A DNA stretch of 64,000 nucleotides from Betaproteobacteria bacterium Ga0077527 (GTDB taxonomy: Bacteria > Pseudomonadota > Gammaproteobacteria > Burkholderiales > SG8-41), in contig LNDW01000015.1 in assembly GCA_001464815.1 (NCBI GenBank), positions 248,001 to 312,000 on the forward strand. Direction: 5' to 3'. Positions 1 to 64,000 of this stretch are shown piece by piece (within the stretch, counting starts at the first letter, position 1; the number at the start of each line of letters is the position of its first letter). The translations under genes were made by a program, and so were the position numbers. The notes below the pieces were generated by a model. The model was not told the DNA's origin, made no database searches, and saw only the letters and a program-made list of their open reading frames with translations.

Positions 1-28
1 GGGTGGTCACGGCGCGGTCGTTTCCCAT

Positions 29-523
29 TCACTTCCTGCCGATGTCGCGCAGCTCGTTCTGCAGCGACAGCTTGTCGAGCGACTTCATCGGCAGCGACAA
101 AAACAATTCGATCCGCCGCTTCAGGATCTGCGCAACCTCGTTGAACTTGTGGTCCACCTGCCCGGGCGTGCCCTCGAAAGCCGCCGGGTCCTCAACGCCC
201 CAGTGCGCGCTCATCGGCTGCCCCGGCCACACCGGGCAGACCTCGCCCGCGGCGTTGTCGCAGACGGTGAACACAAAATCGAGCTGCGGCGCGCCGGACT
301 GCGCGAACTCGCTCCAGCTCTTGCTGCGCACCTCGCCGGTCGGGGCGCGGAAGGACTGCAGCACTTTCAGTGCGCTGGGATGCACCACGCCCTTGGGCAT
401 GCTGCCCGCGGAGTAGGCCTTGAAGCGGCCCTGGCCCATCTGGTTGAGCAGCCCTTCGGCCATGATTGAGCGCGCGGTGTTGCCGGTGCACACAAACAGC
501 ACGTTGTAGATCTTGTCGGACAT
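29..523 (-). CDS. arsC: Arsenate reductase, low-molecular-weight phosphatase type
   Basis: Reduces arsenate to arsenite in the cytoplasm. The 164-residue product starts with the LMW tyrosine-phosphatase P-loop VCTGNTARS, with nucleophilic C12. Two later cysteines, C88 (FTVCDN) and C96 (GEVCPVWPG), fit the relay cysteines of thioredoxin-coupled ArsC enzymes. The ATG at 523 gives the P-loop its usual place near the N terminus; longer readings on this strand run into the gene upstream. It is the last gene of a three-gene minus-strand ars operon and starts 8 bases after the VOC gene. ArsR at the head of the operon probably controls it by arsenite-induced release. Confidence 0.93.
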   Translation of the reverse strand: MSDKIYNVLFVCTGNTARSIMAEGLLNQMGQGRFKAYSAGSMPKGVVHPSALKVLQSFRAPTGEVRSKSWSEFAQSGAPQLDFVFTVCDNAAGEVCPVWPGQPMSAHWGVEDPAAFEGTPGQVDHKFNEVAQILKRRIELFLSLPMKSLDKLSLQNELRDIGRK

Positions 524-531
524 GTGAACTC

Positions 532-1017
532 CTAGCAGCAGCTGGATTTGGCGGGCGCCGCAGCCTTGACCGCAATGGCCAGCGGCTTGCCGCGCACGGG
601 CGGACAGCAGGCCGAGGTGGATGCACCCGCGGCCGGCACCTCGTTGAACACGGGAATGTCGCCGAGGGTATGGAAATGCTCCCAGGCCACACCCTGCGGG
701 TCGGTGATCCAGTGCTTGTCGCTGCGCGCGTAGCAGCAACTGGTCTCGCCCTCGTCGGCCAGCGCCATGTCGGCGCCCTGTGCCGCGGTCTTCATCGCCG
801 CCAGTTCCTCGGCGCTGTCCGCCTGGAAACCGAGATGATCGAGGCCGGGCGCACCGCCGCCGCGGGTGGACACCGCGAAGTTGACGCGCGGGTCTTCCAG
901 CATCCACTTCGCGTAATCGCTTTCGTGGCGCGCCGGTTCGGCACCGAACAGTTTCGAGTAGAAAGCCACACTCGCGGACAGGTCCGCGACATGCAGATGC
1001 ACATGGAATCGTTTCAT
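532..1017 (-). CDS. ArsI/CadI-family VOC metalloprotein
   Basis: A 161-residue vicinal-oxygen-chelate (glyoxalase-fold) protein of the ArsI/CadI heavy-metal family. ArsI members cleave the carbon-arsenic bond of organoarsenicals using Fe(II). The adjacent pair C94-C95 in ETSCCYARSDKHW is the family's arsenic-binding signature. H7, H61 and E113 are candidate metal ligands from their positions in the repeated fold. The protein ends in SSCC, a second thiol pair. It lies 11 bases after arsR and 8 before arsC, so it shares their transcript. I am sure of the family; whether it is a true C-As lyase or a cadmium-induced CadI-like protein cannot be settled from sequence alone. Confidence 0.85.
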   Translation of the reverse strand: MKRFHVHLHVADLSASVAFYSKLFGAEPARHESDYAKWMLEDPRVNFAVSTRGGGAPGLDHLGFQADSAEELAAMKTAAQGADMALADEGETSCCYARSDKHWITDPQGVAWEHFHTLGDIPVFNEVPAAGASTSACCPPVRGKPLAIAVKAAAPAKSSCC

Positions 1018-1028
1018 GGTTTTTCCTT

Positions 1029-1352
1029 TCAGCAGGCGCAGGCTGTTGCAGCGGTTTCGAGACAGGCCTCACCCTGGCAGCAGTTGTCGGTGAGATAGCC
1101 GAGCAGGCCGTTCATGCGCGCGAACTCGGCGCGGTAGATCAGGTTGCGGCCGGCGCGCTGTTGCGTGATCAGGCCGGCGTTCATCAGCTCTTTCAGGTGG
1201 AAGGACAGCGTGGCTGCCGGCAACTCGAACTGTTCCGCCAGCGCGCCGGGGGTCATGCCCGCGGGGCCCACTACCACGAGCGCGCGGAATACCTGCAGGC
1301 GGTTGGGCTGGGCCAGTGCGGCGAGGGCTCGGACGACGTCTTGTTCATTCAT
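1029..1352 (-). CDS. arsR: ArsR-family metalloregulator
   Basis: A 107-residue winged-helix repressor of the ArsR/SmtB family. The helix-turn-helix covers roughly residues 33-62 (PGALAEQFELPAATLSFHLK). The sensing cysteines are not in the recognition helix as in E. coli ArsR. They cluster at the C terminus: C91 and C92 in NCCQGEAC, then C97, C105 and C107. This suggests an arsenite site of the type with C-terminal thiols. It heads the minus-strand ars operon. The inverted repeat at 1351-1374 overlaps its start codon, which fits tight autoregulation. Confidence 0.92.
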   Translation of the reverse strand: MNEQDVVRALAALAQPNRLQVFRALVVVGPAGMTPGALAEQFELPAATLSFHLKELMNAGLITQQRAGRNLIYRAEFARMNGLLGYLTDNCCQGEACLETAATACAC

Positions 1353-1374
1353 ATTTCCATGTTATTGGAAATAT
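1351..1374. promoter_or_regulatory. Likely ArsR operator (9-bp perfect inverted repeat)
   Basis: ATATTTCCA at 1351-1359 is mirrored exactly by TGGAAATAT at 1366-1374 around a 6-base spacer. It is AT-rich in a GC-rich neighbourhood and begins inside the arsR start codon. Its size and position fit an ArsR autoregulatory operator. Confidence 0.7.
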
Positions 1375-1506
1375 TGAATTGAAGCAAGACCCTACTGCCC
1401 GGATCAGCTAAATCGTTGATTCATCATGCGGATTGTCACGCAAGCGTGTCATGCACGAGGTCTAGAATAATCCGCGATAACAACGAAAAACCCCGAGGAG
1501 GTCACC

Positions 1507-2469
1507 ATGCCCCATCCGCTGCGCGCCGCCGCCCTGTTCGCTGCCCTGCTGTCCGCACCCGCGCTCGCTGCTTATCCCGACCGCCCGATCCGGTTGATGC
1601 TGCCCTTCCCGCCCGGCGGCCCCAGCGACATCGTCGGCCGCATGATTGCGCAGAAGCTCGGCGAATCACTGGGCCAGCAGGTGGTGGTGGACAACCGCGG
1701 CGGTGCCGCCGGCAACATTGCCTGCGAGATCGCCAAGCTCGCCGCGCCCGACGGCTACACGCTGCTGCAGGCCACCGTGGGCACGATGTCGATCAACCCC
1801 GGCCTCTACAAAAATCTGCCCTACGATCCGCTGCGCGATTTCGCGCCGATCTCGCTGATGACCGAAACGCCGTACCTGCTGGTGGTCAACCCGAAGGTGC
1901 CGGCGAACAACGTCAAGGAACTCGTCGCACTCGCCAAGGCGCAGCCCGGCAAGCTCAACTTCGCCTCCGGCGGCGTCGGCACCGGCAACCATTTTTCCGG
2001 CGAGCTGTTCAAGTCGCTCGCCGGCATCGACATCGTGCACATCCCGTACAAGGGCAGCGGCGTGGGCCAGAACGACGTGCTCTCCGGCCAGGTGCAGATG
2101 ATGTTCATCAACCTGCTGCCGGCGCTGCCCTTCGTCAACCAGGGCCGCCTGCGCGGGCTCGGTGTCACCAGCGCGAAGCGCTCGGGCGCCGCGCCGCAGA
2201 TCCCGACCATCGCCGAAAGCGGCTTCCCCAACTACCAATCCACCTCCTGGCACGGCATCGTCGCCCCGGCGAAGACACCGGCGCCGATCATCAAGCTGCT
2301 GCATGCCGAGATGGTCAAGATCACCCAGCAGGCCGACGTCAAGCAGCGCATGTCCGGCCAGGGCACCGACCTCATCGGCAGCACGCCGGAAGAATTCCGC
2401 AAGCTGATCCAGGTGGAAGCGGCCAAGTGGGCGGGCGTGATCAAGGCCGCGGGCATCAAGCCGGAGTGA
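1507..2469 (+). CDS. Bug/TctC family solute-binding protein
   Basis: A 320-residue periplasmic binding protein for a small carboxylate. It has a signal peptide ending near ALA at residues 19-21, then the family opening YPDRPIRLMLPFPPGGPSD and the APDGYTLL motif. The binding-loop and hinge motifs HIPYKGSG and PTIAESGFPNY are present. AGGAGGT at 1496-1502 fixes the start. It is followed 100 bases later by a second Bug gene on the same strand, probably in one transcript. No TctA or TctB permease gene is nearby, so the membrane partner must be encoded elsewhere. The ligand is unknown. Confidence 0.93.
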   Translation: MPHPLRAAALFAALLSAPALAAYPDRPIRLMLPFPPGGPSDIVGRMIAQKLGESLGQQVVVDNRGGAAGNIACEIAKLAAPDGYTLLQATVGTMSINPGLYKNLPYDPLRDFAPISLMTETPYLLVVNPKVPANNVKELVALAKAQPGKLNFASGGVGTGNHFSGELFKSLAGIDIVHIPYKGSGVGQNDVLSGQVQMMFINLLPALPFVNQGRLRGLGVTSAKRSGAAPQIPTIAESGFPNYQSTSWHGIVAPAKTPAPIIKLLHAEMVKITQQADVKQRMSGQGTDLIGSTPEEFRKLIQVEAAKWAGVIKAAGIKPE

Positions 2470-2571
2470 TCGCGGGGCACCGGCCGCGACAGGCCGGGCC
2501 CGCAATACTGAACCAGCGCAGGGGAAACAGCAGACCACAACAACAACGCAGCATCTCCGGGAGGAACCACC

Positions 2572-3537
2572 ATGCAGCCGATCCGCCACGCCATCGCCGC
2601 AGTCCTCGTTCTCGCCAGCCTCGGCAGCGCCCACGCGCAAAACTATCCCAACCGCGCGGTGCGCTTCATCATCCCGCAGTCCGCGGGCTCGGCCACCGAC
2701 ACCGTGGCGCGGCTGATCGGCACGCGGCTCGCCGAGCGCTTCGGCCAGCCGGTGGTGCACGAGAACCGCACCGGCGCGGGTGGCGTCATCGGCGCCGAGC
2801 TGCTGGTGAAATCCGCGCCCGACGGCTACACCATCCTCATCATCAGCGCGACCCACACCGTCAATCCCAGCCTGCGCAAAAGCCTGCCCTACGACAGCGT
2901 CAACGATTTCGCGCCGGTGACCATGGCCACCGCGCAACCCTATGTGATGCTCGCGCATCCCTCGCTGCCGGCCAGAGGCGTGAAGGAACTGGTGGCGCTG
3001 GCGCGCGCGCGGCCGGGCCAGATCAACTTCGCCTCCTCGGGTGCGGGCACGCTCGGCCACCTCGGCTTCGAACAGCTGAAGACCATCGCCAGGATCAACA
3101 TGGTGCACGTGCCGTACAAGAGCATCGGCGCGGCGATGACCGACATCGTCGGCGGCCACATCACGCTGCTCTATTCCACCGTGGTCTCGGGCCTGCCCCA
3201 GGTCAATGCCGGCCGGCTGCGCGCGCTCGCGGTGTCCTCGCCGAAACGCGCGCAGGTCGCGCCCAACGTGCCCACCGTCGCCGAGTCCGGCTTCCCCGGC
3301 TATGAAGTCACCGGCTGGTACGGTGTGGTCGCCCCCGCCAGAACCCCGCCCGAAATCATCAACCGCCTCAACAGCGAGATCGCCGCCATCCTGCGCCTGC
3401 CCGCCGTGGCCGAGCGCCTCGCCGGCGACGGCTCCGAGGCCGTTGGCAACACCCCCGAGCAGTTCGGCGCACATATCCGCGCCGAGATCGCGAAATGGGG
3501 CCAGGTGGTAAAGGCCGCGGGCATTACCGCCGACTGA
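2572..3537 (+). CDS. Bug/TctC family solute-binding protein
   Basis: A 321-residue Bug protein with a signal peptide ending AHA at about residue 22, the opening NYPNRAVRFIIPQSAGSATD, SAPDGYTILI, HVPYKSIG and PTVAESGFPGYEV. A GGGAGGAACC ribosome site lies just before the ATG. In the opening, IIPQSAGSATD replaces the commoner PFPPGG-type loop, as in its more distant paralogue at 28.0-29.0 kb, so the ligand may differ from that of the gene before it. It is probably cotranscribed with the preceding Bug gene and followed by the remains of a third. Confidence 0.93.
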   Translation: MQPIRHAIAAVLVLASLGSAHAQNYPNRAVRFIIPQSAGSATDTVARLIGTRLAERFGQPVVHENRTGAGGVIGAELLVKSAPDGYTILIISATHTVNPSLRKSLPYDSVNDFAPVTMATAQPYVMLAHPSLPARGVKELVALARARPGQINFASSGAGTLGHLGFEQLKTIARINMVHVPYKSIGAAMTDIVGGHITLLYSTVVSGLPQVNAGRLRALAVSSPKRAQVAPNVPTVAESGFPGYEVTGWYGVVAPARTPPEIINRLNSEIAAILRLPAVAERLAGDGSEAVGNTPEQFGAHIRAEIAKWGQVVKAAGITAD

Positions 3538-3630
3538 GCAGCGCTGTCTTCGCGGCGGCGGCTGCCTTGCGCCGCGACTCCCGGCGCAGTGCGCCCATAA
3601 CACGCTGCACACCCGCCGGGAGCAGCCATC

Positions 3631-3961
3631 ATGACGCACACACTTCGTGTATTGCTGGTATTGCTTGTCGCCTTCGTCAACAGCCCCGCCATCGCGCAGG
3701 ACCATCCCGCGTGCCCGAAGTGCCGACGCTGAAAGAGCTCTACGGCATCGGCGCGCCGAAACACCTCGGCCCCCGGCGGCAAAAGTACTGCACAAGGCGA
3801 TCCGCCGCGCGGTGGACGATCCGGTGTTCCCGAAGGCGCCGGACCGCGCCGGCATGTCGCGCTTCTACATGACCGGCGACGAGTATGCGAAGTCGATCCG
3901 CCAGACATTTGATGAAGAGAAGCGCGCGGTGGAAAAACCTGGACTGGGCGTTAATCAATAA
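3631..3961 (+). pseudogene. Internally deleted, frameshifted Bug/TctC gene
   Basis: A signal peptide (MTHTLRVLLVLLVAFVNSPA) starts at 3631 and is followed almost at once by C-terminal Bug sequence in other frames. VPEVPTLKELYGIGAP is read around 3710-3757. AIRRAVDDPVFPKAPDRAG and the end MTGDEYAKSIRQTFDEEKR are read up to the stop at 3959-3961. About two thirds of the normal 320-residue protein is missing and at least one frameshift separates the pieces. It is the third Bug copy in this tandem and no longer makes a binding protein. Confidence 0.75.
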
Positions 3962-3988
3962 GTATTTGTTTTTATTGAATAATTTTTA
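3959..3988. repeat. AT-rich 30-bp motif, copy A
   Basis: It begins TAAGT, has TTATTGAATAA in the middle and ends TTTTTA. It matches copy B (38776) at 26 of 30 positions and copy C (52092) at 27 of 30. It starts at the stop codon of the Bug pseudogene. Confidence 0.6.
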
Positions 3989-4139
3989 TGGCTGCTCCAG
4001 CTCCGCCGCGAGCGCCGGCGCAGCGGCTTGAGATTTTCAGGCGGCCCGAATCGCAAACGCGGCCGCGGGAACTGCGGACGCTGCATTCAGTCTCAAGGCA
4101 GCAGAAACTGTTTCCACAATCAAAACAGGGGGGGGAGAG

Positions 4140-4571
4140 ATGGCGCAACAGCAGAAACCTGCATCTGACTGGCAGTCCGTGCTGGGACTCACCGGCTTGT
4201 TGTCCTGGCTGCTCATGTTTGGCGTGGTCGATTATTCCCATGACATGCTGATGGCGAAGAACGACAGCGAATCGCCGTGGGCCACGATCTATGAAGTTTC
4301 CGCAGGCTACGTATTGGGATTTGTAGGGGCACTGGCGGTCTGGCTGCTGTGGCAGCTTGCCCAGGGTCCGGTGCCCGAAATCCTGTCCGAGTCGCCGTGG
4401 ATGCGCGGCCTGTCCGCGCTCGGTCTGACCGCTGTGCTGGCGAGCGCGCTCGCGGGGCTCGTGATGCACAACCTCGGCGGGCTGTCGCTGACCTACGACT
4501 CGGCATTCGTGATCGCGATACTCGTGGTGTCGTTCGGCGTGATACCGCTCTACCGCAACTGGCGCAGCTAG
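4140..4571 (+). CDS. Small membrane protein of unknown function
   Basis: A 143-residue protein with about four hydrophobic stretches: near residues 14-30 (VLGLTGLLSWLLMFGVV), 54-72 (AGYVLGFVGALAVWLLWQL), 90-107 (ALGLTAVLASALAGLVM) and 120-137 (AFVIAILVVSFGVIPLY). It is likely an integral inner-membrane protein. The ATG directly follows a GGGGGGGAGAG run that can serve as a ribosome site. I do not recognise the family. It stands alone between the Bug pseudogene and a convergent Bug gene. The 178 bases before it hold AT-rich motif copy A and no other gene. Confidence 0.65.
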   Translation: MAQQQKPASDWQSVLGLTGLLSWLLMFGVVDYSHDMLMAKNDSESPWATIYEVSAGYVLGFVGALAVWLLWQLAQGPVPEILSESPWMRGLSALGLTAVLASALAGLVMHNLGGLSLTYDSAFVIAILVVSFGVIPLYRNWRS

Positions 4572-4622
4572 CAGGCGACGGCGCCGGCGTCAGTGATGCC
4601 GGCGCCGTGGGCCTGATTTGAC

Positions 4623-5576
4623 TTACTGCCCCAGCCCCGCCTCTTTCGCGGCACGGCTCCACAGCTTCATTTCAGCCGCCATCCGCTTCGCCATGTCTTC
4701 CGGCGTGCCGCCCACACTTTCGAGCGCGGCATCGAACAGGCGCTGCTGGATGCGCGGATCGGCGAGCGACTTGTTATAGGCCGCCGACAGCCGGCTGACG
4801 ATCTCCGGCGGCGTGCCCATCGGCAGCACCGCGCCGAACCACTGCGAGATGTCCATGAACTTGTAGCCCATCTCGGCCAGTGTCGGCACCTCGGGCAGGG
4901 CTTTCGAGCGCTGGCCCGAAGTCACCGCGAGCAGCTTGATGCGGCCCGACTTCACATGCGGCATCAGCGGCGCCGAGCCGAGCACCGCCACCGGCACATG
5001 GCCGCTGACCAGATCCACCACCGCCTGGCCACCGCCCTTGTACGGCACGCCGATCATCTTCACACCCACGCCCTGGAAGAACACGCCCGCGGCCACCGCC
5101 TGCGTGCCGGTGGCGGAGGACAGCGCATAGGAAATCTGCCCCGGCCGCGCCTTCGCCGCCTTGAGCAGGTCGGCAATCGAATTCCAGCGTGGCGCCGGAT
5201 GCACGGCGATGACGATGGGCTGGTTGGTGAGGATCGTCACCGGCTGCAGGTCGCGCTCGGCGCGATACGACAGCGACGGCGTCAGCACCGGCTGGTAATA
5301 GGACGAATCGGAATTGACCACCACGGTGTAGCCGTCCTTCGGCGCGCGGATCAACGCTTCGATCGCGACGCTGCCGGCGCCACCGGGCCGGTTCTCGACG
5401 ATGACCTGCTGGCCGAGTTCCTTGGCCACCACTTCTGCGGTGAGCCGCGCCGTCACATCCGAAGTGCCGCCGGGCGCGAAGCCCACCAGCACCCGCACCG
5501 GCCGCTGCGGCCAGGGCTGGGCCCAGGCTGCCGCGCATAACAACATCATCAGGATGCCGCTGATCAGTCTTTGCAT
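4623..5576 (-). CDS. Bug/TctC family solute-binding protein
   Basis: A 317-residue Bug protein with a signal peptide ending AWA near residue 19, then QRPVRVLVGFAPGGTSD. APKDGYTVVV stands in place of the usual APDGYT, and GVPYKGGGQAV follows. GAGGAGG sits 6-7 bases before the ATG on the minus strand. It converges on the membrane-protein gene, with about 50 bases between the stops. The sulfatase gene lies upstream on the same strand about 180 bases away, so cotranscription is possible but not evident. Confidence 0.92.
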   Translation of the reverse strand: MQRLISGILMMLLCAAAWAQPWPQRPVRVLVGFAPGGTSDVTARLTAEVVAKELGQQVIVENRPGGAGSVAIEALIRAPKDGYTVVVNSDSSYYQPVLTPSLSYRAERDLQPVTILTNQPIVIAVHPAPRWNSIADLLKAAKARPGQISYALSSATGTQAVAAGVFFQGVGVKMIGVPYKGGGQAVVDLVSGHVPVAVLGSAPLMPHVKSGRIKLLAVTSGQRSKALPEVPTLAEMGYKFMDISQWFGAVLPMGTPPEIVSRLSAAYNKSLADPRIQQRLFDAALESVGGTPEDMAKRMAAEMKLWSRAAKEAGLGQ

Positions 5577-5658
5577 GGTCCACCTCCTCAGGGGAATGCC
5601 GGGTTTACTGCTGCTGCTTTATATTTTTTGGTTTGCTTTGGCTTACAAACTACTTGAT

Positions 5659-5732
5659 TTGTTTCCCTCGCCCCGCTTGCGGGGAGACAAGGGCACACTT
5701 GAAGCGAAGCAGGGCTAGGGTGAGGGGCAACA
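5659..5732. repeat. Composite intergenic palindrome
   Basis: A short hairpin, CCCCGC/GCGGGG, at 5671-5684 is nested in longer imperfect arms: TTGTTTCCCTCGCC at 5659-5672 against GGTGAGGGGCAACA at 5719-5732. It lies between the sulfatase and Bug genes and resembles the GC-rich extragenic palindromes common in betaproteobacteria. It could act in termination or mRNA stability. Confidence 0.5.
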
Positions 5733-5755
5733 GCACAAGCCTCAAAACAAAAATA

Positions 5756-7297
5756 TCAAGCCATCCCAATCGGCTCTGCCAGTTTGTCCGACACCTTGCC
5801 CGGCCGCGCGCGCATCAGCTCTTCCATTTCCTTGCGCACCTTGGCATAGCCCGGATCGTCGAACAGGTTGTTCATTTCCTTCGGATCATTCTCGAGGTCG
5901 TACATCTCGCCGGCGCCCGAGGCCAGTTCGAAGGTGCACTTCCAGCGCTTTGTACGTACCGTGCGCAACTGCAAACCCACACCGCAGCGCGAGGGATGCA
6001 CATGCCATTCCATCCATGCCGCATCACGCGGCGCATCCTGGCCCGCGAGCAGCGGCTTCAGGCTGCGGCCCTGCAGCGCATGCGGCGCCTGCACACCGGC
6101 TGCGTCATAAAAGGTGGCCGCGAGGTCGAGTGTCGATACCGGCTCTTTCACCACACGGCCGGCGGCGACACCGGGGCCGCGCGCGACCATGGTCACCCGC
6201 ATCAAGTCTTCATAGGGCGTCGGGCCTTTGAGGTACAGGCCGTGGTGGCCGAGCATGTCGCCGTGATCGGTGGTGTAGATGATCAGCGTGTTGTCGGCCA
6301 TGCCGAGGTCGTTGATCCTGTCGAGGATGCGGCCGACGTTGTGGTCGATCAGCGAAATCATGCCGTAGTAGTTGGCGGTCATCTCGGCGAGCTGGGCATC
6401 GGTCTGCACCGGCGTGCGCGAGCCTTCTGCGCGGAACTTGCGCATCTCCGGATCGGCGAGCTGCGGCGTGCCCTCAAGCTGCGCCTTGTGCCACCACGGC
6501 CGCCGCTCGAAATCCATCGTGCGGTGCGCGGGCAGCTTCACGCTCTTCGGGTCATACAGCCCGCTCCAGGGTTCCGGACAGTCAAAGGGATGATGCGGAT
6601 CGGGAAACGAAATCCACATCGCCAGCGGTTTGCTTTGATCGTGATGGCTCAGGTGATCCATCGCACGGTCGGCGGTCCAGGTGCTGCTGTGCCAGGCCAC
6701 CGGCAGCGCCGAGCTCCAGGTCTGCGCGGCGCCGGTTTCGGGGCGCGTCGATTGCGCCCACAGCTTGTAGCCTTCTTCATCCTTGCCGCGCCCGACAAAC
6801 CAGCGCTCGTAATGCCCCATCGGCGGCCGGTCCATCGGCCGTGTGCGGTGGGTATGGCCCAGCACCGACAGCTCGACATGCTCAAAGCCCATGTACGGGC
6901 CAAACCAGTCAGGGCCGTATTTATCCTGGCTCTTGTTGCACTCCGGTGTGCCGGTGGGCGCAAACGTCGCCTTGGTGGCGAAATGCGCCTTGCCGATGAA
7001 CGCGGTCTTGTAGCCGTTCTTCGCCAGCGTGCCGGCAAAACCCGCACCGCCCACCTTGGGATTAAGATCAACGCCGTTGTCCCACACGCCATGCGTCAGC
7101 GGCAGCAGCCCGGTGAGCATCGAGGCGCGCGAAGGCTGGCACACCAGATTGGGCGTCATGCAGGCATTAAAACGCGTGCCGTCACGCGCCAGCCAGTCGA
7201 GGTGCGGGGTCTTGATGTCCGGATTCTCAAAACCGTTGCAGTCGGCGCGCTGCTGGTCGGAGGTGATCAGGATGATGTTGGGGCGCTTAGCGGTCAT
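5756..7297 (-). CDS. Sulfatase / alkaline phosphatase superfamily hydrolase
   Basis: A 513-residue type I sulfatase-family enzyme. C53 in LVCQPSRAS sits in the C-x-P-S-R signature that is oxidised to formylglycine in active sulfatases. The metal-site motif ITSDQQR at residues 11-17 and the later TTDHGDMLGHHG supply calcium and catalytic residues. No signal peptide is evident (MTAKRPNIILITSDQQ), so it probably works in the cytoplasm. It could act on sulfate esters or, as some family members do, on phosphonate or choline esters; the substrate cannot be read. It may be followed on the same strand by the Bug gene. Confidence 0.88.
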   Translation of the reverse strand: MTAKRPNIILITSDQQRADCNGFENPDIKTPHLDWLARDGTRFNACMTPNLVCQPSRASMLTGLLPLTHGVWDNGVDLNPKVGGAGFAGTLAKNGYKTAFIGKAHFATKATFAPTGTPECNKSQDKYGPDWFGPYMGFEHVELSVLGHTHRTRPMDRPPMGHYERWFVGRGKDEEGYKLWAQSTRPETGAAQTWSSALPVAWHSSTWTADRAMDHLSHHDQSKPLAMWISFPDPHHPFDCPEPWSGLYDPKSVKLPAHRTMDFERRPWWHKAQLEGTPQLADPEMRKFRAEGSRTPVQTDAQLAEMTANYYGMISLIDHNVGRILDRINDLGMADNTLIIYTTDHGDMLGHHGLYLKGPTPYEDLMRVTMVARGPGVAAGRVVKEPVSTLDLAATFYDAAGVQAPHALQGRSLKPLLAGQDAPRDAAWMEWHVHPSRCGVGLQLRTVRTKRWKCTFELASGAGEMYDLENDPKEMNNLFDDPGYAKVRKEMEELMRARPGKVSDKLAEPIGMA

Positions 7298-7621
7298 GCA
7301 GGCTCCTCGCGGTAAACGCCGCGTTCAATGCGCGGCTTGTTGGCAGATGGCAATGATGTTGACAGCCCCGGTTCACATACGCAATTGCCCGGCCCCATCC
7401 GTTCCGCCATGCGGTCGCGCATAAGCCCATGAATTCATGACGTACAGGCCGGGATTGGGCACACCGGACCACGCAGCACCAACGGCCACGCCTGATAAAT
7501 CGGACAAGGCCGGACCGCGGCCCCATACTGGGCTGGCCTGCCGCTCCAACGCCGGGGTGCAACCTGCACGGGCTCGCACTATTCCCCCTCACCGGCGCAC
7601 GCTGCATCTCTGGAGAACACC
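7298..7621. other. 324-bp intergenic stretch between divergent genes
   Basis: It separates the minus-strand sulfatase from the plus-strand small membrane protein. I see no conserved protein, RNA gene or clear operator. Promoters for both genes are presumably here. Confidence 0.4.
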
Positions 7622-7891
7622 ATGAACATCACCCTCTGGCTCCTGGCCGGCGCCATCGTCGGCTGGGCCGGCGCGCACTTTTTCGATTTCAACCAGCAGC
7701 GCGGCAATGCCGTCGCCATGGTCATCGGCGCGGTCGGCGCCCTGCTCGGCGGCGATTCGCTCGCGCCGCTGCTCAGCAACGCGGCGGTGATTGAAGGCCA
7801 CATCTCGATTTTCTCGCTGGTCATCGCCATGCTCGTGGCCGCCGCCTGCGTGGTGGCGGGCGACATGGTGTCCAGGCGCTTCGGCATCTGA
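7622..7891 (+). CDS. Small three-helix membrane protein (GlsB/YeaQ-like)
   Basis: An 89-residue protein with three hydrophobic segments: about residues 4-20 (TLWLLAGAIVGWAGAHF), 32-52 (AMVIGAVGALLGGDSLAPLL) and 62-82 (ISIFSLVIAMLVAAACVVAG). The glycine-rich GAIVGWAGA and GAVGALLGGD runs resemble the transglycosylase-associated / YeaQ stress membrane family. Assignment is tentative. CTGGAGAACACC precedes the ATG as a ribosome site. It starts a run of three small plus-strand genes ending in a strong terminator at 8664-8706. Confidence 0.65.
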   Translation: MNITLWLLAGAIVGWAGAHFFDFNQQRGNAVAMVIGAVGALLGGDSLAPLLSNAAVIEGHISIFSLVIAMLVAAACVVAGDMVSRRFGI

Positions 7892-7894
7892 GGC

Positions 7895-8275
7895 GTGATG
7901 ACCACGGCTCCCGATACGCTCACCGAACCGCGCACCTCGGTGGAAATCCTGTCGTTCCGCATGTTCATGGACGAACTGCGCAACGCCACCCGCCAGCCTG
8001 CCGAACCCCGCGCCGCCAACCCGCTCGATGAAGCGGTGCAGGCGGTGCAGCGCAATCCCGCGCTGATCCAGGCGCGGCTGCTCACACGCATCCTCGGCGC
8101 CTTCGTCGGGCGCGGCGCCTCGTTCCGGCGTGCCGAAGTGGCCGCCTTCGACCGCGAACACCTGAACCTGCTTGCCGCGCTGATGCACTCGCATGAGGCG
8201 GGGCAGATCAGCCCCGCCGAGTGGACCCGCGCGGCAGACACCACCGATGCCGCCCAGCGCGAATTCGATTCCTGA
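7895..8275 (+). CDS. Hypothetical protein
   Basis: A 126-residue soluble, charged and mostly helical protein of no family I recognise. It has no signal peptide or membrane segment. Either GTG at 7895 or ATG at 7898 may start it. It follows the membrane-protein stop by only a few bases and ends 15 bases before the next gene, so the three are almost certainly cotranscribed. A central patch, ALIQARLLTRILGAFVGRG, could form an amphipathic helix. Confidence 0.6.
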   Translation: MMTTAPDTLTEPRTSVEILSFRMFMDELRNATRQPAEPRAANPLDEAVQAVQRNPALIQARLLTRILGAFVGRGASFRRAEVAAFDREHLNLLAALMHSHEAGQISPAEWTRAADTTDAAQREFDS

Positions 8276-8290
8276 GGCCCCGCACCCGCC

Positions 8291-8638
8291 ATGAGAAAAG
8301 GCAGCATCCTATTTACCGGCAGTTCCGGCCGCCAGTATTCATTCATGGTGTGGTCGCTCGACACCCTGTTCAAACCGATGGGCGGCGTTTATTTCGTGAC
8401 CGAACGCCGGGTGATCAAGGGCGCGCACCTGCGGCCCCGCCACAACCCCATTTTCATCGGCCAGACCGACAACCTCGCCAGCACCTTCAACGACAGCAAG
8501 CTGCCCGAGCGTTACATGGAATTCGGCGCCAACTGCCTGTGCGTGCACCTGCACGACGATGCCGGACAACGCGCCGACATCGAGAAGGACCTCCTCGGCG
8601 CCTACAGCACGGACTGCAACCCCAGCCGTCCGCTGTAA
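8291..8638 (+). CDS. GIY-YIG-like small protein, catalytically doubtful
   Basis: A 115-residue protein whose pattern fits the GIY-YIG fold. GGVYFVTER at about residues 31-39 stands for the GIY strand, and HNPIFIGQTDNLASTF at about 51-66 for the YIG strand. The tail ADIEKDLLGAYSTDCNP carries the glutamate and the terminal P-x-C-N-like element typical of small GIY-YIG proteins. The tyrosine of YIG is replaced by phenylalanine and the usual arginine after the YIG strand is not obvious, so nuclease activity is uncertain. It is the third gene of the small operon and is followed by a rho-independent terminator. Confidence 0.6.
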   Translation: MRKGSILFTGSSGRQYSFMVWSLDTLFKPMGGVYFVTERRVIKGAHLRPRHNPIFIGQTDNLASTFNDSKLPERYMEFGANCLCVHLHDDAGQRADIEKDLLGAYSTDCNPSRPL

Positions 8639-8663
8639 CACCCCGCGCCTCCAGCACCCCCAA

Positions 8664-8706
8664 CGCGCAAGGCGCCGCCCTTGCCGGGGCGGCGCCTTGC
8701 GCGTTT
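8664..8706 (+). terminator. Rho-independent terminator, 17-bp perfect stem
   Basis: The arms at 8664-8680 and 8687-8703 pair perfectly (17 bp) around a 6-base loop and are followed by TTT. It ends the 7.6-8.6 kb small-gene operon. Confidence 0.8.
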
Positions 8707-8758
8707 ACAATCCCTGCAGCACCCGACCGACATCGGGCGATTTGCCTCAATACAACTA

Positions 8759-8788
8759 TAACTAATTGATTTAATTGAGTAATTTATG
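8759..8788. repeat. AT-rich 30-bp motif, diverged copy D
   Basis: TAACTAATTGATTTAATTGA and then GTAATTTATG align with copies A-C but with more changes. The start codon of the lyase gene (8786) falls at its end. Confidence 0.4.
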
Positions 8789-10234
8789 AGCGACAGCGCA
8801 CACACCCTCGACATCAACGCCACCTTCCGCGGCGGCGGCCGTTCGATTGAATGGCTGGATGAAATCAACAAGGCCTGCATCGTCATGCTCGCCGAGACCG
8901 GCATCGTGCCGAAGGATGTGGCCAAGCGCATCGCCAGGGGCATCGCGCAGGTCATCGAAAACGAACGCACGGGTGAGAAGCGTACTTCAGCGGACTATCT
9001 GGACTACGAACCCCGCCTGATCGCCGTCGCCGGACAGGAAGCCTCGCGGCTGCACACCGGCCGCAGCCGGCAGGACCTGGCCTCGACCATTGCGCGGATG
9101 AACCTGCGCGACGGCCTGCTGCACACCATCGGCGCGCTGATCGCCGACCGCGAGAAACTGCTCAAGCGCGCGGAAGAACATATCGAAACCATCATCCCCG
9201 CCTACACCCACGGCGTGCAGGCGCAACCGACGACGTTTGCGCATTACCTGCTGGCCTTTGAATCCGCCCTCGCTCGCGCGACCGAGCGTCTGCAGCAGGC
9301 CTGGACGCGGGTGAATAAATGCCCGCTGGGCACGGCAGCGCTGGCGACCTCCAGCTTCCCGCTCGACCGGCACCGCCTGGCGGAGCTGCTGGGTTTTGAC
9401 GGCCTGGTCGAAAACGCCTACGACGCCAACCACCTCGCACCCATCGACAGCGCACTCGATGTCGCCAATGCCTATGCAATGACCGCGGTGCAGACCGGCA
9501 TGTTCGCGCAGGACCTGCACACCCAGTACGCCAACCCCACACCGTGGTTCATGCTTGGCAGCGGCGAACTCACCGGCACCAGCAGCATCATGCCGCAGAA
9601 GCGCAACCCCGCCGCCCTCGAACAGCTGCGCGCGCAGTCCAGCATCCTGTTGAGTGAAATGCAGACCATGACCTGGGTCTCGCACAACAACCGCACCGGC
9701 ATGTTCGATTACCGCATGTATGACCCGGTGCCCTATGCCCGCGCGCTGACCGTGTTCAAACTCTTCGGTAGCGTGGTCGATGCGGTGGTGGTCAACAAGG
9801 CGCGCGCGCTGGAAGAAGTGAACGCCGATTACTCCACCACCACCGAAATTGCCGACGCCCTGCTACAGAAAGCCGAAGTGCCCTTCCGCACCGGCCACCA
9901 TTTCGCGAGCAAGCTGACGGACTACGGCCGCGGCAAGGGCCTGAAGATCCACGAAATCCCCTACAGCGAAGCGCAACGGATTTACGAGGAACAGGCGAAG
10001 GACAAACTGCCGCTGACGGAAGCGGAATTCCGCGAGGTGATCAGTGCGGAATATATGGTGTTTGGGAGGAAGGGGTTGGGGGGGCCGCAAACGGAAGAAA
10101 TGAGGCGAATGGTTGACAATAAAAGTGCCGAAACGAGCACCAATTTGAATTGGCTAAAAATGCAGACCGGGATCCTTAAGCGATCGCAAATTACTAATGA
10201 GAATATGTTTTTGGCAGTTTCGGGCGAACCCTAA
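8786..10234 (+). CDS. Argininosuccinate-lyase-family enzyme with an AT-rich 3' end
   Basis: A 482-residue member of the fumarase/argininosuccinate lyase superfamily. It has HTGRSRQD near residues 90-97 and the catalytic-loop signature GTSSIMPQKRNP at 264-275. No arginine genes are adjacent, so it may act on another N-succinyl or amino-acid adduct. Codon use is GC-rich up to about residue 435. From roughly position 10090 the coding sequence becomes AT-rich to the end. The tail (NLNWLKMQTGILKR) still resembles a lyase C terminus, so a recombination junction inside the gene is likely. Its TAA overlaps the next gene's ATG (TAATG), suggesting translational coupling. Confidence 0.88.
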   Translation: MSDSAHTLDINATFRGGGRSIEWLDEINKACIVMLAETGIVPKDVAKRIARGIAQVIENERTGEKRTSADYLDYEPRLIAVAGQEASRLHTGRSRQDLASTIARMNLRDGLLHTIGALIADREKLLKRAEEHIETIIPAYTHGVQAQPTTFAHYLLAFESALARATERLQQAWTRVNKCPLGTAALATSSFPLDRHRLAELLGFDGLVENAYDANHLAPIDSALDVANAYAMTAVQTGMFAQDLHTQYANPTPWFMLGSGELTGTSSIMPQKRNPAALEQLRAQSSILLSEMQTMTWVSHNNRTGMFDYRMYDPVPYARALTVFKLFGSVVDAVVVNKARALEEVNADYSTTTEIADALLQKAEVPFRTGHHFASKLTDYGRGKGLKIHEIPYSEAQRIYEEQAKDKLPLTEAEFREVISAEYMVFGRKGLGGPQTEEMRRMVDNKSAETSTNLNWLKMQTGILKRSQITNENMFLAVSGEP

Positions 10235-10908
10235 TGGCCACCGCTTGGCCATCGATTACGCATTTGACCGCAGAAGCACTGTTGGTCGTTGATCTGCTTG
10301 ATCGATGTCAAGACTCTCTTTTTCCAGCAGAAGCCGTACTCACCCACAATGTTACTAAAGCGAGACTACGCGAATTAATGGCTGGGCGCAGTACTGCACG
10401 CCTTGCGCTCCAACTCTTCGGAATGGAGCCAGCGCCAATTCTTCAAACGAAATACGGAGCCCCCGCTTGGCCTCAAGGATTTTGCGGTAGCCTGAGCCAC
10501 AGCCATAAACACATTGCAGTACTACTTGCCCGTTCGTCTCATTTCACTTCCGTTGGAGTCGATATCGAAGACGGGCGGCCACTGGGCGCAGCGATTTCAA
10601 CAACGGTCGTAACTACGCGAGAATTGCAAGTAGTTAGTCGTGCAGGCTGGGAAGCCCTAGGAAGCACGGCCGAAGGCTTGGCTTTCAGCGCAAAAGAAGC
10701 CGTATTCAAATGCCAATTTCCAATCACGCTTGATACGTCGCTGGATTTCCTCGACGTAAGGCTTAAATGTGGAAAATTCGCGAATACTCTCGCAATCCAA
10801 ACTGTCGGCTCATCACGACCACGACTCACTGCAATTCAAAATCTTATTAATATTCATGCACTTAATTCATTTGGGGTAACTATTGTTTATGCATTGCTAG
10901 ATCGGTAA
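10234..10908 (+). CDS. 4'-phosphopantetheinyl transferase, Sfp/EntD type
   Basis: Transfers phosphopantetheine from CoA to a serine of a carrier protein. The 224-residue length and motifs fit: GRSTARLAL at 51-59, the substrate-loop GSLSHSHKHIAVLLA at 85-99, the magnesium motif GVDIED with D110 and E112, and the third motif FSAKEAVFK at 151-159 with E155. It opens the AT-richer island and is coupled to the lyase stop codon. The next gene encodes a small protein with a carrier-like DS motif that could be its substrate. No polyketide or peptide synthetase is in the window. Confidence 0.85.
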   Translation: MATAWPSITHLTAEALLVVDLLDRCQDSLFPAEAVLTHNVTKARLRELMAGRSTARLALQLFGMEPAPILQTKYGAPAWPQGFCGSLSHSHKHIAVLLARSSHFTSVGVDIEDGRPLGAAISTTVVTTRELQVVSRAGWEALGSTAEGLAFSAKEAVFKCQFPITLDTSLDFLDVRLKCGKFANTLAIQTVGSSRPRLTAIQNLINIHALNSFGVTIVYALLDR

Positions 10909-10959
10909 GGGAACATCACTGAAAATATTGTTTGATTATCAGACATAATAAGGTATTGT

Positions 10960-11355
10960 ATGTCTGGAAAGCAGACGAAAGGGTTCAGAATGGCAACCTC
11001 AAAATCGATGCTAACAGCCGATCAATTCGAACAACTTCTACCGACACTGATCAAGCGCCTGACCTCTGGTTTGGAGAATGAACTCCAAGACTGTGCCTTA
11101 CCGGAACTAGGCGAAGATCCAGGTTCCGATCTATGGAATCTGCCAACCGTCGACTCTAAGACGGTGTGCAAGCTATCTCCCATTGTGCAAGAACTGCTGG
11201 GGCGTCGACTTGAGCCCTCCTGGGTCCGCAAGGGTGGATACGAAAGTGTCGAAGCGGCAATCAACGATGTCGTTGCAAATATGAAAAAAGATTGCGTCGC
11301 AGGTTCACCACAGCCCGCGTCTGCAAAACCTTCAAAAACAGCAGTCACAGTATAG
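10960..11355 (+). CDS. Small protein, possibly a divergent acyl-carrier-like protein
   Basis: A 131-residue protein of no family I can name; a second ATG at 10990 may be the true start. The middle reads PTVDSKTVCKLSPIVQELLG with S66, and 33 residues later comes SVEAAINDVV. In acyl carrier proteins the phosphopantetheine serine sits in DSL, and a similar VQAAIDYI follows 31 residues later. The two segments align with few gaps, though lysine replaces leucine after the serine. Next to a phosphopantetheinyl transferase this suggests a carrier protein, but it is an inference. It ends 9 bases before the regulator gene; the 51-base gap before it is AT-rich and may hold an internal promoter. Confidence 0.55.
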   Translation: MSGKQTKGFRMATSKSMLTADQFEQLLPTLIKRLTSGLENELQDCALPELGEDPGSDLWNLPTVDSKTVCKLSPIVQELLGRRLEPSWVRKGGYESVEAAINDVVANMKKDCVAGSPQPASAKPSKTAVTV

Positions 11356-11364
11356 GAGGCCTCC

Positions 11365-11721
11365 ATGATTGACGAACGAACTCAATTGGCATTGCGCCTC
11401 AAGGAAGTGCGTGAATACCTTGGACTATCGCAGCAGGAAGTTGCCGAAGCATTGAATGTTCCTCGTTCCGCCGTATCGTTGCTAGAAAGTGGGCAACGCA
11501 GAGTGGATTCGGTGGAACTCAAAACGTTGGCGAAGATGTATCAGCGCCCAGTGGGGTTTTTCACTGGAGAGGAAGCCGCTACACCTCTTTTCGGCGATGT
11601 CGCAGTTCTAGCTAAACAAGCTTCGGCGTTATCGACTGAGGATCGGACTGAACTGCTTCGCTTCAGTGAGTTTCTTGCCCAACGATCACAATCGAAAGTA
11701 CGGAATGACGAGCCGACGTGA
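11365..11721 (+). CDS. XRE-family helix-turn-helix regulator
   Basis: A 118-residue Cro/CI-type DNA-binding protein. The helix-turn-helix covers about residues 12-50 (LGLSQQEVAEALNVPRSAVS, then LESGQRR). The C-terminal 60 residues are acidic and helical, as in antitoxin-like regulators that partner ImmA/IrrE peptidases. GGAGG lies just before the ATG. It overlaps the ImmA gene by 17 bases. By analogy with ImmR/ImmA pairs, the metallopeptidase may cleave this regulator to relieve repression of the operon. Confidence 0.85.
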   Translation: MIDERTQLALRLKEVREYLGLSQQEVAEALNVPRSAVSLLESGQRRVDSVELKTLAKMYQRPVGFFTGEEAATPLFGDVAVLAKQASALSTEDRTELLRFSEFLAQRSQSKVRNDEPT

Positions 11722-12700
11722 TGCTATTTTGAGCGGCGCTAGTCGCGCTGCTGAATTGCATACGGGACTAGGGTTGCGAAAGCGGCTTGCCGCTGGCGAT
11801 CGCCCCGTGGACGTTATGGACGTGATGCGGGAACTTGGACTTACGCTGCTGTTTCGCCCTCTGAACTCTCTGCTAGGTGCGTATCTGCCAGGTGCCGGAA
11901 CACCCGGTGTCTTGATTACTACACAACGAGATTTACACGTACAGCGATTTACTGCCGCTCATGAACTAGGACACCATGTCCTTCACCATATGGCCGCAAG
12001 CCTTGACACTGATGTGGGCTACGTTGGAAGGGGCGATCCTGGAAATTACGATAATCAGGAATTAGAGGCGGACTCATTCGCTGCTGAATTTCTCCTCCCG
12101 AAATGGCTAATTGTCGCTCATGCGAAGCGGCATCATTGGGGCAAGAGCGAGCTCAAGAACCCGGATACGGTATACCAATTATCTTTGCGTCTGGGTGCCA
12201 GCTATGCGGCAACTTGCTGGGCTCTTTTGTCGAACAATCTTATTGATCGTGCCACAGTGAATGCGCTTGTGAGCACACCACCAAAAACATGCAAGCAGCG
12301 AGCTATCCCGGACTTCCAACCAGAGTCTTGGCGACGAGACGTCTGGCTGCTTTCTGAGCACGACCGCGGTGTGCATGTGCTAGGAAATCCGGACGATTTG
12401 CTAGTTTTGACGCTCGAGGAACATGTCAGCAGCGGCTATATCTGGGACATAGCACCGATTACTACAGTCGGACTTCTGATAGACATTGATGATCGTCACG
12501 ACTTGGTTGATGGGGCAATCGGTGGCCCGGTAACTCGTCGAGTCGTGGCTCACGGCGCAGCGCAAGGCCATATTCGACTAGAAGAGCGCCGTCCTTGGTC
12601 AAAAGCCGACGAAGCGCACAGCATCTTCGAGATCGACTTGGCGATGATTGGAAGCCAGCCCGAAGGTTTGCCAAGCTGGGATCGCTTGATCGCTGCATGA
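11705..12700 (+). CDS. ImmA/IrrE metallopeptidase fused to a chagasin-like (I42) inhibitor domain
   Basis: A 331-residue two-domain protein. Residues ~60-190 are an ImmA/IrrE (COG2856) zinc peptidase with HELGHH at 86-91 and LEADSFAAEFLLP at 120-132. Residues ~205-315 have the three inhibitory loops of chagasin: SSGYIW near 242-247 (NPTTGYxW loop), GAIGG near 270-274 (GxGG loop) and RRPW at 295-298 followed by a beta-strand. Chagasins block papain-family C1 peptidases, and the next gene, overlapping by ATGA, encodes one. The start at 11705 overlaps the regulator gene by 17 bases; an upstream ATG at 11666 is less likely. I am sure of the peptidase and fairly sure of the inhibitor domain. Confidence 0.8.
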   Translation: MTSRRDAILSGASRAAELHTGLGLRKRLAAGDRPVDVMDVMRELGLTLLFRPLNSLLGAYLPGAGTPGVLITTQRDLHVQRFTAAHELGHHVLHHMAASLDTDVGYVGRGDPGNYDNQELEADSFAAEFLLPKWLIVAHAKRHHWGKSELKNPDTVYQLSLRLGASYAATCWALLSNNLIDRATVNALVSTPPKTCKQRAIPDFQPESWRRDVWLLSEHDRGVHVLGNPDDLLVLTLEEHVSSGYIWDIAPITTVGLLIDIDDRHDLVDGAIGGPVTRRVVAHGAAQGHIRLEERRPWSKADEAHSIFEIDLAMIGSQPEGLPSWDRLIAA

Positions 12701-13365
12701 CAATGCCGAAGCCAGCGGACCTGAGCGTTCTAATTGATCTCAGGGGCAAATGGAAATATGTTCGGGACCAAGGTAACCGCGGTTCCTGTATGGCCTGTGC
12801 ATCTAGTGACGCCAATATGCATGCGCATAATCTCGATCACCCCTTATCTGCTGAGTACCTACTCTTTCAAGCAGCGAAATATATGGCGGGAAACGACGTG
12901 ACAAAAGGCTTGACCTTCCACGCCGTGCAGACAGCATTGCGCGATTGGGGGCAGCCCCACGAAGATGAGTGGCCATACCAAATGATCATGCCGAATCCGT
13001 GGCTTCCTCCCGCGGTGACAACAGTTTGGTGCGCAAATTTAACGCTTGATTTGACACTGCAAGTGCCAGCAATTGTCACTCAAGTTAAATCCGGAAAACC
13101 AGTGATTTTGGGGATCAGATTATCCTCAGGATTCTGGGATGTTCAAGGACCGTTGTACAGAGTTTCACCTGCCGGCCCTGGGTTTGGTGGTCATGCAGTA
13201 CTGGCTGTTGGTCTTAGTGTTGACGCTAGCGGTGAAGAGTTTTTACTTGTTCGAAATAGCTGGGGAGAAGGATGGGGGCTAATGGGGTATGGATGGCTAC
13301 CAGTACGTTATCTAGCAGACAAATTGATCAATTTTTGCACGACGGAACCTTGTGTAAAACCTTAG
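12697..13365 (+). CDS. Papain-like C1 cysteine peptidase, no propeptide
   Basis: A 222-residue papain-fold peptidase. Q25 and C31 lie in VRDQGNRGSCMACASS, H166 in GFGGHAVLAVG and N187 in LLVRNSWGEGWG, a complete Q-C-H-N catalytic set. There is no signal peptide and no room for an inhibitory propeptide, so the enzyme would be active in the cytoplasm unless held in check. Its ATG overlaps the stop of the preceding gene, which carries a chagasin-like C1-peptidase inhibitor domain. This implies a matched toxin-inhibitor or effector-inhibitor pair. The cellular target is unknown. Confidence 0.88.
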   Translation: MTMPKPADLSVLIDLRGKWKYVRDQGNRGSCMACASSDANMHAHNLDHPLSAEYLLFQAAKYMAGNDVTKGLTFHAVQTALRDWGQPHEDEWPYQMIMPNPWLPPAVTTVWCANLTLDLTLQVPAIVTQVKSGKPVILGIRLSSGFWDVQGPLYRVSPAGPGFGGHAVLAVGLSVDASGEEFLLVRNSWGEGWGLMGYGWLPVRYLADKLINFCTTEPCVKP

Positions 13366-13374
13366 AGGAGTTGC

Positions 13375-14196
13375 TTGATGACGCCGCTATCTGATGCAAC
13401 GCGAGCAGGGGCTTGGCTCCAAGCAGCGCGAGTCCTCCTTGATAAGGGGGATCGAATTTACAATTTAATTCTTGAAATCCAGCAGCCAAGCTCAGCAACA
13501 ACAGCATCTCGTGCAATTGAAAAACAGGTTGACGATTTTCTGCGTGCGCACGGATGCCAGCCTAACCATACAGTGGCAGAAACTATTTTTCCGGCTACAG
13601 AATATGCACGCGGCGGACTCGATGCAGTGCTGGCTTACCCAACCACAGTGTATCCCGTCATTAAGCCAGAGCCGGCGAATCGCTGGGGCACCTACGCCCT
13701 ACGAATTACTGAGCGAAAATGTTCAGACGGCTCGACATTCAAGCCACTAGAGTTCCTGATCGCAAAACTACGGAAACAGCTCGCACTGCAGGGAACGAAG
13801 CGCGCCGCCTATGAACTTGACCCGATGGATGAGCCTCTTGATCTAAAACTTTACGAAGCCGATGTCGATCGCAATAACGCCGTTGCAGGACAGTGCTTAA
13901 GTCATCTGAGTTTTAAGCTTGGACCCAATCGCGAACTTTATCTTACAGCTCTGTATCGTTATCAATGGTTTGTACAGAAGGCGCTAGGTAACCTGCTCGG
14001 TCTTGCTCGCTTGCAAAGCTGTATTGCGCGTGAAATCGGTGTGCCCGTTGGGCCATTGGTTTGCCACGCAACCCTTGCGGTTCTGGAGGACAAAAAGGTT
14101 CAAAAAGTACCCTGGAACCCTGCCGCTTTACCAAAGTTAATTGAAAGTTGTGAGCAATGTATGGCTGCCACGGAAACCGGTGAGGTGGCCGCATGA
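13375..14196 (+). CDS. Thymidylate-synthase-like protein
   Basis: A 273-residue protein that I read as a divergent thymidylate synthase fold. N-terminal elements ETIFPATEYARGG and RWGTYALRI match the TS pattern. The catalytic region GQCLSHLSFKL keeps the cysteine; LTALYRYQWFVQKALGNLLG keeps the arginine and the nucleotide-binding asparagine; VGPLVCHATLAVLED keeps a histidine. TS-fold enzymes add one-carbon units to dUMP; phage relatives make 5-hydroxymethyl-dUMP. The neighbouring MazG-like and 5-hmdU-kinase-like genes favour a modified pyrimidine product. Its last bases overlap the MazG-like start (ATGA). Reaction not proven. Confidence 0.68.
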   Translation: MMTPLSDATRAGAWLQAARVLLDKGDRIYNLILEIQQPSSATTASRAIEKQVDDFLRAHGCQPNHTVAETIFPATEYARGGLDAVLAYPTTVYPVIKPEPANRWGTYALRITERKCSDGSTFKPLEFLIAKLRKQLALQGTKRAAYELDPMDEPLDLKLYEADVDRNNAVAGQCLSHLSFKLGPNRELYLTALYRYQWFVQKALGNLLGLARLQSCIAREIGVPVGPLVCHATLAVLEDKKVQKVPWNPAALPKLIESCEQCMAATETGEVAA

Positions 14197-15296
14197 ATCT
14201 GAGCGAATACCAAAATAAGGCTTATGCTACTGCGAAAATCGACTGGAAAAGCCCCAGAGGACGTAACGTACCAATCTTCGGCGTAGTAGGTGAACTCGGC
14301 TCTGTATTCACAGAATTGAAGAAAACACTGCGCGATGGCACTGCTTACACTGAAGGTTTGGGGAATGTCGCCGAAGAGTTTGGTGACGTACTTTGGTATC
14401 TGGCCGCAATCGCTTCGCGTACGGGCCTCTCTCTTGAGGAGCTTGCAGGTAAGCCAATAAAAATTGGCCGCGTGCAGCAGCCGTATGCATACGTCTATGA
14501 TCTTGTTGGAGCTTTCTCTGAGCTCGTTCGAATACTAAGTCGTACTGGGTTCGAGCCAAAGGGAAAAGATCGCGTGCTTTTAGTTACCACTTTGCGCCGG
14601 GCGGTACGCACTACGTTGGTTGCTTTGCAGCACGAAAAGCTGGATTTAAACAAGCTGCTTACCTACAACATCCGAAAAGTTCGAGGTATGTTTGGCCCAG
14701 ATAAGATTCGACCAGCACCGTGCCGCGATGGAAAATTTCCGGACTACGAACAATTACCACGCAAAATGTCGGTGCAATTCCTACAGAGAATTCGCAGTCA
14801 GGATCGAGTGGAGGTTGTCTTGCGCGTCAATGAACTCAACATTGGTGACCGCCTGACTGACAATGCCGCCAAAGACGATGGCTATCGATTTCACGACGCA
14901 TTCCACTTTGCATATGCAGCAGCCTTAGGCTGGTCTCCAGTCATACGAGCGACGTTCCGCTGCAAGCGAAAAAAGGATCCAAAAATTGACGAGGTTCAAG
15001 ATGGCGCGCGTGCCGCGATCATCGAAGAGGCTGTATCGCAGACAGTCTTTGACTATGCCCGAGATCACTCAATGCTCAAGGGGCTTGATCGGATTGATCA
15101 CGGAATTTTGAGAGTGGTGCAGCGCATGGTGCGCGGACTAGAGGTTGAACGCTGTGGACTTTGGGAATGGCAACACGCAATTCTCATAGGATTCAAAGCA
15201 TTCCGCGAGTTACGCGCGAACAATGGCGGCTGGTTAAAACTTGATGCAGAAACACGCTCGCTGACGTTCACCCGCGACGGGTCGGCATCAGGATAA
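14193..15296 (+). CDS. MazG-like nucleotide pyrophosphohydrolase with extra C-terminal domain
   Basis: A 367-residue protein. Residues ~1-85 resemble the all-alpha MazG/NTP-pyrophosphatase domain: GVVGELGSVFTELKK, then NVAEEFGDVLWYLAAIA. The E-x-x-D half of the metal site (EFGD) is kept, but the first E-x-x-E is changed to E-L-G-S, so one metal ligand seems lost. Residues ~225-367 form a second conserved block (DGYRFHDAFHFAYAAALGWS, later DEVQDGARAAIIEEAVS) that I associate with a MazG-related family. It would control the dNTP pool used with the thymidylate-synthase-like partner. It is the last gene of the island operon and converges on the kinase-like gene. Confidence 0.72.
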   Translation: MNLSEYQNKAYATAKIDWKSPRGRNVPIFGVVGELGSVFTELKKTLRDGTAYTEGLGNVAEEFGDVLWYLAAIASRTGLSLEELAGKPIKIGRVQQPYAYVYDLVGAFSELVRILSRTGFEPKGKDRVLLVTTLRRAVRTTLVALQHEKLDLNKLLTYNIRKVRGMFGPDKIRPAPCRDGKFPDYEQLPRKMSVQFLQRIRSQDRVEVVLRVNELNIGDRLTDNAAKDDGYRFHDAFHFAYAAALGWSPVIRATFRCKRKKDPKIDEVQDGARAAIIEEAVSQTVFDYARDHSMLKGLDRIDHGILRVVQRMVRGLEVERCGLWEWQHAILIGFKAFRELRANNGGWLKLDAETRSLTFTRDGSASG

Positions 15297-16326
15297 GGGC
15301 TGGAGGCACATCAGAAGTATTCAATTCCCATTTTGGCGGGAACCATGCCGGCGGAGATGGTTGTTGTGGAGAAAAGCGTTGCTTTATTCGGACTCTACCG
15401 CTGCACCCGAGCACTTCGGGATGCGCGACGCGCGCATACTTGCTGATTTCGCAAAAAATATTCTGACAGTCAATTAGTTGGAGTGACCTTCCCCATAAGG
15501 ACCTAAAAACAAGATCACGCATCTTGAGCTCGACCTCTTGCCGGTCCGCGACCCAACGTATGACATCGGCCTCATTGTATTCGCCGAGATCTGAGAAACA
15601 TTTTCGGATGCCATCACGCGCGCCAGGTCCCGCCTCGACAAATTCCATCTCACTAAAAGAAAAATGATCCGAGTAGTTGATATCAGTGACAAATTGGTAG
15701 GCCAAAAATGGCCCTATACTGGGGTAAGACAATAACAACAAGAATGCGTCGCCCATCGATTCGACATTAGCCAATCTCTCAAAAAGATTGTCTTTAAGCA
15801 TATTCGTAAGAAGCTGCAGATGCATGCGGTGCTTACGTGTCTGACGAATGTCCTTCGTGCCGCTCGGCATGATGTAGGCGGCAGAGTAAATTGCCGCTTT
15901 GCTTGCCAATGCTCGCTCAAGCACAACGTCGATTTTATGTATATCGAAGGTTTTTTCACAAATATCGCCCAGAGTATTCTCAAGCAACTCCCAAGTTTCT
16001 ATTTTGTTGAAGAGCTTGAAAAGCAATATCCGAAGTACTGTATCTCGAAGGCCATATTTCTGTTTGTATATGACGTTTCGAATTAAATATTGGCTGGTCC
16101 GGTCTGCCGCTCGGTACACATTCGTGAATTTGTACTCACGCAGCACAGCGTCAGTCGTCCATGGACCGCGTTCACCCCGTATTCTTCGGAAGTAGACATT
16201 TTGACGCTCCGTGGCAAATCGCCAATACGTGTCAAAAACAGCGGTCGGCGTGGGCTCCTTGCGTCGCACCAATATCGAAGCGGAGGTCTTTATGAGTTTT
16301 GCCGTTGAGTGCACCTTGTCCAACAC
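15268..16326 (-). CDS. 5-hmdU DNA kinase / thymine pyrophosphorylase-like protein
   Basis: A 352-residue protein matching the phage family that acts on 5-hydroxymethyluracil in DNA (5-hmdU DNA kinase, helical-domain family, also called the alpha-glutamyl/putrescinyl thymine pyrophosphorylase clade). Motifs: YWRFATERQNVYFRR at 34-48, YKFTNVYRAADRTSQYLIRN at 65-84, YPSIGPFLAYQ at 201-211, AGPGARDGIRKCF at 232-244 and LQLIDCQNIFCEISKYARV at 282-300. In phages it prepares hmdU for hypermodification. Here it lies on the opposite strand, its 3' end overlapping the MazG-like gene by 29 bases. The gene is AT-rich like the island. Confidence 0.75.
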   Translation of the reverse strand: MLDKVHSTAKLIKTSASILVRRKEPTPTAVFDTYWRFATERQNVYFRRIRGERGPWTTDAVLREYKFTNVYRAADRTSQYLIRNVIYKQKYGLRDTVLRILLFKLFNKIETWELLENTLGDICEKTFDIHKIDVVLERALASKAAIYSAAYIMPSGTKDIRQTRKHRMHLQLLTNMLKDNLFERLANVESMGDAFLLLLSYPSIGPFLAYQFVTDINYSDHFSFSEMEFVEAGPGARDGIRKCFSDLGEYNEADVIRWVADRQEVELKMRDLVFRSLWGRSLQLIDCQNIFCEISKYARVAHPEVLGCSGRVRIKQRFSPQQPSPPAWFPPKWELNTSDVPPALILMPTRRG

Positions 16327-16330
16327 GAAT

Positions 16331-16641
16331 CGACGCCCCTTTTTTCAAGCACGTTAGATGTAATTAATCACTGGTCACTGGGGTGATATAACTCACTATG
16401 CCTGAGAAATACCATTCAGGCGGCACCTAATGTCAGCTTCTTCACATAGAAGCCCCTAAAACAGGGCAACACAAGCCTCATGAAAAGGAATAAGTAAATT
16501 TCATAGACTAGAAAAGGTATTCTGCGATTTTAGTACATATCTTCTATGAAATGGTACACAACCGGGGTCGATTTCTTTTTGAAAAAATGCGCACAATTGG
16601 GGATAGATCACATTCCCCATTAGCAGCAGCCTTTCCTAAGC
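16331..16641. other. AT-rich gap at the right edge of the island
   Basis: No gene is seen. It must carry the promoter of the minus-strand kinase-like gene. A 10-bp perfect inverted repeat, ATTTCATAGA at 16498-16507 and TCTATGAAAT at 16543-16552, could be an operator. High GC resumes at about 16640 with the hydrolase remnant. No integrase, tRNA or clear attachment repeat is visible. Confidence 0.5.
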
Positions 16642-16883
16642 ATGCCCACCCTCAAAGACCTCTCCATCCTGATCCACCCCGGCCTCAACGACTCCGGCCC
16701 GGATCACTGGCACACCCACTGGGAACAGGCCTTCCCCGATTTCGTGCGCGTGCAGCAGGCAGACTGGGACCATCCGGGCTATGACGCATGGATCGCAAAA
16801 TGCCCTTCACCAAGCCGGAGGGCGTGCTGATCGATGTGAAGGTCGGCGCCATCGACGCGCCCTGCATTCCGCTGCCGGGTTGA
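16642..16883 (+). pseudogene. Hydrolase 5' end joined to a cupin 3' end
   Basis: Positions 16642-~16790 are a near copy of the first 50 codons of the RBBP9-like hydrolase at 17921 (HPGLNDSGPDHWHTHWEQAF). From about 16800 to 16883, in another frame, the sequence ends VKVGAIDAPCIPLPG, closely matching the C terminus of the cupin at 20826 (VKVGAIDAPFIALPN). Everything between has been deleted. It marks where a second hydrolase-cupin copy once stood, next to the island border. Confidence 0.75.
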
Positions 16884-16987
16884 GCGAGACCCGGACGCAG
16901 GCTTACCCTGTTGCATGCATGCAATCGATTGATTCCAGCGTTCCGCAACCCCGCATTCCGCTTCCACCTGAAACTTCCGGACCTCCG

Positions 16988-17899
16988 ATGACTGCAAACG
17001 ATACCCACACCCCTCAACCGTCCACCGGCAAACTGGTATTCCTCCACTATGATCAGGCCGGGCTGGATGCCGTCTATAACCAGTCGGCCTATGCGCCGCA
17101 TTCGGAACATGTACGCACGCGGATGTCTCTCGCCAGCGCAGCAGTCCGGGCCAGGATCGGGCCACCGCAAAGACATGCCTATGGCGATGCCCCTATCGAA
17201 GGCCTGGATGTCTATCCGGCAGCGGAACACAACGCCCCGATTATCGTATTCATCCACGGTGGCGCATGGAGAAGGGGGCTCGCCAGCCAGAACGCCTTCG
17301 CGGCGGAAATGTTCGTCAAGGCCGGCGCCCACTTCATCGTCCCCGATTTTTCCTGGGTGCAGGATGCCGCGGACAGCCTGAGGACGCTGGCGGACCAGGT
17401 TCGCCGGTCGCTGATCTGGGTCTACCGGAATGCCGGGAAACTGGACGCGGATCAGAGTCGAATCTACCTCGTCGGCCATTCGTCCGGCGCTCACCTGGCC
17501 GCCGTGGCACTGACCACGGACTGGCAGAAGGACTACGACCCCGCCCTCCCCGAAAACTTCATCCGCGGCGCCGTCCTGTGCAGCGGAATGTTCGACCTGC
17601 ACCCGGTCAGGCTGTCTTCCAGAAGTTCTTACGTGAAATTCGACGACGACCTTGAGTTCAAGCTGAGCCCGCAGCGCCACCTTGAACGCATTGGCGCACC
17701 GATCGTGCTGCTGTACGGCACACGGGAAACACCGGAGTTCCAGCGGCAGTCCATCGACTTTGACAAAGCTCTGCGGGACTCCGGAAAATCCTCCCGGCTG
17801 GTCGTGGCACAGGAATATGACCATTTCGAACTCAAGGAAACGCTCGCGAATCCGTACGGCCCTTACGGCCAGGCCGTGATGTCGCAGATTTTTCCGTAA
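16988..17899 (+). CDS. Alpha/beta hydrolase, kynurenine formamidase/esterase-like
   Basis: A 303-residue alpha/beta hydrolase. The oxyanion motif FIHGGAWRRG at 88-97 and the nucleophile elbow GHSSGAHLA with S165 place it with the KynB-like/HSL arylformamidase-esterase group. The histidine of DHFELKE near the end is the likely third triad member. No signal peptide is seen. A longer start at 16919 is possible but adds only a disordered proline-rich leader. It lies 21 bases before the RBBP9-like hydrolase gene and probably shares its transcript. No tryptophan-catabolism gene is nearby, so the substrate is open. Confidence 0.82.
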   Translation: MTANDTHTPQPSTGKLVFLHYDQAGLDAVYNQSAYAPHSEHVRTRMSLASAAVRARIGPPQRHAYGDAPIEGLDVYPAAEHNAPIIVFIHGGAWRRGLASQNAFAAEMFVKAGAHFIVPDFSWVQDAADSLRTLADQVRRSLIWVYRNAGKLDADQSRIYLVGHSSGAHLAAVALTTDWQKDYDPALPENFIRGAVLCSGMFDLHPVRLSSRSSYVKFDDDLEFKLSPQRHLERIGAPIVLLYGTRETPEFQRQSIDFDKALRDSGKSSRLVVAQEYDHFELKETLANPYGPYGQAVMSQIFP

Positions 17900-17920
17900 A
17901 CGATGACCGGGCCCCGCCGC

Positions 17921-18493
17921 ATGCCCACGCGCAAGGATTTCTCGGTACTGATCCATCCCGGCCTCAACGGCTCCGGCCCGGATCACTGGCATACGCACTG
18001 GGAACAGGCCTTCCCCGATTTCGTGCGGGTGCAGCAGGCGGACTGGGACCATCCGGTCTATGACACGTGGGCCGCGACGCTGACGGATTACGTACTGCGA
18101 TCACCGAAGCCGGTGGTGCTGGTGCCGCACAGCGCGGGCACCACGCTGGTGATGAAGTGGTCCTTCGAACAACCCGAGGCCGTGAAGAAGGTGGCCGGCG
18201 TGTTTTTTGTGGCCCCCACTGATCGCGACCGGCCGATGCCGCCGGGCACCGTCAGCCCGCTGCAGGGTTTCGGCGGCATGATCATGAAGCGCCTGCCCTA
18301 CCCCAGCGCGGTGGTCGCGGGGCGCAATGATGACCGCGTCAGCTTTGAGCGTGCACAGGCCTTCGCGCAGGCCTGGGGCTCAACGTTCTTCGACGGCGGC
18401 ATGAATGGCCATCTAGGTTCGGATGCAAAACTCGGCGTGTGGCCGGAAGGGCTGGTTTACTTCGGGCAGTTTCTGGCTGCGCTTCGCGCGTAG
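17921..18493 (+). CDS. RBBP9/YdeN-family serine hydrolase
   Basis: A 190-residue small alpha/beta hydrolase. The nucleophile lies in VPHSAGTT, the acid is probably in AGRNDDRV and the histidine in GGMNGHLGSD. The opening LIHPGLNGSGPDHWHTHWE is a family signature. I chose the ATG at 17921 because the truncated duplicate at 16642 keeps the same MPT-KD start; an ATG at 17903 adds six residues. It is probably cotranscribed with the upstream esterase. The biological substrate of this family is largely unknown. Confidence 0.83.
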   Translation: MPTRKDFSVLIHPGLNGSGPDHWHTHWEQAFPDFVRVQQADWDHPVYDTWAATLTDYVLRSPKPVVLVPHSAGTTLVMKWSFEQPEAVKKVAGVFFVAPTDRDRPMPPGTVSPLQGFGGMIMKRLPYPSAVVAGRNDDRVSFERAQAFAQAWGSTFFDGGMNGHLGSDAKLGVWPEGLVYFGQFLAALRA

Positions 18494-18550
18494 CTGCAGT
18501 CATCAGGCTGCTTTACCCGGGTCACGCATCAAGCCAATTCCGCAGCTTGC

Positions 18551-18578
18551 CGCAGTGTAAACCATGGATTACACTGCG
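18551..18578. promoter_or_regulatory. Palindromic operator over the toxin start
   Basis: CGCAGTGTAA (18551-18560) is mirrored exactly by TTACACTGCG (18569-18578) around ACCATGGA, which contains the ATG at 18564. Position and symmetry fit an autoregulatory operator of the toxin-antitoxin pair. Confidence 0.7.
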
Positions 18579-18872
18579 CTGGTGATCGAAATCCGCGAAA
18601 CGCAGGAATTCTCCAGCTGGCTGACGTCCTTGCGCGATGCCCGCGCAAGGACGCGGGTGCAGGCGCGCATTCTCCGTCTGCGCTACGGCAACCCCGGTGA
18701 TGTGAAGCCGGTGGGTGAAGGGGTTTCCGAAATGCGCATTGATTACGGCCCCGGTTATCGGGTTTATTTCGTCAAGCGCGGCGCGCTGATGGTGATCCTG
18801 CTGGCGGGCGGCGCCAAACCGACGCAGGACAAGGACATCAAAACCGCGCTGAAGCTGGCGCGCATGCTTTAG
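18564..18872 (+). CDS. RelE/HigB-type toxin of a type II TA module
   Basis: A 102-residue RelE/ParE-superfamily protein of the addiction-module killer group, expected to be a ribosome-dependent mRNA endonuclease. Family pattern: VIEIRETQEFSSWLTSLRD, then RILRLRYGNPGDVKPVGEGV, MRIDYGPGYRVYF, and a C-terminal LLAGGAKPTQDKDI. The typical family start would be at VIEIR, so GTG at 18582 may be used instead of ATG 18564. A 28-bp palindrome covers the ATG. The antitoxin gene follows after 9 bases, the toxin-first order of HigBA-like modules. Confidence 0.87.
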   Translation: MDYTALVIEIRETQEFSSWLTSLRDARARTRVQARILRLRYGNPGDVKPVGEGVSEMRIDYGPGYRVYFVKRGALMVILLAGGAKPTQDKDIKTALKLARML

Positions 18873-18881
18873 GAGTTCATC

Positions 18882-19184
18882 ATGGCCAAGAAACTGACTA
18901 CACGCCCTTATGACGCAGCGACTTACCTGAGAACCGAGCAGGAGTGCGCGCTGTATCTGCAGGCCGCGATTGACGAATCAGACGGCGATCCGGCGCTGGT
19001 GGTTGGCGCACTCGGCGATATCGCCCGTGCCCGCGGCATGATGCAACTCGCGCGCGACACCGGCCTCACCCGCGAGGGGCTGTACAAGGCACTGTCGCCG
19101 GACGGCAACCCGAGTTTTGCGACGGTGATGAAAGTCTGCAAGGCGCTGGGCTTGAAGCTGCATACCGAAGCGGTCGAGACCTGA
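18882..19184 (+). CDS. HTH antitoxin of the toxin-antitoxin module
   Basis: A 100-residue antidote protein of the HigA-like addiction-module family. The N-terminal half (RPYDAATYLRTEQECALYLQ) is the helical toxin-binding part. The C-terminal half has a helix-turn-helix: MMQLARDTGLTREGLYKALS, then GNPSFATVMKVCKALGLKL. AGGAG precedes the ATG. It should bind and neutralise the toxin and, with it, repress the promoter through the palindrome at 18551-18578. Confidence 0.87.
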   Translation: MAKKLTTRPYDAATYLRTEQECALYLQAAIDESDGDPALVVGALGDIARARGMMQLARDTGLTREGLYKALSPDGNPSFATVMKVCKALGLKLHTEAVET

Positions 19185-19214
19185 TCATCGATACCCGCTG
19201 ATAATCGCTAAACC

Positions 19215-19452
19215 GGGTCGGACCACCGCAAGCTGTTGATACAGAAAACCAAGCGTGAAAATTCAGGTCGTTTGAAAGCCTTAGAGCTGTGTTTTTGGTG
19301 GCCAAAACGCAACTCCAAGGATCAGGCCAACCGCGATACGAGAGATGCTTGGACGCGTGTTTTCGGCCTCAAGAGTGGCGTTCCAAGGATTAAAAACGCC
19401 GCTTTCCAGGCAAGAAATTCAGTGGATTCATTTACTTCGCGTGGTCCGACCC
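19215..19452. mobile_element. 238-bp MITE-like element with terminal inverted repeats
   Basis: GGGTCGGACCAC at 19215-19226 is matched perfectly in reverse by GTGGTCCGACCC at 19441-19452, with partial pairing further inward (AAG/CTT). The interior has no open gene and is less GC-rich than its surroundings. No target-site duplication is clear. This is the form of a non-autonomous transposable element. It fills most of the gap between the antitoxin gene and the next gene; the remaining bases show nothing else. Confidence 0.5.
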
Positions 19453-19523
19453 TGCGGGCAACCTGCAGGTAAGAGCTCCCTTGAACCGCTCCGCTGTGCA
19501 TCCCCGGTGTGCGTCCCCAGGGT

Positions 19524-20078
19524 CTATCCGCGAACCAGCCGCGCCAATTCCGCGCCCTCCACCAGCCTCACGCCCTTCTGCCGGGCGAAGGCCCGTGCCT
19601 GATCCGTCAGTTCACCCGCCACCACATAGCGGCATTCCCGCGCCTCGCGCTGCTCGCCTTCTGCCGCCAGGTCCCTGATCGGCTCAATGCCGGTGCGCGC
19701 CGCCTTCCAGCGCCGCGCACTCACCAGCGTCAGGTAACCCATTTTTTCCAGCTCGAGATCGGCCACGCCGTCCACACGCCGCACGGTGTAACCCTCGGCC
19801 TTGTAGCCCCGCTCCAGCGCCTGCGCAAATTCCTCCCAGGACAGGCTGCGGGTTTGCTCCAGCGTTTTGGCCACCCGCGCGCCATTGGGCCCGAAGGCCT
19901 GCTGCCAGGCGGCCACCAGGGTGATGACGATGAAGGGGAAGGCGCAAAACAGCGCATAGGCCCAGGGCACAAAGAGCTGCGCCAGCACAAAGGTGACCAG
20001 CGCGGCCAGCGCGCTCACCCACCAGCTGCGGCGCATCAGCATTGCAAAAATCGAGTTCTCGGGTATCTTCCACTGCAT
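19524..20078 (-). CDS. Membrane-anchored Mrr-like restriction endonuclease-fold protein
   Basis: A 184-residue protein with two hydrophobic helices at about residues 17-53 (WWVSALAALVTFVLAQLFV and YALFCAFPFIVITLVAAW). A C-terminal domain (~80-184) resembles the Mrr-cat/restriction-endonuclease fold: ALERGYKAEGYTVRRVDGVA, DLELEKMGYLTLVSARRW, then VAGELTDQARAFARQKGV. The usual D-(x)-E-x-K metal site is degraded (DLELEK ... SARRW), so nuclease activity is uncertain. The start at 20078 (MQWKIP) is preferred. It diverges from the methyltransferase gene with only 73 bases between starts. Confidence 0.7.
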   Translation of the reverse strand: MQWKIPENSIFAMLMRRSWWVSALAALVTFVLAQLFVPWAYALFCAFPFIVITLVAAWQQAFGPNGARVAKTLEQTRSLSWEEFAQALERGYKAEGYTVRRVDGVADLELEKMGYLTLVSARRWKAARTGIEPIRDLAAEGEQREARECRYVVAGELTDQARAFARQKGVRLVEGAELARLVRG

Positions 20079-20151
20079 GTATTGCGCCTCACCTTGATGA
20101 ATCAGGGCAGTGTAGCTTTTAACACACGGCCAAAGCGCTGCTGTTGATCCC

Positions 20152-20829
20152 ATGAAACTGTCCGCACAAGACCTGGAAACCATCACCAGGGTCACGCTGC
20201 AGCATTACGACCAGAATGCCGAGTCGTTCTGGCAGGGCACGCGCGATCACGATGTCAGCCAGAATATCGCCGCCCTGTTGCAGCACATCAGCGGCGAGCC
20301 GCCGTACCGGATCCTGGATCTGGGTTGTGGTCCGGGGCGCGATCTCAAGGCGTTCACGGTGCTCGGTCATGTCGCGACCGGCGTGGAAGGTTCCGCGCGG
20401 TTTGCCGCCATGGCGCGGGCGTACAGCGGCTGCGTGGTGTGGCAGCAGGATTTTCTGCAGCTGGATTTGCCGCCAGGGCATTTTGACGGCGTGTTTGCCA
20501 ATGCCGTGCTGTTTCATGTGCCGGCGCAGGAATTGCCGCGCGTGCTGCGCCAGCTTCAGACCACGCTGAAACCCGGCGGCGTGTTGTTCAGCTCCAATCC
20601 GCGCGGCCGCAATGATGCCGGCTGGAACGGCGGGCGCTACGGTGTCTTTCACGATCTTGAGGTCTGGCGCGGCCGCATGACCGCGGCGGGTTTTACCGAG
20701 CTGGCGCACTACTACCGGCCCGAGGGCCTGCCGCGTGAGCAGCAGCCCTGGCTGGCCAGCGTGTGGCGCAGCGCCAGTGCGGCCCTGGAGCCGGATCCCG
20801 CCTTCCGGAATTCGGACAAGGCCCGATGA
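20152..20829 (+). CDS. Class I SAM-dependent methyltransferase
   Basis: A 225-residue Rossmann-fold methyltransferase. Motif I is ILDLGCGPGRDL at 54-65, a later acidic residue lies in GVEGSARF, and LPPGHFDGVFANAVLFHVP resembles motif IV. The family is close to the Tam/TehB-like small-molecule methyltransferases; the acceptor cannot be told. Its stop overlaps the start of the cupin gene (ATGA), so the two are cotranslated and probably act together. Confidence 0.82.
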   Translation: MKLSAQDLETITRVTLQHYDQNAESFWQGTRDHDVSQNIAALLQHISGEPPYRILDLGCGPGRDLKAFTVLGHVATGVEGSARFAAMARAYSGCVVWQQDFLQLDLPPGHFDGVFANAVLFHVPAQELPRVLRQLQTTLKPGGVLFSSNPRGRNDAGWNGGRYGVFHDLEVWRGRMTAAGFTELAHYYRPEGLPREQQPWLASVWRSASAALEPDPAFRNSDKAR

Positions 20830-21506
20830 ACCTCAACCACGACTTCCGCCTGCGCGTCGTGCAACACGCCGCCGATGCCACCTGGACCCCCTCCCCGCTC
20901 CCCGGCGTAACCCGGCGCATGCTGGACCGGGTCGGCGGTGAAGTCGCGCGCGCGACCAGCATCGTGCGTTACGCCGCCGGCTCGCGCTTTGATGCGCACG
21001 GCCATCCCGGCGGTGAAGAGATCATGGTGCTAGAGGGCGTGTTCTCGGATGAACACGGTGATTACCCGGCCGGCACCTATCTGCGCAATCCGCCGGGCAG
21101 CCGCCATGCGCCGTTTTCCGCCGGGGGCTGCACGCTGTTCGTGAAACTGTGGCAGTTCGCGGCGGATGACCTGGAGCCCGTGCGCATCGATACCCGCAAC
21201 GCCGCCTTCCGCCCCGGGCTGGTGCCGGGCCTCACCGTGCTGCCGCTGCATGAGCACGCGGGCGTGAGCACGGCGCTGGTGCGCTGGGCGCCGCAGACGC
21301 AATTCAATATGCACATGCACCCCGGCGGCGAGGAGATCCTCGTGCTCGAAGGCGTTTTCCGCGACGAGGACGGCGAATACCCCGCCGGCAGCTGGCTGCG
21401 CAATCCGCGCTGGAGCCGCCACACGCCTTATACCGGCGCCGAGGGCGCGTTGATTTATGTGAAGGTCGGCGCCATTGATGCGCCGTTCATTGCCCTGCCA
21501 AACTAG
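20826..21506 (+). CDS. ChrR-like bicupin protein
   Basis: A 226-residue protein with two cupin domains. The first has HGHPGGEEIMVLEG near residue 60 and the second HMHPGGEEILVLEG near residue 164; each gives the His-x-His...Glu metal set. The layout matches the cupin part of ChrR-type anti-sigma factors without the N-terminal zinc-binding helical domain, so it is more likely a metal-dependent enzyme or sensor. The ATG overlaps the methyltransferase stop. Two deletion remnants of this gene occur at 16800-16883 and 22672-22812. Confidence 0.82.
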   Translation: MNLNHDFRLRVVQHAADATWTPSPLPGVTRRMLDRVGGEVARATSIVRYAAGSRFDAHGHPGGEEIMVLEGVFSDEHGDYPAGTYLRNPPGSRHAPFSAGGCTLFVKLWQFAADDLEPVRIDTRNAAFRPGLVPGLTVLPLHEHAGVSTALVRWAPQTQFNMHMHPGGEEILVLEGVFRDEDGEYPAGSWLRNPRWSRHTPYTGAEGALIYVKVGAIDAPFIALPN

Positions 21507-21625
21507 GTAAAAACTTGTGCGCCGCAAAAACTGCCGCCACATCCAACAAAACGCTCGCTGAACACTTATCTAAGCAATACCTTAAACTGCATCTGCTGTG
21601 TGCATTCTGTCACGGAAGGAATGTC

Positions 21626-22468
21626 ATGCGTAGATTAGGTCTTCTCCTGCTTTGCCTAATGTTTTTCACTCCGGCTTTTTCTACGGAAGTGAAACTCCCT
21701 GTTCGCCCGGTATACCAACAAACCCCGGTTTGGTGCTGGGCCGCCGTAGGCTCCATGGTTTTCGATTACTACGGCGTAGCCAATCTAAACTGCGCTGGTA
21801 ACCAGCAATGCGCCGTAGTGGCTTTGCTACACCCCAAGTGTGATGCTCTGTGCTTCAGCTGTGTCATACCAGCCGGCAGCTTGGCGGTAATGAACAACAT
21901 GCTGAAAAACTACCCCGCATTCGCGAGAAAAATGAGCGGTATTGATACAAGAATCAGTACCCAACCAATTACCAAACCCCTGTCACTTCAAGAATTGAAG
22001 CAACAGATCGATAAAAAAATGCCTGTTGTTGCAGGCATTTCACCAAGTGGATATAAATCGGCGGGCGTGTCGGAGCACGTTGCCCTAATTGTTGGATACG
22101 AGGGCGACAATATTATTGTCAATGATCCATTCCCTTTTCAGATCGCTTTCACAACCGATCCTTACTTGAAAGCCGGCGCCTCCAAGCTTGATCAAGAGGG
22201 GCAATACAAGATTGCCTATAGCCGATTCGTGAATGATCTCCAGTGGAAAGAAACGGTTTACGACATAAAGTGTAATGGTAAGGATTGCCGAAATGGCGGA
22301 CCTGTATTACCGCCATCATGCGGCCAGTCGTGCCAAACAGTCGCTGGAACATGCGGGCCTTTCATGCATCAACCCCCACGGCCGCTTGGCGGGCCATGTC
22401 ATTGCCAGTTTCCTTTGCCTTACCCGCCATACAGCGTCGTTTATCAGGGGCGGGTAAGCGATCTTTAG
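21626..22468 (+). CDS. Secreted AvrRpt2-like (C70) papain-fold peptidase
   Basis: A 280-residue protein with a signal peptide (MRRLGLLLLCLMFFTPAFS). It is followed at once by PVYQQTPVWCWAA, with Q31 and C37, the signature of the AvrRpt2/papain-like C39-C70 group. The histidine is in GVSEHVALIVGY and the third residue in IIVNDPFP. The C-terminal ~45 residues are cysteine- and proline-rich. GGAAGGA lies six bases before the ATG. The gene is clearly less GC-rich than its neighbours, a sign of transfer. Likely exported; target unknown. Confidence 0.8.
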   Translation: MRRLGLLLLCLMFFTPAFSTEVKLPVRPVYQQTPVWCWAAVGSMVFDYYGVANLNCAGNQQCAVVALLHPKCDALCFSCVIPAGSLAVMNNMLKNYPAFARKMSGIDTRISTQPITKPLSLQELKQQIDKKMPVVAGISPSGYKSAGVSEHVALIVGYEGDNIIVNDPFPFQIAFTTDPYLKAGASKLDQEGQYKIAYSRFVNDLQWKETVYDIKCNGKDCRNGGPVLPPSCGQSCQTVAGTCGPFMHQPPRPLGGPCHCQFPLPYPPYSVVYQGRVSDL

Positions 22469-22671
22469 TCTGGGCGTAAGCACATCACTGCAGCAACACC
22501 AAACGCATTCGGTCGAATTTTTCAAGGCTTGAATGGCAAAGGGGCCTGGCGCAAGGAGGCCACCGTCAAGCCTGCCCCTTTTGCGTTGTTGCCGGCCACG
22601 TCGCACGAACAACTCCGCCCACCTCTATTTCGCATCACACCCGCAGCAAGGTCACCCCTTAGAATTACACG

Positions 22672-22812
22672 ATGAACCTCAACCACGATTTCCGGTTGCG
22701 TGTGGTGTGGCACGCCGCCGAGGGCGCGCTGATTTACGTGAAGGTCGGCGCCATCGATGCGCCGTTCATGCGGCTGCCGGGCTCAACACGTCAGCTGCAG
22801 CCTGCGCCATAA
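22672..22812 (+). pseudogene. Cupin gene reduced to its two ends
   Basis: The first 16 codons match the start of the cupin at 20826 (MNLNHDFRLRVV), then the frame jumps directly to its last 20 codons (EGALIYVKVGAIDAPF). The join falls where the intact gene has GCCGCCGA and GGCGCCGAGGG, so a short-homology deletion explains it. A 46-codon frame remains. About 200 bases before it hold no recognisable gene. Confidence 0.8.
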
Positions 22813-22875
22813 GGCCTCCTGCACGCTTGACGATGCGCGCATAGCAGGCGCCACGCAAAAACCGTCAGACCTTGC

Positions 22876-24057
22876 TCAGACCCTGATCAGCTCCAGCGGC
22901 GCATGCCGCCCGCGCAGCACCGCCACCGCATCCAGCCCCCACCAGCGTTCGAGCACGGTGGCGTACAGCGTGCGGAAGTCCACCGCGTGCTGCACATTGC
23001 CGGTGTTGTCGAGTTTGGTGAAGTCGGGCGGCGCGCCGTAGAGACCGCCACGCACGCGCCCGCCGGTGACCAGATGCACGCTGGCGGTACCGTGGTCGGT
23101 GCCGCCGCTCTGATTCTGCTGCGGCCGGCGGCCGAATTCGGCATAGGTCATCACCAGCGTGGAATCCCACAGGCCGAGTTCGGTGAGGGCGCTTTTGAGG
23201 GCGACCAGGCCTTCGGCCAGTTCCTGCAGCAGGCGCGCCTGACGGGCGAGTTGGCCGACATGCGTGTCAAAACCATTCAGCGCGAGCTTGATCACCGGCA
23301 CGCCGGCATTGGCCGCCGCGACCTGCGCCGCGGTGCGCACGGCATTGCCGAAGCCGCCGCTGGGAAACGCGGTGCTGAAACTGCGGTCGGCGCGCAGCTT
23401 TGAAGCCGCGCCGCTCACCGCCTGCTCCACGCGCAGCACATGCGCCAGCGCGGGATTGGCCGCCGCCACGCTGGCGGGTGTGGCGAGCCGCGACTGGCGC
23501 AGGAACTGCTCGGGGTTGACCAGCGTCACCGCGCGGCCAGTGCGCCCGGCAAGCGGCCCGAGTTCGGCCCCGCCCACCACCACGCCGTCGGCGGCGCTGC
23601 CCGCCGGCAGTGGCGCGGCGCTGAAGCTGCGGGTGAGCCAGCCGGCGTCGAGGTATTCGCTGCTGTTCGAGGCGGTGTCCCAGATTTCGATGGAGCGGAA
23701 GTGCGAGAGGTTGGGCTGCGGGTAACCCACGTTCTGCACCAGCGCGAGTTCCTTCGCCTGCCACAACGCGAGCAGCGGCCGCAGTTCGGGATGCAGGCCG
23801 GCGCGCTCGTCGAGCGGCAGCACCTGCTCGCGCGGGATGGCAATGCCGGGGCGCAGCCGGTAGTACTCGGCATCAGCGTAGGGAATCAGGGTGTTGAATC
23901 CGTCGTTGCCGCCCTTGAGTTCGATCAGCACCAGCAGGCGGCGCTCGCCGCGCGCGGCTGCGGCAAACGCCGGCAAGGGCAGCCAGCTCACCGCGGCGGC
24001 GGCAGCGGCGGCGCACAGGAAGGTGCGGCGGTTGGGCATCAGGTCCGGGTTGCGCAT
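22876..24057 (-). CDS. DUF1501 (sulfatase-like) secreted protein
   Basis: A 393-residue DUF1501 family protein. A twin-arginine-like leader (PNRRTFLCAAAAAAAVSWLP) suggests export by Tat. Family motifs include LVLIELKGGNDGFNTLIP and GGTDHGTASVHLVTGG, which place it in the alkaline phosphatase/sulfatase-like superfamily. The ATG at 24057 gives this leader. It follows the DUF1800 gene by 22 bases on the same strand. The two families nearly always occur together; their joint role is not established. Confidence 0.9.
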   Translation of the reverse strand: MRNPDLMPNRRTFLCAAAAAAAVSWLPLPAFAAAARGERRLLVLIELKGGNDGFNTLIPYADAEYYRLRPGIAIPREQVLPLDERAGLHPELRPLLALWQAKELALVQNVGYPQPNLSHFRSIEIWDTASNSSEYLDAGWLTRSFSAAPLPAGSAADGVVVGGAELGPLAGRTGRAVTLVNPEQFLRQSRLATPASVAAANPALAHVLRVEQAVSGAASKLRADRSFSTAFPSGGFGNAVRTAAQVAAANAGVPVIKLALNGFDTHVGQLARQARLLQELAEGLVALKSALTELGLWDSTLVMTYAEFGRRPQQNQSGGTDHGTASVHLVTGGRVRGGLYGAPPDFTKLDNTGNVQHAVDFRTLYATVLERWWGLDAVAVLRGRHAPLELIRV

Positions 24058-24079
24058 GACGGTCTCATTGCCTTGTTGA

Positions 24080-25522
24080 TCATTTGAGTTGGTACGCGGG
24101 ATCGAGCACCAGCGCGCGCAGTTCGTCGAGACCGGCGTTCGTGCCCGCCACCGCATGCACCGGCGCCACCGCGAGCAGCGCGCGCGCCGGCGGCATGCCG
24201 TTGAGGCGCTGCAGCCAGGCGGCGCTGTCAAACCGCAACTGGCCCAGCGCGAGCCGCGCGCGGGCCTGGCGCGCGGCAGCCGGTGCCAGGGGGGATGTTG
24301 CAGCGGCCATCATGCCCATGCCCGCGGCACCCATCGCGAGGCGGTCCTGGAACAGAGTGTCGAGCAACTGCTTCCTCTGCAACAGCGTGGTGGCGTTGAT
24401 CCACAGTTCGCCGCCGGGCCAGCCCTTGACGTTGGGCGGCGCGAACAGCACCTGGCCGAATTGCGCGGTGGCGATCACGAAAGGCAGCACGTCAGGCACC
24501 TCGAATTCAAACTGCCGCAGCGTGCCCACCACCAGATCCACCGGCGATTTCACCAGCACGCCGCGATTCGCCGGCGCATAAAACGCGTCCGAATTGAACA
24601 GCACGCGCAACGCGGCGCGGATGTCGTAGCCGCTGCTGCGCAGCGCGGCGGCAATACGCGCCACTTCGGCCGGCGCCGGCTGCGGCGAGACGAATTCCAG
24701 CCACAGCTTGCGCGCGATCAGCGTCGCGGTTTCGGGACGTTCGAGCAGCAGGTCGAGCACCTGCTCGCCGGTGAAATTGCCTTCGCGGCCGAACACGGTC
24801 TTCGGCCCGTCGTCGTGCAGCGCCGGACGGAACATGAACTCGCCCTCGGGGCTGAGGCTCCAGCCGGTGAAGGCGCGCGCCACTTCCTTCACGTCCTGCT
24901 CGGTGTAATGGCCCTCACCCAGCGTGAACAGCTCCATCAGCTCGCGCGCGAAATTCTCGTTGGGACGGCCCTTGCGGTTGAAGGCGCTGTCGAGGTAGCG
25001 CAGCATCGCGGGATCACGCGCCACGGCGTGCAGCAGAGTGCCGAAGTTGCCCAGCGCCTGCTCGCGCAGCAAGACGTTCTGCCGGTACATCAGTTGCGGC
25101 GACAGCACTTTCTGCAGGCCGGACACAAAATGGTTGTGCCAGAACAGCGTCATCCGCTCGCGCAGCGGGTCGGGGGTGACCAGCATCTGCCGCAGCCACC
25201 ATTCGCGCAATACGAAACCGCGCTCGATGCGCTCGGCCTGCAAGCGGGTGCGGGTCTCGGCGTCGAGGGTGCCGAAGCGGCCCGGGGGGAAATAAGGTTC
25301 ATTGACCCAGCCGGGTTCCGGCAGCACGCCACCGCGCACCGTGAGCAGGCGCTCGGTGGCCTGCGCGCGGGTGAGCCGCGAAAAAGTCTCGACCTCGGCA
25401 AGGCTCGCGCCAAAGCCGGCGCGGTTGAGCAGATGCCGGGCGTCGTCCGCGCCGAGTGGCGCCGCGGCCGCGGCCATGGTCATCCAGCCCGTCATCAGCA
25501 ATCCCGCGATCAGATGTTTCAT
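24080..25522 (-). CDS. DUF1800 family protein
   Basis: A 480-residue DUF1800 protein with a signal peptide (MKHLIAGLLMTGWMTMAAAA). Family landmarks: DDARHLLNRAGFGASLAEVE, RMTLFWHNHFVSG, NENFARELMELFTLGEGHYT, FTGWSL and NVKGWPGG. First gene of the DUF1800-DUF1501 pair, read towards 22.9 kb. The start at 25522 is chosen because it begins the signal peptide; the nine codons before it add none. Probably periplasmic. Confidence 0.9.
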   Translation of the reverse strand: MKHLIAGLLMTGWMTMAAAAAPLGADDARHLLNRAGFGASLAEVETFSRLTRAQATERLLTVRGGVLPEPGWVNEPYFPPGRFGTLDAETRTRLQAERIERGFVLREWWLRQMLVTPDPLRERMTLFWHNHFVSGLQKVLSPQLMYRQNVLLREQALGNFGTLLHAVARDPAMLRYLDSAFNRKGRPNENFARELMELFTLGEGHYTEQDVKEVARAFTGWSLSPEGEFMFRPALHDDGPKTVFGREGNFTGEQVLDLLLERPETATLIARKLWLEFVSPQPAPAEVARIAAALRSSGYDIRAALRVLFNSDAFYAPANRGVLVKSPVDLVVGTLRQFEFEVPDVLPFVIATAQFGQVLFAPPNVKGWPGGELWINATTLLQRKQLLDTLFQDRLAMGAAGMGMMAAATSPLAPAAARQARARLALGQLRFDSAAWLQRLNGMPPARALLAVAPVHAVAGTNAGLDELRALVLDPAYQLK

Positions 25523-25714
25523 CAAAGCGCTCCGGAATCCGGCCGTCACAGCGGCAATACTAGCGCCATCAGCCTGACGCGAGCGGCCGTGCCGGCGCGA
25601 TTTTTGTAACAGTTTATGTCCCGGTGCTGCGCGGCAGTGATCCCTTGTAAGGGTTGGAATCTGCCTCTAGCATCCCGGCACACGCCAGATAGCGAGAAAC
25701 AACCCCGATGAAAG

Positions 25715-26929
25715 GTGCCGATGGCCGCCTCCCCCTTCGATTTCACACCGCTGTTGCCCGCCAACCTGCCGCCTCCCGCCGCGCGCTGGACCGGCCGCGT
25801 CAAGTTCGACTTCACCGGCGGCAACAATGATCCGGATGCGCTGCCGCTGGACGGGCTGATCGCGGCGGCAGACGCGGTGCTGCGGCGCGAGGGGCGCTCG
25901 CTCGCCACCTATGGCCTGAACAGCGGGCCGCAGGGTTACCGCGCGCTGCGTGATTTTCTGGTGCTGAAACTCGGCCGTGATGCCGGCATCAGGTGCGGCG
26001 CCGACGACATTCTGATCACCTCGGGTTCACTGCAGGCGCTGGACCTGGTGAACCACACCCTGCTCACGCGCGGCGACACGGTGATCATCGAAGAGGATTG
26101 TTACCAGGGATCAATCAACCGTCTGCTCAGATTGGGCGTCACGCCGGTGGGTATTCCGCTCGACCGTGACGGGATGCGCATCGACGCGCTGGAGGCCGCG
26201 CTCGTCTCGCTGAAGGCGAAAGGCGTACGCCCCAAATACATCTACACCATCCCCACGGTGCAGAACCCCACCGCCACCGTGCTGCCGCCGGAGCGGCGCG
26301 CGGCGCTGCTGAAACTCGCAGCCGATCACGGCGTGCCGGTGTTCGAGGATGACTGTTATGCCGACCTCACCTGGTCAGGCGCGCGCCCGCCGGCGCTGCA
26401 TGCGCTGAGCGGGCGCGGTGACGTGATCCACATCGGTTCGTTCTCCAAGACCATCGCGCCGGCGCTGCGTGTCGGCTACATCGTCGCACCATGGCCGTTG
26501 CTGTCGCGCATGCTCGCGCTGAAAACCGATGCCGGTTCCGGCGCGCTGGAGCAGATGGTGCTGGCCGAATACTGCAACGCACATTTCACGCAGCATCTGC
26601 CGGTGCTGCGCCGGGCGCTGCGCGCGAAACTGGTCACGCTGATGGAAGCCCTGCGCAGGAATTTCGGCGCGGCGGCGGAATTCGATGATCCGCAGGGCGG
26701 GATTTTCCTGTGGGTGAAACTGCCCGACGGCGTGGATGCGCTCAGGCTGTTCCAGTTGGCGCAGGCCGCGGGTGTGGCGATCAATCCCGGGCCGGAGTGG
26801 TCGGTGAACAAGGCACGCGCCGCAAGCCGGCTGCGGCTGTGTTTTGCCAATCTCAGCCACGAGGAAATCAGCCAGGGGGTCGCCCTGCTCGCGGAAATCT
26901 GCCACGCCGAATTCGGCCTGCCGCGCTGA
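25715..26929 (+). CDS. PLP-dependent aminotransferase, LysN/MocR-like class I fold
   Basis: A 404-residue fold-type I aminotransferase without the GntR domain. The lysine that binds PLP is in IGSFSKTIAPALRVGY; IPTVQNPTATVLPPERR and EDDCYADL are further cofactor-site motifs. The pattern fits 2-aminoadipate (LysN) or valine-pyruvate type enzymes; the substrate is not fixed by sequence. Start is GTG 25715 or ATG 25721. The aspartoacylase-like gene follows after 53 bases on the same strand and may be cotranscribed. Confidence 0.88.
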   Translation: MPMAASPFDFTPLLPANLPPPAARWTGRVKFDFTGGNNDPDALPLDGLIAAADAVLRREGRSLATYGLNSGPQGYRALRDFLVLKLGRDAGIRCGADDILITSGSLQALDLVNHTLLTRGDTVIIEEDCYQGSINRLLRLGVTPVGIPLDRDGMRIDALEAALVSLKAKGVRPKYIYTIPTVQNPTATVLPPERRAALLKLAADHGVPVFEDDCYADLTWSGARPPALHALSGRGDVIHIGSFSKTIAPALRVGYIVAPWPLLSRMLALKTDAGSGALEQMVLAEYCNAHFTQHLPVLRRALRAKLVTLMEALRRNFGAAAEFDDPQGGIFLWVKLPDGVDALRLFQLAQAAGVAINPGPEWSVNKARAASRLRLCFANLSHEEISQGVALLAEICHAEFGLPR

Positions 26930-26982
26930 GCTAGACTCTTTCTGACGACCGTCCTTTTTTTCCAGGAATCTGCAAACACACC

Positions 26983-27942
26983 ATGACCGATCCCAACGCC
27001 TATACCGTGGAAATCTCCGCGCCCGACATCAGCCCCTACCGCAAGGGCAACACCGGCATCGAATACGCCACCACGATCGACAGCGGCAAGTCCGGACCGC
27101 ATGTGATGGTCACCGCGCTGGTCCACGGCAACGAGATTTGCGGCGCGATCGTGCTCGATGAACTGTTCCGCGCCGGCATCCGCCCGCTGCAGGGCAAACT
27201 GACGCTGGTGTTCTGCAACATCGCCGCCTTCGAGCGCTTCGATGTCGCCAATCCCGAAACCTCGCGCTGGGTCGAGGAGGATTTCAACCGGCTGTGGACC
27301 ACCGAGGTGCTCGACGGCCCGCGCGACAGCGCGGACCTGCGCCGCGCGCGCACCATCCGCCCGCTGGTGGACAGCGCGGACCTGCTGCTCGACATCCATT
27401 CGATGCAGCACCCGTCGGATCCGCTGCTGCTGGCGGGGCCGCTGGCCAAGGGCCGCCGCTTCGCCGCCGAGATCGGCTTTCCTGCGCTGGCGGTCTGTGA
27501 TCACGGCCATGCCGCCGGCCGGCGCATGCGCGATTACGGCGGCTTCAGCGATGCCGCGAGTCCGAAAAACGCGACGCTGGTCGAGTGCGGGCAGCACTGG
27601 GCGAAACGCACCGTGGCGGTGGCGCGCGAGACCACGCTGCGGTTTCTGGCGCGCTGCGGCGTGATTGATGCCGAACGCGGACCGCTGCGCTTCGCCGAGA
27701 CACCGCTGCCGCAGCAAACGGTGGAGGTCACGCATCCGGTGACGATCACCGCCGAGACCTTCCGTTTTGCGCGGGTGTTCACCGGGCTGGAGGTGATCGA
27801 GCAGGCCGGCACGCTGATCGGCTGGGACGGCGATCGCGAAGTGCACACCCCGTACGACCACTGTGTGCTGGTGATGCCCTCGAAACGGCTGTATCGCGGG
27901 CAGACCGCGGTGCGCATGGGCCGTTTTGTGTCGGCGCACTGA
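26983..27942 (+). CDS. Succinylglutamate desuccinylase/aspartoacylase-family amidohydrolase
   Basis: A 319-residue zinc hydrolase of the AstE/AspA family. LVHGNEICG supplies the H-x-x-E metal ligands and LLDIHSM the third histidine; VEEDFNRLW is the substrate-site arginine motif. Members remove an acyl group from an N-acyl amino acid. Following an aminotransferase gene, it may free an amino acid that is then transaminated; this link is inferred from adjacency only. Confidence 0.88.
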   Translation: MTDPNAYTVEISAPDISPYRKGNTGIEYATTIDSGKSGPHVMVTALVHGNEICGAIVLDELFRAGIRPLQGKLTLVFCNIAAFERFDVANPETSRWVEEDFNRLWTTEVLDGPRDSADLRRARTIRPLVDSADLLLDIHSMQHPSDPLLLAGPLAKGRRFAAEIGFPALAVCDHGHAAGRRMRDYGGFSDAASPKNATLVECGQHWAKRTVAVARETTLRFLARCGVIDAERGPLRFAETPLPQQTVEVTHPVTITAETFRFARVFTGLEVIEQAGTLIGWDGDREVHTPYDHCVLVMPSKRLYRGQTAVRMGRFVSAH

Positions 27943-27993
27943 GGTCGCCCGCTGACGGCGCGGCCCGTGGCCGCGCCGCCGCACTGCGCAGTG

Positions 27994-28971
27994 TTATGGC
28001 TGCTGCTTGAGCCCCGCGCGTTTGATGACTTCAGCCCACTTCAGGTATTCCTTGCGGATGAACTCGGTGAACTGCTCCGGCGTGGTGCCGACAGGGTCGG
28101 TGCCGAGCGCAGAAAAGCGCTCGATGACCGCGGACGACTTGGCCGCCTTCTGCACCTCTTCACTGAGGCGGGTGACGATGGGTCGCGGGATGCCAGCCGG
28201 GCCGATGATGCCGCCCCAGGTGGTGACTTCGTAGCCGGGCAACCCGGATTCAGCGACCGTCGGCACATTGGGAAAGGCTTTGGTGCGCCGGGGTCCGGTC
28301 ACGGCCAGGCCGCGCAGCCGGCCGCTGGTGACATGCGGGGCGAGGCTGCTGGTCGGATCAAACAGGAACTGCACAAACCCCGACATGGTGTCGATTGCCG
28401 CCTGCGCACCGCCCTTGTACGGCACATGCAGGATGTCGGTCTTGCTCAGGCTCTTGAAATACTCGCCCGCGAGGTGGCCGACGGTACCGTTGCCGGCCGA
28501 GCCGAAAGACATCTGGCCGGGACGCGATCGCGCCAGCGCGATCATGTCCTTGACACTTTTCACCGGCAGGGTCGGCGACACCGCGAGCAGCAACGGCGAG
28601 GTGATCGCCTGCGAGATGGCCTGGACTTCCTTTTCGACGTCGTAGGGCAGATTCGCGGACATGCTGCGGTTGATCGCGAGCGGACCGGCGCCGGCATAGG
28701 CGATGGTGTAGCCGTCAGGCGCGGACTTGACCAGGGCCTGCATGCCGATCGCGCCGCCCGCGCCAGCACGATTGTCGACGATGATTTGCTGGCCCAGCTG
28801 GGTGGACAGCTGGGTGCTGAAGATCCGCGCGGAGGAGTCCGTCGCGCTGCCCGCGGCAAAAGGCACGATCAGGCGGATCGGACGGTCGGGGTAACTGGTC
28901 TGCGCCAGCGCCGGAAGGCTCGTTGACGCCAGCAAGCCCAGCGCAAGACGGAAAGTGCCGGTTTTGTTCAT
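27994..28971 (-). CDS. Bug/TctC family solute-binding protein
   Basis: A 325-residue Bug protein with a signal peptide ending ALA near residue 23, then SYPDRPIRLIVPFAAGSATD. SAPDGYTIAYAG, HVPYKGGAQAAID and PTVAESGLPGYEV follow. The AAGSATD loop resembles the paralogue at 2.6-3.5 kb and differs from the PPGG loop of most others. It converges on the aspartoacylase-like gene with a 51-base gap. Promoter expected in the 200 bases above 28971, where no gene is seen. Confidence 0.92.
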   Translation of the reverse strand: MNKTGTFRLALGLLASTSLPALAQTSYPDRPIRLIVPFAAGSATDSSARIFSTQLSTQLGQQIIVDNRAGAGGAIGMQALVKSAPDGYTIAYAGAGPLAINRSMSANLPYDVEKEVQAISQAITSPLLLAVSPTLPVKSVKDMIALARSRPGQMSFGSAGNGTVGHLAGEYFKSLSKTDILHVPYKGGAQAAIDTMSGFVQFLFDPTSSLAPHVTSGRLRGLAVTGPRRTKAFPNVPTVAESGLPGYEVTTWGGIIGPAGIPRPIVTRLSEEVQKAAKSSAVIERFSALGTDPVGTTPEQFTEFIRKEYLKWAEVIKRAGLKQQP

Positions 28972-29182
28972 TCAAATCCCCACGTATTGGTTGCGTACGG
29001 CCGGCATCACATCACCGCCATACGGGAAACTGTAACACTTTATCCAGCAAAGCCTGCAGAAACCACCCCTGAACGACGGAAGAAAAATACGTGCTGCGTG
29101 GTGCGGGCATAAACCGGGGAGACTGCTTTCGGGAAGGCGGTCTGCACCCGGATGCCCGGGCGCTTGCGGCGTGTCTGGCGAA

Positions 29183-29938
29183 TTAATTGAGCACGAGGTC
29201 GGCGCGCACGCCGGCATGATCCGAAGGATAGAGCGACGGATCGCCGGGGCTGCCGGTGTTGAAGCAAACGCTGCTGGCAGCCACCGAAAACGCGTCATCA
29301 GCCCAGATGTAGTCGATGCAGCGATCCATGCGCGGCCAGTACGGATGGGAAACCTTGCCCTCTGCGTCGGCCAACGGTGTGAAGGCCGTGTCGGCGGTCT
29401 GCGTGGGGCGAAAGCGCGATGCCATCAGCGCGGCCGAGGGCGCCTGCAGCGACGCATTAAAATCGCCGCAGACGATGCGCGCGTCGGCCTCGGGGCGAGA
29501 GTCGATCCAGGCCAAAAGCTGCTGTGCCTGGAACAGCCGCAGCGAATCATCGCCGCGTGACATGTACTGGTGGGTCACATAAACGTCCACGCTCTTGTCT
29601 CCGGCACGAACCCGTGCGACCAGCGCCACCATGTCGCGGGTACGGTAGTCGAGGTTGCCGGTTTCGAGGATGGGCAAGCGGGTGAGCAGGGCCTCGCCCT
29701 CCACCGCCGAAAGGCCGTTGACCCGCGTCTGCTGAACCAGCGCGTATTCGCGGCCATGGCGCTCGCGCATGACCTGCTGGATCCAGCGAGCGGTCTGCAG
29801 CGGGATGCACACTTCGTTCATTGCGAACAGGTCCGGGTCGATCGCAGCCAGTTGATCGATGATCAGTTCGCGCCGCTTTTCCCAGCGCTTGTGATCCTGC
29901 TCCATGTTGAGCATCGCCACGCGCAGCCTCATCGCCAT
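29183..29938 (-). CDS. Endonuclease/exonuclease/phosphatase-family protein
   Basis: A 251-residue EEP-fold hydrolase. LFAMNEVC supplies the metal-binding glutamate, VCGDFNAS the Asp-Asn pair and YPSDHAGVRADL the terminal D-H. These proteins cleave phosphodiester bonds in nucleic acids, lipids or small molecules; here the substrate is open. No signal peptide. The TSUP permease gene lies 19 bases upstream on the same strand, so a shared transcript is likely. Confidence 0.87.
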   Translation of the reverse strand: MAMRLRVAMLNMEQDHKRWEKRRELIIDQLAAIDPDLFAMNEVCIPLQTARWIQQVMRERHGREYALVQQTRVNGLSAVEGEALLTRLPILETGNLDYRTRDMVALVARVRAGDKSVDVYVTHQYMSRGDDSLRLFQAQQLLAWIDSRPEADARIVCGDFNASLQAPSAALMASRFRPTQTADTAFTPLADAEGKVSHPYWPRMDRCIDYIWADDAFSVAASSVCFNTGSPGDPSLYPSDHAGVRADLVLN

Positions 29939-29957
29939 GCCCCCCCTGAAGTATGGA

Positions 29958-30716
29958 TTAGCGCAACCCCGTCCACAGCACCTTGACCACCAGCGAAAAG
30001 CCGCTCAACACCAGCATTACGCCAATGACCTGGAGAGCGCGCTCGTTGGAGATGCGGTGATGGATGCGGTTGCCGATGTACAGACCCGCGGCCATCGCCG
30101 GCACGCTCACGGCAAGCACTATGCCCAGCGCCCACTGCAGCAGCAGTCCGGTGAACAGGAAGGTGATCAACCGGAAGCCGTAGTCAAAGAACGCGAATCC
30201 GGAAAAAGTGGCGCGGACGTTGCGCTTGTCACCGAGGCGGTGGGTCAGGTAGATCATGTATGGCGTGGCCGCGCCGCTGCCGAACATGCCGCCGAAAAAC
30301 CCGCCGGTGAATCCCGCCGGCACCGACCACCATTGCGATACCGGCTGGTTGCCCACCGGCTTGAGCAACGTTCGTATGCCGAAGATGATGACCAGCACTC
30401 CCAGGCCGGTAAGCAGGATTTCCGGGGGCAAGCGCACCAGCAGCAGCGCGCCGGTGATGACCCCGATCATCGCCCAGGGTATGAGGCGCCTGACCTCGGT
30501 CTTGTTGACGTGCTCGCGGTCAATTCGGATGGTGGCGAGCGTGGCCAGGAAATCGAGCACCAGCAAGAGCGGCACGGCGAGCTTGAGCGGCACCACGTGG
30601 GCCATCAGCGGGATCGCGATGGTGGCCGAACCGAAACCCGAAACACCGCGCACGAAAAAAGCGAAGAACACGACCACGCCTACAACGACGGCAGACGCCG
30701 GACTCAATTCCCCCAC
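29958..30716 (-). CDS. TSUP/TauE-SafE family membrane permease
   Basis: A 252-residue permease of the TauE/SafE (TSUP) family with about eight hydrophobic segments. Both inverted half-repeats show the glycine-rich signature: GVSGFGSATIAIPL near residue 24 and AGFTGGFFGGMFGSG near residue 135. Family members move sulfite, sulfoacetate or other organosulfur anions out of the cell. The EEP gene follows on the same strand. Confidence 0.88.
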   Translation of the reverse strand: MGELSPASAVVVGVVVFFAFFVRGVSGFGSATIAIPLMAHVVPLKLAVPLLLVLDFLATLATIRIDREHVNKTEVRRLIPWAMIGVITGALLLVRLPPEILLTGLGVLVIIFGIRTLLKPVGNQPVSQWWSVPAGFTGGFFGGMFGSGAATPYMIYLTHRLGDKRNVRATFSGFAFFDYGFRLITFLFTGLLLQWALGIVLAVSVPAMAAGLYIGNRIHHRISNERALQVIGVMLVLSGFSLVVKVLWTGLR

Positions 30717-30904
30717 GCTTTCTCCCCAGGGCTTTGCGGGCAGCAGCCTGCGAAGCGGTTTTATGTTTGATGTTTCGACAGATTATAGCGTCGCGGAATC
30801 GGTGCACTGCCTGCGATGCACGCCAAGTCGAACGCTGCGGGTCGCTGCAGGCTTTGCGCCGCCATCGGTTTACTGCCGGCCCTGCCGGCAGCAACCACCC
30901 GGCG

Positions 30905-31882
30905 CTACATCGGCTTCAGTCCCGCGGCAGCAGCCACTTTTTTCCACTTGGCGATTTCGCTGCGGATCATCGCCGCGTGCTCGGCAGGCGAGTTGCCCAC
31001 AGGTTGCGCGCCGCTGTCGATCATCGCCTGGTGATTCTTGGGGTCGGTCAGCGCGGCACGCAGCGCGTCATTGAGCCGCTTGACGATGGGTGCAGGGATG
31101 TTGGCGGGGCCGAGGTAGCTGAAAGGGCTGGTCACCACAAAATCCTTGACGCCGGATTCAACCATGGTCGGCACGTTGGGAAAGGACACGAAGCGCTTTT
31201 CGCCGCACTGCGCGATCATGCGCAGGCGGTTGGCCTGCAGGTGGCCGGCGACCGCCGGGATGCTGACGAAGGAAAACTCCACATGCCCCGCGACGAGGTC
31301 AACGATGGACGGGCCCGCGCCCTTGTACGGAATGTGCACGGTGTTGATGCCGGTCGAGGCGTTGAACAGCGCGCCCGAAAGATGGCCCAGAGCGCCCTGG
31401 CCGGAGCTGGAGAAATTGAGCTGGCCCGGCCGTTTTTTGGCGAGGTTTACGAGGTCCTGCACGGTTTTCACCGGCAGCGAGGGGTGCACCAGCAGCCCGG
31501 CCGGAATGTCGGCAATGGCACCGAGCGGAGTGAAATCTTTTTCCGCGTCGAAGGGAATCTGCTTGAGCAACGCAGGGTTGAACAGGAAACTCGCCGCCGC
31601 GATCAGCGTGGTGTAGCCGTCCGGCGCCGCGCGCGCGACCATTTCGGTGCCGATATTGCCGCCAGCGCCGGGACGATAATCAATCACCAGCTGGTGGCCC
31701 AGCACCTCGCCCATCTTCGGGGCGAGCAGGCGGAACAGCACGTCGCTGTTGCCACCGGGGGCATTCGGGTTGATCACGCGCAGGATTTTCACGGGGAACT
31801 GCTGCGCCATGGCAGGCACAGCAGCGAAAGCGGACAGTGCGGCGGCGCAGACCAGCGCTGCGCGCGTAAGGCTCAACGACAT
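30905..31882 (-). CDS. Bug/TctC family solute-binding protein
   Basis: A 325-residue Bug protein with a signal peptide ending AMA at about 24-26. The first strand is unusual: KILRVINPNAPGGNSD rather than the common VPFPPGG. AAPDGYTTLIAA, HIPYKGAGPSI and PTMVESGVKDF follow. GGAGGAGTACG stands before the ATG on the minus strand. Diverges from the lipoprotein gene at 32069. The DNA between 30717 and 30904 shows no gene. Confidence 0.92.
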   Translation of the reverse strand: MSLSLTRAALVCAAALSAFAAVPAMAQQFPVKILRVINPNAPGGNSDVLFRLLAPKMGEVLGHQLVIDYRPGAGGNIGTEMVARAAPDGYTTLIAAASFLFNPALLKQIPFDAEKDFTPLGAIADIPAGLLVHPSLPVKTVQDLVNLAKKRPGQLNFSSSGQGALGHLSGALFNASTGINTVHIPYKGAGPSIVDLVAGHVEFSFVSIPAVAGHLQANRLRMIAQCGEKRFVSFPNVPTMVESGVKDFVVTSPFSYLGPANIPAPIVKRLNDALRAALTDPKNHQAMIDSGAQPVGNSPAEHAAMIRSEIAKWKKVAAAAGLKPM

Positions 31883-32068
31883 GACGTACTCCTCCGGTGA
31901 ATGGCTTTTTTAATGGTGCTGCGGGGAAATCATAACCGAGATGTGCCCCGGCGCGACACCGGCCGACCGCGCAAAGCCGCCCGGCTGCAGTGTCCGCGTC
32001 TCCTCCCTTGACGGTCCGGTCTTGGCGCGCTCATGCTGTGCCCGTTGCTCAAACGGGAGGAGTCCACA

Positions 32069-32677
32069 ATGAAGAAAATATTGACCATCGGCGCAACCCT
32101 GCTCGCCGCCGTGCTGACGCTGGGGGGCTGCACACAGATGACACCGGCCCAGGGCTGGATCGCGCTGATCGACGGCGCGAACGGCATGGACAACTGGACG
32201 AACTCGGGCGCCAGCGCCAACTGGCGCGCCGAAGACGGCGCCATCGTCGCCGACAAGCTGGTTTCGGGCACCGGCGCCAGCGTGCTCATCACCAAAAAGG
32301 ATTTCCGCGACCTCGAGATCTATGCCGAGTTCTGGGCGGCGGACAACACCAACAGCGGCATTTACCTGCGTGCGCCGGACATCAAGACGGTGAACACCGC
32401 CTCCGGCGCCTTCGAGGTGCAGATCTGGGACCAGAATCCGGCCAGGAATTACGCCACTGGCAGTCTGGTCAACGTGGCCTCGGTCAATGGCGTGCACAAG
32501 GCCGGCGGCCGCTGGAACACCTACGAGGTCTATGCGAAAGGCAGCGACATCGTGGTCAAGCTGAACGGGGTGGTGACGTCGAGCACACCTTACGCCAGCA
32601 CCCAGACCGGCCGCATCGGGCTGCAGTTCAACGGCGGGCCGATCAAGTTCAGGAAGTTGCTGGTGCGGGAGCTGTGA
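32069..32677 (+). CDS. DUF1080 lipoprotein (3-keto-disaccharide hydrolase fold)
   Basis: A 202-residue lipoprotein. The signal MKKILTIGATLLAAVLTLGG ends at a lipobox (LGGC). The mature part is one DUF1080 domain, a concanavalin-like jelly roll: GWIALIDGANGMDNW, FRDLEIYAEFWA, NSGIYLR, WNTYEVYAKG and IGLQFNGG. Relatives cleave 3-keto-glycosides or act as sugar-binding modules. CGGGAGGAG precedes the ATG at 32069. It stands alone and converges on the amidase gene. Confidence 0.85.
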   Translation: MKKILTIGATLLAAVLTLGGCTQMTPAQGWIALIDGANGMDNWTNSGASANWRAEDGAIVADKLVSGTGASVLITKKDFRDLEIYAEFWAADNTNSGIYLRAPDIKTVNTASGAFEVQIWDQNPARNYATGSLVNVASVNGVHKAGGRWNTYEVYAKGSDIVVKLNGVVTSSTPYASTQTGRIGLQFNGGPIKFRKLLVREL

Positions 32678-32767
32678 GGAAATTACCTGTTCTGACTGTC
32701 GACATACGCAGCTTGGGGCGGCACTGACCACAGCACTCGGTACGGTGCTTCGTGCCGCTGCGTGGCT

Positions 32768-34432
32768 TCAGCCGTCCTGATCCCCGTCGCCGGGAAAACA
32801 GAAAATGTTCGCGGGTTCGTCGCCACGGGGACGGTCGCGGCGGATGCGATGGACTGCCGCCAGTACCGGCGGCGCGACGCGGTAGAGCAACGCGCGCTGG
32901 CGTTCGTCGAGTTTCAGGCCGGCACGCGTGATCGCGGTTTCGACGATCATGCGGATTTCCGGGTCCACAGCAGCGCCGGAGAGCGGCTCCGGCGCGGGCT
33001 CCTGCAGCACATGCGCCTGTTTGCCTGGCACCAACTGCGGTCTGCGCTGACGCCAGCCGGTGGTTTGTTCATAGGCGTGGCCAACGCGCAGCACGGTTTC
33101 TTCGTCGAAGGGGCGGCCCGCGATCTGCATCGCCAGCGGCAGCCCTGAAGCGGTGTAGCCATTGCAGACCACCAGCGCCGGGCCGCCGGTCACATTGAAC
33201 GGCGTGTAGATATTGGGCTTTTCCCATTTCTGGGAAAAGCCCGAGCCCACCAGCTTGTCGAGCCGCTCCGCCGGCGTGCTGCTCGCGGTCAGCAGCACGT
33301 CAAAACGCTGATATAGCGCATCCATTTCCCCGACCATGCTGCGCCGCTCACGCTGTGCGCGCACGTAATCCGCACCGGTGAACAGGAAGCCGGGCAGGTT
33401 GCGCCCGATGAAGTCGGCGCCGTAATCCTGGGGCCGCTCGCGCAACTCCTTTTCGTGGATGACCACGATCTCGGTTTTCGCGATCACCATCTTGGTGTCG
33501 TTATAGGCCTCGCGCGTACGCATGCGCGCCTCGCCGATCGTGGCGCCCAGCCGGTGCAGGACGTCAATCACAGCTTCCATGGCAGACGCCATGGCAGGGT
33601 CGGTCGTACCCTCCTCTTCCCAGAAGTGGCGGACCACGCCGACCCGCAGCCCGCGGATGTCGCCATCGAGCCGGGCACGGTAATCGGGCACCGGCCGTCG
33701 CGCGCTCGCCGGGTCGCGCGGGTCGTGGCCGGCGATCGCCTGCAACAGGATGGCGCAGTCCTCGACCGTCCAGGCCAGCGGTCCGGCATGATCGAAGGTG
33801 TACGAGTTCGGAATGACACCGCGGCGGCTGACGCGGCCGTAAGTGGGCTTGATGCCGGCAACGCCGCACAGCGCGGCCGGGATGCGGATGGAACCGCCGG
33901 TGTCGGTGCCCAGCGCCGCGGGCACGAACCCCGCGGCCACTGCGGCTCCCGAGCCGGAGCTGGAGCTGCCGGTGAAGTGCGCGGTGTTCCAGGGATTGCG
34001 CGCGGGCGGCCACGGCAGGTCGAGCGAGGGGCCGCCGCTGGCGAATTCATGGGTGGCCAGCTTGCCCATCAGCACGGCGCCGGCGTCAAGCAGGCGCTGC
34101 ACCGCGGTCGCGTTTTCCCTCGGGATATTGTCGATGCAAATTCTGGAATGTCCCGTGGTCAGGATGCCCGCGGTATCGAAAATGTCCTTGAGGCCGAACG
34201 GGATGCCGTGCAACGGCCCTCGATAATTTCCGCCGCTGATTTCGCGCTCGGCGGCCTGGGCCTGACCGCGCGCGAGTTCGGCGGTGCGGGTGATGAAAGC
34301 ATTGACCTGGGGATCCAGTGCATCGACCCGAGCCAGCAGCGCGTCAACGTACTCCAGCGGTGAGAGCTTGCCCGAGGCAATCAGCGCAGAGGCTTCGGTG
34401 ATGGTCAGGAAATGCAGGGGATCGGCGGCCAT
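32768..34432 (-). CDS. Amidase-signature family hydrolase
   Basis: A 554-residue amidase-signature enzyme (GatA-like fold). The Ser-cisSer-Lys triad is visible: the lysine in GIPFGLKDIFD, the cis-serine in GSSSSGSGAAVAAG and the nucleophile in GTDTGGSIRIPAALCG. The C-terminal ~90 residues exceed the usual ~465-490 and show no domain I know. It may hydrolyse an amide or urea-type compound, but as a lone gene it is not part of the tRNA amidotransferase. Upstream, in the divergent direction, is a Bug gene. Confidence 0.88.
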   Translation of the reverse strand: MAADPLHFLTITEASALIASGKLSPLEYVDALLARVDALDPQVNAFITRTAELARGQAQAAEREISGGNYRGPLHGIPFGLKDIFDTAGILTTGHSRICIDNIPRENATAVQRLLDAGAVLMGKLATHEFASGGPSLDLPWPPARNPWNTAHFTGSSSSGSGAAVAAGFVPAALGTDTGGSIRIPAALCGVAGIKPTYGRVSRRGVIPNSYTFDHAGPLAWTVEDCAILLQAIAGHDPRDPASARRPVPDYRARLDGDIRGLRVGVVRHFWEEEGTTDPAMASAMEAVIDVLHRLGATIGEARMRTREAYNDTKMVIAKTEIVVIHEKELRERPQDYGADFIGRNLPGFLFTGADYVRAQRERRSMVGEMDALYQRFDVLLTASSTPAERLDKLVGSGFSQKWEKPNIYTPFNVTGGPALVVCNGYTASGLPLAMQIAGRPFDEETVLRVGHAYEQTTGWRQRRPQLVPGKQAHVLQEPAPEPLSGAAVDPEIRMIVETAITRAGLKLDERQRALLYRVAPPVLAAVHRIRRDRPRGDEPANIFCFPGDGDQDG

Positions 34433-34556
34433 GTTCCAGATGCCGGAATCGGACCGGCATTTTCAGTGATGTCAGCGCTTCATTGTAAGACAGGGCATGC
34501 GAGAATGACCGCGACACTCCTCTTACTAGACCGAAGATCCACGGGGTATACGACAG

Positions 34557-35528
34557 ATGAAGCTGCTGCTACTGCTGCTGTTCACCGCCTGCGCATCGCT
34601 GTCAGCCACAACGGTTTCGGCGCAAGCCCCCTATCCTTCGAAAGCCGTACGCATGATCGTCGGGTTTCCGCCCGGTGGTTCGACCGACATCATGGCCCGC
34701 CTGATCTCGCCCGGCCTCACTGAGGCCTTCAAGCAACAGTTCACTGTGGATAACAGGCCTGGCGCCAACAGCAACATCGGCAACGAGCTGGCAGCCAAGT
34801 CTGCCCCCGACGGCTATACGCTGCTGGTGGTTTCGGCCTCGTTCTCGACCAACGTCAGTCTCTACCCGAAAATGGGTTACGACCCGCTGCGTGACTTCGC
34901 TCCGATCACCCGCATCGCCGCCGTTCACAACATGCTGGTGGTGCATCCGTCGCTGCCGGTGAAAACGGTGAAACAACTGGTGGCGCTGGCCAAGGCCAAA
35001 CCCGGGCAGTTGGTCTTTGCTTCTTCCGGCGGTGGCAGCACCTCGCACCTGGCTGCTGAGCTGCTGAAGACCAGCGTCGGCGGATTCGACACCATCCATG
35101 TGCCGTACAAGGGTGTCGCCCCGGCGCTGGTCGACCTGATCGCCGGCAACACGCAGGCGCTGATCTCGACCATGCCTTCGGCGACACCACACGTGAAAAG
35201 CGGGCGTCTGCGTGCGATTGCAGTGGCCAGCCTGAAGCGGGCAGCGACCTTCCCCGAATTGCCGACGTTCGATGAATCAGGCTTCCCCGGCTTCGAGGCC
35301 TCGGCATGGAATGCCGTGCTGGCCCCCGCCGGAACACCCCGCGAAATCATCAACAGCCTGAATGCGGTGATCGTGCGCACCGTGAAGTCGGCCGATTCCC
35401 GGGAAAAATTTGCAGGCCAGGGTGCCGAGCCGGTCGGCGACAGTCCGGAGCAGTTTGGCGCCTATCTGCGCGCCGAGGTTGCCAAATGGGCCAAGGTGAT
35501 CAAGGCCTCGGGCGCGAAACTCGACTGA
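34557..35528 (+). CDS. Bug/TctC family solute-binding protein
   Basis: A 323-residue Bug protein. Its signal peptide has a cysteine in the hydrophobic part (LFTACASLSATTVSAQA), but cleavage at SAQA is more likely than lipidation. AVRMIVGFPPGGSTD, SAPDGYTLLVVS, HVPYKGVAPALV and PTFDESGFPGFEA follow. Divergent from the amidase gene with 124 bases between starts, so both may answer to one signal, perhaps an amide-derived carboxylate. Confidence 0.92.
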   Translation: MKLLLLLLFTACASLSATTVSAQAPYPSKAVRMIVGFPPGGSTDIMARLISPGLTEAFKQQFTVDNRPGANSNIGNELAAKSAPDGYTLLVVSASFSTNVSLYPKMGYDPLRDFAPITRIAAVHNMLVVHPSLPVKTVKQLVALAKAKPGQLVFASSGGGSTSHLAAELLKTSVGGFDTIHVPYKGVAPALVDLIAGNTQALISTMPSATPHVKSGRLRAIAVASLKRAATFPELPTFDESGFPGFEASAWNAVLAPAGTPREIINSLNAVIVRTVKSADSREKFAGQGAEPVGDSPEQFGAYLRAEVAKWAKVIKASGAKLD

Positions 35529-35646
35529 TCCGCATACTCTTTCGGCATGTTTAGCATCCAGCATGCAGCATGCAACGGGACCGCGGCCTGATCATCACAA
35601 AAAAACCAAGCCAAACCCGCTGACGCCGGGCACAGGGAGGATTGTC

Positions 35647-37737
35647 ATGAGCTGCTTCGAAAACCGGTTTTCGCTTTGCCGCAAGCTGCAACGATTTTTT
35701 TTGGTGCTGCTTGTAACCGCCCTTGTCGCCGGCTGTGCGGTGACACCCGCGCCACTGGAGGAAAGCAGCCGCCCGATCACCGGCTACCTGGATTACTCCT
35801 GGGACAAGAACTCGGTGCTGTTCAACACCCGCGAGCGCCACCGCCAGACGGTGTTCATGGACACCTTCTATCCCTTCGACCCCTCGCTGCGCTACAACAA
35901 CGCCGAGGCGATGGTGCGTTACGAGCTCGATCACCGGCCCTTCATGCAGGACGGCGTGCTGATGGTGGCGCTGGCGGACCTGCGCAAGCTCTATGCGCCG
36001 TTCATGAGCCATACGGTGGATGCGGCGAACCAGCGCTTCACGGTGCAGCACCACTTCTTCAAAAAGCGCGTGGCGGCGGGCTCGGGCTCGCGCGCGCCGA
36101 CCATCGAATACACCAGGATCGCCTGGCAGGGCAGCTACGCGCTGGGCAGCACGGCGGCAACGTCCTCATCGGCCATCCACGCCACGGTCACCGACCGCAA
36201 CCAGATCGACAAGGCTGCGGTGGCCAGCAGCACTGCGCCCGCCGCCGCGACGCTGGCGGCCGCGCCGGTGCAGCGCCACGGCCGCATCTATGTGCCGGTG
36301 GCGAGTTTCATGCGCACGCTGGGCAAAACCATCACCGATGACAGCGCGGCCAGCGGTTTTCTGGCGGTGAGCCATGTCGGACCGCAGGACACCGGCGACG
36401 ATCTCTTCAACCCGCAGTACGCCAATCGCGGCCTGCCCAACACACCGATCACCCCGGCGCGCCTGAAGACGATGAACGGGCTGCTCGACGGCAGCATCGA
36501 CCGCGGCAACCTGTGGTTCGCCTATTACTTCGGCGACATCAATACCTACACCGGCCGCAACGATGCCCAGGGCCAGCCGGTGAACGCGATGATGGGCGTG
36601 GACCGCGTGCTGCCCTGGCGCATCTACATCCCCAAAAACTACAACGCGCGCTCGCCGGGCAAATTCACCTTCATGCTCCACGGCGGCACCGGCAACGAGA
36701 ACGCGCCCTTCGAGCGCCCCAACGACCACCTGAAAAACCAGCCCTCGCCGATGCCGGGCGTGACGCTGTTCGAGGACTATGCCGACCATTACAACTACAT
36801 CGTGCTTTCGCCCAATGGCTGGACGCGCAACCCGGTGTGGGGCAGCGGCCCTGGCGAGCAGGCGATGCTGCACACACTGGAACTCGCGAAGGCACGATGG
36901 AACATCGATCCGCAGCGCATGTTCATCTTCGGCAATTCCGCGGGCGCGGCCGGCACGATGAATTTTGTGCTGCGCCACGGCCACCTGTTCAAGGCGATGG
37001 CCCCCACCGCGCCCGGCGGCAGCAAGCCCTGGGCGGCCGATCTGAAAGGCGGCATTCTCGACATGCCCACGGTTCTGTCCTGCTTCGCAGCGGACGTCAC
37101 GGTGTTCTACGCCGGTCCGGCGAAAAATTCCTGCCAGCCCTGGTACGCGGAGAACATCAAGGGCACGATGCGCAACCTGACCGCGATCACGGTCGAGAAC
37201 GGCCACCACTCCTTCGGCCCGGCTTCGCTCTACCAGATCACCTTCGACCATTTCGAGCGCGTGCTCGATTCGACGCCGCCCCGGGTGGTGGACGCGGTGC
37301 GGCTGGCCGCCGGCCGCAACAGCGCGGCAGTGAGCAGCGGGGGCAAGACCTCGAACGTGGCACTGGCCACCGCGCCGGTCAGCCGCGACGGCACGCTGAT
37401 GATGGCGCTGGACGATCTGGCACGCATCTACGGCGAGAAAGACTTCCGCGTCTATGACGTGCACGCCTACAACCTCAAACCGTCGGACCTGGTTTCAGTG
37501 AAGACCGTGCTCTACAACAAGGTGTCGGTCAATCTCAAACCGGGGGAGCGCTTCCTGCGCGTGGGCGGCACCATCCATGCCGGCGACACCATCGACGGCA
37601 GGACCCGCGTCGCGGCGGACGATCCGCGCATCGACCGCCGCCAGCTGTCGGTGCCGGCGCAGAACGTGAATGGCAAAATCCTGGTGCCTGTGGTTGAGTT
37701 CATGCAGCTGTTCGGCAAGACCGTCACCGTGGAATAA
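35647..37737 (+). CDS. Large lipoprotein esterase (PHB-depolymerase-like) between two stalk-like domains
   Basis: A 696-residue lipoprotein; LVTALVAGC is the lipobox. The centre (~350-560) is an alpha/beta hydrolase of the polyhydroxybutyrate depolymerase / feruloyl esterase type: FMLHGGTGNENAPF for the oxyanion hole, FGNSAGAAG with S431 and VENGHHSFGP for the histidine. It is flanked by two related segments resembling the copper amine oxidase N-terminal stalk repeat: HGRIYVPVASFMRTLGKTIT near 230 and NGKILVPVVEFMQLFGKTVT at the C terminus. It is probably cell-surface or periplasmic and acts on a polyester or ester. Start at 35647 begins the signal sequence. Confidence 0.82.
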   Translation: MSCFENRFSLCRKLQRFFLVLLVTALVAGCAVTPAPLEESSRPITGYLDYSWDKNSVLFNTRERHRQTVFMDTFYPFDPSLRYNNAEAMVRYELDHRPFMQDGVLMVALADLRKLYAPFMSHTVDAANQRFTVQHHFFKKRVAAGSGSRAPTIEYTRIAWQGSYALGSTAATSSSAIHATVTDRNQIDKAAVASSTAPAAATLAAAPVQRHGRIYVPVASFMRTLGKTITDDSAASGFLAVSHVGPQDTGDDLFNPQYANRGLPNTPITPARLKTMNGLLDGSIDRGNLWFAYYFGDINTYTGRNDAQGQPVNAMMGVDRVLPWRIYIPKNYNARSPGKFTFMLHGGTGNENAPFERPNDHLKNQPSPMPGVTLFEDYADHYNYIVLSPNGWTRNPVWGSGPGEQAMLHTLELAKARWNIDPQRMFIFGNSAGAAGTMNFVLRHGHLFKAMAPTAPGGSKPWAADLKGGILDMPTVLSCFAADVTVFYAGPAKNSCQPWYAENIKGTMRNLTAITVENGHHSFGPASLYQITFDHFERVLDSTPPRVVDAVRLAAGRNSAAVSSGGKTSNVALATAPVSRDGTLMMALDDLARIYGEKDFRVYDVHAYNLKPSDLVSVKTVLYNKVSVNLKPGERFLRVGGTIHAGDTIDGRTRVAADDPRIDRRQLSVPAQNVNGKILVPVVEFMQLFGKTVTVE

Positions 37738-37764
37738 CACCCGACCGATCCCGAGGAAAAAACC

Positions 37765-38754
37765 ATGACCGCCACGCCCTTCACCGCCCCCGTCGTCGAT
37801 GCCCTTTCCGTGCGCGTGCTGGTCGATTCGCGCTACGAGCGCTTCCTGCCGCGGATGAACCATCCGCATGTGAAGATCGAGCATGTCGGGCGTATCCTCG
37901 GCCGGCCGGAGAGCACTTTCGCCTGCGAGTGGGGTCTGTCGCTGCACCTGACCTCGGAAAAGGACGGCGCGAAAGCGCAGTACGTGCTCGACTTCGGTTA
38001 CACGCCGGAGATCATCAACCGCAATTTCGAGCTGCTCGGCATCGAGCCCGGCAAGATAAACGGCCTGATCCTCTCCCACGGCCATCTCGACCACTTCGGC
38101 GGGCTGCAGGGTTTCGTCCGGCAGCACCGCGCGCAGATGCGCGATGACCTCGCGCTGTATGTCGGCGGCGAAACCATCTTCCGCACCAAGTGGGTGAAGG
38201 AAGGCGGCGAGACCCTGCCCTGGTGCACGCTCGACCGCGCGGCGCTGGAGGCGCAGAAGGTGCTGCCGGTGTGCTGCCCGCAGCCGCAGGCGCTGGACGG
38301 CGCCTTCACCTCGGGCTATATCGAGCGCAGCTCCTTCGAGACCGTCACCGGCGGCTCGATGGTGGTGGACGACCATTTCACGCCGGCCGAGCGCGCCGGC
38401 AATCTGGTCAAGGACACCCACCCCGACGAACACGCCACCTGCTACATCGTCAAGGGCAAGGGCCTGGTGGTGATTTCATCCTGCGGCCACACCGGCATCA
38501 TCAATACCGTGCGGAGTGCGATGAAGGCCGCCAACACCGACAAGGTGCACGCGGTGATGGGCGGCTTCCACCTCGGCCCCTCGCCGCTGGATTACCTGCA
38601 GCACACGCTGCAGGAACTGAAGGCGATCAATCCCGATGTGATCGTGCCGATGCACTGCACCGGCGAGCGTTTCATCGACCTGCTGCGCCAGCAGATGCCG
38701 GAGCAGGTGGTGTATTCCAACGTGGGCAGCCGCTATACCTTCGGGATGCAGTGA
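37765..38754 (+). CDS. Metallo-beta-lactamase-fold hydrolase
   Basis: A 329-residue MBL-fold protein. LSHGHLDHFGG gives H-x-H-x-D-H and SSCGHTGIINT a further histidine; the pattern resembles the MJ0936/methanopterin-related MBL group (COG1237). No signal peptide. It begins 27 bases after the esterase stop with GAGGAAAAAACC before the ATG, so the two are probably cotranscribed. Perhaps a lactone or ester hydrolase acting on the esterase product; that is inference. Confidence 0.85.
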   Translation: MTATPFTAPVVDALSVRVLVDSRYERFLPRMNHPHVKIEHVGRILGRPESTFACEWGLSLHLTSEKDGAKAQYVLDFGYTPEIINRNFELLGIEPGKINGLILSHGHLDHFGGLQGFVRQHRAQMRDDLALYVGGETIFRTKWVKEGGETLPWCTLDRAALEAQKVLPVCCPQPQALDGAFTSGYIERSSFETVTGGSMVVDDHFTPAERAGNLVKDTHPDEHATCYIVKGKGLVVISSCGHTGIINTVRSAMKAANTDKVHAVMGGFHLGPSPLDYLQHTLQELKAINPDVIVPMHCTGERFIDLLRQQMPEQVVYSNVGSRYTFGMQ

Positions 38755-38775
38755 ACATCAATCGAAGGTATTTTA

Positions 38776-38805
38776 TAAGTTATTGATTTTATTAAATAAT
38801 TTTTA
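38776..38805. repeat. AT-rich 30-bp motif, copy B
   Basis: Begins TAAGTTATTGATTTTATTAA and ends TAATTTTTA, between the convergent stops of the MBL and MmgE/PrpD genes, running into the latter's stop codon. It cannot be a promoter for either. Confidence 0.6.
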
Positions 38806-40233
38806 CAGCAGCCGCAACAGGCCGGCAACGTCCTGCTCCGCTTCCAGCGCACGCAGGCGGCGCGCGAGCTGATCGAGGTTAGCGTCGGCAACGGGCTTCA
38901 CCGCGAAGCTCATGCATTCCCTGAATTTGGCTTCGAGCCGGTTCCAACTCACCGGGTTGCCGGGATCGCCGGGCACGCTGGTCGCGCGGTGTTCGAGGCG
39001 GCGTCCGTCGCGCGTGACGATTTCCACCGAGGTCCGCGCGACATCGGCCGAGCCGCCCTTGCCGGTGATCGGACCACCGGCCGGCCGGTAGCTGACGCGG
39101 TCGGCCATCGCCAGCACTGCCGGATCATTGAGGCCCTCCGGCGTGAAATCGCGCAGGGTCACATTGCCCTTGGCGGCCATGATCGCGGTGGTAAAGGGAA
39201 TGCTGTATTTGCCGTCGATGCTGACCTTGGGCCGCCGTTTCTTTTCGATCGGTTCGCACAAGAGCTGCGTGCCGCCGGTGCCGCCGACGATGGTGATGCT
39301 GTCGATATCGGCGGGCGTCAGGCGGTGCTGTTCGTACAGGGCGAGGATCGACACATTGGTGGTGCGGGTATAGGCGCAGGCCGGCCACACCTTGAAGCCA
39401 TGGCGCTCCATCAGCGGAAAATCGCGCCCGAGACCGGCGACGATGCCGTCCGAGTCGGGTTCGCGGCCGCGGATGTAGGTCTTGAAAAAACCGTAGCGGC
39501 CTTCGATCACGTCCTTGGCACCGATGATGCCGCGCTGGGCGAGCTGCGCGGCGAGCACCGAGCCCTGCCCCGAAAACCCGGCCTGCATCGCGCGCATGTG
39601 GGTGGCCGCGCCAACCGCCATCTGCCGGCTGCCGCTCATCTGGTTGAAGCCGATGCCGATCGCGTTTTCCATCTGCTCCGGATTCAATCCGAGCAGGCGG
39701 CCGGCAGTCGCCGCCCCGGCGATGTAGCCGAGCAGCTGCGTGGCGAACCAGCCCTCGGTCATGGTCCAGTCGGGCACGTCGATGGCGCGGCTGATGCGCG
39801 TCATCAGGTCGGTGCCGGCGGCGACCGCGGTGATCAATTCGCGGCCGCTGACGCCGCCGATCTTCTCGGCAACGGCCAGCGCCACGGGGATGGTGACGAT
39901 GGCAGGATGGCCGCTCTCGCCGATGTCATCGTAGTCGAGCATGTGGCCGAGGCTGCCGTTGAGGAATGCCGCCCAGGCCGCGGGCGCCTTGCCGCCGAAG
40001 CCGAGCAGCGTGGCCTCGGGCCGGCCGCTGAAATCAAGCACGTAATCCTTGAGGATCGCAGCTTCCGGTGCGAGGCTGCTCGCGCCGGTGGCCACGCCGA
40101 GGGTGTCCATCACGCACTGCTTGAGACGGTCGACGAGCGCCGGCGGCAGGTCGTCGTAGCGCAAGGTTGCGGCATGGGTGGCCAGGCGCGCGGTGAGGCC
40201 GGCGCCGGCGGTGAAATCTGCAGGTTTGTTCAA
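38803..40233 (-). CDS. MmgE/PrpD-family dehydratase
   Basis: A 476-residue MmgE/PrpD protein, the family of 2-methylcitrate dehydratase and cis-aconitate decarboxylase. Family landmarks: GHMLDYDDIGESGHPAIVTI, GIGFNQMSGSRQM and KVWPACAYTRTTN. Its ATG overlaps the Bug stop (ATGA), so it is the last gene of the operon that starts at GntR. In this context it probably dehydrates or isomerises a branched di- or tricarboxylate. Confidence 0.9.
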   Translation of the reverse strand: MNKPADFTAGAGLTARLATHAATLRYDDLPPALVDRLKQCVMDTLGVATGASSLAPEAAILKDYVLDFSGRPEATLLGFGGKAPAAWAAFLNGSLGHMLDYDDIGESGHPAIVTIPVALAVAEKIGGVSGRELITAVAAGTDLMTRISRAIDVPDWTMTEGWFATQLLGYIAGAATAGRLLGLNPEQMENAIGIGFNQMSGSRQMAVGAATHMRAMQAGFSGQGSVLAAQLAQRGIIGAKDVIEGRYGFFKTYIRGREPDSDGIVAGLGRDFPLMERHGFKVWPACAYTRTTNVSILALYEQHRLTPADIDSITIVGGTGGTQLLCEPIEKKRRPKVSIDGKYSIPFTTAIMAAKGNVTLRDFTPEGLNDPAVLAMADRVSYRPAGGPITGKGGSADVARTSVEIVTRDGRRLEHRATSVPGDPGNPVSWNRLEAKFRECMSFAVKPVADANLDQLARRLRALEAEQDVAGLLRLL

Positions 40234-41219
40234 CTGGCCTCCGGTTTCTTGAGCAGGCCCAGGCGCTTGACGATCACGCTCCAGCGCTTGGCCTCGCTCA
40301 CGATCAGTTCCTGGAATTGCGCGGGCGAATTCGGCGCCGCCGCTTCGGCGCCATCGGCGGCCAGACGCGCCTTCATCTCCGGCGAGTTGACGATGGCGAT
40401 CACCTCGCGGTTCAGGCGCTGCACCACCGGTACCGGGGTGCCCTTGGGCGCGAGCAATCCGTACCAGCTGCGCAGGTCGTAGCCGGGCACGCCGGACTCG
40501 GCAACGGTGGGCAGGTCCGGCAGCGCCTGCACCCGTTGCGGGCTGGTGATCGCCAGTCCCTTCAGCTTGCCGCTGCGCACCAGCGGGCTGGCGGTCAGCG
40601 TGTTGGTGATCGACAGGTGGACGCGCCCGCCCATCACATCAATCATCGACAGGCCGCTGCCCTTGTACGGCACATGGGTCATTTCAATGCCGGCCATCGA
40701 GCTGAACAGTTCCATGCCGAGGTGCACCACCGTGCCGGTGCCGCTGGAGGCATAGACCAGCGGCTTGGCCTTGGCCAGCGCGATCAGTTCGCGCACGTTG
40801 CTGACGGGCAGCGAAGGTGTCGCCACCAGCAGATAAGGCTGCGACAGCATCATCACCACCGCGGCGAGATCCTGGGGAATGTTGGTGGTGACCGTGCCCA
40901 GCAGCATCGCGGTGACGTTCTGCGCGCTGAGGGTGACCAGGGTGTAGCCATCGGGTGCGGCCTGCGCGCCGATCTGCAACGAGATCGCGCCCGAGGCGCC
41001 GGCCCGGTTGTCCACCACCACCGACTGCCCGAGTTTCTCCGCGAGCCGCACCGAAACCGCGCGGGTCATCAGGTCGCTGCCGCTGCCGGCGGGGGTGCCG
41101 ACCAGCACGCGCACCGGCTTGTTGGGGTAGTCCTGCGGCGCAGGTCTGGCATGGGCGGCCACAGGAATGGACATCGCGGCAATCACCGCCGCGATGCAGG
41201 TGGTGGAGCGGTCAGGCAT
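40230..41219 (-). CDS. Bug/TctC family solute-binding protein of the tricarboxylate-type operon
   Basis: A 329-residue Bug protein. The signal peptide from 41219 (MPDRSTTCIAAVIAAMSIPV) ends near AHA. VRVLVGTPAGSGSD, AAPDGYTLVTLS, HVPYKGSGLSM and PTVAESGVPGYDL follow. The GTPAGSGSD loop is again a variant. Lying inside a catabolic operon, it most likely binds the substrate of the pathway, which makes it the best candidate here for ligand assignment. Overlaps MmgE/PrpD by four bases. Confidence 0.92.
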   Translation of the reverse strand: MPDRSTTCIAAVIAAMSIPVAAHARPAPQDYPNKPVRVLVGTPAGSGSDLMTRAVSVRLAEKLGQSVVVDNRAGASGAISLQIGAQAAPDGYTLVTLSAQNVTAMLLGTVTTNIPQDLAAVVMMLSQPYLLVATPSLPVSNVRELIALAKAKPLVYASSGTGTVVHLGMELFSSMAGIEMTHVPYKGSGLSMIDVMGGRVHLSITNTLTASPLVRSGKLKGLAITSPQRVQALPDLPTVAESGVPGYDLRSWYGLLAPKGTPVPVVQRLNREVIAIVNSPEMKARLAADGAEAAAPNSPAQFQELIVSEAKRWSVIVKRLGLLKKPEAS

Positions 41220-41235
41220 GCTTGAATCCTCCGGG

Positions 41236-42348
41236 TCAGTCGCTGTGCCGCGACGTAATGACAACCTCATCACCATCGACATCGAAGTGATGGTCAAAAT
41301 CTTCGGAAACCCATTCCATGAACCGCAGCGCATCGTCGAAACGCGGGTCCTGCCGGCGCAAGGGCTCCGGCCGCAGACGGGTGTCGATCAGCACCGGCAG
41401 GAAGGACACCCGCTGCACGCCGCTCTCCGAGAGCACCGCGCGCGCGATCAGGCTGCGCTTGGCATCGCTGCCATAGGACAGATGCGGGTAGGCCGGGTCC
41501 AGCGTCACGCCGTAGCGGCGCTCGAACTGCGCGGCCTTCTGCGGCGACTTGGCGGTGGAGGACATGATGAAATTGGACAGGCTGTAGAAACAGACCTTGC
41601 CGCCATGAACGCCGATGGCCTTGGGTGTGTGGGCATGGTGGCCGAGGATCAGGTCGGCACCGGCGGCAAATGCGGCCTCGGCGACGGTGACCTGATAGTC
41701 GGCGATCAGGCGCGGAATGTAATGCACGCCCCAGTGCAGCGACACCACGACGTTGTGCGCCAGTGCGCGCGCGGCACGGATGTCCCCGCACAGCGCGGCA
41801 AGGTCTTCTTCATAAGGCACCGTCACCACGCGCGGCGGCACGCCGGGCTGGTAATCAAAAGCTTCGTAATAGGTGTGCACGCGCAGCGGCGCCACGCCGG
41901 GTTGGTCGGGGCCGGCGGCATAACCCGTCTGCAGGATCGAGCAGTAGGCGAGGAAGGCGGTGCGCACGCCCTTGCGTTCAACGATGACCGGCGCACGCGC
42001 TTCCTGCAGGTTGCGGCCGGCGCCGACGACCTGCAGCCCCTTGCCGCGCAGCAGCTCGAGGGTGTCGAGCATCGCGTCGGCGCCCCAGTCCATGGCGTGA
42101 TTGCTGGCCAGCGACACCACGTCAAAGCCGCAGTCGGTAAAGACCTCCGCCAGCCGCGGGTGGACCCGGCTGTGCGCGCCGCTGGAATGCAGCTGGTAGG
42201 CGCCGCGTTCGGAATACACGCGTTCAACCTGCGCGAAGCGGATGTCGGCCTGCGCCAGCACCGGCTTCGCCAGCGCGCCATATGCGTTCACCGGCTCATG
42301 GATCGGGCCCACGTCGCCGCAGGCCATCAGGGTCACGGTGGCGCCCAT
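41236..42348 (-). CDS. CapA-family metallophosphatase-fold protein
   Basis: A 370-residue CapA (poly-gamma-glutamate synthesis) family protein. The calcineurin-like pattern shows in MACGDVGPIHE, VSLASNHAMDWG, VVSLHWGVHY and GHHAHTPKAIGV. No capsule genes are present. Many catabolic operons carry such proteins; the function there is unclear, perhaps a phosphatase or peptide hydrolase. It starts 8 bases after the isocitrate-lyase-family gene and ends 16 bases before the Bug start. Confidence 0.85.
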   Translation of the reverse strand: MGATVTLMACGDVGPIHEPVNAYGALAKPVLAQADIRFAQVERVYSERGAYQLHSSGAHSRVHPRLAEVFTDCGFDVVSLASNHAMDWGADAMLDTLELLRGKGLQVVGAGRNLQEARAPVIVERKGVRTAFLAYCSILQTGYAAGPDQPGVAPLRVHTYYEAFDYQPGVPPRVVTVPYEEDLAALCGDIRAARALAHNVVVSLHWGVHYIPRLIADYQVTVAEAAFAAGADLILGHHAHTPKAIGVHGGKVCFYSLSNFIMSSTAKSPQKAAQFERRYGVTLDPAYPHLSYGSDAKRSLIARAVLSESGVQRVSFLPVLIDTRLRPEPLRRQDPRFDDALRFMEWVSEDFDHHFDVDGDEVVITSRHSD

Positions 42349-42356
42349 GCGGCGGC

Positions 42357-43301
42357 TCAGGCCTTGGGCTGGGCGTACTTGCGCACGGCGGCCTCGCCCA
42401 GATAACGCTCTTCCAGCATGCGCTGCATCTCGCCGTTCTCGCCGCCAGGGCCCGGATCCGGTCGCGGATAGGGACGGTCCTTGCGGCTGCGCTCGAAGTC
42501 TTCCCAGGCAGCGATGCCGCGGGTCTGGAAGTCCTGCATGAAATCGTGCAGCGCGGCCCACATCACCTGGTGGGTGAAACCCGGATACCAGGCGATGTTG
42601 ACGCCGAGGGCGAGATGTTCGTCGAGCCCGAGGTAACGCGGCAGCTTGCCCTTCATGAACGAGAACGGGCCCTCAACCGCGGCGCGGGCCTGGCGAATCT
42701 CGTCGGTGGAATGCGGCGATTCGAGCTGCACCCAGTCCACACCGGCTTCCTTGCGGTAGAGCTGGAGGCGGCGGATGGCGTCCTCGAGGCTGCTGTTGAC
42801 GGCATCACGCGCATAACACTGCGACATGATGACGAAATCAGGATCGATCTCGTTTTTCATGTCCACCGCCGCGCGGTAGCGCGCGATGGCATGCTCGACG
42901 GGCACCACCTCGACGCCGGCGCTCTGGGTGCGGCGCTTGCCTTCGATCGGCTGGTCGTCGATACGCACGCCGGCGATGCCGGCGCGGATGCATTCGCGCA
43001 CCATGCGCCGCACCGCCATGATGCCGCCGTGGCCGGTGTCACCGTCCATGATGATCGGGAAATCGACGCTCTGCGCGATCCAGCCCGCGATCTGCACGCA
43101 TTCGGTCATGGTCGCGGTGCCGACATCGGAAAGCCCGGTGTAGGAACCGACCACGCCGCTGGTGCCGACGAAGCCGCACTCGCAGCCGGCCATCTGCATG
43201 ATGCGGCCATGGGTGGCCGAGGGCGGGTGCAGCACGGTGAGCACGCGGTCCTTGCGCTCGAGCAACTGGCGCAGGCGCTGTCCTTTGCTGAGGGATGCCA
43301 T
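42357..43301 (-). CDS. Isocitrate lyase / PEP mutase family lyase
   Basis: A 314-residue member of the ICL/PEP-mutase superfamily. GVVGSYTGLSDVG, IIMDGDTGHGG with the metal-binding aspartates and GVRIDDQPIEGKR are family motifs. The K-K-C-G-H loop of classical isocitrate lyase is absent; length and loop fit the methylisocitrate / 2,3-dimethylmalate / oxaloacetate-hydrolase type. It would cleave the C-C bond of the hydroxy-tricarboxylate made by the LeuCD-like pair. Confidence 0.88.
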   Translation of the reverse strand: MASLSKGQRLRQLLERKDRVLTVLHPPSATHGRIMQMAGCECGFVGTSGVVGSYTGLSDVGTATMTECVQIAGWIAQSVDFPIIMDGDTGHGGIMAVRRMVRECIRAGIAGVRIDDQPIEGKRRTQSAGVEVVPVEHAIARYRAAVDMKNEIDPDFVIMSQCYARDAVNSSLEDAIRRLQLYRKEAGVDWVQLESPHSTDEIRQARAAVEGPFSFMKGKLPRYLGLDEHLALGVNIAWYPGFTHQVMWAALHDFMQDFQTRGIAAWEDFERSRKDRPYPRPDPGPGGENGEMQRMLEERYLGEAAVRKYAQPKA

Positions 43302-43303
43302 GC

Positions 43304-44812
43304 TCAGGCCACCTTGGATTGCTGGCCGACGGCGTGGGCCGCGGCCTCACGGCCGGCGATGCGGCCAAACACCGAGCCCGCCATCAACCCCGAGCTGCCG
43401 GGGTAATTGAAATAGAAGATGCCGCCCACCAGCTCGCCGGCGGCATAGAGGCCGGGCATCGGCGCGTCCTCGATGTCGAGCACATGCCCGGTGGTGTTGA
43501 TCTTGAGGCCGCCGAAGGTGAAGGTGATGCCGCAGGTCACGGCATAGGCGCTGAACGGCGGCTTGTCGAGTGTGTTGGCCCAGTTCGACTTGTTGATCGC
43601 CAGACCGGTGGTGCACTTGCCGTCCTTGATATTGGGATTGAATGGCGCATCACCCTTGATCGAGGCATTGAATTCACGCACGGTCTGCAGGAATTGCACC
43701 GGGTGCACGTCCTCCATGCGCGCGACCAGTTCCTCGAGGGTGTCGGCCTGGACCTTGGTCGTGCCCTTGGAGCGGTATTCGTCGTGCAGCAGGTGATCCA
43801 CCTTCGAGTCGAACACATGCCAGGCGTAGCTGCCCGGCTGCTCGAGCACGATGCGGCCGTACTTGGCATAGGTGTAGTTGCGGAAATCGGCGCCCTCATC
43901 GACAAAGCGGCGCCCTTCGGCGTTGATCATGATGCTGAAGGGGTAACCGTTGCGGCTGGCGGTGATCGGGCGGTCGATCTCGCCGAAGTCCGGCGCATAA
44001 CGCTCCCAGGACACGGAATGACAGCCCGACCAGTGGCCGTAGGCCTGGGCACCGATGTCGAGCGCCATGCGGATGCCGTCGCCGGTGTTGTAGCGGGTGC
44101 CGCGCACCTTGGCCATGTCCCAGCCGGCGCCGAGATAACGGGTGCGCCACTCGCGGTTGGCTTCGAAGCCGCCTGCCGCCAGCACCACGGCGCCGGCATG
44201 GATGTTCTCTTCAACGCCGTTGCGCTCGACACGCACACCCTCGACGCCACGCGGTCCGCGCAGCAGCGCGACCGCCCGCGTGGAATAGGCGATGTCGATG
44301 CCGCGTTTCTCGGCAGCCTTGTATTCGGCCTGGACCAGGCCACGGCCGCCGCCCGCGGCCTCGACCACGGTACCCCCGAAGAACTTGAATTTGCCTTCAT
44401 GCTTGAAGGCATAACGGCCGAAGCGCGGCACAAAACGCACGCCGCAGCGGTACAGCCATTGCACGGTGTCGGTGCTGTTGAGCACCAGCGTCTCGACCAG
44501 ATCCGGGTCGCAGTGGTACTGGGTGACGCGGCCGAGGTCGTCGAGGTACTGCTCGGCGGTGTATTCGCCAAAGTCAGTGTTGACGATCTCGCCCTCGGTG
44601 AGGTCGGGCACCACGGAGCGCACCGTTTCCAGGCCGTGATGGACCATGCGGAAACCGCCGCCGGTGTAGGCGCTGTTGCCGCCGCGGCGCTCTTCGGGCG
44701 CGCGCTCGATCAGCAGCACCGAGGCATTGAGTTCCTGCGCCGACAGCGCCGCGCACAGTGCCGCGTTGCCGCCACCCACCACCACCACATCGTATCGTGC
44801 GTTGATTGCCAT
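43304..44812 (-). CDS. TcuA-like FAD-dependent tricarballylate dehydrogenase
   Basis: A 502-residue flavoprotein of the fumarate reductase/TcuA family. The FAD fold opens VVVVGGGNAALCAALSA; RRGGNSAYTGGGFRM, VVLAAGGFEANREW, FGGLKINTTGHVLD and YAAGELVGG complete the pattern. TcuA oxidises tricarballylate to cis-aconitate. The usual partner TcuB is not in the operon. An ATG at 44830 is an alternative start. It is 2 bases from the lyase gene. Confidence 0.85.
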   Translation of the reverse strand: MAINARYDVVVVGGGNAALCAALSAQELNASVLLIERAPEERRGGNSAYTGGGFRMVHHGLETVRSVVPDLTEGEIVNTDFGEYTAEQYLDDLGRVTQYHCDPDLVETLVLNSTDTVQWLYRCGVRFVPRFGRYAFKHEGKFKFFGGTVVEAAGGGRGLVQAEYKAAEKRGIDIAYSTRAVALLRGPRGVEGVRVERNGVEENIHAGAVVLAAGGFEANREWRTRYLGAGWDMAKVRGTRYNTGDGIRMALDIGAQAYGHWSGCHSVSWERYAPDFGEIDRPITASRNGYPFSIMINAEGRRFVDEGADFRNYTYAKYGRIVLEQPGSYAWHVFDSKVDHLLHDEYRSKGTTKVQADTLEELVARMEDVHPVQFLQTVREFNASIKGDAPFNPNIKDGKCTTGLAINKSNWANTLDKPPFSAYAVTCGITFTFGGLKINTTGHVLDIEDAPMPGLYAAGELVGGIFYFNYPGSSGLMAGSVFGRIAGREAAAHAVGQQSKVA

Positions 44813-44852
44813 GCCTGATTCTCCGTTCATCTTATCCGCTCAACTTGTCCGT

Positions 44853-45383
44853 TCAATTTGTTTTCACGCCGGCAGCCTCCTGCTCGCGCAGGAAGCGCGC
44901 GCGCGCGAACTGCAACAGCCCGCCGCAGGCGTAGATGTGCTCGATCGCGGCCGGATATTTGCTGATCCGGGCCTGCGCGCCGCTCGCCGTGTTGATGACC
45001 AGGCCGCGCGGATAATCGACTTCGAGCGTGCCGCCGTCATCGGCAATGGCCGACACGCCGGGCGCAATGAATATCGGAATCGCGCGCGAGATGCTGTTGC
45101 GCAGGAACAGCCGCGACACCGACTCGGCGACGATCGCGGCGATGCCGACCTCGCGCAACACCAGTCCGGGCCGGCTCGAACCGCAGCCGAAGTTGCGCCC
45201 CGCTACGAGGATGTCGCCGGGTTTCACCTGGAGCGGAAATTCCGGCCGGTAGACCTCCATGGTGTGCTGCTTGAGCTCCTCCATGGTCGGATAGCGGTAG
45301 TACGGATTGATCGCGTCGCTTTCGATGGAGTCGCCGAACTTCCAGACGCGGCCGCGGATCACCTGGTTCAGATCAAAGCCCAC
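44853..45383 (-). CDS. Aconitase/isopropylmalate dehydratase small subunit
   Basis: A 176-residue swivel-domain subunit of the LeuD type. GRNFGCGSSRPG is the substrate-phosphate/carboxylate loop, and SRLFLRNSISRAIPIF follows. It overlaps the large-subunit stop by 11 bases, so the two are coupled. Not near leucine genes, so a dedicated catabolic hydratase is more likely than leucine synthesis. Confidence 0.88.
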   Translation of the reverse strand: MGFDLNQVIRGRVWKFGDSIESDAINPYYRYPTMEELKQHTMEVYRPEFPLQVKPGDILVAGRNFGCGSSRPGLVLREVGIAAIVAESVSRLFLRNSISRAIPIFIAPGVSAIADDGGTLEVDYPRGLVINTASGAQARISKYPAAIEHIYACGGLLQFARARFLREQEAAGVKTN

Positions 45384-46653
45384 TGATTACCTCCTTGGGA
45401 TTGACGATTTCGCCGGTCAGCGCGGCAGCGGCCACGGTCAGCGGGCCGCCGAGATAGATGTCGGCCTTCTGGCTCCCCTTGCGGCCGCGGAAATTGCGCG
45501 TGGTGGAGGTGATGCACACCTCGCCATCGGACAGGAAACCGACACGGGGCTGGCAGATGCCGCAGCCCGGCGTGATCACCTGCGCGCCGGCCTCGATCAG
45601 GGTTTCGACCAGGCCTGCCTTGAGGCATTGCAGGTAGACCTGCTGCGAGGCTGGTGAAATCAGGAAGCGCACGCCCTTGGCCACCTTGTTGCCCTTCAGC
45701 ACACGGGCGGCGATCTCGATGTCCTCGAAACGGCCGTTGGCGCAGGAACCGATCTGCGCCTGATTGATGCGCACTCCACGCACGTCATCGACCGGCGCGA
45801 CGTTGCCGAACTGGTGCGGCCTGGCCACCATGAAGGGCATGCGGTCGACATCGACGCGGATCTGCTTCGCGTAACTCGCACCACGGTCGGCCTGCAGCGT
45901 CGTATACGGCGTAGCGCTGCGCGCCTTCACGAAATCATGGGTCTTCTGGTCGGCGTCGAACATGGCGAACTTCGCGCCCAGTTCGACGCCGTGGGTGGAC
46001 AGGCACATGCGGCTGTCGATGCTGAGCTGTGGCACCAGGCTGCCGGCGTACTCGATGGACATGTTCTGCGCGAAGTCTTCGCCGTACTCGCCGGCCAGAT
46101 GCAGCACGATGTCCTTGGCGACGGGATAGTCCGGCTGCCGGCCGTCGAGCGTGACGAGGACCGAGTGCGGCACCTGGAACCACAGTTCACCAAACAGCAG
46201 CACATAGAGCATGTCGGCGCGGGTGATGCCGGTGGCGCCGGCATTGACCGAGCCGTAGCCGAGGGTGTGCGAATCGTTGCCGACCACCAGTTCGCCCGGC
46301 CGCACCAGCCCGTAGTCGAGCATCATCTGGTGCGCGATGCCCGGTTCGGAGTCATGGAAGCAGCGGATGCCGAGGCGCTCGACCTCGCGCCGCACCAGCG
46401 CGTTTTCGTCGGCCAGCTTCTGGCTCAGCGTCGGCTGGTGGTGATCGAGCAGCACATAGACGCGGTCGGGATCCCACACCCGCGGCAAACCGTCCTGGAA
46501 TCCCGCCTCCAGCGCGAGATCGTGCATAGGTTCGGCGGCATGGTAGTGGCACATCGCGCCATCGATACGCGCCTCGAGAAAATCTCCCGCGCTGACCGCT
46601 TCGCCGGCCAGGTTGTGCTGCGAGAGCAGCTTTTCCGCCATTGTCTGTGCCAT
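45373..46653 (-). CDS. Aconitase/isopropylmalate dehydratase large subunit
   Basis: A 426-residue LeuC-type subunit. The 4Fe-4S cysteines are visible in IGSCANGR and PGCGICQP, with the third ligand probably in an earlier loop (VVGNDSHT region). The ATG at 46653 gives the normal N terminus (MAQTMAEKLLSQHNLAG); a second ATG lies at 46641. First enzyme gene after the regulator. It would hydrate cis-aconitate-like or methyl-substituted substrates. Confidence 0.88.
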   Translation of the reverse strand: MAQTMAEKLLSQHNLAGEAVSAGDFLEARIDGAMCHYHAAEPMHDLALEAGFQDGLPRVWDPDRVYVLLDHHQPTLSQKLADENALVRREVERLGIRCFHDSEPGIAHQMMLDYGLVRPGELVVGNDSHTLGYGSVNAGATGITRADMLYVLLFGELWFQVPHSVLVTLDGRQPDYPVAKDIVLHLAGEYGEDFAQNMSIEYAGSLVPQLSIDSRMCLSTHGVELGAKFAMFDADQKTHDFVKARSATPYTTLQADRGASYAKQIRVDVDRMPFMVARPHQFGNVAPVDDVRGVRINQAQIGSCANGRFEDIEIAARVLKGNKVAKGVRFLISPASQQVYLQCLKAGLVETLIEAGAQVITPGCGICQPRVGFLSDGEVCITSTTRNFRGRKGSQKADIYLGGPLTVAAAALTGEIVNPKEVISGL

Positions 46654-46717
46654 ATCCGTGGGGGCTTCCTGATGATCCGGTGTGAGTCGGGCGTACGGGC
46701 TGTTGCGCGGCGGCGCC

Positions 46718-47422
46718 TCAGGCATCGTTGTCGGGGAAAAGCCGCTGCAGCCGCTCGCGCTGCGCGGCGCGGACATGGCTGCGCGCTGCGGCCTCGGCCG
46801 CATCGGGATCCCGATGCGCGATCGCCGCGGCCAGTTCGGCATGCTCGCGCACCGCGGTCTGCGCCCGCTCCGGCAGCAGCATCAGCGGCTTGCCGAGCAG
46901 CCACATCGAGTCGTTGACCGCGGCCAGGCTTTTTTCGAGGTAGCGGTTGTGCGCGCCGCGGTGAATCGCCTCGTGAAAGCGCCGGTTGTGGCGCGCCACA
47001 CCCTCGGCGTCTCCGTCGAGGGTGCGCTCGCGCTCGACCAGGTCGAGCAGGGACTGCGCCTCGATGTCGGAGGCATGGCGCGCGCACAGCCGCGCGGCCA
47101 TGCCTTCGAGCGCCTCGCGCATCACGTACAACTCCATCACCGCCTGGCGGTCAAGACGCGCCACGATCAGCCCGTTGTGCGGCTCGTGCTGGAACAGCCC
47201 TTCACGTTCGAGCCGGCGAATCGCGTCACGCACCGGCGTGCGGCTCAGATTGAGCCAGGCGGCGACCTCGACTTCCATCACCCTTTGCCCCGGCGCCCAT
47301 TCGCCCTGCTCGATGGCGTGCCGCAGCTTGCGGTAGACATGCTCGCTGCGCGAACCGTGGCGCAAGGACTCGTCCTCGGGCTTGGTGATGCGGGTGCGGA
47401 GTGCGGTGCTGGTTTTGGGCAT
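46718..47422 (-). CDS. GntR-family (FCD) regulator
   Basis: A 234-residue GntR regulator. The winged helix covers ~30-90 (GQRVMEVEVAAWLNLSRTPV, then RDAIRRLEREGL). The FCD ligand domain fills the rest, with metal/ligand histidines in RHNRRFHEAIHRGAHN. It is the first minus-strand gene of the operon running to 38.8 kb. FCD regulators typically sense an organic acid. A 10-bp palindrome at 47485-47494 lies in the divergent promoter region shared with the Bug gene. Confidence 0.9.
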   Translation of the reverse strand: MPKTSTALRTRITKPEDESLRHGSRSEHVYRKLRHAIEQGEWAPGQRVMEVEVAAWLNLSRTPVRDAIRRLEREGLFQHEPHNGLIVARLDRQAVMELYVMREALEGMAARLCARHASDIEAQSLLDLVERERTLDGDAEGVARHNRRFHEAIHRGAHNRYLEKSLAAVNDSMWLLGKPLMLLPERAQTAVREHAELAAAIAHRDPDAAEAAARSHVRAAQRERLQRLFPDNDA

Positions 47423-47484
47423 TGCGGGCAGCGGAAACGGGGGTGATGATCGGCAGGCCGCAATGTTATACTTTGAGTACTCTT

Positions 47485-47494
47485 ATGTATACAT
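47485..47494. promoter_or_regulatory. Likely GntR operator
   Basis: ATGTATACAT is a perfect 10-bp palindrome inside TTATGTATACATTA, between gntR (minus) and a Bug gene (plus). It fits the TGTATACA-type sites of FCD regulators. The nearby GAGTACTC palindrome (47475-47482) may add to it. Confidence 0.6.
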
Positions 47495-47505
47495 TAGAAT
47501 GCATT

Positions 47506-47525
47506 ACTCGTCAGCACTCGTCAGC
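47506..47525. repeat. Tandem 10-bp direct repeat
   Basis: ACTCGTCAGC occurs twice in immediate succession (47506-47515, 47516-47525) downstream of the presumed operator and 100 bases before the Bug start. Meaning unknown. Confidence 0.6.
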
Positions 47526-47624
47526 AGCCCGGCAAGGCGCCACAAGCCGGTAAATTTAATCAAAAAAAACAAATACATACATCCGGACCCCGCTGGGAAT
47601 GCCGGTACTTCTGGAGGACACCCT

Positions 47625-48593
47625 TTGAACATTCTGAGCATAGTCATGCTGGGCCTGTGGAGCGTGGTTGCGGCGGCCCCGGCTGCCGCGCAATCCGCGG
47701 CCTATCCCGTGAAACCCGTACGCCTGCTGGTGGGCCAGGCGCCCGGCGGCGCCACCGACGTCATCGCGCGACTGGTCAACACCAAGCTTGCCGAGTCCAT
47801 GGGTCAAACCTTCATCGTCGAGAACCGCACCGGAGCCGCGGGTTCGATCGCCGCCGCTCTCGTCTCCAAAAGCGCGCCCGACGGCTACAACCTGCTGCTG
47901 GTTTCGAGCAGCTACGCCATCAATCCCAGCCTCTACACCGACCTGCCCTTCGATCCGGTGAAAGACCTCGCGCCGGTGAGCCTGATCGCCGAGGCGCCGT
48001 TTCTGCTGCTGGTTCATCCCTCGACCCCGGCGCGCAACGTCAAGGAGCTGATCGCGCTGGCAAAGGCCAGGCCCGGTGTTCTCAATTACGGCTCCGGCGG
48101 CAACGGCAGCTCGGGGCACCTCGCCGGCGAACTGTTCACCTACCTCGCCAACGTGAAGATGGTGCACATCCCGTACAAGGGCGCGGGCCCGGCGCTGGTG
48201 GACGTGATCGCGGGCCAGGTGCATCTCACTTTCGGCAGCGTGCTGTCTTCACTGGGCCATGTCAAAAACGGCCGCCTGCGCGCGCTCGGCGTCACCAGCG
48301 CCACGCGCTCCTCGGGTGCGCCCGAGCTGCCGACCATCGCTGAAGCCGGTTTGCCCGGCTACCAGACCACCACCTGGTACGGCCTGCTCGCGCCGGCGAA
48401 CATGCCACCGGACATCGTGCAGCGCCTGAGCGATGAAATGCGCAAGGCGGTGAATGCAGCCGATGTGCGCAACCGCATACTGACCGACGGCGCAGAACCC
48501 CGCGGCAGCACGCCGAAGGAATTCCAGGCGCACCTGGTGGCGGAGATGAAGCGCGCCGCGATGATCATCAAACGGGCGGGGATCAAGCCCTGA
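47625..48593 (+). CDS. Bug/TctC family solute-binding protein, TTG start
   Basis: A 322-residue Bug protein. No ATG suits; TTG at 47625 follows GGAGGACACCC and begins the signal peptide LNILSIVMLGLWSVVAAAP ending AAA/AQS. VRLLVGQAPGGATD, SAPDGYNLLLVS, HIPYKGAGPALV and PTIAEAGLPGYQT follow. Being divergent from gntR with one operator between, it is probably controlled with the tricarboxylate-type operon as a second binding protein. The long leader between operator and start is AT-rich and untranslated. Confidence 0.88.
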   Translation: MNILSIVMLGLWSVVAAAPAAAQSAAYPVKPVRLLVGQAPGGATDVIARLVNTKLAESMGQTFIVENRTGAAGSIAAALVSKSAPDGYNLLLVSSSYAINPSLYTDLPFDPVKDLAPVSLIAEAPFLLLVHPSTPARNVKELIALAKARPGVLNYGSGGNGSSGHLAGELFTYLANVKMVHIPYKGAGPALVDVIAGQVHLTFGSVLSSLGHVKNGRLRALGVTSATRSSGAPELPTIAEAGLPGYQTTTWYGLLAPANMPPDIVQRLSDEMRKAVNAADVRNRILTDGAEPRGSTPKEFQAHLVAEMKRAAMIIKRAGIKP

Positions 48594-48666
48594 CCGCAAA
48601 CCGCCCGCCTGTACGCGACGCATTTCACGAGAGCACCACGGTGATCACCCGCGGCAACCGGCGATG

Positions 48667-48927
48667 ATGGACAGCTTCAATCCGACCTGGATCGGCATCG
48701 CCGCCGCGATCCTCACCACCGCCGCTTTTGCGCCACAGGCCATACAGGCCTGGCGCACGCGCTCAACCAAGGATGTCTCGCTGTCGATGTTCCTGATGAT
48801 GGTCAGCGGCATCCTGCTCTGGCTGATCTACGGGCTGCTGATCGGCGACCTGCCCTTGATACTCGCCAACGCGGTGACGCTGCTGCTGGCAGGCGCGATC
48901 CTGGTCGCGAAAATCCGCTTCCGCTAG
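48667..48927 (+). CDS. SemiSWEET sugar transporter
   Basis: An 86-residue three-helix SemiSWEET (PQ-loop) protein. ILTTAAFAPQAIQAWRTRST holds the conserved PQ motif, followed by DVSLSMFLMMVSGILLWLIY and a third helix. It dimerises to form a facilitative sugar or small-metabolite channel. Start at ATG 48667; another ATG precedes it directly. It follows a Bug gene by 70 bases. It ends 4 bases into the stop region of the convergent gene, an overlap of the last codons. Confidence 0.88.
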   Translation: MDSFNPTWIGIAAAILTTAAFAPQAIQAWRTRSTKDVSLSMFLMMVSGILLWLIYGLLIGDLPLILANAVTLLLAGAILVAKIRFR

Positions 48928-50006
48928 GCCGGCAACGGCTTGCCGCAGGCGGCGCGATAGAACACCGCGGCGGCGGTGCCGGCGCCGATGACCTGCATCG
49001 GCCCGCGCGCCGCCTGGCGCAGCACGGCGCCCTCGCCCATCGCCTCGCGCATGTAGGCGGTGCGCAGCGGCAGCAGCGTGCGCCGCGCACAATCAATCTC
49101 GTTCAGGGTCAGCTGCGAGCGGTAGCGCAGGCCGGAGGCGCCATCGGTATCGTCTCCGGCATGACTCAGCAGCACCCGCAGGCGCAGCCGGCCCTCGCCG
49201 GCGGGCTCCGGGGTGCCGCGCGTGTAGAGCGTGAGGCGCGCATCGCCGGTGAGCCGCCGCCAAGGCGTTTCGGCAGACCCGCGCAGTTCGGCCAGCACCT
49301 GCGCGGCACGGCGCGCCATCGCCTCGCGAAATGGCGCTTCCAGAGGCGATTGCGCGGCGGTGTTCACTGCCAGTGCCTGCAGCTCTTCGCGCGACAGTAC
49401 ATCCATGCGCCGGCAGTCGGTGGCCATCACGCGCGCGATCAGCCGTTCCGCTGCGGGCTGCGGCAACGCGCGCTGCACCACACCGCGCAGGCGTTCGCGC
49501 TCGGCCCCGCTTAATTCAAGCGCGCATTGGCCGTCGGTCTGGGTGTGCTGGTGCACGCCGTAGCGCGCGCCCTCGGCGACAAGGCGTGTACGGCCGCCAA
49601 GGAAGGCGTAGGCGCAGGCGGAAAAGCACAGGCCGCCTTCGGCCACCGCGGTGTCGAAGCGGTGGCGGTCGAGGAAATCCGCCAGGCGGTAAGCTACTGC
49701 GGGCGTGCCGCCGCCGGTGTTGAACACCATCGTGCCGCGCTGGCAGCCGTCGCGCTGCAGTTCGCGCAGCGCGGCATCAAGGGCGCGTTCCGCAGCGGCA
49801 TCGAGCGGGCCGTCGAGCGCGAGCACGCAGCGGCTGCCGCTGCGGTAGATGTCGAGCTCGCCGCTGTCGTGGCTGCGCGCGGCATGCACGACATCAGCAG
49901 CGGCGGTGGCGCCGGACGCCAGCGCCGCAAGGAGCAAGGCGGCAAAGGCAGGATGCAGCGAAACCCTGCTCAAAGGCCATTCACATTTTGATAAAAGCGC
50001 TAACAT
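48924..50006 (-). CDS. Periplasmic ClpP-like protein (COG3904 type)
   Basis: A 360-residue exported protein. A signal peptide (LHPAFAALLLAALASGATAA) follows the start at 50006. The N-terminal half resembles ClpP/crotonase-fold periplasmic proteins: RGTMVFNTGGGTPAVAYRLA, then GGLCFSACAYAFLGGRTR with the likely serine and YGVHQHTQ with a histidine. The C-terminal half is unassigned. The upstream open frame on this strand is a shadow of the Bug gene at 50052. It is divergent from that gene with only 45 bases between starts. Confidence 0.75.
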   Translation of the reverse strand: MLALLSKCEWPLSRVSLHPAFAALLLAALASGATAAADVVHAARSHDSGELDIYRSGSRCVLALDGPLDAAAERALDAALRELQRDGCQRGTMVFNTGGGTPAVAYRLADFLDRHRFDTAVAEGGLCFSACAYAFLGGRTRLVAEGARYGVHQHTQTDGQCALELSGAERERLRGVVQRALPQPAAERLIARVMATDCRRMDVLSREELQALAVNTAAQSPLEAPFREAMARRAAQVLAELRGSAETPWRRLTGDARLTLYTRGTPEPAGEGRLRLRVLLSHAGDDTDGASGLRYRSQLTLNEIDCARRTLLPLRTAYMREAMGEGAVLRQAARGPMQVIGAGTAAAVFYRAACGKPLPA

Positions 50007-50051
50007 GGCCGCATAACAATAACCGATTGAAGCTTGCGAGGAGGAATTTTC

Positions 50052-51020
50052 ATGCCGTGCATTCCGCATTCCGCAGTCGCGCTTTTCCTGCTGCTCATTC
50101 CGGGCATGACAACGCCCGCCCTGGCCTACCCCGAACGCCCGATACGCATGGTGGTGCCTTTCGCCACCGGCGGCGGCACCGACCTGCAGGCACGGCTGAT
50201 CGCCGAGCGCATGCGCCTGAGCCTGGGCCAGCCGGTGCTGGTCGAAAACCGACCTGGCGCCGGCGGATTGATCGGCGCCGAGTTCGTGGCCAAGGCCGCA
50301 CCTGACGGTTATACCGTGCTGATGACCACCGCTTCGGTCGCGCTCAATGTCACGCTGCAGAAGCAGGCGATGCGTTTTGATTTGCTGAAGGATTTTGATC
50401 CGGTGACCTGGGTGGCAAGTTCGCCGCTGGTGCTCGCGGTGCATCCCAGCGTGCCTGCGCGCTCGGTAAAAGAACTGGTGGCATTGGTGAAATCGTCGCC
50501 ACGCGGGCTCAACATCGGCGCCAATGGCGCCGGCACCACCAGCCATATATCGGCCGAGATGTTCAAACAGTACACCAAGTCGCGCAGTGAAATCATCCAG
50601 TACAAAGGCGGTGGCCCGAACGCAGTGGGCCTTGCCACCGGCGAAGTTGACCTCGCGATCAACACGCCCACCTCGTTCATGCCGCACATCAGGGCCAACC
50701 GCCTGCGCCCGCTGGCGGTGACCACCGAAAAACCCTCGTCGTGGAATCCGGAACTGCCACCGATGCACAATTTCTTTCCGGGCTTCATCACCGACCAGTG
50801 GTACATCGTGCTGGTGCCGGCGAAAACACCGGCCACGGTGATCAGCACACTCAACACCCAGGTCAAGCGGGCGCTGGAGGCGAAGGAAGTGATCGAGTTC
50901 TACCGCCGCGAGGTGCTTGATCCGGTGGCGAGCACCCCGGAGGAACTGACCACGCTGCTCAAGCGCGAGGTCGCGAAGTATGCCGAGGTCATCACCCGCG
51001 CCGGCATCAAGATGCAGTGA
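50052..51020 (+). CDS. Bug/TctC family solute-binding protein
   Basis: A 322-residue Bug protein with a signal peptide ending ALA (LLLIPGMTTPALA). IRMVVPFATGGGTD, AAPDGYTVLMTT and IIQYKGGGPNAVG follow. The hinge segment is PPMHNFFPGFITD instead of the P-T-x-x-E-S-G-[FL]-P-G motif of its paralogues, so it is one of the most divergent copies here and may bind a different ligand. GAGGAGGAA precedes the ATG. A clear terminator follows. Confidence 0.91.
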   Translation: MPCIPHSAVALFLLLIPGMTTPALAYPERPIRMVVPFATGGGTDLQARLIAERMRLSLGQPVLVENRPGAGGLIGAEFVAKAAPDGYTVLMTTASVALNVTLQKQAMRFDLLKDFDPVTWVASSPLVLAVHPSVPARSVKELVALVKSSPRGLNIGANGAGTTSHISAEMFKQYTKSRSEIIQYKGGGPNAVGLATGEVDLAINTPTSFMPHIRANRLRPLAVTTEKPSSWNPELPPMHNFFPGFITDQWYIVLVPAKTPATVISTLNTQVKRALEAKEVIEFYRREVLDPVASTPEELTTLLKREVAKYAEVITRAGIKMQ

Positions 51021-51053
51021 AAGCGGCGGTCCAACATTGGCAGGCAATAAAAA

Positions 51054-51078
51054 CGGCGCCGCAGGGCGCCGATTTTTT
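51054..51078. terminator. Rho-independent terminator between convergent Bug genes
   Basis: CGGCGCC (51054-51060), loop GCAG, GGCGCCG (51065-51071), then a run of six T. It ends the plus-strand Bug gene. A run of A before the stem lets it also serve the convergent minus-strand gene. Confidence 0.8.
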
Positions 51079-51090
51079 CGGGCAGGCGAT

Positions 51091-52056
51091 TTACTGCGCC
51101 TTGATCCCGCCCTGCTTGATCACACGCCGCCATTGCTCGCTCTCGGCGCGGATGTGGGCGGTGAATTCGGCGGCGCTGGAACCCACGGCCTCGGAGCCGT
51201 CGGCGAGCAGGTGCTTCTCCATCGCCGGGGCGCGCACCGCCTTCGCGGTTTCGGCGGCGATGCGCTCGATGATGGGCCGCGGCACCGCCTTCGGCGCGAT
51301 CAGGCCGTACCAGTTGACCACCACCACGCCGGGCACGCCGGCTTCGGCCATGGTCGGCACTTCGGGCATCGCCGGCGCGCGCTTCGCGGTGGACACCCCC
51401 AGCGCGCGCAGGCGGTTGGCCTTGATGTGCGGCTGCGAGGAGATGATGGTGGCGAAGGAAAAACTGATGCGCCCGCCGAGCAGGTCGGTGTAGGCCGCGC
51501 CCATGCCCTTGTACGGCACGTGGGTCATGCGCGTGCCGGTGGCAATCTGCATCAGCTCGGTGGTCATGTGGATCGGGCTGCCGATGCCGGACGAGGCATA
51601 GGTGAGCTTTTCCGGATTCGCCTTCGCATACTTCACCAGGTCGAGCGCGGTCTTCACCGGCAGCGCGGGATGTGCGACCAGGACATAACCCTGCGCGGTG
51701 GCCTGCGACACCGGCGCGAAATCGCGCACCGGATCCAGCCGTGACTTGTAGAGCAGCGGGTAGATCACCGTGGTCGCGCTGATCATCATCAGCGTGTGGC
51801 CGTCGGGCGCGGCATCGTGCAGGGTTTCCATCGACACCAGGCTGCCTGCGCCGGGCCGGTTGTCCACCACCACGCTCTGGCCGAAGCTCTCGGCAAAACT
51901 CGCGGCGACGTTGCGCGTGACGCTGTCCATGCCGCCACCGGGCGCGAGCGGCACCAGCACCCGCAGCGGGCGGTTCGGAAAATTCTGCGCCTGCACGGCC
52001 GTGCTGCAGGCCAGCGCAGCGAACGCGCAGGCGGTGATTCGAAGTATGGCGATCAT
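51091..52056 (-). CDS. Bug/TctC family solute-binding protein
   Basis: A 321-residue Bug protein. Signal peptide ends VQA (AFAALACSTAVQAQ). LRVLVPLAPGGGMDSV, AAPDGHTLMMIS (histidine for tyrosine), HVPYKGMGAAYTD and PTMAEAGVPGVVV follow. It converges on the preceding Bug gene across the terminator and diverges from another Bug gene at 52223. Three Bug genes thus sit side by side in alternating orientation. Confidence 0.92.
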   Translation of the reverse strand: MIAILRITACAFAALACSTAVQAQNFPNRPLRVLVPLAPGGGMDSVTRNVAASFAESFGQSVVVDNRPGAGSLVSMETLHDAAPDGHTLMMISATTVIYPLLYKSRLDPVRDFAPVSQATAQGYVLVAHPALPVKTALDLVKYAKANPEKLTYASSGIGSPIHMTTELMQIATGTRMTHVPYKGMGAAYTDLLGGRISFSFATIISSQPHIKANRLRALGVSTAKRAPAMPEVPTMAEAGVPGVVVVNWYGLIAPKAVPRPIIERIAAETAKAVRAPAMEKHLLADGSEAVGSSAAEFTAHIRAESEQWRRVIKQGGIKAQ

Positions 52057-52091
52057 GGTGCTCTCCTCATGTCCCGCTCATGGCGGTTATG

Positions 52092-52121
52092 TAAGTTATT
52101 GTTTTTATTGATTAATTTTTA
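52092..52121. repeat. AT-rich 30-bp motif, copy C
   Basis: Begins TAAGTTATTGTTTTTATTGA and ends TTAATTTTTA, in the region between two divergent Bug genes. It matches copies A and B at 27 of 30 positions each. Confidence 0.6.
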
Positions 52122-52222
52122 GAATGCCCGGCAACACCTGCTGGGCTATAGTGTTTGCGCCCCAAGAATAACAACTCAGGCCTTCAAACGCAGTGCGGGT
52201 TCAACCGCGGAGGAGAAACGCC

Positions 52223-53194
52223 ATGGGATTGTGGTTGCGTTGCGTCTGCACCATCGCAGGCGCCTGCGCGCTGGCGGTGGCCACACCGGCAGTGGCGCAG
52301 AAGTACCCCGAGAAAAACATCCGTCTGATCGTACCCTTCCCCACCGGCGCCTCGCAGATACTCGGCCTGCTGGTGTCGGAACGGCTCGGCGCGGCGCTGG
52401 GCCAGCCGGTGGTCGCGGATTTCCGCCCCGGCGCGGGCGGCAACCTCGGCGCCGAACTCGCGGCGAAATCGCCCGCCGACGGCCACACCCTGCTGCTGAC
52501 CAGCCCCTCGCTGACGATCAGCCCCAGCCTCTACAAAAAACTCAACTACGACACGCTGCGTGACTTCGCACCGATCTCGATGCTGTCCACGGTACCCAAT
52601 GTGCTGGTGATCCATCCCTCGGTGCCGGCGCGCAGCCTGATGGACCTGGTCAAACTCGCGCGCGCGCATCCGGGCAGGATGAATTTCGGCTCCGGCGGTG
52701 TCGGCTCCTCCAATCACCTCGCCGGCGAACTGTTCAAGTCGCTGGCGAAACTCGACATCCTGCACGTGCCGTACAAGGGCGCGAGCATCGCGCTCACCCA
52801 CATTCTCGGCGGCGAGGCGGATCTGGTGATCGTCACCGTGCCGGCGACAATTCCGTTCATCGCCAGCGGCCGCCTGCGCGGGCTGGCGGTGCTGGTGCCC
52901 GAACGCGTACCCACGGTGCCCAATGTGCCCACCACCGCCGAGGCCGGCATGCCGGAACTGGTGGTGAACACCTGGTACGGCCTGTTCGCGCCGGCGGGGG
53001 TGCGTGCCGACATCGTGCAGCGCCTCAACGCCGAGGCTGTGAAATTCATGCATGCGCCGGAGGTGAAAAAGCAGCTCGCCGCCAGCGGCCTCGATGCGAT
53101 GACCGGCAGCCCGGCAGAATTCGCCGCCTTCATCAGGGCCGACCTCGAGAAATGGGCGCGGGTGATCCGCGAGGCGAATATCCGGATGGAGTAG
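52223..53194 (+). CDS. Bug/TctC family solute-binding protein
   Basis: A 323-residue Bug protein with a signal peptide ending AVA (AGACALAVATPAVA). The first loop is IRLIVPFPTGASQIL, with no PGG, and the nucleotide-like motif is SPADGHTLLLTS. HVPYKGASIALTH and PTTAEAGMPELVV follow. GGAGGAGAAACGCC stands before ATG 52223, fixing the start. The TetR gene converges on it after 10 bases. Confidence 0.92.
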   Translation: MGLWLRCVCTIAGACALAVATPAVAQKYPEKNIRLIVPFPTGASQILGLLVSERLGAALGQPVVADFRPGAGGNLGAELAAKSPADGHTLLLTSPSLTISPSLYKKLNYDTLRDFAPISMLSTVPNVLVIHPSVPARSLMDLVKLARAHPGRMNFGSGGVGSSNHLAGELFKSLAKLDILHVPYKGASIALTHILGGEADLVIVTVPATIPFIASGRLRGLAVLVPERVPTVPNVPTTAEAGMPELVVNTWYGLFAPAGVRADIVQRLNAEAVKFMHAPEVKKQLAASGLDAMTGSPAEFAAFIRADLEKWARVIREANIRME

Positions 53195-53204
53195 CGGTGC
53201 AGGC

Positions 53205-53786
53205 TCAGCCGGCGAGCAGCCGCTCTGCGGCCCAGCGCGCCTCGCGCGCACGCCGCACGCCGTCATGCTCGGATGCCACGACGGCACCGTCGAACAGCAC
53301 GTAGAGTGCGCCGGCCACCGCCCTCGGATCGGCCACCCGCGCAGCCTTCGACCACTCCAGGAATTTGCCCTGCATCCAGGCGCGCTGCGCGGCAACGATG
53401 GTGCGCGCGGGGTGTTGCGGGTCGCAGACTTCCGCCACGATGTGCTGCAGCGGACAGCCGCGGTAGCCCTCGGTCCGCGTCCACTCGACCACCCAGTCAA
53501 AAAACCGCAGCGCGCGCTCCGCCGGCGGCACCTTCAGCTGCCAGGCCTCGATCTGCCCGCGCGCGGCGGCAGCACGCCGCTCGACGTGGGCGGCGACCAG
53601 ATCATCCTTGCTGCCGAAATGCGCATACAGCGAAGCCTTGGCCGCGCCCGCCTCCGCCAGCACGCGGTCGATGCCGACCGCGCGCACCCCCTCCCGGTAG
53701 AACAGGCGGTCGGCGGTATCGAGCAGGCGTTCGCGCACCGGGGCTCCAGCGGTGATGGATTCGGTGGCGGAAATTTTTTTCGGCAT
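53205..53786 (-). CDS. TetR-family regulator
   Basis: A 193-residue TetR/AcrR regulator. The helix-turn-helix is at ~20-60: LLDTADRLFYREGVRAVGID, then AEAGAAKASLYAHFGSKDDL. The C-terminal part resembles the TetR_C group that controls oxidoreductases and efflux. Start at 53786 is only a base from the predicted transcript start, so the mRNA may be leaderless. Divergent from the SDR gene; two identical palindromes between them are the likely operators. Confidence 0.9.
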   Translation of the reverse strand: MPKKISATESITAGAPVRERLLDTADRLFYREGVRAVGIDRVLAEAGAAKASLYAHFGSKDDLVAAHVERRAAAARGQIEAWQLKVPPAERALRFFDWVVEWTRTEGYRGCPLQHIVAEVCDPQHPARTIVAAQRAWMQGKFLEWSKAARVADPRAVAGALYVLFDGAVVASEHDGVRRAREARWAAERLLAG

Positions 53787-53790
53787 GGCC

Positions 53791-53822
53791 TTGACAATAC
53801 AGACAGACCTGTCTAGAGTCAA
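53791..53822. promoter_or_regulatory. Overlapping divergent promoters
   Basis: Plus strand: TTGACA at 53791-53796, 17-base spacer, TAGAGT at 53814-53819 (for the SDR gene). Minus strand: TTGACT at 53822-53817, 17-base spacer, TATTGT at 53799-53794 (for tetR). The two promoters lie almost exactly on top of each other, with operator 1 in the spacer of both. Confidence 0.6.
53801..53814. promoter_or_regulatory. TetR operator 1
   Basis: AGACAGACCTGTCT: perfect 6-bp arms with a 2-base centre, between the -35 and -10 boxes of both promoters. Binding here would shut both genes. Confidence 0.75.
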
Positions 53823-53831
53823 CTCCGAAAT

Positions 53832-53845
53832 AGACAGACCTGTCT
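53832..53845. promoter_or_regulatory. TetR operator 2
   Basis: A second identical AGACAGACCTGTCT, 31 bases from the first (three helical turns), in the leader of the SDR gene. The spacing would let two dimers sit on the same face of the DNA. Confidence 0.75.
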
Positions 53846-53912
53846 GTTTTGATGTTGCCGAAGAATCCAGTGCCGGCCACCACAGCAAAAAATTTATTTT
53901 TAAATCAAGGAG

Positions 53913-54665
53913 ATGAAAATGTCACACCCCATCAAAGGCACAACCGCGCTGGTTACCGGCGCCAACCGCGGCATCGGCGAAGCCATCGTCGATGCCCTGA
54001 TCAGGGCCGGTGCTGCCAGGGTCTATGCCGCGGCGCGCAACACGAAGGATCTGGCCGCGCTTGCCGCGCGCCACGGCAGCCGCGTTGTCGCATTGCAGCT
54101 TGATGTCACGCAGCCGGCGCAAGTCGCCGCCGCCGCGCAGGCGGCGCCGGATGTGCAACTGCTGGTGAACAATGCCGGTTACGCCGGACACAGCGGCGGG
54201 GCATTCAGCGACGCGCAGTGGCTTGCCGAAGGGCGCCGGGAAATGGATGTCAATTTCTTCGGCGTCCTGGCGGTCAGCCAGGCTTTTGCGCCGGTTCTGG
54301 CCCGAAACGGCGGCGGCGCCATCGTCAACATCGCCTCGGTGGCCTCGCTGGTCAGCTTCGCGCTGTTTGTCTCCTACAGCGCCTCCAAGGCCGCCGTGCA
54401 TTCGCTGACCCAGGTCACGCGGATGATGCTGAAGGCACAGGGCACCCGGGTCCATGGCGTCTATCCGGGCCCGATCGACACCCGCATGGCCGCCGGGGTG
54501 CCGTTCGAAAAAACCTCGCCTGCCGACGCGGCGCTGGCCATCATCGCCGGCATCGAAGCCGGCGACGAAGAGATTTTCCCCGATCCGATGAGCCAGAACA
54601 TGGGGGCTGCCTACCTCGCAGGCCCCAAGGAACTGGAGCGCCAGGTCGCGGCGATGAGCGGCTGA
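53913..54665 (+). CDS. Short-chain dehydrogenase/reductase
   Basis: A 250-residue classical SDR. TGANRGIG at 15-22 binds NAD(P), NNAGYAG follows at about 87, and the catalytic set is S(VASL), Y-x-x-x-K in YSASKAA, with N in VNFFGV. Substrate unknown. CAAGGAGATGAAA is the ribosome site. It is the sole divergent target of the TetR gene, so it is probably induced by the regulator's ligand, perhaps a reactive aldehyde or ketone. Confidence 0.9.
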   Translation: MKMSHPIKGTTALVTGANRGIGEAIVDALIRAGAARVYAAARNTKDLAALAARHGSRVVALQLDVTQPAQVAAAAQAAPDVQLLVNNAGYAGHSGGAFSDAQWLAEGRREMDVNFFGVLAVSQAFAPVLARNGGGAIVNIASVASLVSFALFVSYSASKAAVHSLTQVTRMMLKAQGTRVHGVYPGPIDTRMAAGVPFEKTSPADAALAIIAGIEAGDEEIFPDPMSQNMGAAYLAGPKELERQVAAMSG

Positions 54666-54672
54666 CGGGCAG

Positions 54673-55089
54673 CTAGCGCCCGTATTCCTCGGCCTTCGGC
54701 AGCTCCGGTGTTTCGACAAACCAGCCGGCGCGCGAACCCCAGAAAATGCTGCCTTCGGGCCTGAGGTCGGGATTGGCGTCGAGTACGCCGGCGGGAACCA
54801 GCATGTTTTCAGTGCCGGTCACCTGGTGCGGCACGCGGGTACCGCACCCGCTGCAGAAACTCACCGCAAAACGCTTCGCATCCGGCAGCTTGAAATGTTT
54901 CGCAAGTGATTCGCCAGCCAGCCACTTGAATTGCGCCACCGGCACAAACAGGTTCGCGGCATGGGCAGCGCCGGTGACTTTCTGGCAGCGGCTGCAGTGG
55001 CAGTAGCGGAAGGCCACCGAGGGCGGGACGATTTCAAAACGCACGGCGCCGCAGAGGCAGCTGCCAGTGGCACTGGAAGGTGTGGACAT
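54673..55089 (-). CDS. GFA/CENP-V family zinc protein
   Basis: A 138-residue member of the glutathione-dependent formaldehyde-activating enzyme (GFA/CENP-V) family. Zinc cysteines lie in GSCLCGAVRFE, CHCSRCQKVTGA and FCSGCGTRV. It would bind glutathione adducts or S-(hydroxymethyl)glutathione; in vivo activity of the family is uncertain. It converges on the SDR gene (7-base gap) and diverges from the DUF1223 gene. Confidence 0.88.
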   Translation of the reverse strand: MSTPSSATGSCLCGAVRFEIVPPSVAFRYCHCSRCQKVTGAAHAANLFVPVAQFKWLAGESLAKHFKLPDAKRFAVSFCSGCGTRVPHQVTGTENMLVPAGVLDANPDLRPEGSIFWGSRAGWFVETPELPKAEEYGR

Positions 55090-55145
55090 GTCGATTCCCG
55101 GTTAAAGAGCCTGTAAGGCTGGCGCGCAGCAGCCGACCAAGCGGC

Positions 55146-55961
55146 ATGTTAATCCACCTTCGCCTGGTTCTTCCGCTGCTGGCCATTGGCCTGCTGAATG
55201 CGATGCCCGCCACTGCAATGAACTGCACGGCCGCCAGCGGCGAACGCCGCGTGCCGCTGCTCGAGCTGTATACCTCGCAAGGCTGCGACAGCTGTCCGCC
55301 CACCGATCGCTGGCTGAGTGCCCTGCCCGGCCGCGGTCATGGCCCCGACCGCGTGGTGGCGCTGGCCTTCCATGTCGATTACTGGGATTACATCGGCTGG
55401 CGCGACCCGTTCGCGCAAAAAAATTTCACTGAACGCCAGCGCCAGATCGCGGCGCGGACCAATTCAAGGGTGATCTACACACCGCAACTGGTATTCAATG
55501 GCCGCGATTACCGCCGCGGCGGCTTTCGCGACGATTTTGCTGAGCGTGTCGCGGAAATCCATGCACAGAAACCCCGGGCCGCACTGAAGCTGGCCGTGCA
55601 ACCGGTGAACGGTGAACTGGTGGTCAGCGGCAACGCAGTGCTCACCGATGCCGCCGAACGCCCGCAGGCGCAGACCTGGCTTGCGCTTTACGAAAACCGG
55701 CTCGCCACCGACGTCAAGGCAGGGGAAAACCGCGGCAAGCGCCTGGAACATGATTTTGTGGTGAGGGAAATCGCGGGGCCGCTGCCCGCGGATACCCAGG
55801 GCCGCGCAATGATCGGGCACCGTTTCAGGCTTGATCCACGCTGGAAAACGCAGGATCTCGGTGTCGCCGCGTTTGTGCAGGACATCCGCAACGGCGACGT
55901 GCTCCAGGCGCTGGCCTGCAGCAGCACGGCCGCGCTTGGCTCGGCAGCCAAGCCGCGATAG
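55146..55961 (+). CDS. DUF1223 thioredoxin-fold secreted protein
   Basis: A 271-residue DUF1223 protein. A signal peptide (LRLVLPLLAIGLLNAMPATA) is followed by LLELYTSQGCDSCPPTDRWL, a C-x-x-C thioredoxin-like site. VALAFHVDYWDYIGWRDPF and YTPQLVFNGRDYRRG are family hallmarks. Probably periplasmic redox or metal-handling role; not known precisely. The ATG at 55146 starts the signal peptide. Confidence 0.87.
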   Translation: MLIHLRLVLPLLAIGLLNAMPATAMNCTAASGERRVPLLELYTSQGCDSCPPTDRWLSALPGRGHGPDRVVALAFHVDYWDYIGWRDPFAQKNFTERQRQIAARTNSRVIYTPQLVFNGRDYRRGGFRDDFAERVAEIHAQKPRAALKLAVQPVNGELVVSGNAVLTDAAERPQAQTWLALYENRLATDVKAGENRGKRLEHDFVVREIAGPLPADTQGRAMIGHRFRLDPRWKTQDLGVAAFVQDIRNGDVLQALACSSTAALGSAAKPR

Positions 55962-56040
55962 CATGGCCACGGCCATGATTTGAATCCGGCCGATTCCATC
56001 GAATCAAATCCAACCGAATCCAAAAATAACGAGGACACTG

Positions 56041-56634
56041 ATGCCCAGACTGGACCCCCTGCCAATCGGCGCCGCGCCCGAACTGAAGGAGATGTTCGAG
56101 AAAGCACTCGCCACCAACCATTACGTGCCGAACAGCCAGCTGATCATGCAGCGCAAGCCGAAGCTGGTGCTGGCAATGCGTGGCCTGTCCAACGCGGTGT
56201 TTGATCCGGAAGGCGAAGTCTCGCTCGGCTTCAAGCGCCTGCTCGCCTACGTCGTTGCCCGCACCCACGGCTGCCATTACTGAATGGCGCACAATGCTGG
56301 GGGGTCTCTCCAGCAGGGCATACCCGCGGAAAAACTGGAAAAAGTCTGGGAGTTCCGCACCAGTCCGCTGTTCAGCGATGCCGAGCGCATCGCCCTCGAG
56401 TTCGCGATTGCCGCGGCATCACAGCCCAATGACGTCAGCGACGAGATGTTCGCGCAGATGAAACAGCACTGGAACGAAGGGCAGATCGTCGAGATCACAG
56501 CGTTGATTTCCTACTTCGGCTTCATGAACCGCTGGAACGACACGATGGCCACGCCGCTGGAGGATCACCCCGTCGAGAAGGCGAAGAAGCACATCACCGG
56601 GCACGGCTGGCACATCGGCAAGCACGGGCGCTGA
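56041..56634 (+). CDS. Carboxymuconolactone decarboxylase-family selenoprotein (TGA = Sec81)
   Basis: One 197-codon gene interrupted by an in-frame TGA at codon 81. The reading is RTHGCHY-[TGA]-MAHNAG, where the AhpD/CMD family has C-x-x-C-x-x-H; the TGA replaces exactly the second redox cysteine. Downstream the family pattern continues in frame (PLFSDAERIALEFAIAAASQ, LISYFGFMNRWND) to 56634. A SECIS-like hairpin begins 12 bases after the TGA. Selenocysteine at residue 81 would make a C78-x-x-U81 peroxidase/disulfide site. The alternative, a nonsense mutation, leaves the hairpin unexplained. AACGAGG precedes the ATG. Selenoprotein CMD-domain members are known from marine metagenomes. Confidence 0.78.
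56295..56315 (+). promoter_or_regulatory. Bacterial SECIS-like hairpin
   Basis: TGCTGG (56295-56300) pairs with CCAGCA (56310-56315). A G.U and a G-C pair extend the stem to 8 bp, leaving loop GGTCT (56303-56307), 19 bases after the TGA. This meets the known bacterial SECIS limits (loop 16-37 bases away, G at the loop start), and the GGUCU loop matches that of E. coli fdhF as I recall it. Confidence 0.72.
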
Positions 56635-56649
56635 AACAGCAGTGCGCGC

Positions 56650-57393
56650 CTAGAGCATCGCCCCCGGTTGCGCCAGCGCATCGTCGAGCAGCCTGCGGAT
56701 CAGCCAGGCGCAGGCGTCCTCCACCGAATCGGTGCGGTAGACCAGCTGCAGGTCGGCGGCATCGATGGTGCCGTGCCGCACCAGCGCGTCGAAATTGACG
56801 ACCTCGTCCCAGTAGTCGTTGCCGAAGAGCACGATCGGCATCGGCTTGTTCATGCGCCCGGTCTGCTTCAGGGTCAGCACCTCGAACAACTCGTCGAGGG
56901 TGCCGAAGCCGCCGGGAAACACCAGCAGTGCCTTGGCGAGGTAGGCGAGCCAGAACTTGCGCATGAAAAAGTAATGGAAGCGGAACAGCAGCTCGCGCGT
57001 GATGTAGGCGTTGGGCGCCTCCTCGTGCGGCAGCGCGATGGTAAAGCCGACATTGAGGCCGCGCGCCTCGGAGGCGCCGCGGTTGGCTGCTTCCATGATG
57101 CCGGGGCCGCCGCCGGTGCAGACCACGAAACGCCGCCGGCCCTCGGGATCGAGCCCCTTCGACCACTGCGTCATGTGGCGGGCGACGGCACGCGCGGCCT
57201 CGTAATAGCGGTGGCCTTCGCGCAGCCGCGCCGAGCCGAAGAACACAATGGTGTCATCGATGCCGTGTTGCTTCAGCCGCGCTTCGGGCTCAAGGTACTC
57301 GGCCATCATGCGCAATGGCCGCGCCTCGGCGCTGTTGATGAACTCGGGGTTGCGGTAGGCCTTGAGGACTGTCGCTGGTTTCGGGGGTTTCAT
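56650..57393 (-). CDS. LOG-family nucleotide phosphoribohydrolase
   Basis: A 247-residue LOG/TIGR00730 protein. CTGGGPGIMEAANRGA and PGGFGTLDELFEVLTL are the P-G-G-x-G-T-x-x-E family motifs. These enzymes split nucleoside 5'-monophosphates (cytokinin-type or AMP/GMP) into base and ribose phosphate, and they act in the cytoplasm. It converges on the selenoprotein gene. The methyltransferase gene ends 31 bases upstream on the same strand. Confidence 0.9.
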   Translation of the reverse strand: MKPPKPATVLKAYRNPEFINSAEARPLRMMAEYLEPEARLKQHGIDDTIVFFGSARLREGHRYYEAARAVARHMTQWSKGLDPEGRRRFVVCTGGGPGIMEAANRGASEARGLNVGFTIALPHEEAPNAYITRELLFRFHYFFMRKFWLAYLAKALLVFPGGFGTLDELFEVLTLKQTGRMNKPMPIVLFGNDYWDEVVNFDALVRHGTIDAADLQLVYRTDSVEDACAWLIRRLLDDALAQPGAML

Positions 57394-57424
57394 GCCCCGA
57401 GCTTAGCCGAAACCGCGTGAAACC

Positions 57425-58657
57425 TCAGCACACCACAGGCAACGACGCCAGCGGCACCACCGCGGCTATCCAGCCTGCAAGCTTCTGCCGCAGCCGTTTG
57501 CGGTAAACCAGGCCGGCGGTGACGGCAAGGCTGACCAGCAGCGCGTTGAAGATCCAGAAGTTTTGCCAGTCGCTCCAACCGCGCTGCTCCAGCGTCAGGT
57601 CGAGCAGCAGCCATTCGATGAAAATCGCCAGCAGGTACACCCCCGCGATGGCCTTGAGCCCCGGCAGCCACTGCAGCCTGCCGCGCCGGCCACCGGTGGC
57701 GTCGGCATAGAGGGCATCGAGCCGCTGCCGCGGCGGGCGCGGGATGCTCAGCGCGGCGGCTTCGGTGAGCGGACGCCAGAAGTGATGCGCGATGCGGACA
57801 TAGGGCCGCGCCGAGGTCCAGTATGAGAGGGCACGGTGCCCGAGCACGCCCGCAGCGATGCGGTCGTGGTTGCCGGGCAGTGCTGCCGGTGCGGGATGGA
57901 CTTCGCCGGCCTCGCGCCGGAACACCGCGACCAGGTTGCCGCCGTCTGAAGAAGGCGTGACCGACTGCGGACGCAAGCCTGCGCCAGCGCCCATCGCGGC
58001 CAGCGTGGCCTCGTTGAAATTGTAGAGATGCGCTGCGTGGAAAGTGCTGCTGATGCTGCGGCGCGGCCCCTCGACGTTGGGCACCTCGACCACCAGCGCG
58101 CCGCCCGGCGCGAGTGCATCGTGCAACTGGCGCAGCACCGCGGCGGGATTCTCGGTGTGCTCAAGCACATGCCAGATCGTGATGAGGTCATAACGGCACG
58201 GCTGCAGCGTGACTTCGTCGATGAAGCCGCGATGCACCTGCAGTCCGTATTCGCGCATCGAAAATCCGGCATAGCCGCGGTTGGGCTCGACGCCTTCGAC
58301 GGCATGGCCAAGGCTGCGCAGCAGGTAGGCGAACTCGCCACCGCCGCTGCCGATGTCGAGGATGCGCAGGCCGGGGCGCAGCAGCGGGCGGATCAGCGCC
58401 AGCCGCGACAGCGCCACCCGTCCCGCACGCAGCACATGCTTGGGCCGGGGCACAAAACTGCCCTTGTATTGCAGCCGGTAGTCCTCGCTGTAGAAGCGAC
58501 GTGTGTCATGCGGCCGCGGATCCGACCACACCAGCCCGCAGTCGCGGCAGGCCACGGTGCGCAGCGGCGCGCCGTCACGGCCGTGTGAGGCCAGTTCAGT
58601 GACTGTTGTGGATTGGCAAAGATTGCACGGAATCCCCGCGCGGCTAATGTTCGACAT
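57425..58657 (-). CDS. SAM-dependent methyltransferase with zinc N terminus and membrane tail
   Basis: A 410-residue protein. Residues 1-50 hold two C-x-x-C pairs (PCNLCQ, VACRDCGLVW), typical of methyltransferases of surface-sugar pathways. The central Rossmann domain has ILDIGSGGGEFAYLL and HVLEHTENP. The last ~90 residues contain two hydrophobic segments (AIAGVYLLAIFIEWLLLDL, LLVSLAVTAGLVY), so it is membrane-bound. It may methylate a cell-surface glycan or lipid intermediate. No partner genes are nearby. Confidence 0.83.
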   Translation of the reverse strand: MSNISRAGIPCNLCQSTTVTELASHGRDGAPLRTVACRDCGLVWSDPRPHDTRRFYSEDYRLQYKGSFVPRPKHVLRAGRVALSRLALIRPLLRPGLRILDIGSGGGEFAYLLRSLGHAVEGVEPNRGYAGFSMREYGLQVHRGFIDEVTLQPCRYDLITIWHVLEHTENPAAVLRQLHDALAPGGALVVEVPNVEGPRRSISSTFHAAHLYNFNEATLAAMGAGAGLRPQSVTPSSDGGNLVAVFRREAGEVHPAPAALPGNHDRIAAGVLGHRALSYWTSARPYVRIAHHFWRPLTEAAALSIPRPPRQRLDALYADATGGRRGRLQWLPGLKAIAGVYLLAIFIEWLLLDLTLEQRGWSDWQNFWIFNALLVSLAVTAGLVYRKRLRQKLAGWIAAVVPLASLPVVC

Positions 58658-59008
58658 CGCCTCCCTTCAAATTACGTCCGTCCCAATTGAAAGCAAACGG
58701 GAAATTGACAACGATTGACGGGGGCAGGTTCCGCTGATCCAGTCGCCATCCTGTTGCAGAAATTCCGGGATTCCAGCATCCGGACCAGGTTGCGCGGGTA
58801 CCGGATATTGCGCAAGAAGAGTGCGGGCTGCCGGCAGGCTACGCCCCTATGACCCGGTGCAATTTCAGAAAAAAATCCAGATCATCCGCAGCAAAATGAC
58901 CAATGCATCGCATGCTGCGGTCGTTGCGCCACGAAACCGATTTGAACAGCAGCGCAACCATCGTTGCCGTGCGCCAGATCAGAAACCAGTCCCCGAGTAC
59001 ATCCTGCT
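58658..59008. other. 351-bp gap without a recognisable gene
   Basis: It lies between the methyltransferase start and the end of a small membrane protein, both on the minus strand. It should hold the methyltransferase promoter. I see no conserved protein, RNA or repeat in it. Confidence 0.4.
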
Positions 59009-59479
59009 TCAGTGATGGTGATCATGGCCGGGGCCATGTTCCTCGAAATAATGCCCGGCATAAATCGATGCCACGGTCACCAGCAGCATCCCAATCAGCC
59101 CGTAAAGCCAGATCGGCCGTGACGGGGCCTTGTTGCCGATCGTGAGCAGGTAGGTCGCGGCGAGGCTCATTGCAAACCCGACAGGCACCACCCAGATGCT
59201 GCGCTGCGGTGAATCCGGAAAATGCTGCAGCCCCCCGGTGAAGAAACCGAGGCCGATGGACGCCACGATGCCGACCAGAAGCACTTGGCTCCAGCTATGG
59301 GCGTCCTGTGGATTGGCCATTTTTTCCAGCGCTCCGCCGGCCAGATACAAGACCACGCCGATGGCCGCAGTCACGAGGGATCGGCTTTCGCTGAAAAAAC
59401 CGTGGGTCACCGCGCCCGCGACAAAACTGATGCCGTTGTATTTGCAGAGTGCACCAACATGCCCGATCTGGAAGCTCAT
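59009..59479 (-). CDS. Small membrane protein with histidine-rich tail
   Basis: A 156-residue protein with about four hydrophobic segments: ~34-50 (LVTAAIGVVLYLAGGAL), 66-82 (VLLVGIVASIGLGFFTG), 96-114 (WVVPVGFAMSLAATYLLTI) and 123-142 (LYGLIGMLLVTVASIYAGHY). The C terminus HGPGHDHHH could bind a metal ion. Family not recognised. It is 38 bases upstream of nothing on its own strand and downstream of the polyamine-synthase-like gene. Confidence 0.65.
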   Translation of the reverse strand: MSFQIGHVGALCKYNGISFVAGAVTHGFFSESRSLVTAAIGVVLYLAGGALEKMANPQDAHSWSQVLLVGIVASIGLGFFTGGLQHFPDSPQRSIWVVPVGFAMSLAATYLLTIGNKAPSRPIWLYGLIGMLLVTVASIYAGHYFEEHGPGHDHHH

Positions 59480-59517
59480 TATTTTCCGAATTTTTTAATT
59501 AATTGCCGGGCAGCGTA

Positions 59518-61551
59518 CTACTGCCGTTTCAATATCTGGAACAGGTTGTAGAAATCGTCACTCCAGCGCGTGATGTCGCTGCGCGGCTTGATCGGCTGCG
59601 CGACGGACTTGATCTTCTCCGAATTGAGCAGCGCTTCGTTGCGGGTGAAGATGATCTGGTCGGTGTCCGACAGCCAGTAGTCGATCGCCTTCTTGTAGGT
59701 GCTTTCCGGCCAGTCCGACACCATCACCGCCTTGAAACCGAATTCCTCGGCATGGCGCGCGATCACCGGCGCGATGTCGACAAAGCGGTTGGTGGCCTGG
59801 AACACGATCACGCCGTCGGGCTTGAGGTGGCGGATGTAGGTCTGCATCGCTTCTCGCGTGAGCAGGTGCATCGGCACCGAGTCGCCGGAGAAGGCGTCGA
59901 GTGCCAGCAGGTCGTACTTCTGGTCGGGTTCGCGCTCCAGCGACAGGCGGCCGTCGCCGAGGATGATCTCGCTCTTCGCCTTGGAGTCGTTGAGGAAGGT
60001 GAATTCCTGGGTCGCCACCGCCGCCACCTGCGGGTCGATCTCGTAGTAGCGGAAGACATCGCCGGAACGGCCGTAGACGGCGATCACGCCGGCGCCGAGG
60101 CCGACCACGCCGACACGCCGCGGCGTTTCGGGCAGGCTGGCAAAGACGCGGCCATAGCCGCTGGTCGGGCCGAAATAGGTGATCGGGATCTGGCGGTACT
60201 CGGGATCGGTGAGCTGGCCACCGTGCTGGATGCCGCCGTGGTACATCGCGCGGAACGGCGCCGGCTTCGGAAAATCCTCGGTGCGCACCACGCCGTAGAA
60301 ATTGCGCATGATGACGCGGGTGTCAGAGAGGTAATAGTTGACGTTGTAGAGCGAGATGCCGACGGTGGCCGCAGTGATGCCGGCGGCAAGACCTGCCACC
60401 CAGCGCTTCATGTCCAGCGCGCGCCACAGGAACAGCATCGCGCACACCACCAGCACGATCTTCAGCTCGTAGTAGCCCTCGAGCAGGTTGGGCGCGCCGA
60501 TGCCCACCAGCAGCGCGCCGAGCGCGCCACCGATCGACAGCATCAGGTAGAAGGTGGTGAGGTGGCGCGGGCCGGGCCGCAGCAGATAGAGCTCGCCGTG
60601 GCAGAACATGCAGATGATGAACAGGCCGGTAGTGTAAAGCGGGGCTGCAACCCACAGGTTGAGCGAATCGCTGTACCAGGTCATCAGCGGCACCATCACC
60701 GCGGTCAGCGCAAGGAACACCGTGCGCTGGTACCAGCGCGGATGGTCGAAGCAGAGGATGAAGGTGATCAGGTACAGCGACAGCGGCACCACCCACAGGA
60801 AGGGCACCGCGGCGATGTTCTGCGTCAGGTGGTTGGTCACCGCGAGCAGCATGCAGGAGCCGGTGGCGGAGAGCGCGATCCACAGCACGCGGGTGCCCAT
60901 CGTGGGCGCACGGTCGTCGATGCCATCGCCGGCGGCCACGGCAGGGCCGGTGGCGGCGCTGACATTGCCGCGCGCGCTGGCCAGCGCGGTGGCTGCACAC
61001 AGCAGCGCGAACACCGCAAAACCGAAGGACCAGGAAATCGACTGGCCGCGCAGGGTCAGGAAAGGCTCGATAACGATCGGATAGGACAGCAGCGCCAGCA
61101 GCGAGGCGAAGTTCGACAGCGCGAACAGCCGGTACGGCACCGCGCTCTGGAAGCGGCGCCAGAACCAGGCCTGCACCAGCGGGCTGGTGGCCGAGACCAG
61201 GAAGTACTGCATGCCGATGGTGGCGGTGAGCAGGCCGAGAATGGTCAGCGTCGGGCCGGCGTCACCCTCGCCGCCCGGCTTCCACGATACCTCGGGGATG
61301 ATCGGCAGCAGCGCGAGGCCGACACCGAGCAGCACGATGTGCAGCCAGGCCTGGCGTTTCGGCGTCAGGTTGCGCGAGGTCCAGTCGGCATAGGCATAGC
61401 CGAGCAGCAGCACGCTCTGGAAAAACACCAGGCAGGTGGCCCACACCGAGGCGGCGCCGCCGAACCAGGGCAGGATCTGCTTGGCGATGATGGGCTGGAC
61501 GAGGAACAGCAGGAAGGCGCTGACAAAGATGGTGGCGGCGTAGAGGTACAC
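59518..61551 (-). CDS. Membrane-fused spermidine synthase-like protein
   Basis: A 677-residue protein. The first ~400 residues form about ten to twelve membrane helices, starting LFLVQPIIAKQILPWFGGAA, the typical opening of this family. The C-terminal ~220 residues are a spermidine synthase-like Rossmann domain: VGVVGLGAGVIAVYG, YYEIDPQVA, ILGDGRLSLE and LLALDAFSGDSVP. Whether it makes polyamines is uncertain, since the family keeps the cofactor motif but varies the amine site. It stands alone and could export or sense amines. Confidence 0.85.
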   Translation of the reverse strand: MYLYAATIFVSAFLLFLVQPIIAKQILPWFGGAASVWATCLVFFQSVLLLGYAYADWTSRNLTPKRQAWLHIVLLGVGLALLPIIPEVSWKPGGEGDAGPTLTILGLLTATIGMQYFLVSATSPLVQAWFWRRFQSAVPYRLFALSNFASLLALLSYPIVIEPFLTLRGQSISWSFGFAVFALLCAATALASARGNVSAATGPAVAAGDGIDDRAPTMGTRVLWIALSATGSCMLLAVTNHLTQNIAAVPFLWVVPLSLYLITFILCFDHPRWYQRTVFLALTAVMVPLMTWYSDSLNLWVAAPLYTTGLFIICMFCHGELYLLRPGPRHLTTFYLMLSIGGALGALLVGIGAPNLLEGYYELKIVLVVCAMLFLWRALDMKRWVAGLAAGITAATVGISLYNVNYYLSDTRVIMRNFYGVVRTEDFPKPAPFRAMYHGGIQHGGQLTDPEYRQIPITYFGPTSGYGRVFASLPETPRRVGVVGLGAGVIAVYGRSGDVFRYYEIDPQVAAVATQEFTFLNDSKAKSEIILGDGRLSLEREPDQKYDLLALDAFSGDSVPMHLLTREAMQTYIRHLKPDGVIVFQATNRFVDIAPVIARHAEEFGFKAVMVSDWPESTYKKAIDYWLSDTDQIIFTRNEALLNSEKIKSVAQPIKPRSDITRWSDDFYNLFQILKRQ

Positions 61552-61648
61552 GATGGCTCGCGAAGGTTGGGTGACGGTCGGTTAACGCGCGAGGCGCGAT
61601 TGGATAGACGGCCGGAAGGCGGCGGACATCACCAGAGGATCAAGAGAC

Positions 61649-61681
61649 AAAAAAGTGGCGACCGCGCCGGGCGCGGTCGCC
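61649..61681 (-). terminator. Rho-independent terminator
   Basis: GGCGACCGCGCC (61657-61668) pairs with GGCGCGGTCGCC (61670-61681); on the minus strand the stem is followed by six T (61654-61649). It ends the DUF1028 transcript. Confidence 0.75.
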
Positions 61682-61726
61682 TCTCATAGCCTGTTGATTA
61701 TACAGCGTATTTAATTGGCCGCCGAC

Positions 61727-62416
61727 TCAAAGTGACTGGCTCTGGCGGGCCAGCCACTCCTCCTCGCGGCCGAACTCGTCGGGCGCGCCTGGACGGCCGT
61801 AGTAATAGGGAATCAGCGGCTTGTGGATGTCGTAGATGCGGCGCAACTCGCCGACCGGCTCGGCATGGATGTCCACACGCAGGTCGGTGTAGGGATAGAT
61901 CTCGCGGTCATAGGAATGCAGCCCCGCCGAGCTCTGGCCGCCGTTCTGGCCGCCGGCATCACGACCGGCCTCCAGTGCCGTGAGCAGGCGGTCCTCCAGT
62001 GCGAGTTCGGGATGCGCATGCCAGGTGTCGCGCATCGCGCGCGCGGTCATTTCGCTGGTCAGGTTGTTGCCCATCGCGACCAGGTTCTTTTCGGTGAAAG
62101 CGCCGGACCACACGCGGTGTTTGGCGCCGGTACGCGCAGCGGTGTTGCCGTCGCGGTCGATCACGCAGACCTGACGGTGTTCGATGCCGGGGTCACTGGC
62201 GGCAATCTCGTCGAGCACCTTCTGCGCCGAATAACCCAGGCGCAGCAGGTTCAGCCCCAGCGGCCCCAGCCGGGGGTCGGTGCGTTGCATGGTCACCACC
62301 AGCCCCAGCCCCGGCGCGATGAAGGGGCAGCGCGAACTGACCGCCTGGGCGCGGGTGGAAATGGCGACGCCGAAGCGGCCGGTTTGCGCACAGCGCGCGG
62401 CAATGGCAAAAGTCAT
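61727..62416 (-). CDS. DUF1028 Ntn-hydrolase-like protein
   Basis: A 229-residue DUF1028 protein. The start TFAIAARCAQTGRFGVAIST is the family signature and resembles Ntn-hydrolases, in which the residue after the initiator is the nucleophile (T2 here). GAKHRVWSGAF and GNNLTSEMTARAM follow. Such proteins often accompany amino-acid or amide catabolism and solute-binding genes. It begins 21 bases after the Bug stop, so it is cotranscribed with the Bug gene at 62.4-63.4 kb. Confidence 0.88.
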   Translation of the reverse strand: MTFAIAARCAQTGRFGVAISTRAQAVSSRCPFIAPGLGLVVTMQRTDPRLGPLGLNLLRLGYSAQKVLDEIAASDPGIEHRQVCVIDRDGNTAARTGAKHRVWSGAFTEKNLVAMGNNLTSEMTARAMRDTWHAHPELALEDRLLTALEAGRDAGGQNGGQSSAGLHSYDREIYPYTDLRVDIHAEPVGELRRIYDIHKPLIPYYYGRPGAPDEFGREEEWLARQSQSL

Positions 62417-62437
62417 GCGGTGTTCTCCAGATCAGGA

Positions 62438-63430
62438 TTATTGCGGAGGGATTTTGGCAGTCTGGACAATTTTCGCGTATTTCGCGATGTCCCTTCTGAT
62501 GAAATCGCCAAACTGCTCGGGTGTGCCGCCTGCGGGGTCAAGCCCCAGTTCACCGAGCCTCGCCTTGAGATCACCGGCCAGCATCCTGTTGACCTCGCCG
62601 TTGAGACGGCTGGTCACCGTGGCTGGCGTGCCCGCCGGCCCCATCAATCCGATCCAGCCCAGCAGCTCGAAACCCCTGAGCCCGGATTCATCCATGGTCG
62701 GCAGGTCAGGAAACACCGCGGAGCGTTTCAGGCTGGTCACCGCGATGCCGCGCACACGGCCGGACTGCAGCGGCGCGATGGCGTTCGGCGCCGGCGTGAA
62801 CATGAAATCGATCTGGCCGGTCATCAGGTCGGTGATCGCCGGCGCACCGCCGCGGTACGGCACATGCACGATCCGGGTGCCGGTCATCATCGCGAACAGC
62901 TCCGCGGTCATGTGCTGGGTGGCGCCGATGCCGGAGGAGCCGTAGTTGAACTTGCCGGGATTGGCCTTCACCAGTGTGATGAATTCCTTGAGATTGCGCG
63001 AGGGTACCGAGGGATGCGCGAGCAGCACATTGGGCTGGTTGGCGACATGTACCAGCGGCAGCAGGTCCTTCAGCGGATCGTAGGGCAGCCTGGCATACAT
63101 GCTCGGCGCTGAGGACACCGCGGCGGCACTCGCCATCAGCAGCGAATAACCGTCGGGCGCTGCGCGCACGATGTTCTCGGTGCCGATGATGCCGGCCGCA
63201 CCGGAACGGTTATCGACGACGAACTGCTGGCCGGTGGCCTGGGTAAAACGCTGGCTGGTCAACCGCGCCACGGTGTCGATGCTGCCGCCGGCGGGATAGG
63301 CGACCACCACGCGCACCGCGCGGTTCGGATAAGACTGGGCAAACGATTGCCCGGTAGCGGTGCCGCCGATCAGCAACACAGCGGCCAGTGACAGCGCACG
63401 CGTCACGCCGGTGTTGATGCATGAACTCAT
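62438..63430 (-). CDS. Bug/TctC family solute-binding protein
   Basis: A 330-residue Bug protein. The signal peptide from 63430 (TRALSLAAVLLIGGTATG) ends near SFAQ. VRVVVAYPAGGSIDTV, AAPDGYSLLMAS, HVPYRGGAPAITD (arginine for the usual lysine) and PTMDESGLRGFEL follow. It is the first gene of a pair with DUF1028. Neighbouring enzyme function suggests an amide or amino-acid-derived ligand, but this is weak. Confidence 0.92.
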   Translation of the reverse strand: MSSCINTGVTRALSLAAVLLIGGTATGQSFAQSYPNRAVRVVVAYPAGGSIDTVARLTSQRFTQATGQQFVVDNRSGAAGIIGTENIVRAAPDGYSLLMASAAAVSSAPSMYARLPYDPLKDLLPLVHVANQPNVLLAHPSVPSRNLKEFITLVKANPGKFNYGSSGIGATQHMTAELFAMMTGTRIVHVPYRGGAPAITDLMTGQIDFMFTPAPNAIAPLQSGRVRGIAVTSLKRSAVFPDLPTMDESGLRGFELLGWIGLMGPAGTPATVTSRLNGEVNRMLAGDLKARLGELGLDPAGGTPEQFGDFIRRDIAKYAKIVQTAKIPPQ

Positions 63431-63493
63431 ATTGGACTCCATCCTGGTTTCGGGAGTGTCTGAATCAGCAATAACCGTGCCCATCCCTTCACC

Positions 63494-63563
63494 CTGCAAA
63501 GGGTATCAACCCTTTGCAGCCAATATCCCCCTTCCCCCACCGGGGGAGGGGCCGGGGTGGGCG
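63494..63563. terminator. Two stacked hairpins after the OsmC gene
   Basis: CTGCAAAGGG (63494-63503) pairs perfectly with CCCTTTGCAG (63510-63519). A second GC-rich hairpin, CCCCC-AC-CGGGGG with flanks, lies at about 63527-63560. Neither has a clear T-run, so they may be a factor-dependent terminator or an extragenic palindrome. Confidence 0.45.
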
Positions 63564-63590
63564 CATCAGCTCTGCAGTAAGACCCTCGTC

Positions 63591-64000
63591 TCACTTGGCC
63601 GCCCGCGTCACCACTTTCACCTCACTGTGCAGCGTACGATGCACCGGGCATTTGTCGGCGATCTCCATCAGCTTCGCGCGCTGCGCGTCGTCAAGCCCGC
63701 CCTCCAGGGTGATCTCGCGCTCGATACGGTCGATCTTGCCCTCCCTGGTTTCACAGTCCGCACAGTCGGCGGCGTGGATCTTTTCGTGCTTGAGGCGCAC
63801 GCTGGCGCGCACCAGCGGGATCTTTTTGAGATCGGCATACATGCGGATCGTCATCGCGGTGCAGGCCCCCAAGGCGGAGAGCAGCAGATCGTAAGGTCCC
63901 GGCGCGGACCCGAAACCGCCGACAGACTGCGGCTCGTCCGCGCGCATTTCGTGGCCGGCGGCGGCGATGACCTGGGTAAATTTGCCCTCCCGCGTTTCAG
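63591..64000 (-). CDS. OsmC-family peroxiredoxin-like protein (5' end cut by window)
   Basis: The visible 136 codons are an OsmC-family domain. [20 protein letters not shown] holds the first redox cysteine and DKCPVHRTL the second, as in OsmC/Ohr organic-hydroperoxide reductases. The frame stays open upstream of an internal ATG at 63947 ([14 protein letters not shown]), matching the family N terminus, so the real start is outside the window. Position of cysteines fits the YhfA/OsmC subgroup. Confidence 0.85.

What the first reader, a model, noticed from the sequence alone, without database searches (positions are those of the whole stretch)
10234..16326. Chromosomal island with a phage-like thymidine-modification core
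Seen: a tight operon (PPTase, carrier-like protein, XRE, ImmA-inhibitor, C1 peptidase, thymidylate-synthase-like, MazG-like), all with small gaps or ATGA overlaps, converging on a 5-hmdU DNA kinase-like gene and clearly AT-richer than its surroundings. Known: phages that hypermodify thymidine use a TS-type dUMP hydroxymethylase, dNTP-pool enzymes and a 5-hmdU DNA kinase. Inference: this island makes or controls a modified thymidine nucleotide or DNA base, as a defence or conflict system. The PPTase/carrier pair may supply an activated group and the protease-inhibitor pair an effector arm. I know of no described system with this gene set.
Basis: partly seen in the sequence, partly recalled or inferred. 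Interest (0 to 1): 0.92.

Follow-up and report, generated by a model that had tools for sequence, protein, structure and literature searches.

The report
Mobile protease and thymidylate-synthase-like gene island
A small gene block that moves between bacteria (and is also found in an archaeon) combines a thymidylate-synthase-like protein, a DNA-base protein, a carrier protein and a caged protease, and is best read as an untested defence system against phages or plasmids.

Summary
Window ~10090-16640 is an AT-richer island in the 3' end of an argH-like gene. It encodes an Sfp-type PPTase, carrier protein, XRE repressor, ImmA protease fused to a chagasin (I42) domain, papain-family (C1) protease, divergent TS-like protein, MazG_C, and a convergent PF18723 protein. 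Relatives lie on plasmids of alpha- and betaproteobacteria, Streptomyces, Nostoc and Haloarcula. Of 27 TS-like loci examined, 25 have XRE and ImmA, 23 the carrier, 21 MazG_C, 16 C1.

Three results change the reading. (1) The PF18723 slot holds that protein or a UDG-superfamily protein (24 of 27; never both); the former's predicted fold is DNA-glycosylase-like, best matching a phage 5-phosphomethyl-dU glycinyltransferase, not a kinase. (2) The chagasin GYxW motif is in 16 of 16 ImmA proteins with a C1 neighbour and 0 of 9 without. (3) A palindromic operator lies upstream of the carrier gene in 14 of 15 C1-type loci.

Best reading: a DNA-damage-gated, abortive anti-invader system with caged-protease and pyrimidine-base arms. 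'Phage-like' fits PF18723 and, by profile, MazG_C, but not the TS-like protein (no match in 50,697 phage records). No function was tested.

The parts
8786..10234 (+). argininosuccinate-lyase-like gene (P0009), the insertion target, not a system component
   Evidence: Present in 5 of 5 same-genus genomes examined; a second ArgH-like gene (33% id) is elsewhere in the genome; DNA homology to 4 of these 5 genomes stops at 10089, to the fifth at 10101
10090..10234 (+). replacement 3' end of the ASL gene brought by the island; left edge
   Evidence: C-terminal tail differs in each of 3 same-genus genomes translated, and is shared with L006
10234..10908 (+). Sfp-type 4'-phosphopantetheinyl transferase
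   Evidence: Pfam 4PPT_N 7e-17 and ACPS 1e-7; GVDIE and FSAKEAVFK motifs read by eye
10929..10945 (.). palindromic operator-like site TGTTTGATTATCAGACA
   Evidence: 14 of 15 C1-type loci carry TGTYYGAWWWTCRRACA with at most 3 mismatches upstream of the carrier; window 0 mismatches
10990..11355 (+). acyl/peptidyl-carrier-like protein (alternative start 10960)
   Evidence: Only invariant column of 20 relatives is the Ser of a DS-type motif; family profile hits ACP chains, 6e-5
11365..11721 (+). XRE-family repressor
   Evidence: HTH_3 3e-11; PADLOC capH 3.9e-10, though RmrA scores better at 1e-12
11705..12700 (+). ImmA/IrrE (CapP-like) metallopeptidase fused to a chagasin I42 domain
   Evidence: M78 7.8e-12, I42 1.2e-4; PADLOC capP 1.1e-17 as best hit; HELGH, GYxW and RPW motifs
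12395..12631 (+). chagasin (I42) part of the ImmA protein, residues 231-309
   Evidence: Pfam stretch
12697..13365 (+). papain-family (C1) peptidase, catalytic residues present
   Evidence: C1 1.7e-12; Cys31, His166, Asn187 columns
13378..14196 (+). divergent thymidylate-synthase-superfamily protein
   Evidence: TIGR03283 6.5e-7; Cys173 and Asn205 invariant in 16 of 16; low-confidence AF2 model matches TS structures, 2e-7
14193..15296 (+). MazG_C protein with weak N-terminal MazG domain
   Evidence: PF18722 6.7e-72; MazG 0.024; PHROG 229 3.6e-36
15268..16326 (-). PF18723 protein, DNA-glycosylase-like fold, 5-PmdU-glycinyltransferase-like
16557..16791 (.). right edge; 16640-16791 is an 88.8% copy of the 5' end of the hydrolase gene at 17903
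   Evidence: homology to L006 ends at 16557; self-comparison

Best explanation
A mobile anti-invader (phage or plasmid) system with two arms under one switch. Shown by sequence: an operon opened by a carrier gene and preceded by a conserved palindromic operator; a CapH/CapP-like XRE-ImmA pair; a C1 protease whose presence tracks a chagasin domain fused to ImmA; a TS-like and a MazG_C protein; and a DNA-base protein (PF18723 of predicted glycosylase-like fold, or UDG type). Inferred: DNA damage or ssDNA during invasion activates ImmA, which cleaves XRE and derepresses the operon. The chagasin domain keeps the C1 protease caged; ImmA activation or turnover frees it, and uncontrolled proteolysis stops the cell. 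In parallel MazG_C (with dCTP deaminase in some loci) and the TS-like protein make or channel a 5-substituted dUMP, and the glycosylase-fold protein flips out that uracil-type base in DNA and excises or tags it, which damages replicating DNA and feeds ssDNA back to the switch. The role of the phosphopantetheine carrier is the least certain step: it may hold an acyl or aminoacyl group for the base or for the protease.
For: Gene set and order conserved: of 27 TS-like loci XRE 25, ImmA 25, carrier 23, MazG_C 21, PF18723-or-UDG slot 24, C1 16. PF18723 and UDG never together (0 of 27). Chagasin GYxW motif in 16 of 16 C1+ and 0 of 9 C1- ImmA proteins; Pfam I42 13 of 15 against 0 of 6. C1 catalytic residues kept. 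HExGH in 25 of 25 ImmA proteins. Operator upstream of the carrier in 14 of 15 C1-type loci. CapP is the best PADLOC hit of ImmA; CapP and the related PprI are reported to be ssDNA-activated repressor proteases, CapH+CapP controlling immune operons (PMC13373217 and PMC10904395, passages). Defence-type neighbours in some loci: Shedu, AbiEii-family genes, caspase-family proteins, SIR2, ABC-three-component proteins. Mobile: 13 of 21 TS-bearing plasmids are typed conjugative; insertion hotspot. Thymidylate-synthase and 5-hydroxymethyluracil-kinase domains are among the domains newly validated in E. coli anti-phage units (PMC13092281, sections 5 and 15; whether in one unit is not stated in the text I read). 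The host has its own ThyA.
Confidence: 0.42

Rival explanations
1. Nucleotide-signal system: TS-like, MazG_C and the PF18723/UDG protein make or read a modified pyrimidine nucleotide that acts as alarm signal and switches on an effector (C1 protease here; TIR or patatin elsewhere).
For: PF18723 genes without the TS-like family sit beside TIR genes (L019, L025, L027, L028) or a patatin-type gene (L019) on some plasmids. A nucleotide-centric class of conflict systems was proposed in 2015 (Burroughs et al., cited in PMC13092281; that paper was not held).
Against: No nucleotide-sensor domain (SLOG, CARF, SAVED) was recognised among the eight proteins. A UDG-superfamily protein in the same slot points to bases in DNA rather than free nucleotides.
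Confidence: 0.2
2. Self-protection by DNA modification: the island writes a modified thymidine into host or plasmid DNA to escape restriction, as phages do.
For: P0008 has relatives in phages, one annotated as alpha-glutamyl/putrescinyl thymine pyrophosphorylase, and its best structural match is a 5-PmdU glycinyltransferase; many carriers are conjugative plasmids.
Against: No P-loop kinase domain among the eight proteins; 11 of 27 loci have a UDG-type protein instead; a protease with inhibitor is hard to explain.
Confidence: 0.15
3. Addiction (toxin-antitoxin) module that stabilises plasmids: ImmA-I42 is the antitoxin, C1 the toxin, and the nucleotide genes are passengers.
For: I42-C1 co-distribution; plasmid location; operator.
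Against: 9 loci keep ImmA, XRE and TS-like genes without C1; a two-gene addiction unit would not need the conserved TS-like, MazG_C and base-protein genes.
Confidence: 0.13
4. Biosynthesis of a nucleoside natural product on a carrier protein.
For: PPTase plus carrier plus TS-like protein resembles a small biosynthetic set.
Against: No adenylation or condensation domain among the eight proteins (flanking genes were not scanned); XRE-ImmA control and mobility fit a conflict system better.
Confidence: 0.05

Closest known systems
DefensePredictor E. coli systems with newly validated thymidylate-synthase and 5-hydroxymethyluracil-kinase domains (PMC13092281; sections 5, 7, 8 and the legends read)
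   Same: domain names: TS and 5hmdUk (also dNMPk) among validated anti-phage units
DefensePredictor Fig. 6F predicted, untested systems with aGPT-Pplase, MazG, MazG-C, UDG and HTH domains
   Same: the same domain names, including UDG
   Different: section 8 and legend only seen; which domains share one system is not stated there, and no C1 protease, carrier or PPTase is named (an M15 peptidase is)
CapH+CapP regulators of CBASS and other immune operons (PMC13373217, passages)
   Same: XRE repressor beside an ImmA/IrrE metallopeptidase; PADLOC capP 1e-17
   Different: here ImmA carries a chagasin domain in the C1-type loci, and the pair lies inside the operon
Phage thymidine hypermodification (5-hmdU, 5-PmdU, amino-acid transfer, pathway partly recalled; 8z2n/PUGT of phage PaMx11)
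   Same: PF18723 protein; glycinyltransferase-like fold
   Different: TS-like protein matches no phage record; no P-loop kinase; UDG-type protein can replace the PF18723 protein
Chagasin / papain-family inhibitor-protease pairs
   Same: GYxW and mostly RPW loops, and C1 catalytic residues
   Different: inhibitor is fused to a metallopeptidase and sits in the same operon as its presumed target

Membership tests
Thymidylate synthase superfamily | TS fold | tested here: met
   low-confidence model (pLDDT 63), yet 49 of the 50 rows listed are thymidylate synthases by title or series, best E 2.1e-7, TM about 0.5; the other is 9iqc, a monooxygenase with dCMP and FAD; TIGR03283 6.5e-7, below its cut-off
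Thymidylate synthase superfamily | catalytic Cys and the Asn that reads the pyrimidine | tested here: met
   Cys173 and Asn205 invariant in 16 of 16; an Arg 11 residues before Asn, as in TS (TS numbering recalled), in the C1 type but not in most others
Phage dUMP hydroxymethylase | sequence similarity to a phage enzyme | tested here: not met
   no tblastn match in 50,697 phage records at E 0.01; no PHROG at E 0.1
Thymidine hypermodification pathway | 5-hmdU kinase with P-loop | tested here: not met
   no P-loop kinase domain in the eight proteins
5-PmdU glycinyltransferase (PUGT-like) | same fold | tested here: inconclusive
Acyl/peptidyl carrier protein | phosphopantetheine Ser | tested here: met
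   Ser invariant in 20 of 20; profile to ACP chains 6e-5; Pfam PP-binding in only 4 of 20
Chagasin inhibitor I42 | domain and loop motifs | tested here: met
   Pfam 13 of 15 C1+ relatives at E 0.01 (window 1.2e-4, below cut-off); GYxW 16 of 16
Papain-family C1 peptidase | Cys/His/Asn triad | tested here: met
   His and Asn invariant in 15 of 15; Cys nearly so (the L032 row starts after it)
CapH/CapP switch | XRE plus HExGH ImmA pair | tested here: met
   RmrA outscores CapH for XRE
CapH/CapP switch | ssDNA-activated cleavage of the repressor | not testable with these tools
   needs purified proteins
UDG superfamily (slot alternative) | UDG domain | tested here: met
   Pfam UDG in 8 of 10 at E 0.1
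UDG superfamily (slot alternative) | GQDPYH or GEAPG active-site motif (recalled) | tested here: not met
   RDLGYRGGRRTG and RHPSYGG invariant instead in 10 of 10
Anti-phage defence system | protects against phage | not testable with these tools
   no experiment

The most novel reading that the evidence does not exclude
A new class of prokaryotic immunity: a DNA-damage-sensing metallopeptidase that is at once the switch (cleaves its repressor) and the cage (its chagasin domain inhibits a papain protease), coupled to a carrier-protein-dependent pyrimidine-base pathway in which a glycosylase-fold protein attacks a base made by a dedicated TS-like enzyme.
Probability: 0.3. Interest if true: 0.9.

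Novelty: new variant of a known kind. Interest (0 to 1): 0.74.

Why it matters
If true, it shows immunity in which one protein is both DNA-damage sensor and protease cage, brings phosphopantetheine carrier proteins into defence, and offers a reason why bacterial plasmids carry relatives of phage thymine-hypermodification proteins. The two slot proteins of different families give a direct test of what the base arm does: whether both attack the same uracil-type base.

Tried and rejected
Rejected: ASL (argH-like) as a system component. It lies in the block shared with L006, but 5 of 5 same-genus genomes examined have it without the TS-like gene and homology ends inside its 3' end. Rejected: P0008 as a kinase by itself; 5-HMUDK is described as a 5-hmU DNA kinase (PMC6457204, passages), but Pfam's PF18723 is only the 'helical domain' of that name. 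Rejected: phage origin of the whole core, for the TS-like protein; but PF18723 and MazG_C do have phage relatives, as have XRE, ImmA and C1, so this is a partial rejection. TS-like genes were found in viral contigs only at L070/L073 (one contig), L071, L072 and L074. Led nowhere: E. coli search; profiles of P0008 against PDB; a general inverted-repeat scan, where shuffles often did as well, replaced by the motif scan. The motif was drawn by eye from the same upstream regions, so one search is partly circular; that no second site as good lies in the locus in 13 of those 14 loci (two sites in L033; one strand counted, window 8001-20000 only) is the better evidence. L012 and 4 of 5 type-B loci lack it. 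Another palindrome, GTAAGATTWTCTTAC, is in 5 of the 9 ImmA-bearing loci without C1 (L007, L016, L020, L021, L071). A right-hand copy of the ASL end was not found in the window. Paper on 8z2n not found. Papers on the full gene set: none seen in searches (listings; passages of PMC10853773, PMC7824862 and PMC5512222 gave nothing on it). Iyer 2013 and Burroughs 2015 were not held and may describe part of it; supplements could not be read.

Exceptions kept in the counts: L017 has a TS-like stretch alone; L063 has TS-like and MazG_C near a contig end; L071 has neither PF18723 nor UDG; L008 lies at a contig end. Of 21 plasmids with TS-like hits 14 were fetched. Among the 80 PF18723 viral loci, besides L072-L074, one had an ImmA hit (L076), one a C1 hit (L098) and two weak MazG_C hits (L117, L137). 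Five viral rows with stop codons were dropped before alignment A9.
Full report
What is there. Families: PPTase, XRE, ImmA with I42, C1, MazG_C and PF18723 by Pfam; TS-like only through TIGR03283 at 6.5e-7; the 121-residue protein after the PPTase has no hit by itself. No tRNA gene was found in the window. The genome has one ordinary ThyA elsewhere.

Mobility. A Burkholderiales MAG (L006) has the same block, homologous from 8786 to 16557, with unrelated flanks. In five same-genus genomes the ASL gene is present (5 of 5), none has the TS-like gene, and DNA homology to the window stops at 10089 in 4 of 5 and at 10101 in the fifth. The ASL C-terminal tails of the three I translated differ from each other and from the window's. 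Copies of the ASL 3' end lie further on in G608 (84 bp) and G742 (55 bp), and the window repeats a hydrolase 5' end at 16640-16791. I read this as an insertion hotspot in which each occupant brings its own ASL end. In G580 only about 180 bp separate the end of ASL homology from a hydrolase remnant, with no cargo gene between.

Distribution. P0008 has relatives in 21 plasmids and P0006 in 21 (13 typed conjugative). PF18723 was found in 5 of 398 genomes of the phylum, own genome included, and the TS-like family in 4 of 399 of the order, own included. I read 24 plasmid regions, one of them without annotation. Scanning 37 loci with profiles gave 27 with TS-like genes: XRE 25, ImmA 25, carrier 23, MazG_C 21, C1 16, PF18723 13, UDG 11, Sfp-type PPTase 3. 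Annotation adds AcpS-type PPTases in L014, L018, L020, L021 and L030 and dCTP deaminase in L014, L018, L021 and L029. Leaving out the window and the 6 loci fetched through PF18723 (L007, L008, L020, L021, L072, L074) leaves 20: XRE and ImmA in 18, and the PF18723/UDG slot filled in 17. The profiles were trained on many of these loci, so the counts are not blind. As a control, 80 viral loci fetched by the C1 family (best 80 of 502) had 0 with TS-like, MazG_C, PF18723, UDG, carrier, ImmA or PPTase genes, and 2 with XRE; of 80 viral loci fetched by PF18723 (best 80 of 353), 3 (L072, L073, L074) had the TS-like gene.

Switch and cage. PADLOC's best match for the ImmA protein is CapP (1.1e-17); for XRE, RmrA scores better than CapH. 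HExGH is kept in 25 of 25 ImmA proteins. CapP and the related PprI are reported to be activated by ssDNA to cut their repressors (PMC13373217, PMC10904395, passages). The I42 domain is found by Pfam in 13 of 15 ImmA proteins with a C1 neighbour and 0 of 6 without; the GYxW loop is in 16 of 16 against 0 of 9, including L074, which was not in the alignment used for that profile. The C1 active site is kept. I conclude, as inference, that the I42 domain holds this protease.

Operon control. TGTYYGAWWWTCRRACA lies upstream of the carrier in 14 of 15 C1-type loci with at most 3 mismatches; the motif was derived from the same regions. Of the 9 ImmA-bearing loci without C1, 5 have GTAAGATTWTCTTAC. In the window the site is 10929-10945, so the PPTase lies upstream of it, outside the unit it would control.

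Carrier. The Ser of the DS-type motif is the only invariant column in 20 relatives; the profile finds ACP structures at 6e-5. What it carries is unknown.

Known work. DefensePredictor reports thymidylate-synthase and 5-hydroxymethyluracil-kinase domains among those newly validated in E. coli anti-phage units, and lists aGPT-Pplase, MazG, MazG-C and, in a legend, UDG among untested predicted defence systems. The text I read does not say which domains share a unit. I saw no paper with this gene set in the searches listed under Tried and rejected, but the two comparative-genomics papers that I recall as most relevant were not held. Hence: a new variant of the nucleotide-centred defence kind, with a protease cage and a carrier that I have not seen described.

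Noticed in passing
window 8786-10234 and L064-L067, L069: The argH paralogue is an insertion hotspot whose 3' end differs with the occupant in the genomes compared.
   Followed up: partly
L019, L025, L027, L028: PF18723 genes without this TS-like family or ImmA lie near TIR genes (and a patatin-type gene in L019) on plasmids of Gloeothece, Sinorhizobium, Parabacteroides and Natronomonas; L025 also has an annotated thymidylate synthase that the island profile does not find.
   Followed up: partly
L023, L024: PF18723 genes directly beside exonuclease/dnaQ and close to dnaE genes on two Sphingomonadales plasmids.
   Followed up: no
L014, L034: TS-like gene split into two ORFs in both Rhizobium ruizarguesonis plasmids, so perhaps decaying there.
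   Followed up: no
L074: A 48 kb IMG/VR contig carries carrier, XRE, ImmA-I42, C1, TS-like and PF18723 genes, so the system may also ride on (pro)phages.
   Followed up: partly
window 18564-19184: Two adjacent small ORFs (102 and 100 aa) that look like a HigB/HigA-type toxin-antitoxin pair by eye.
   Followed up: no
window 21001-23000: Second GC dip (0.57-0.58).
   Followed up: no
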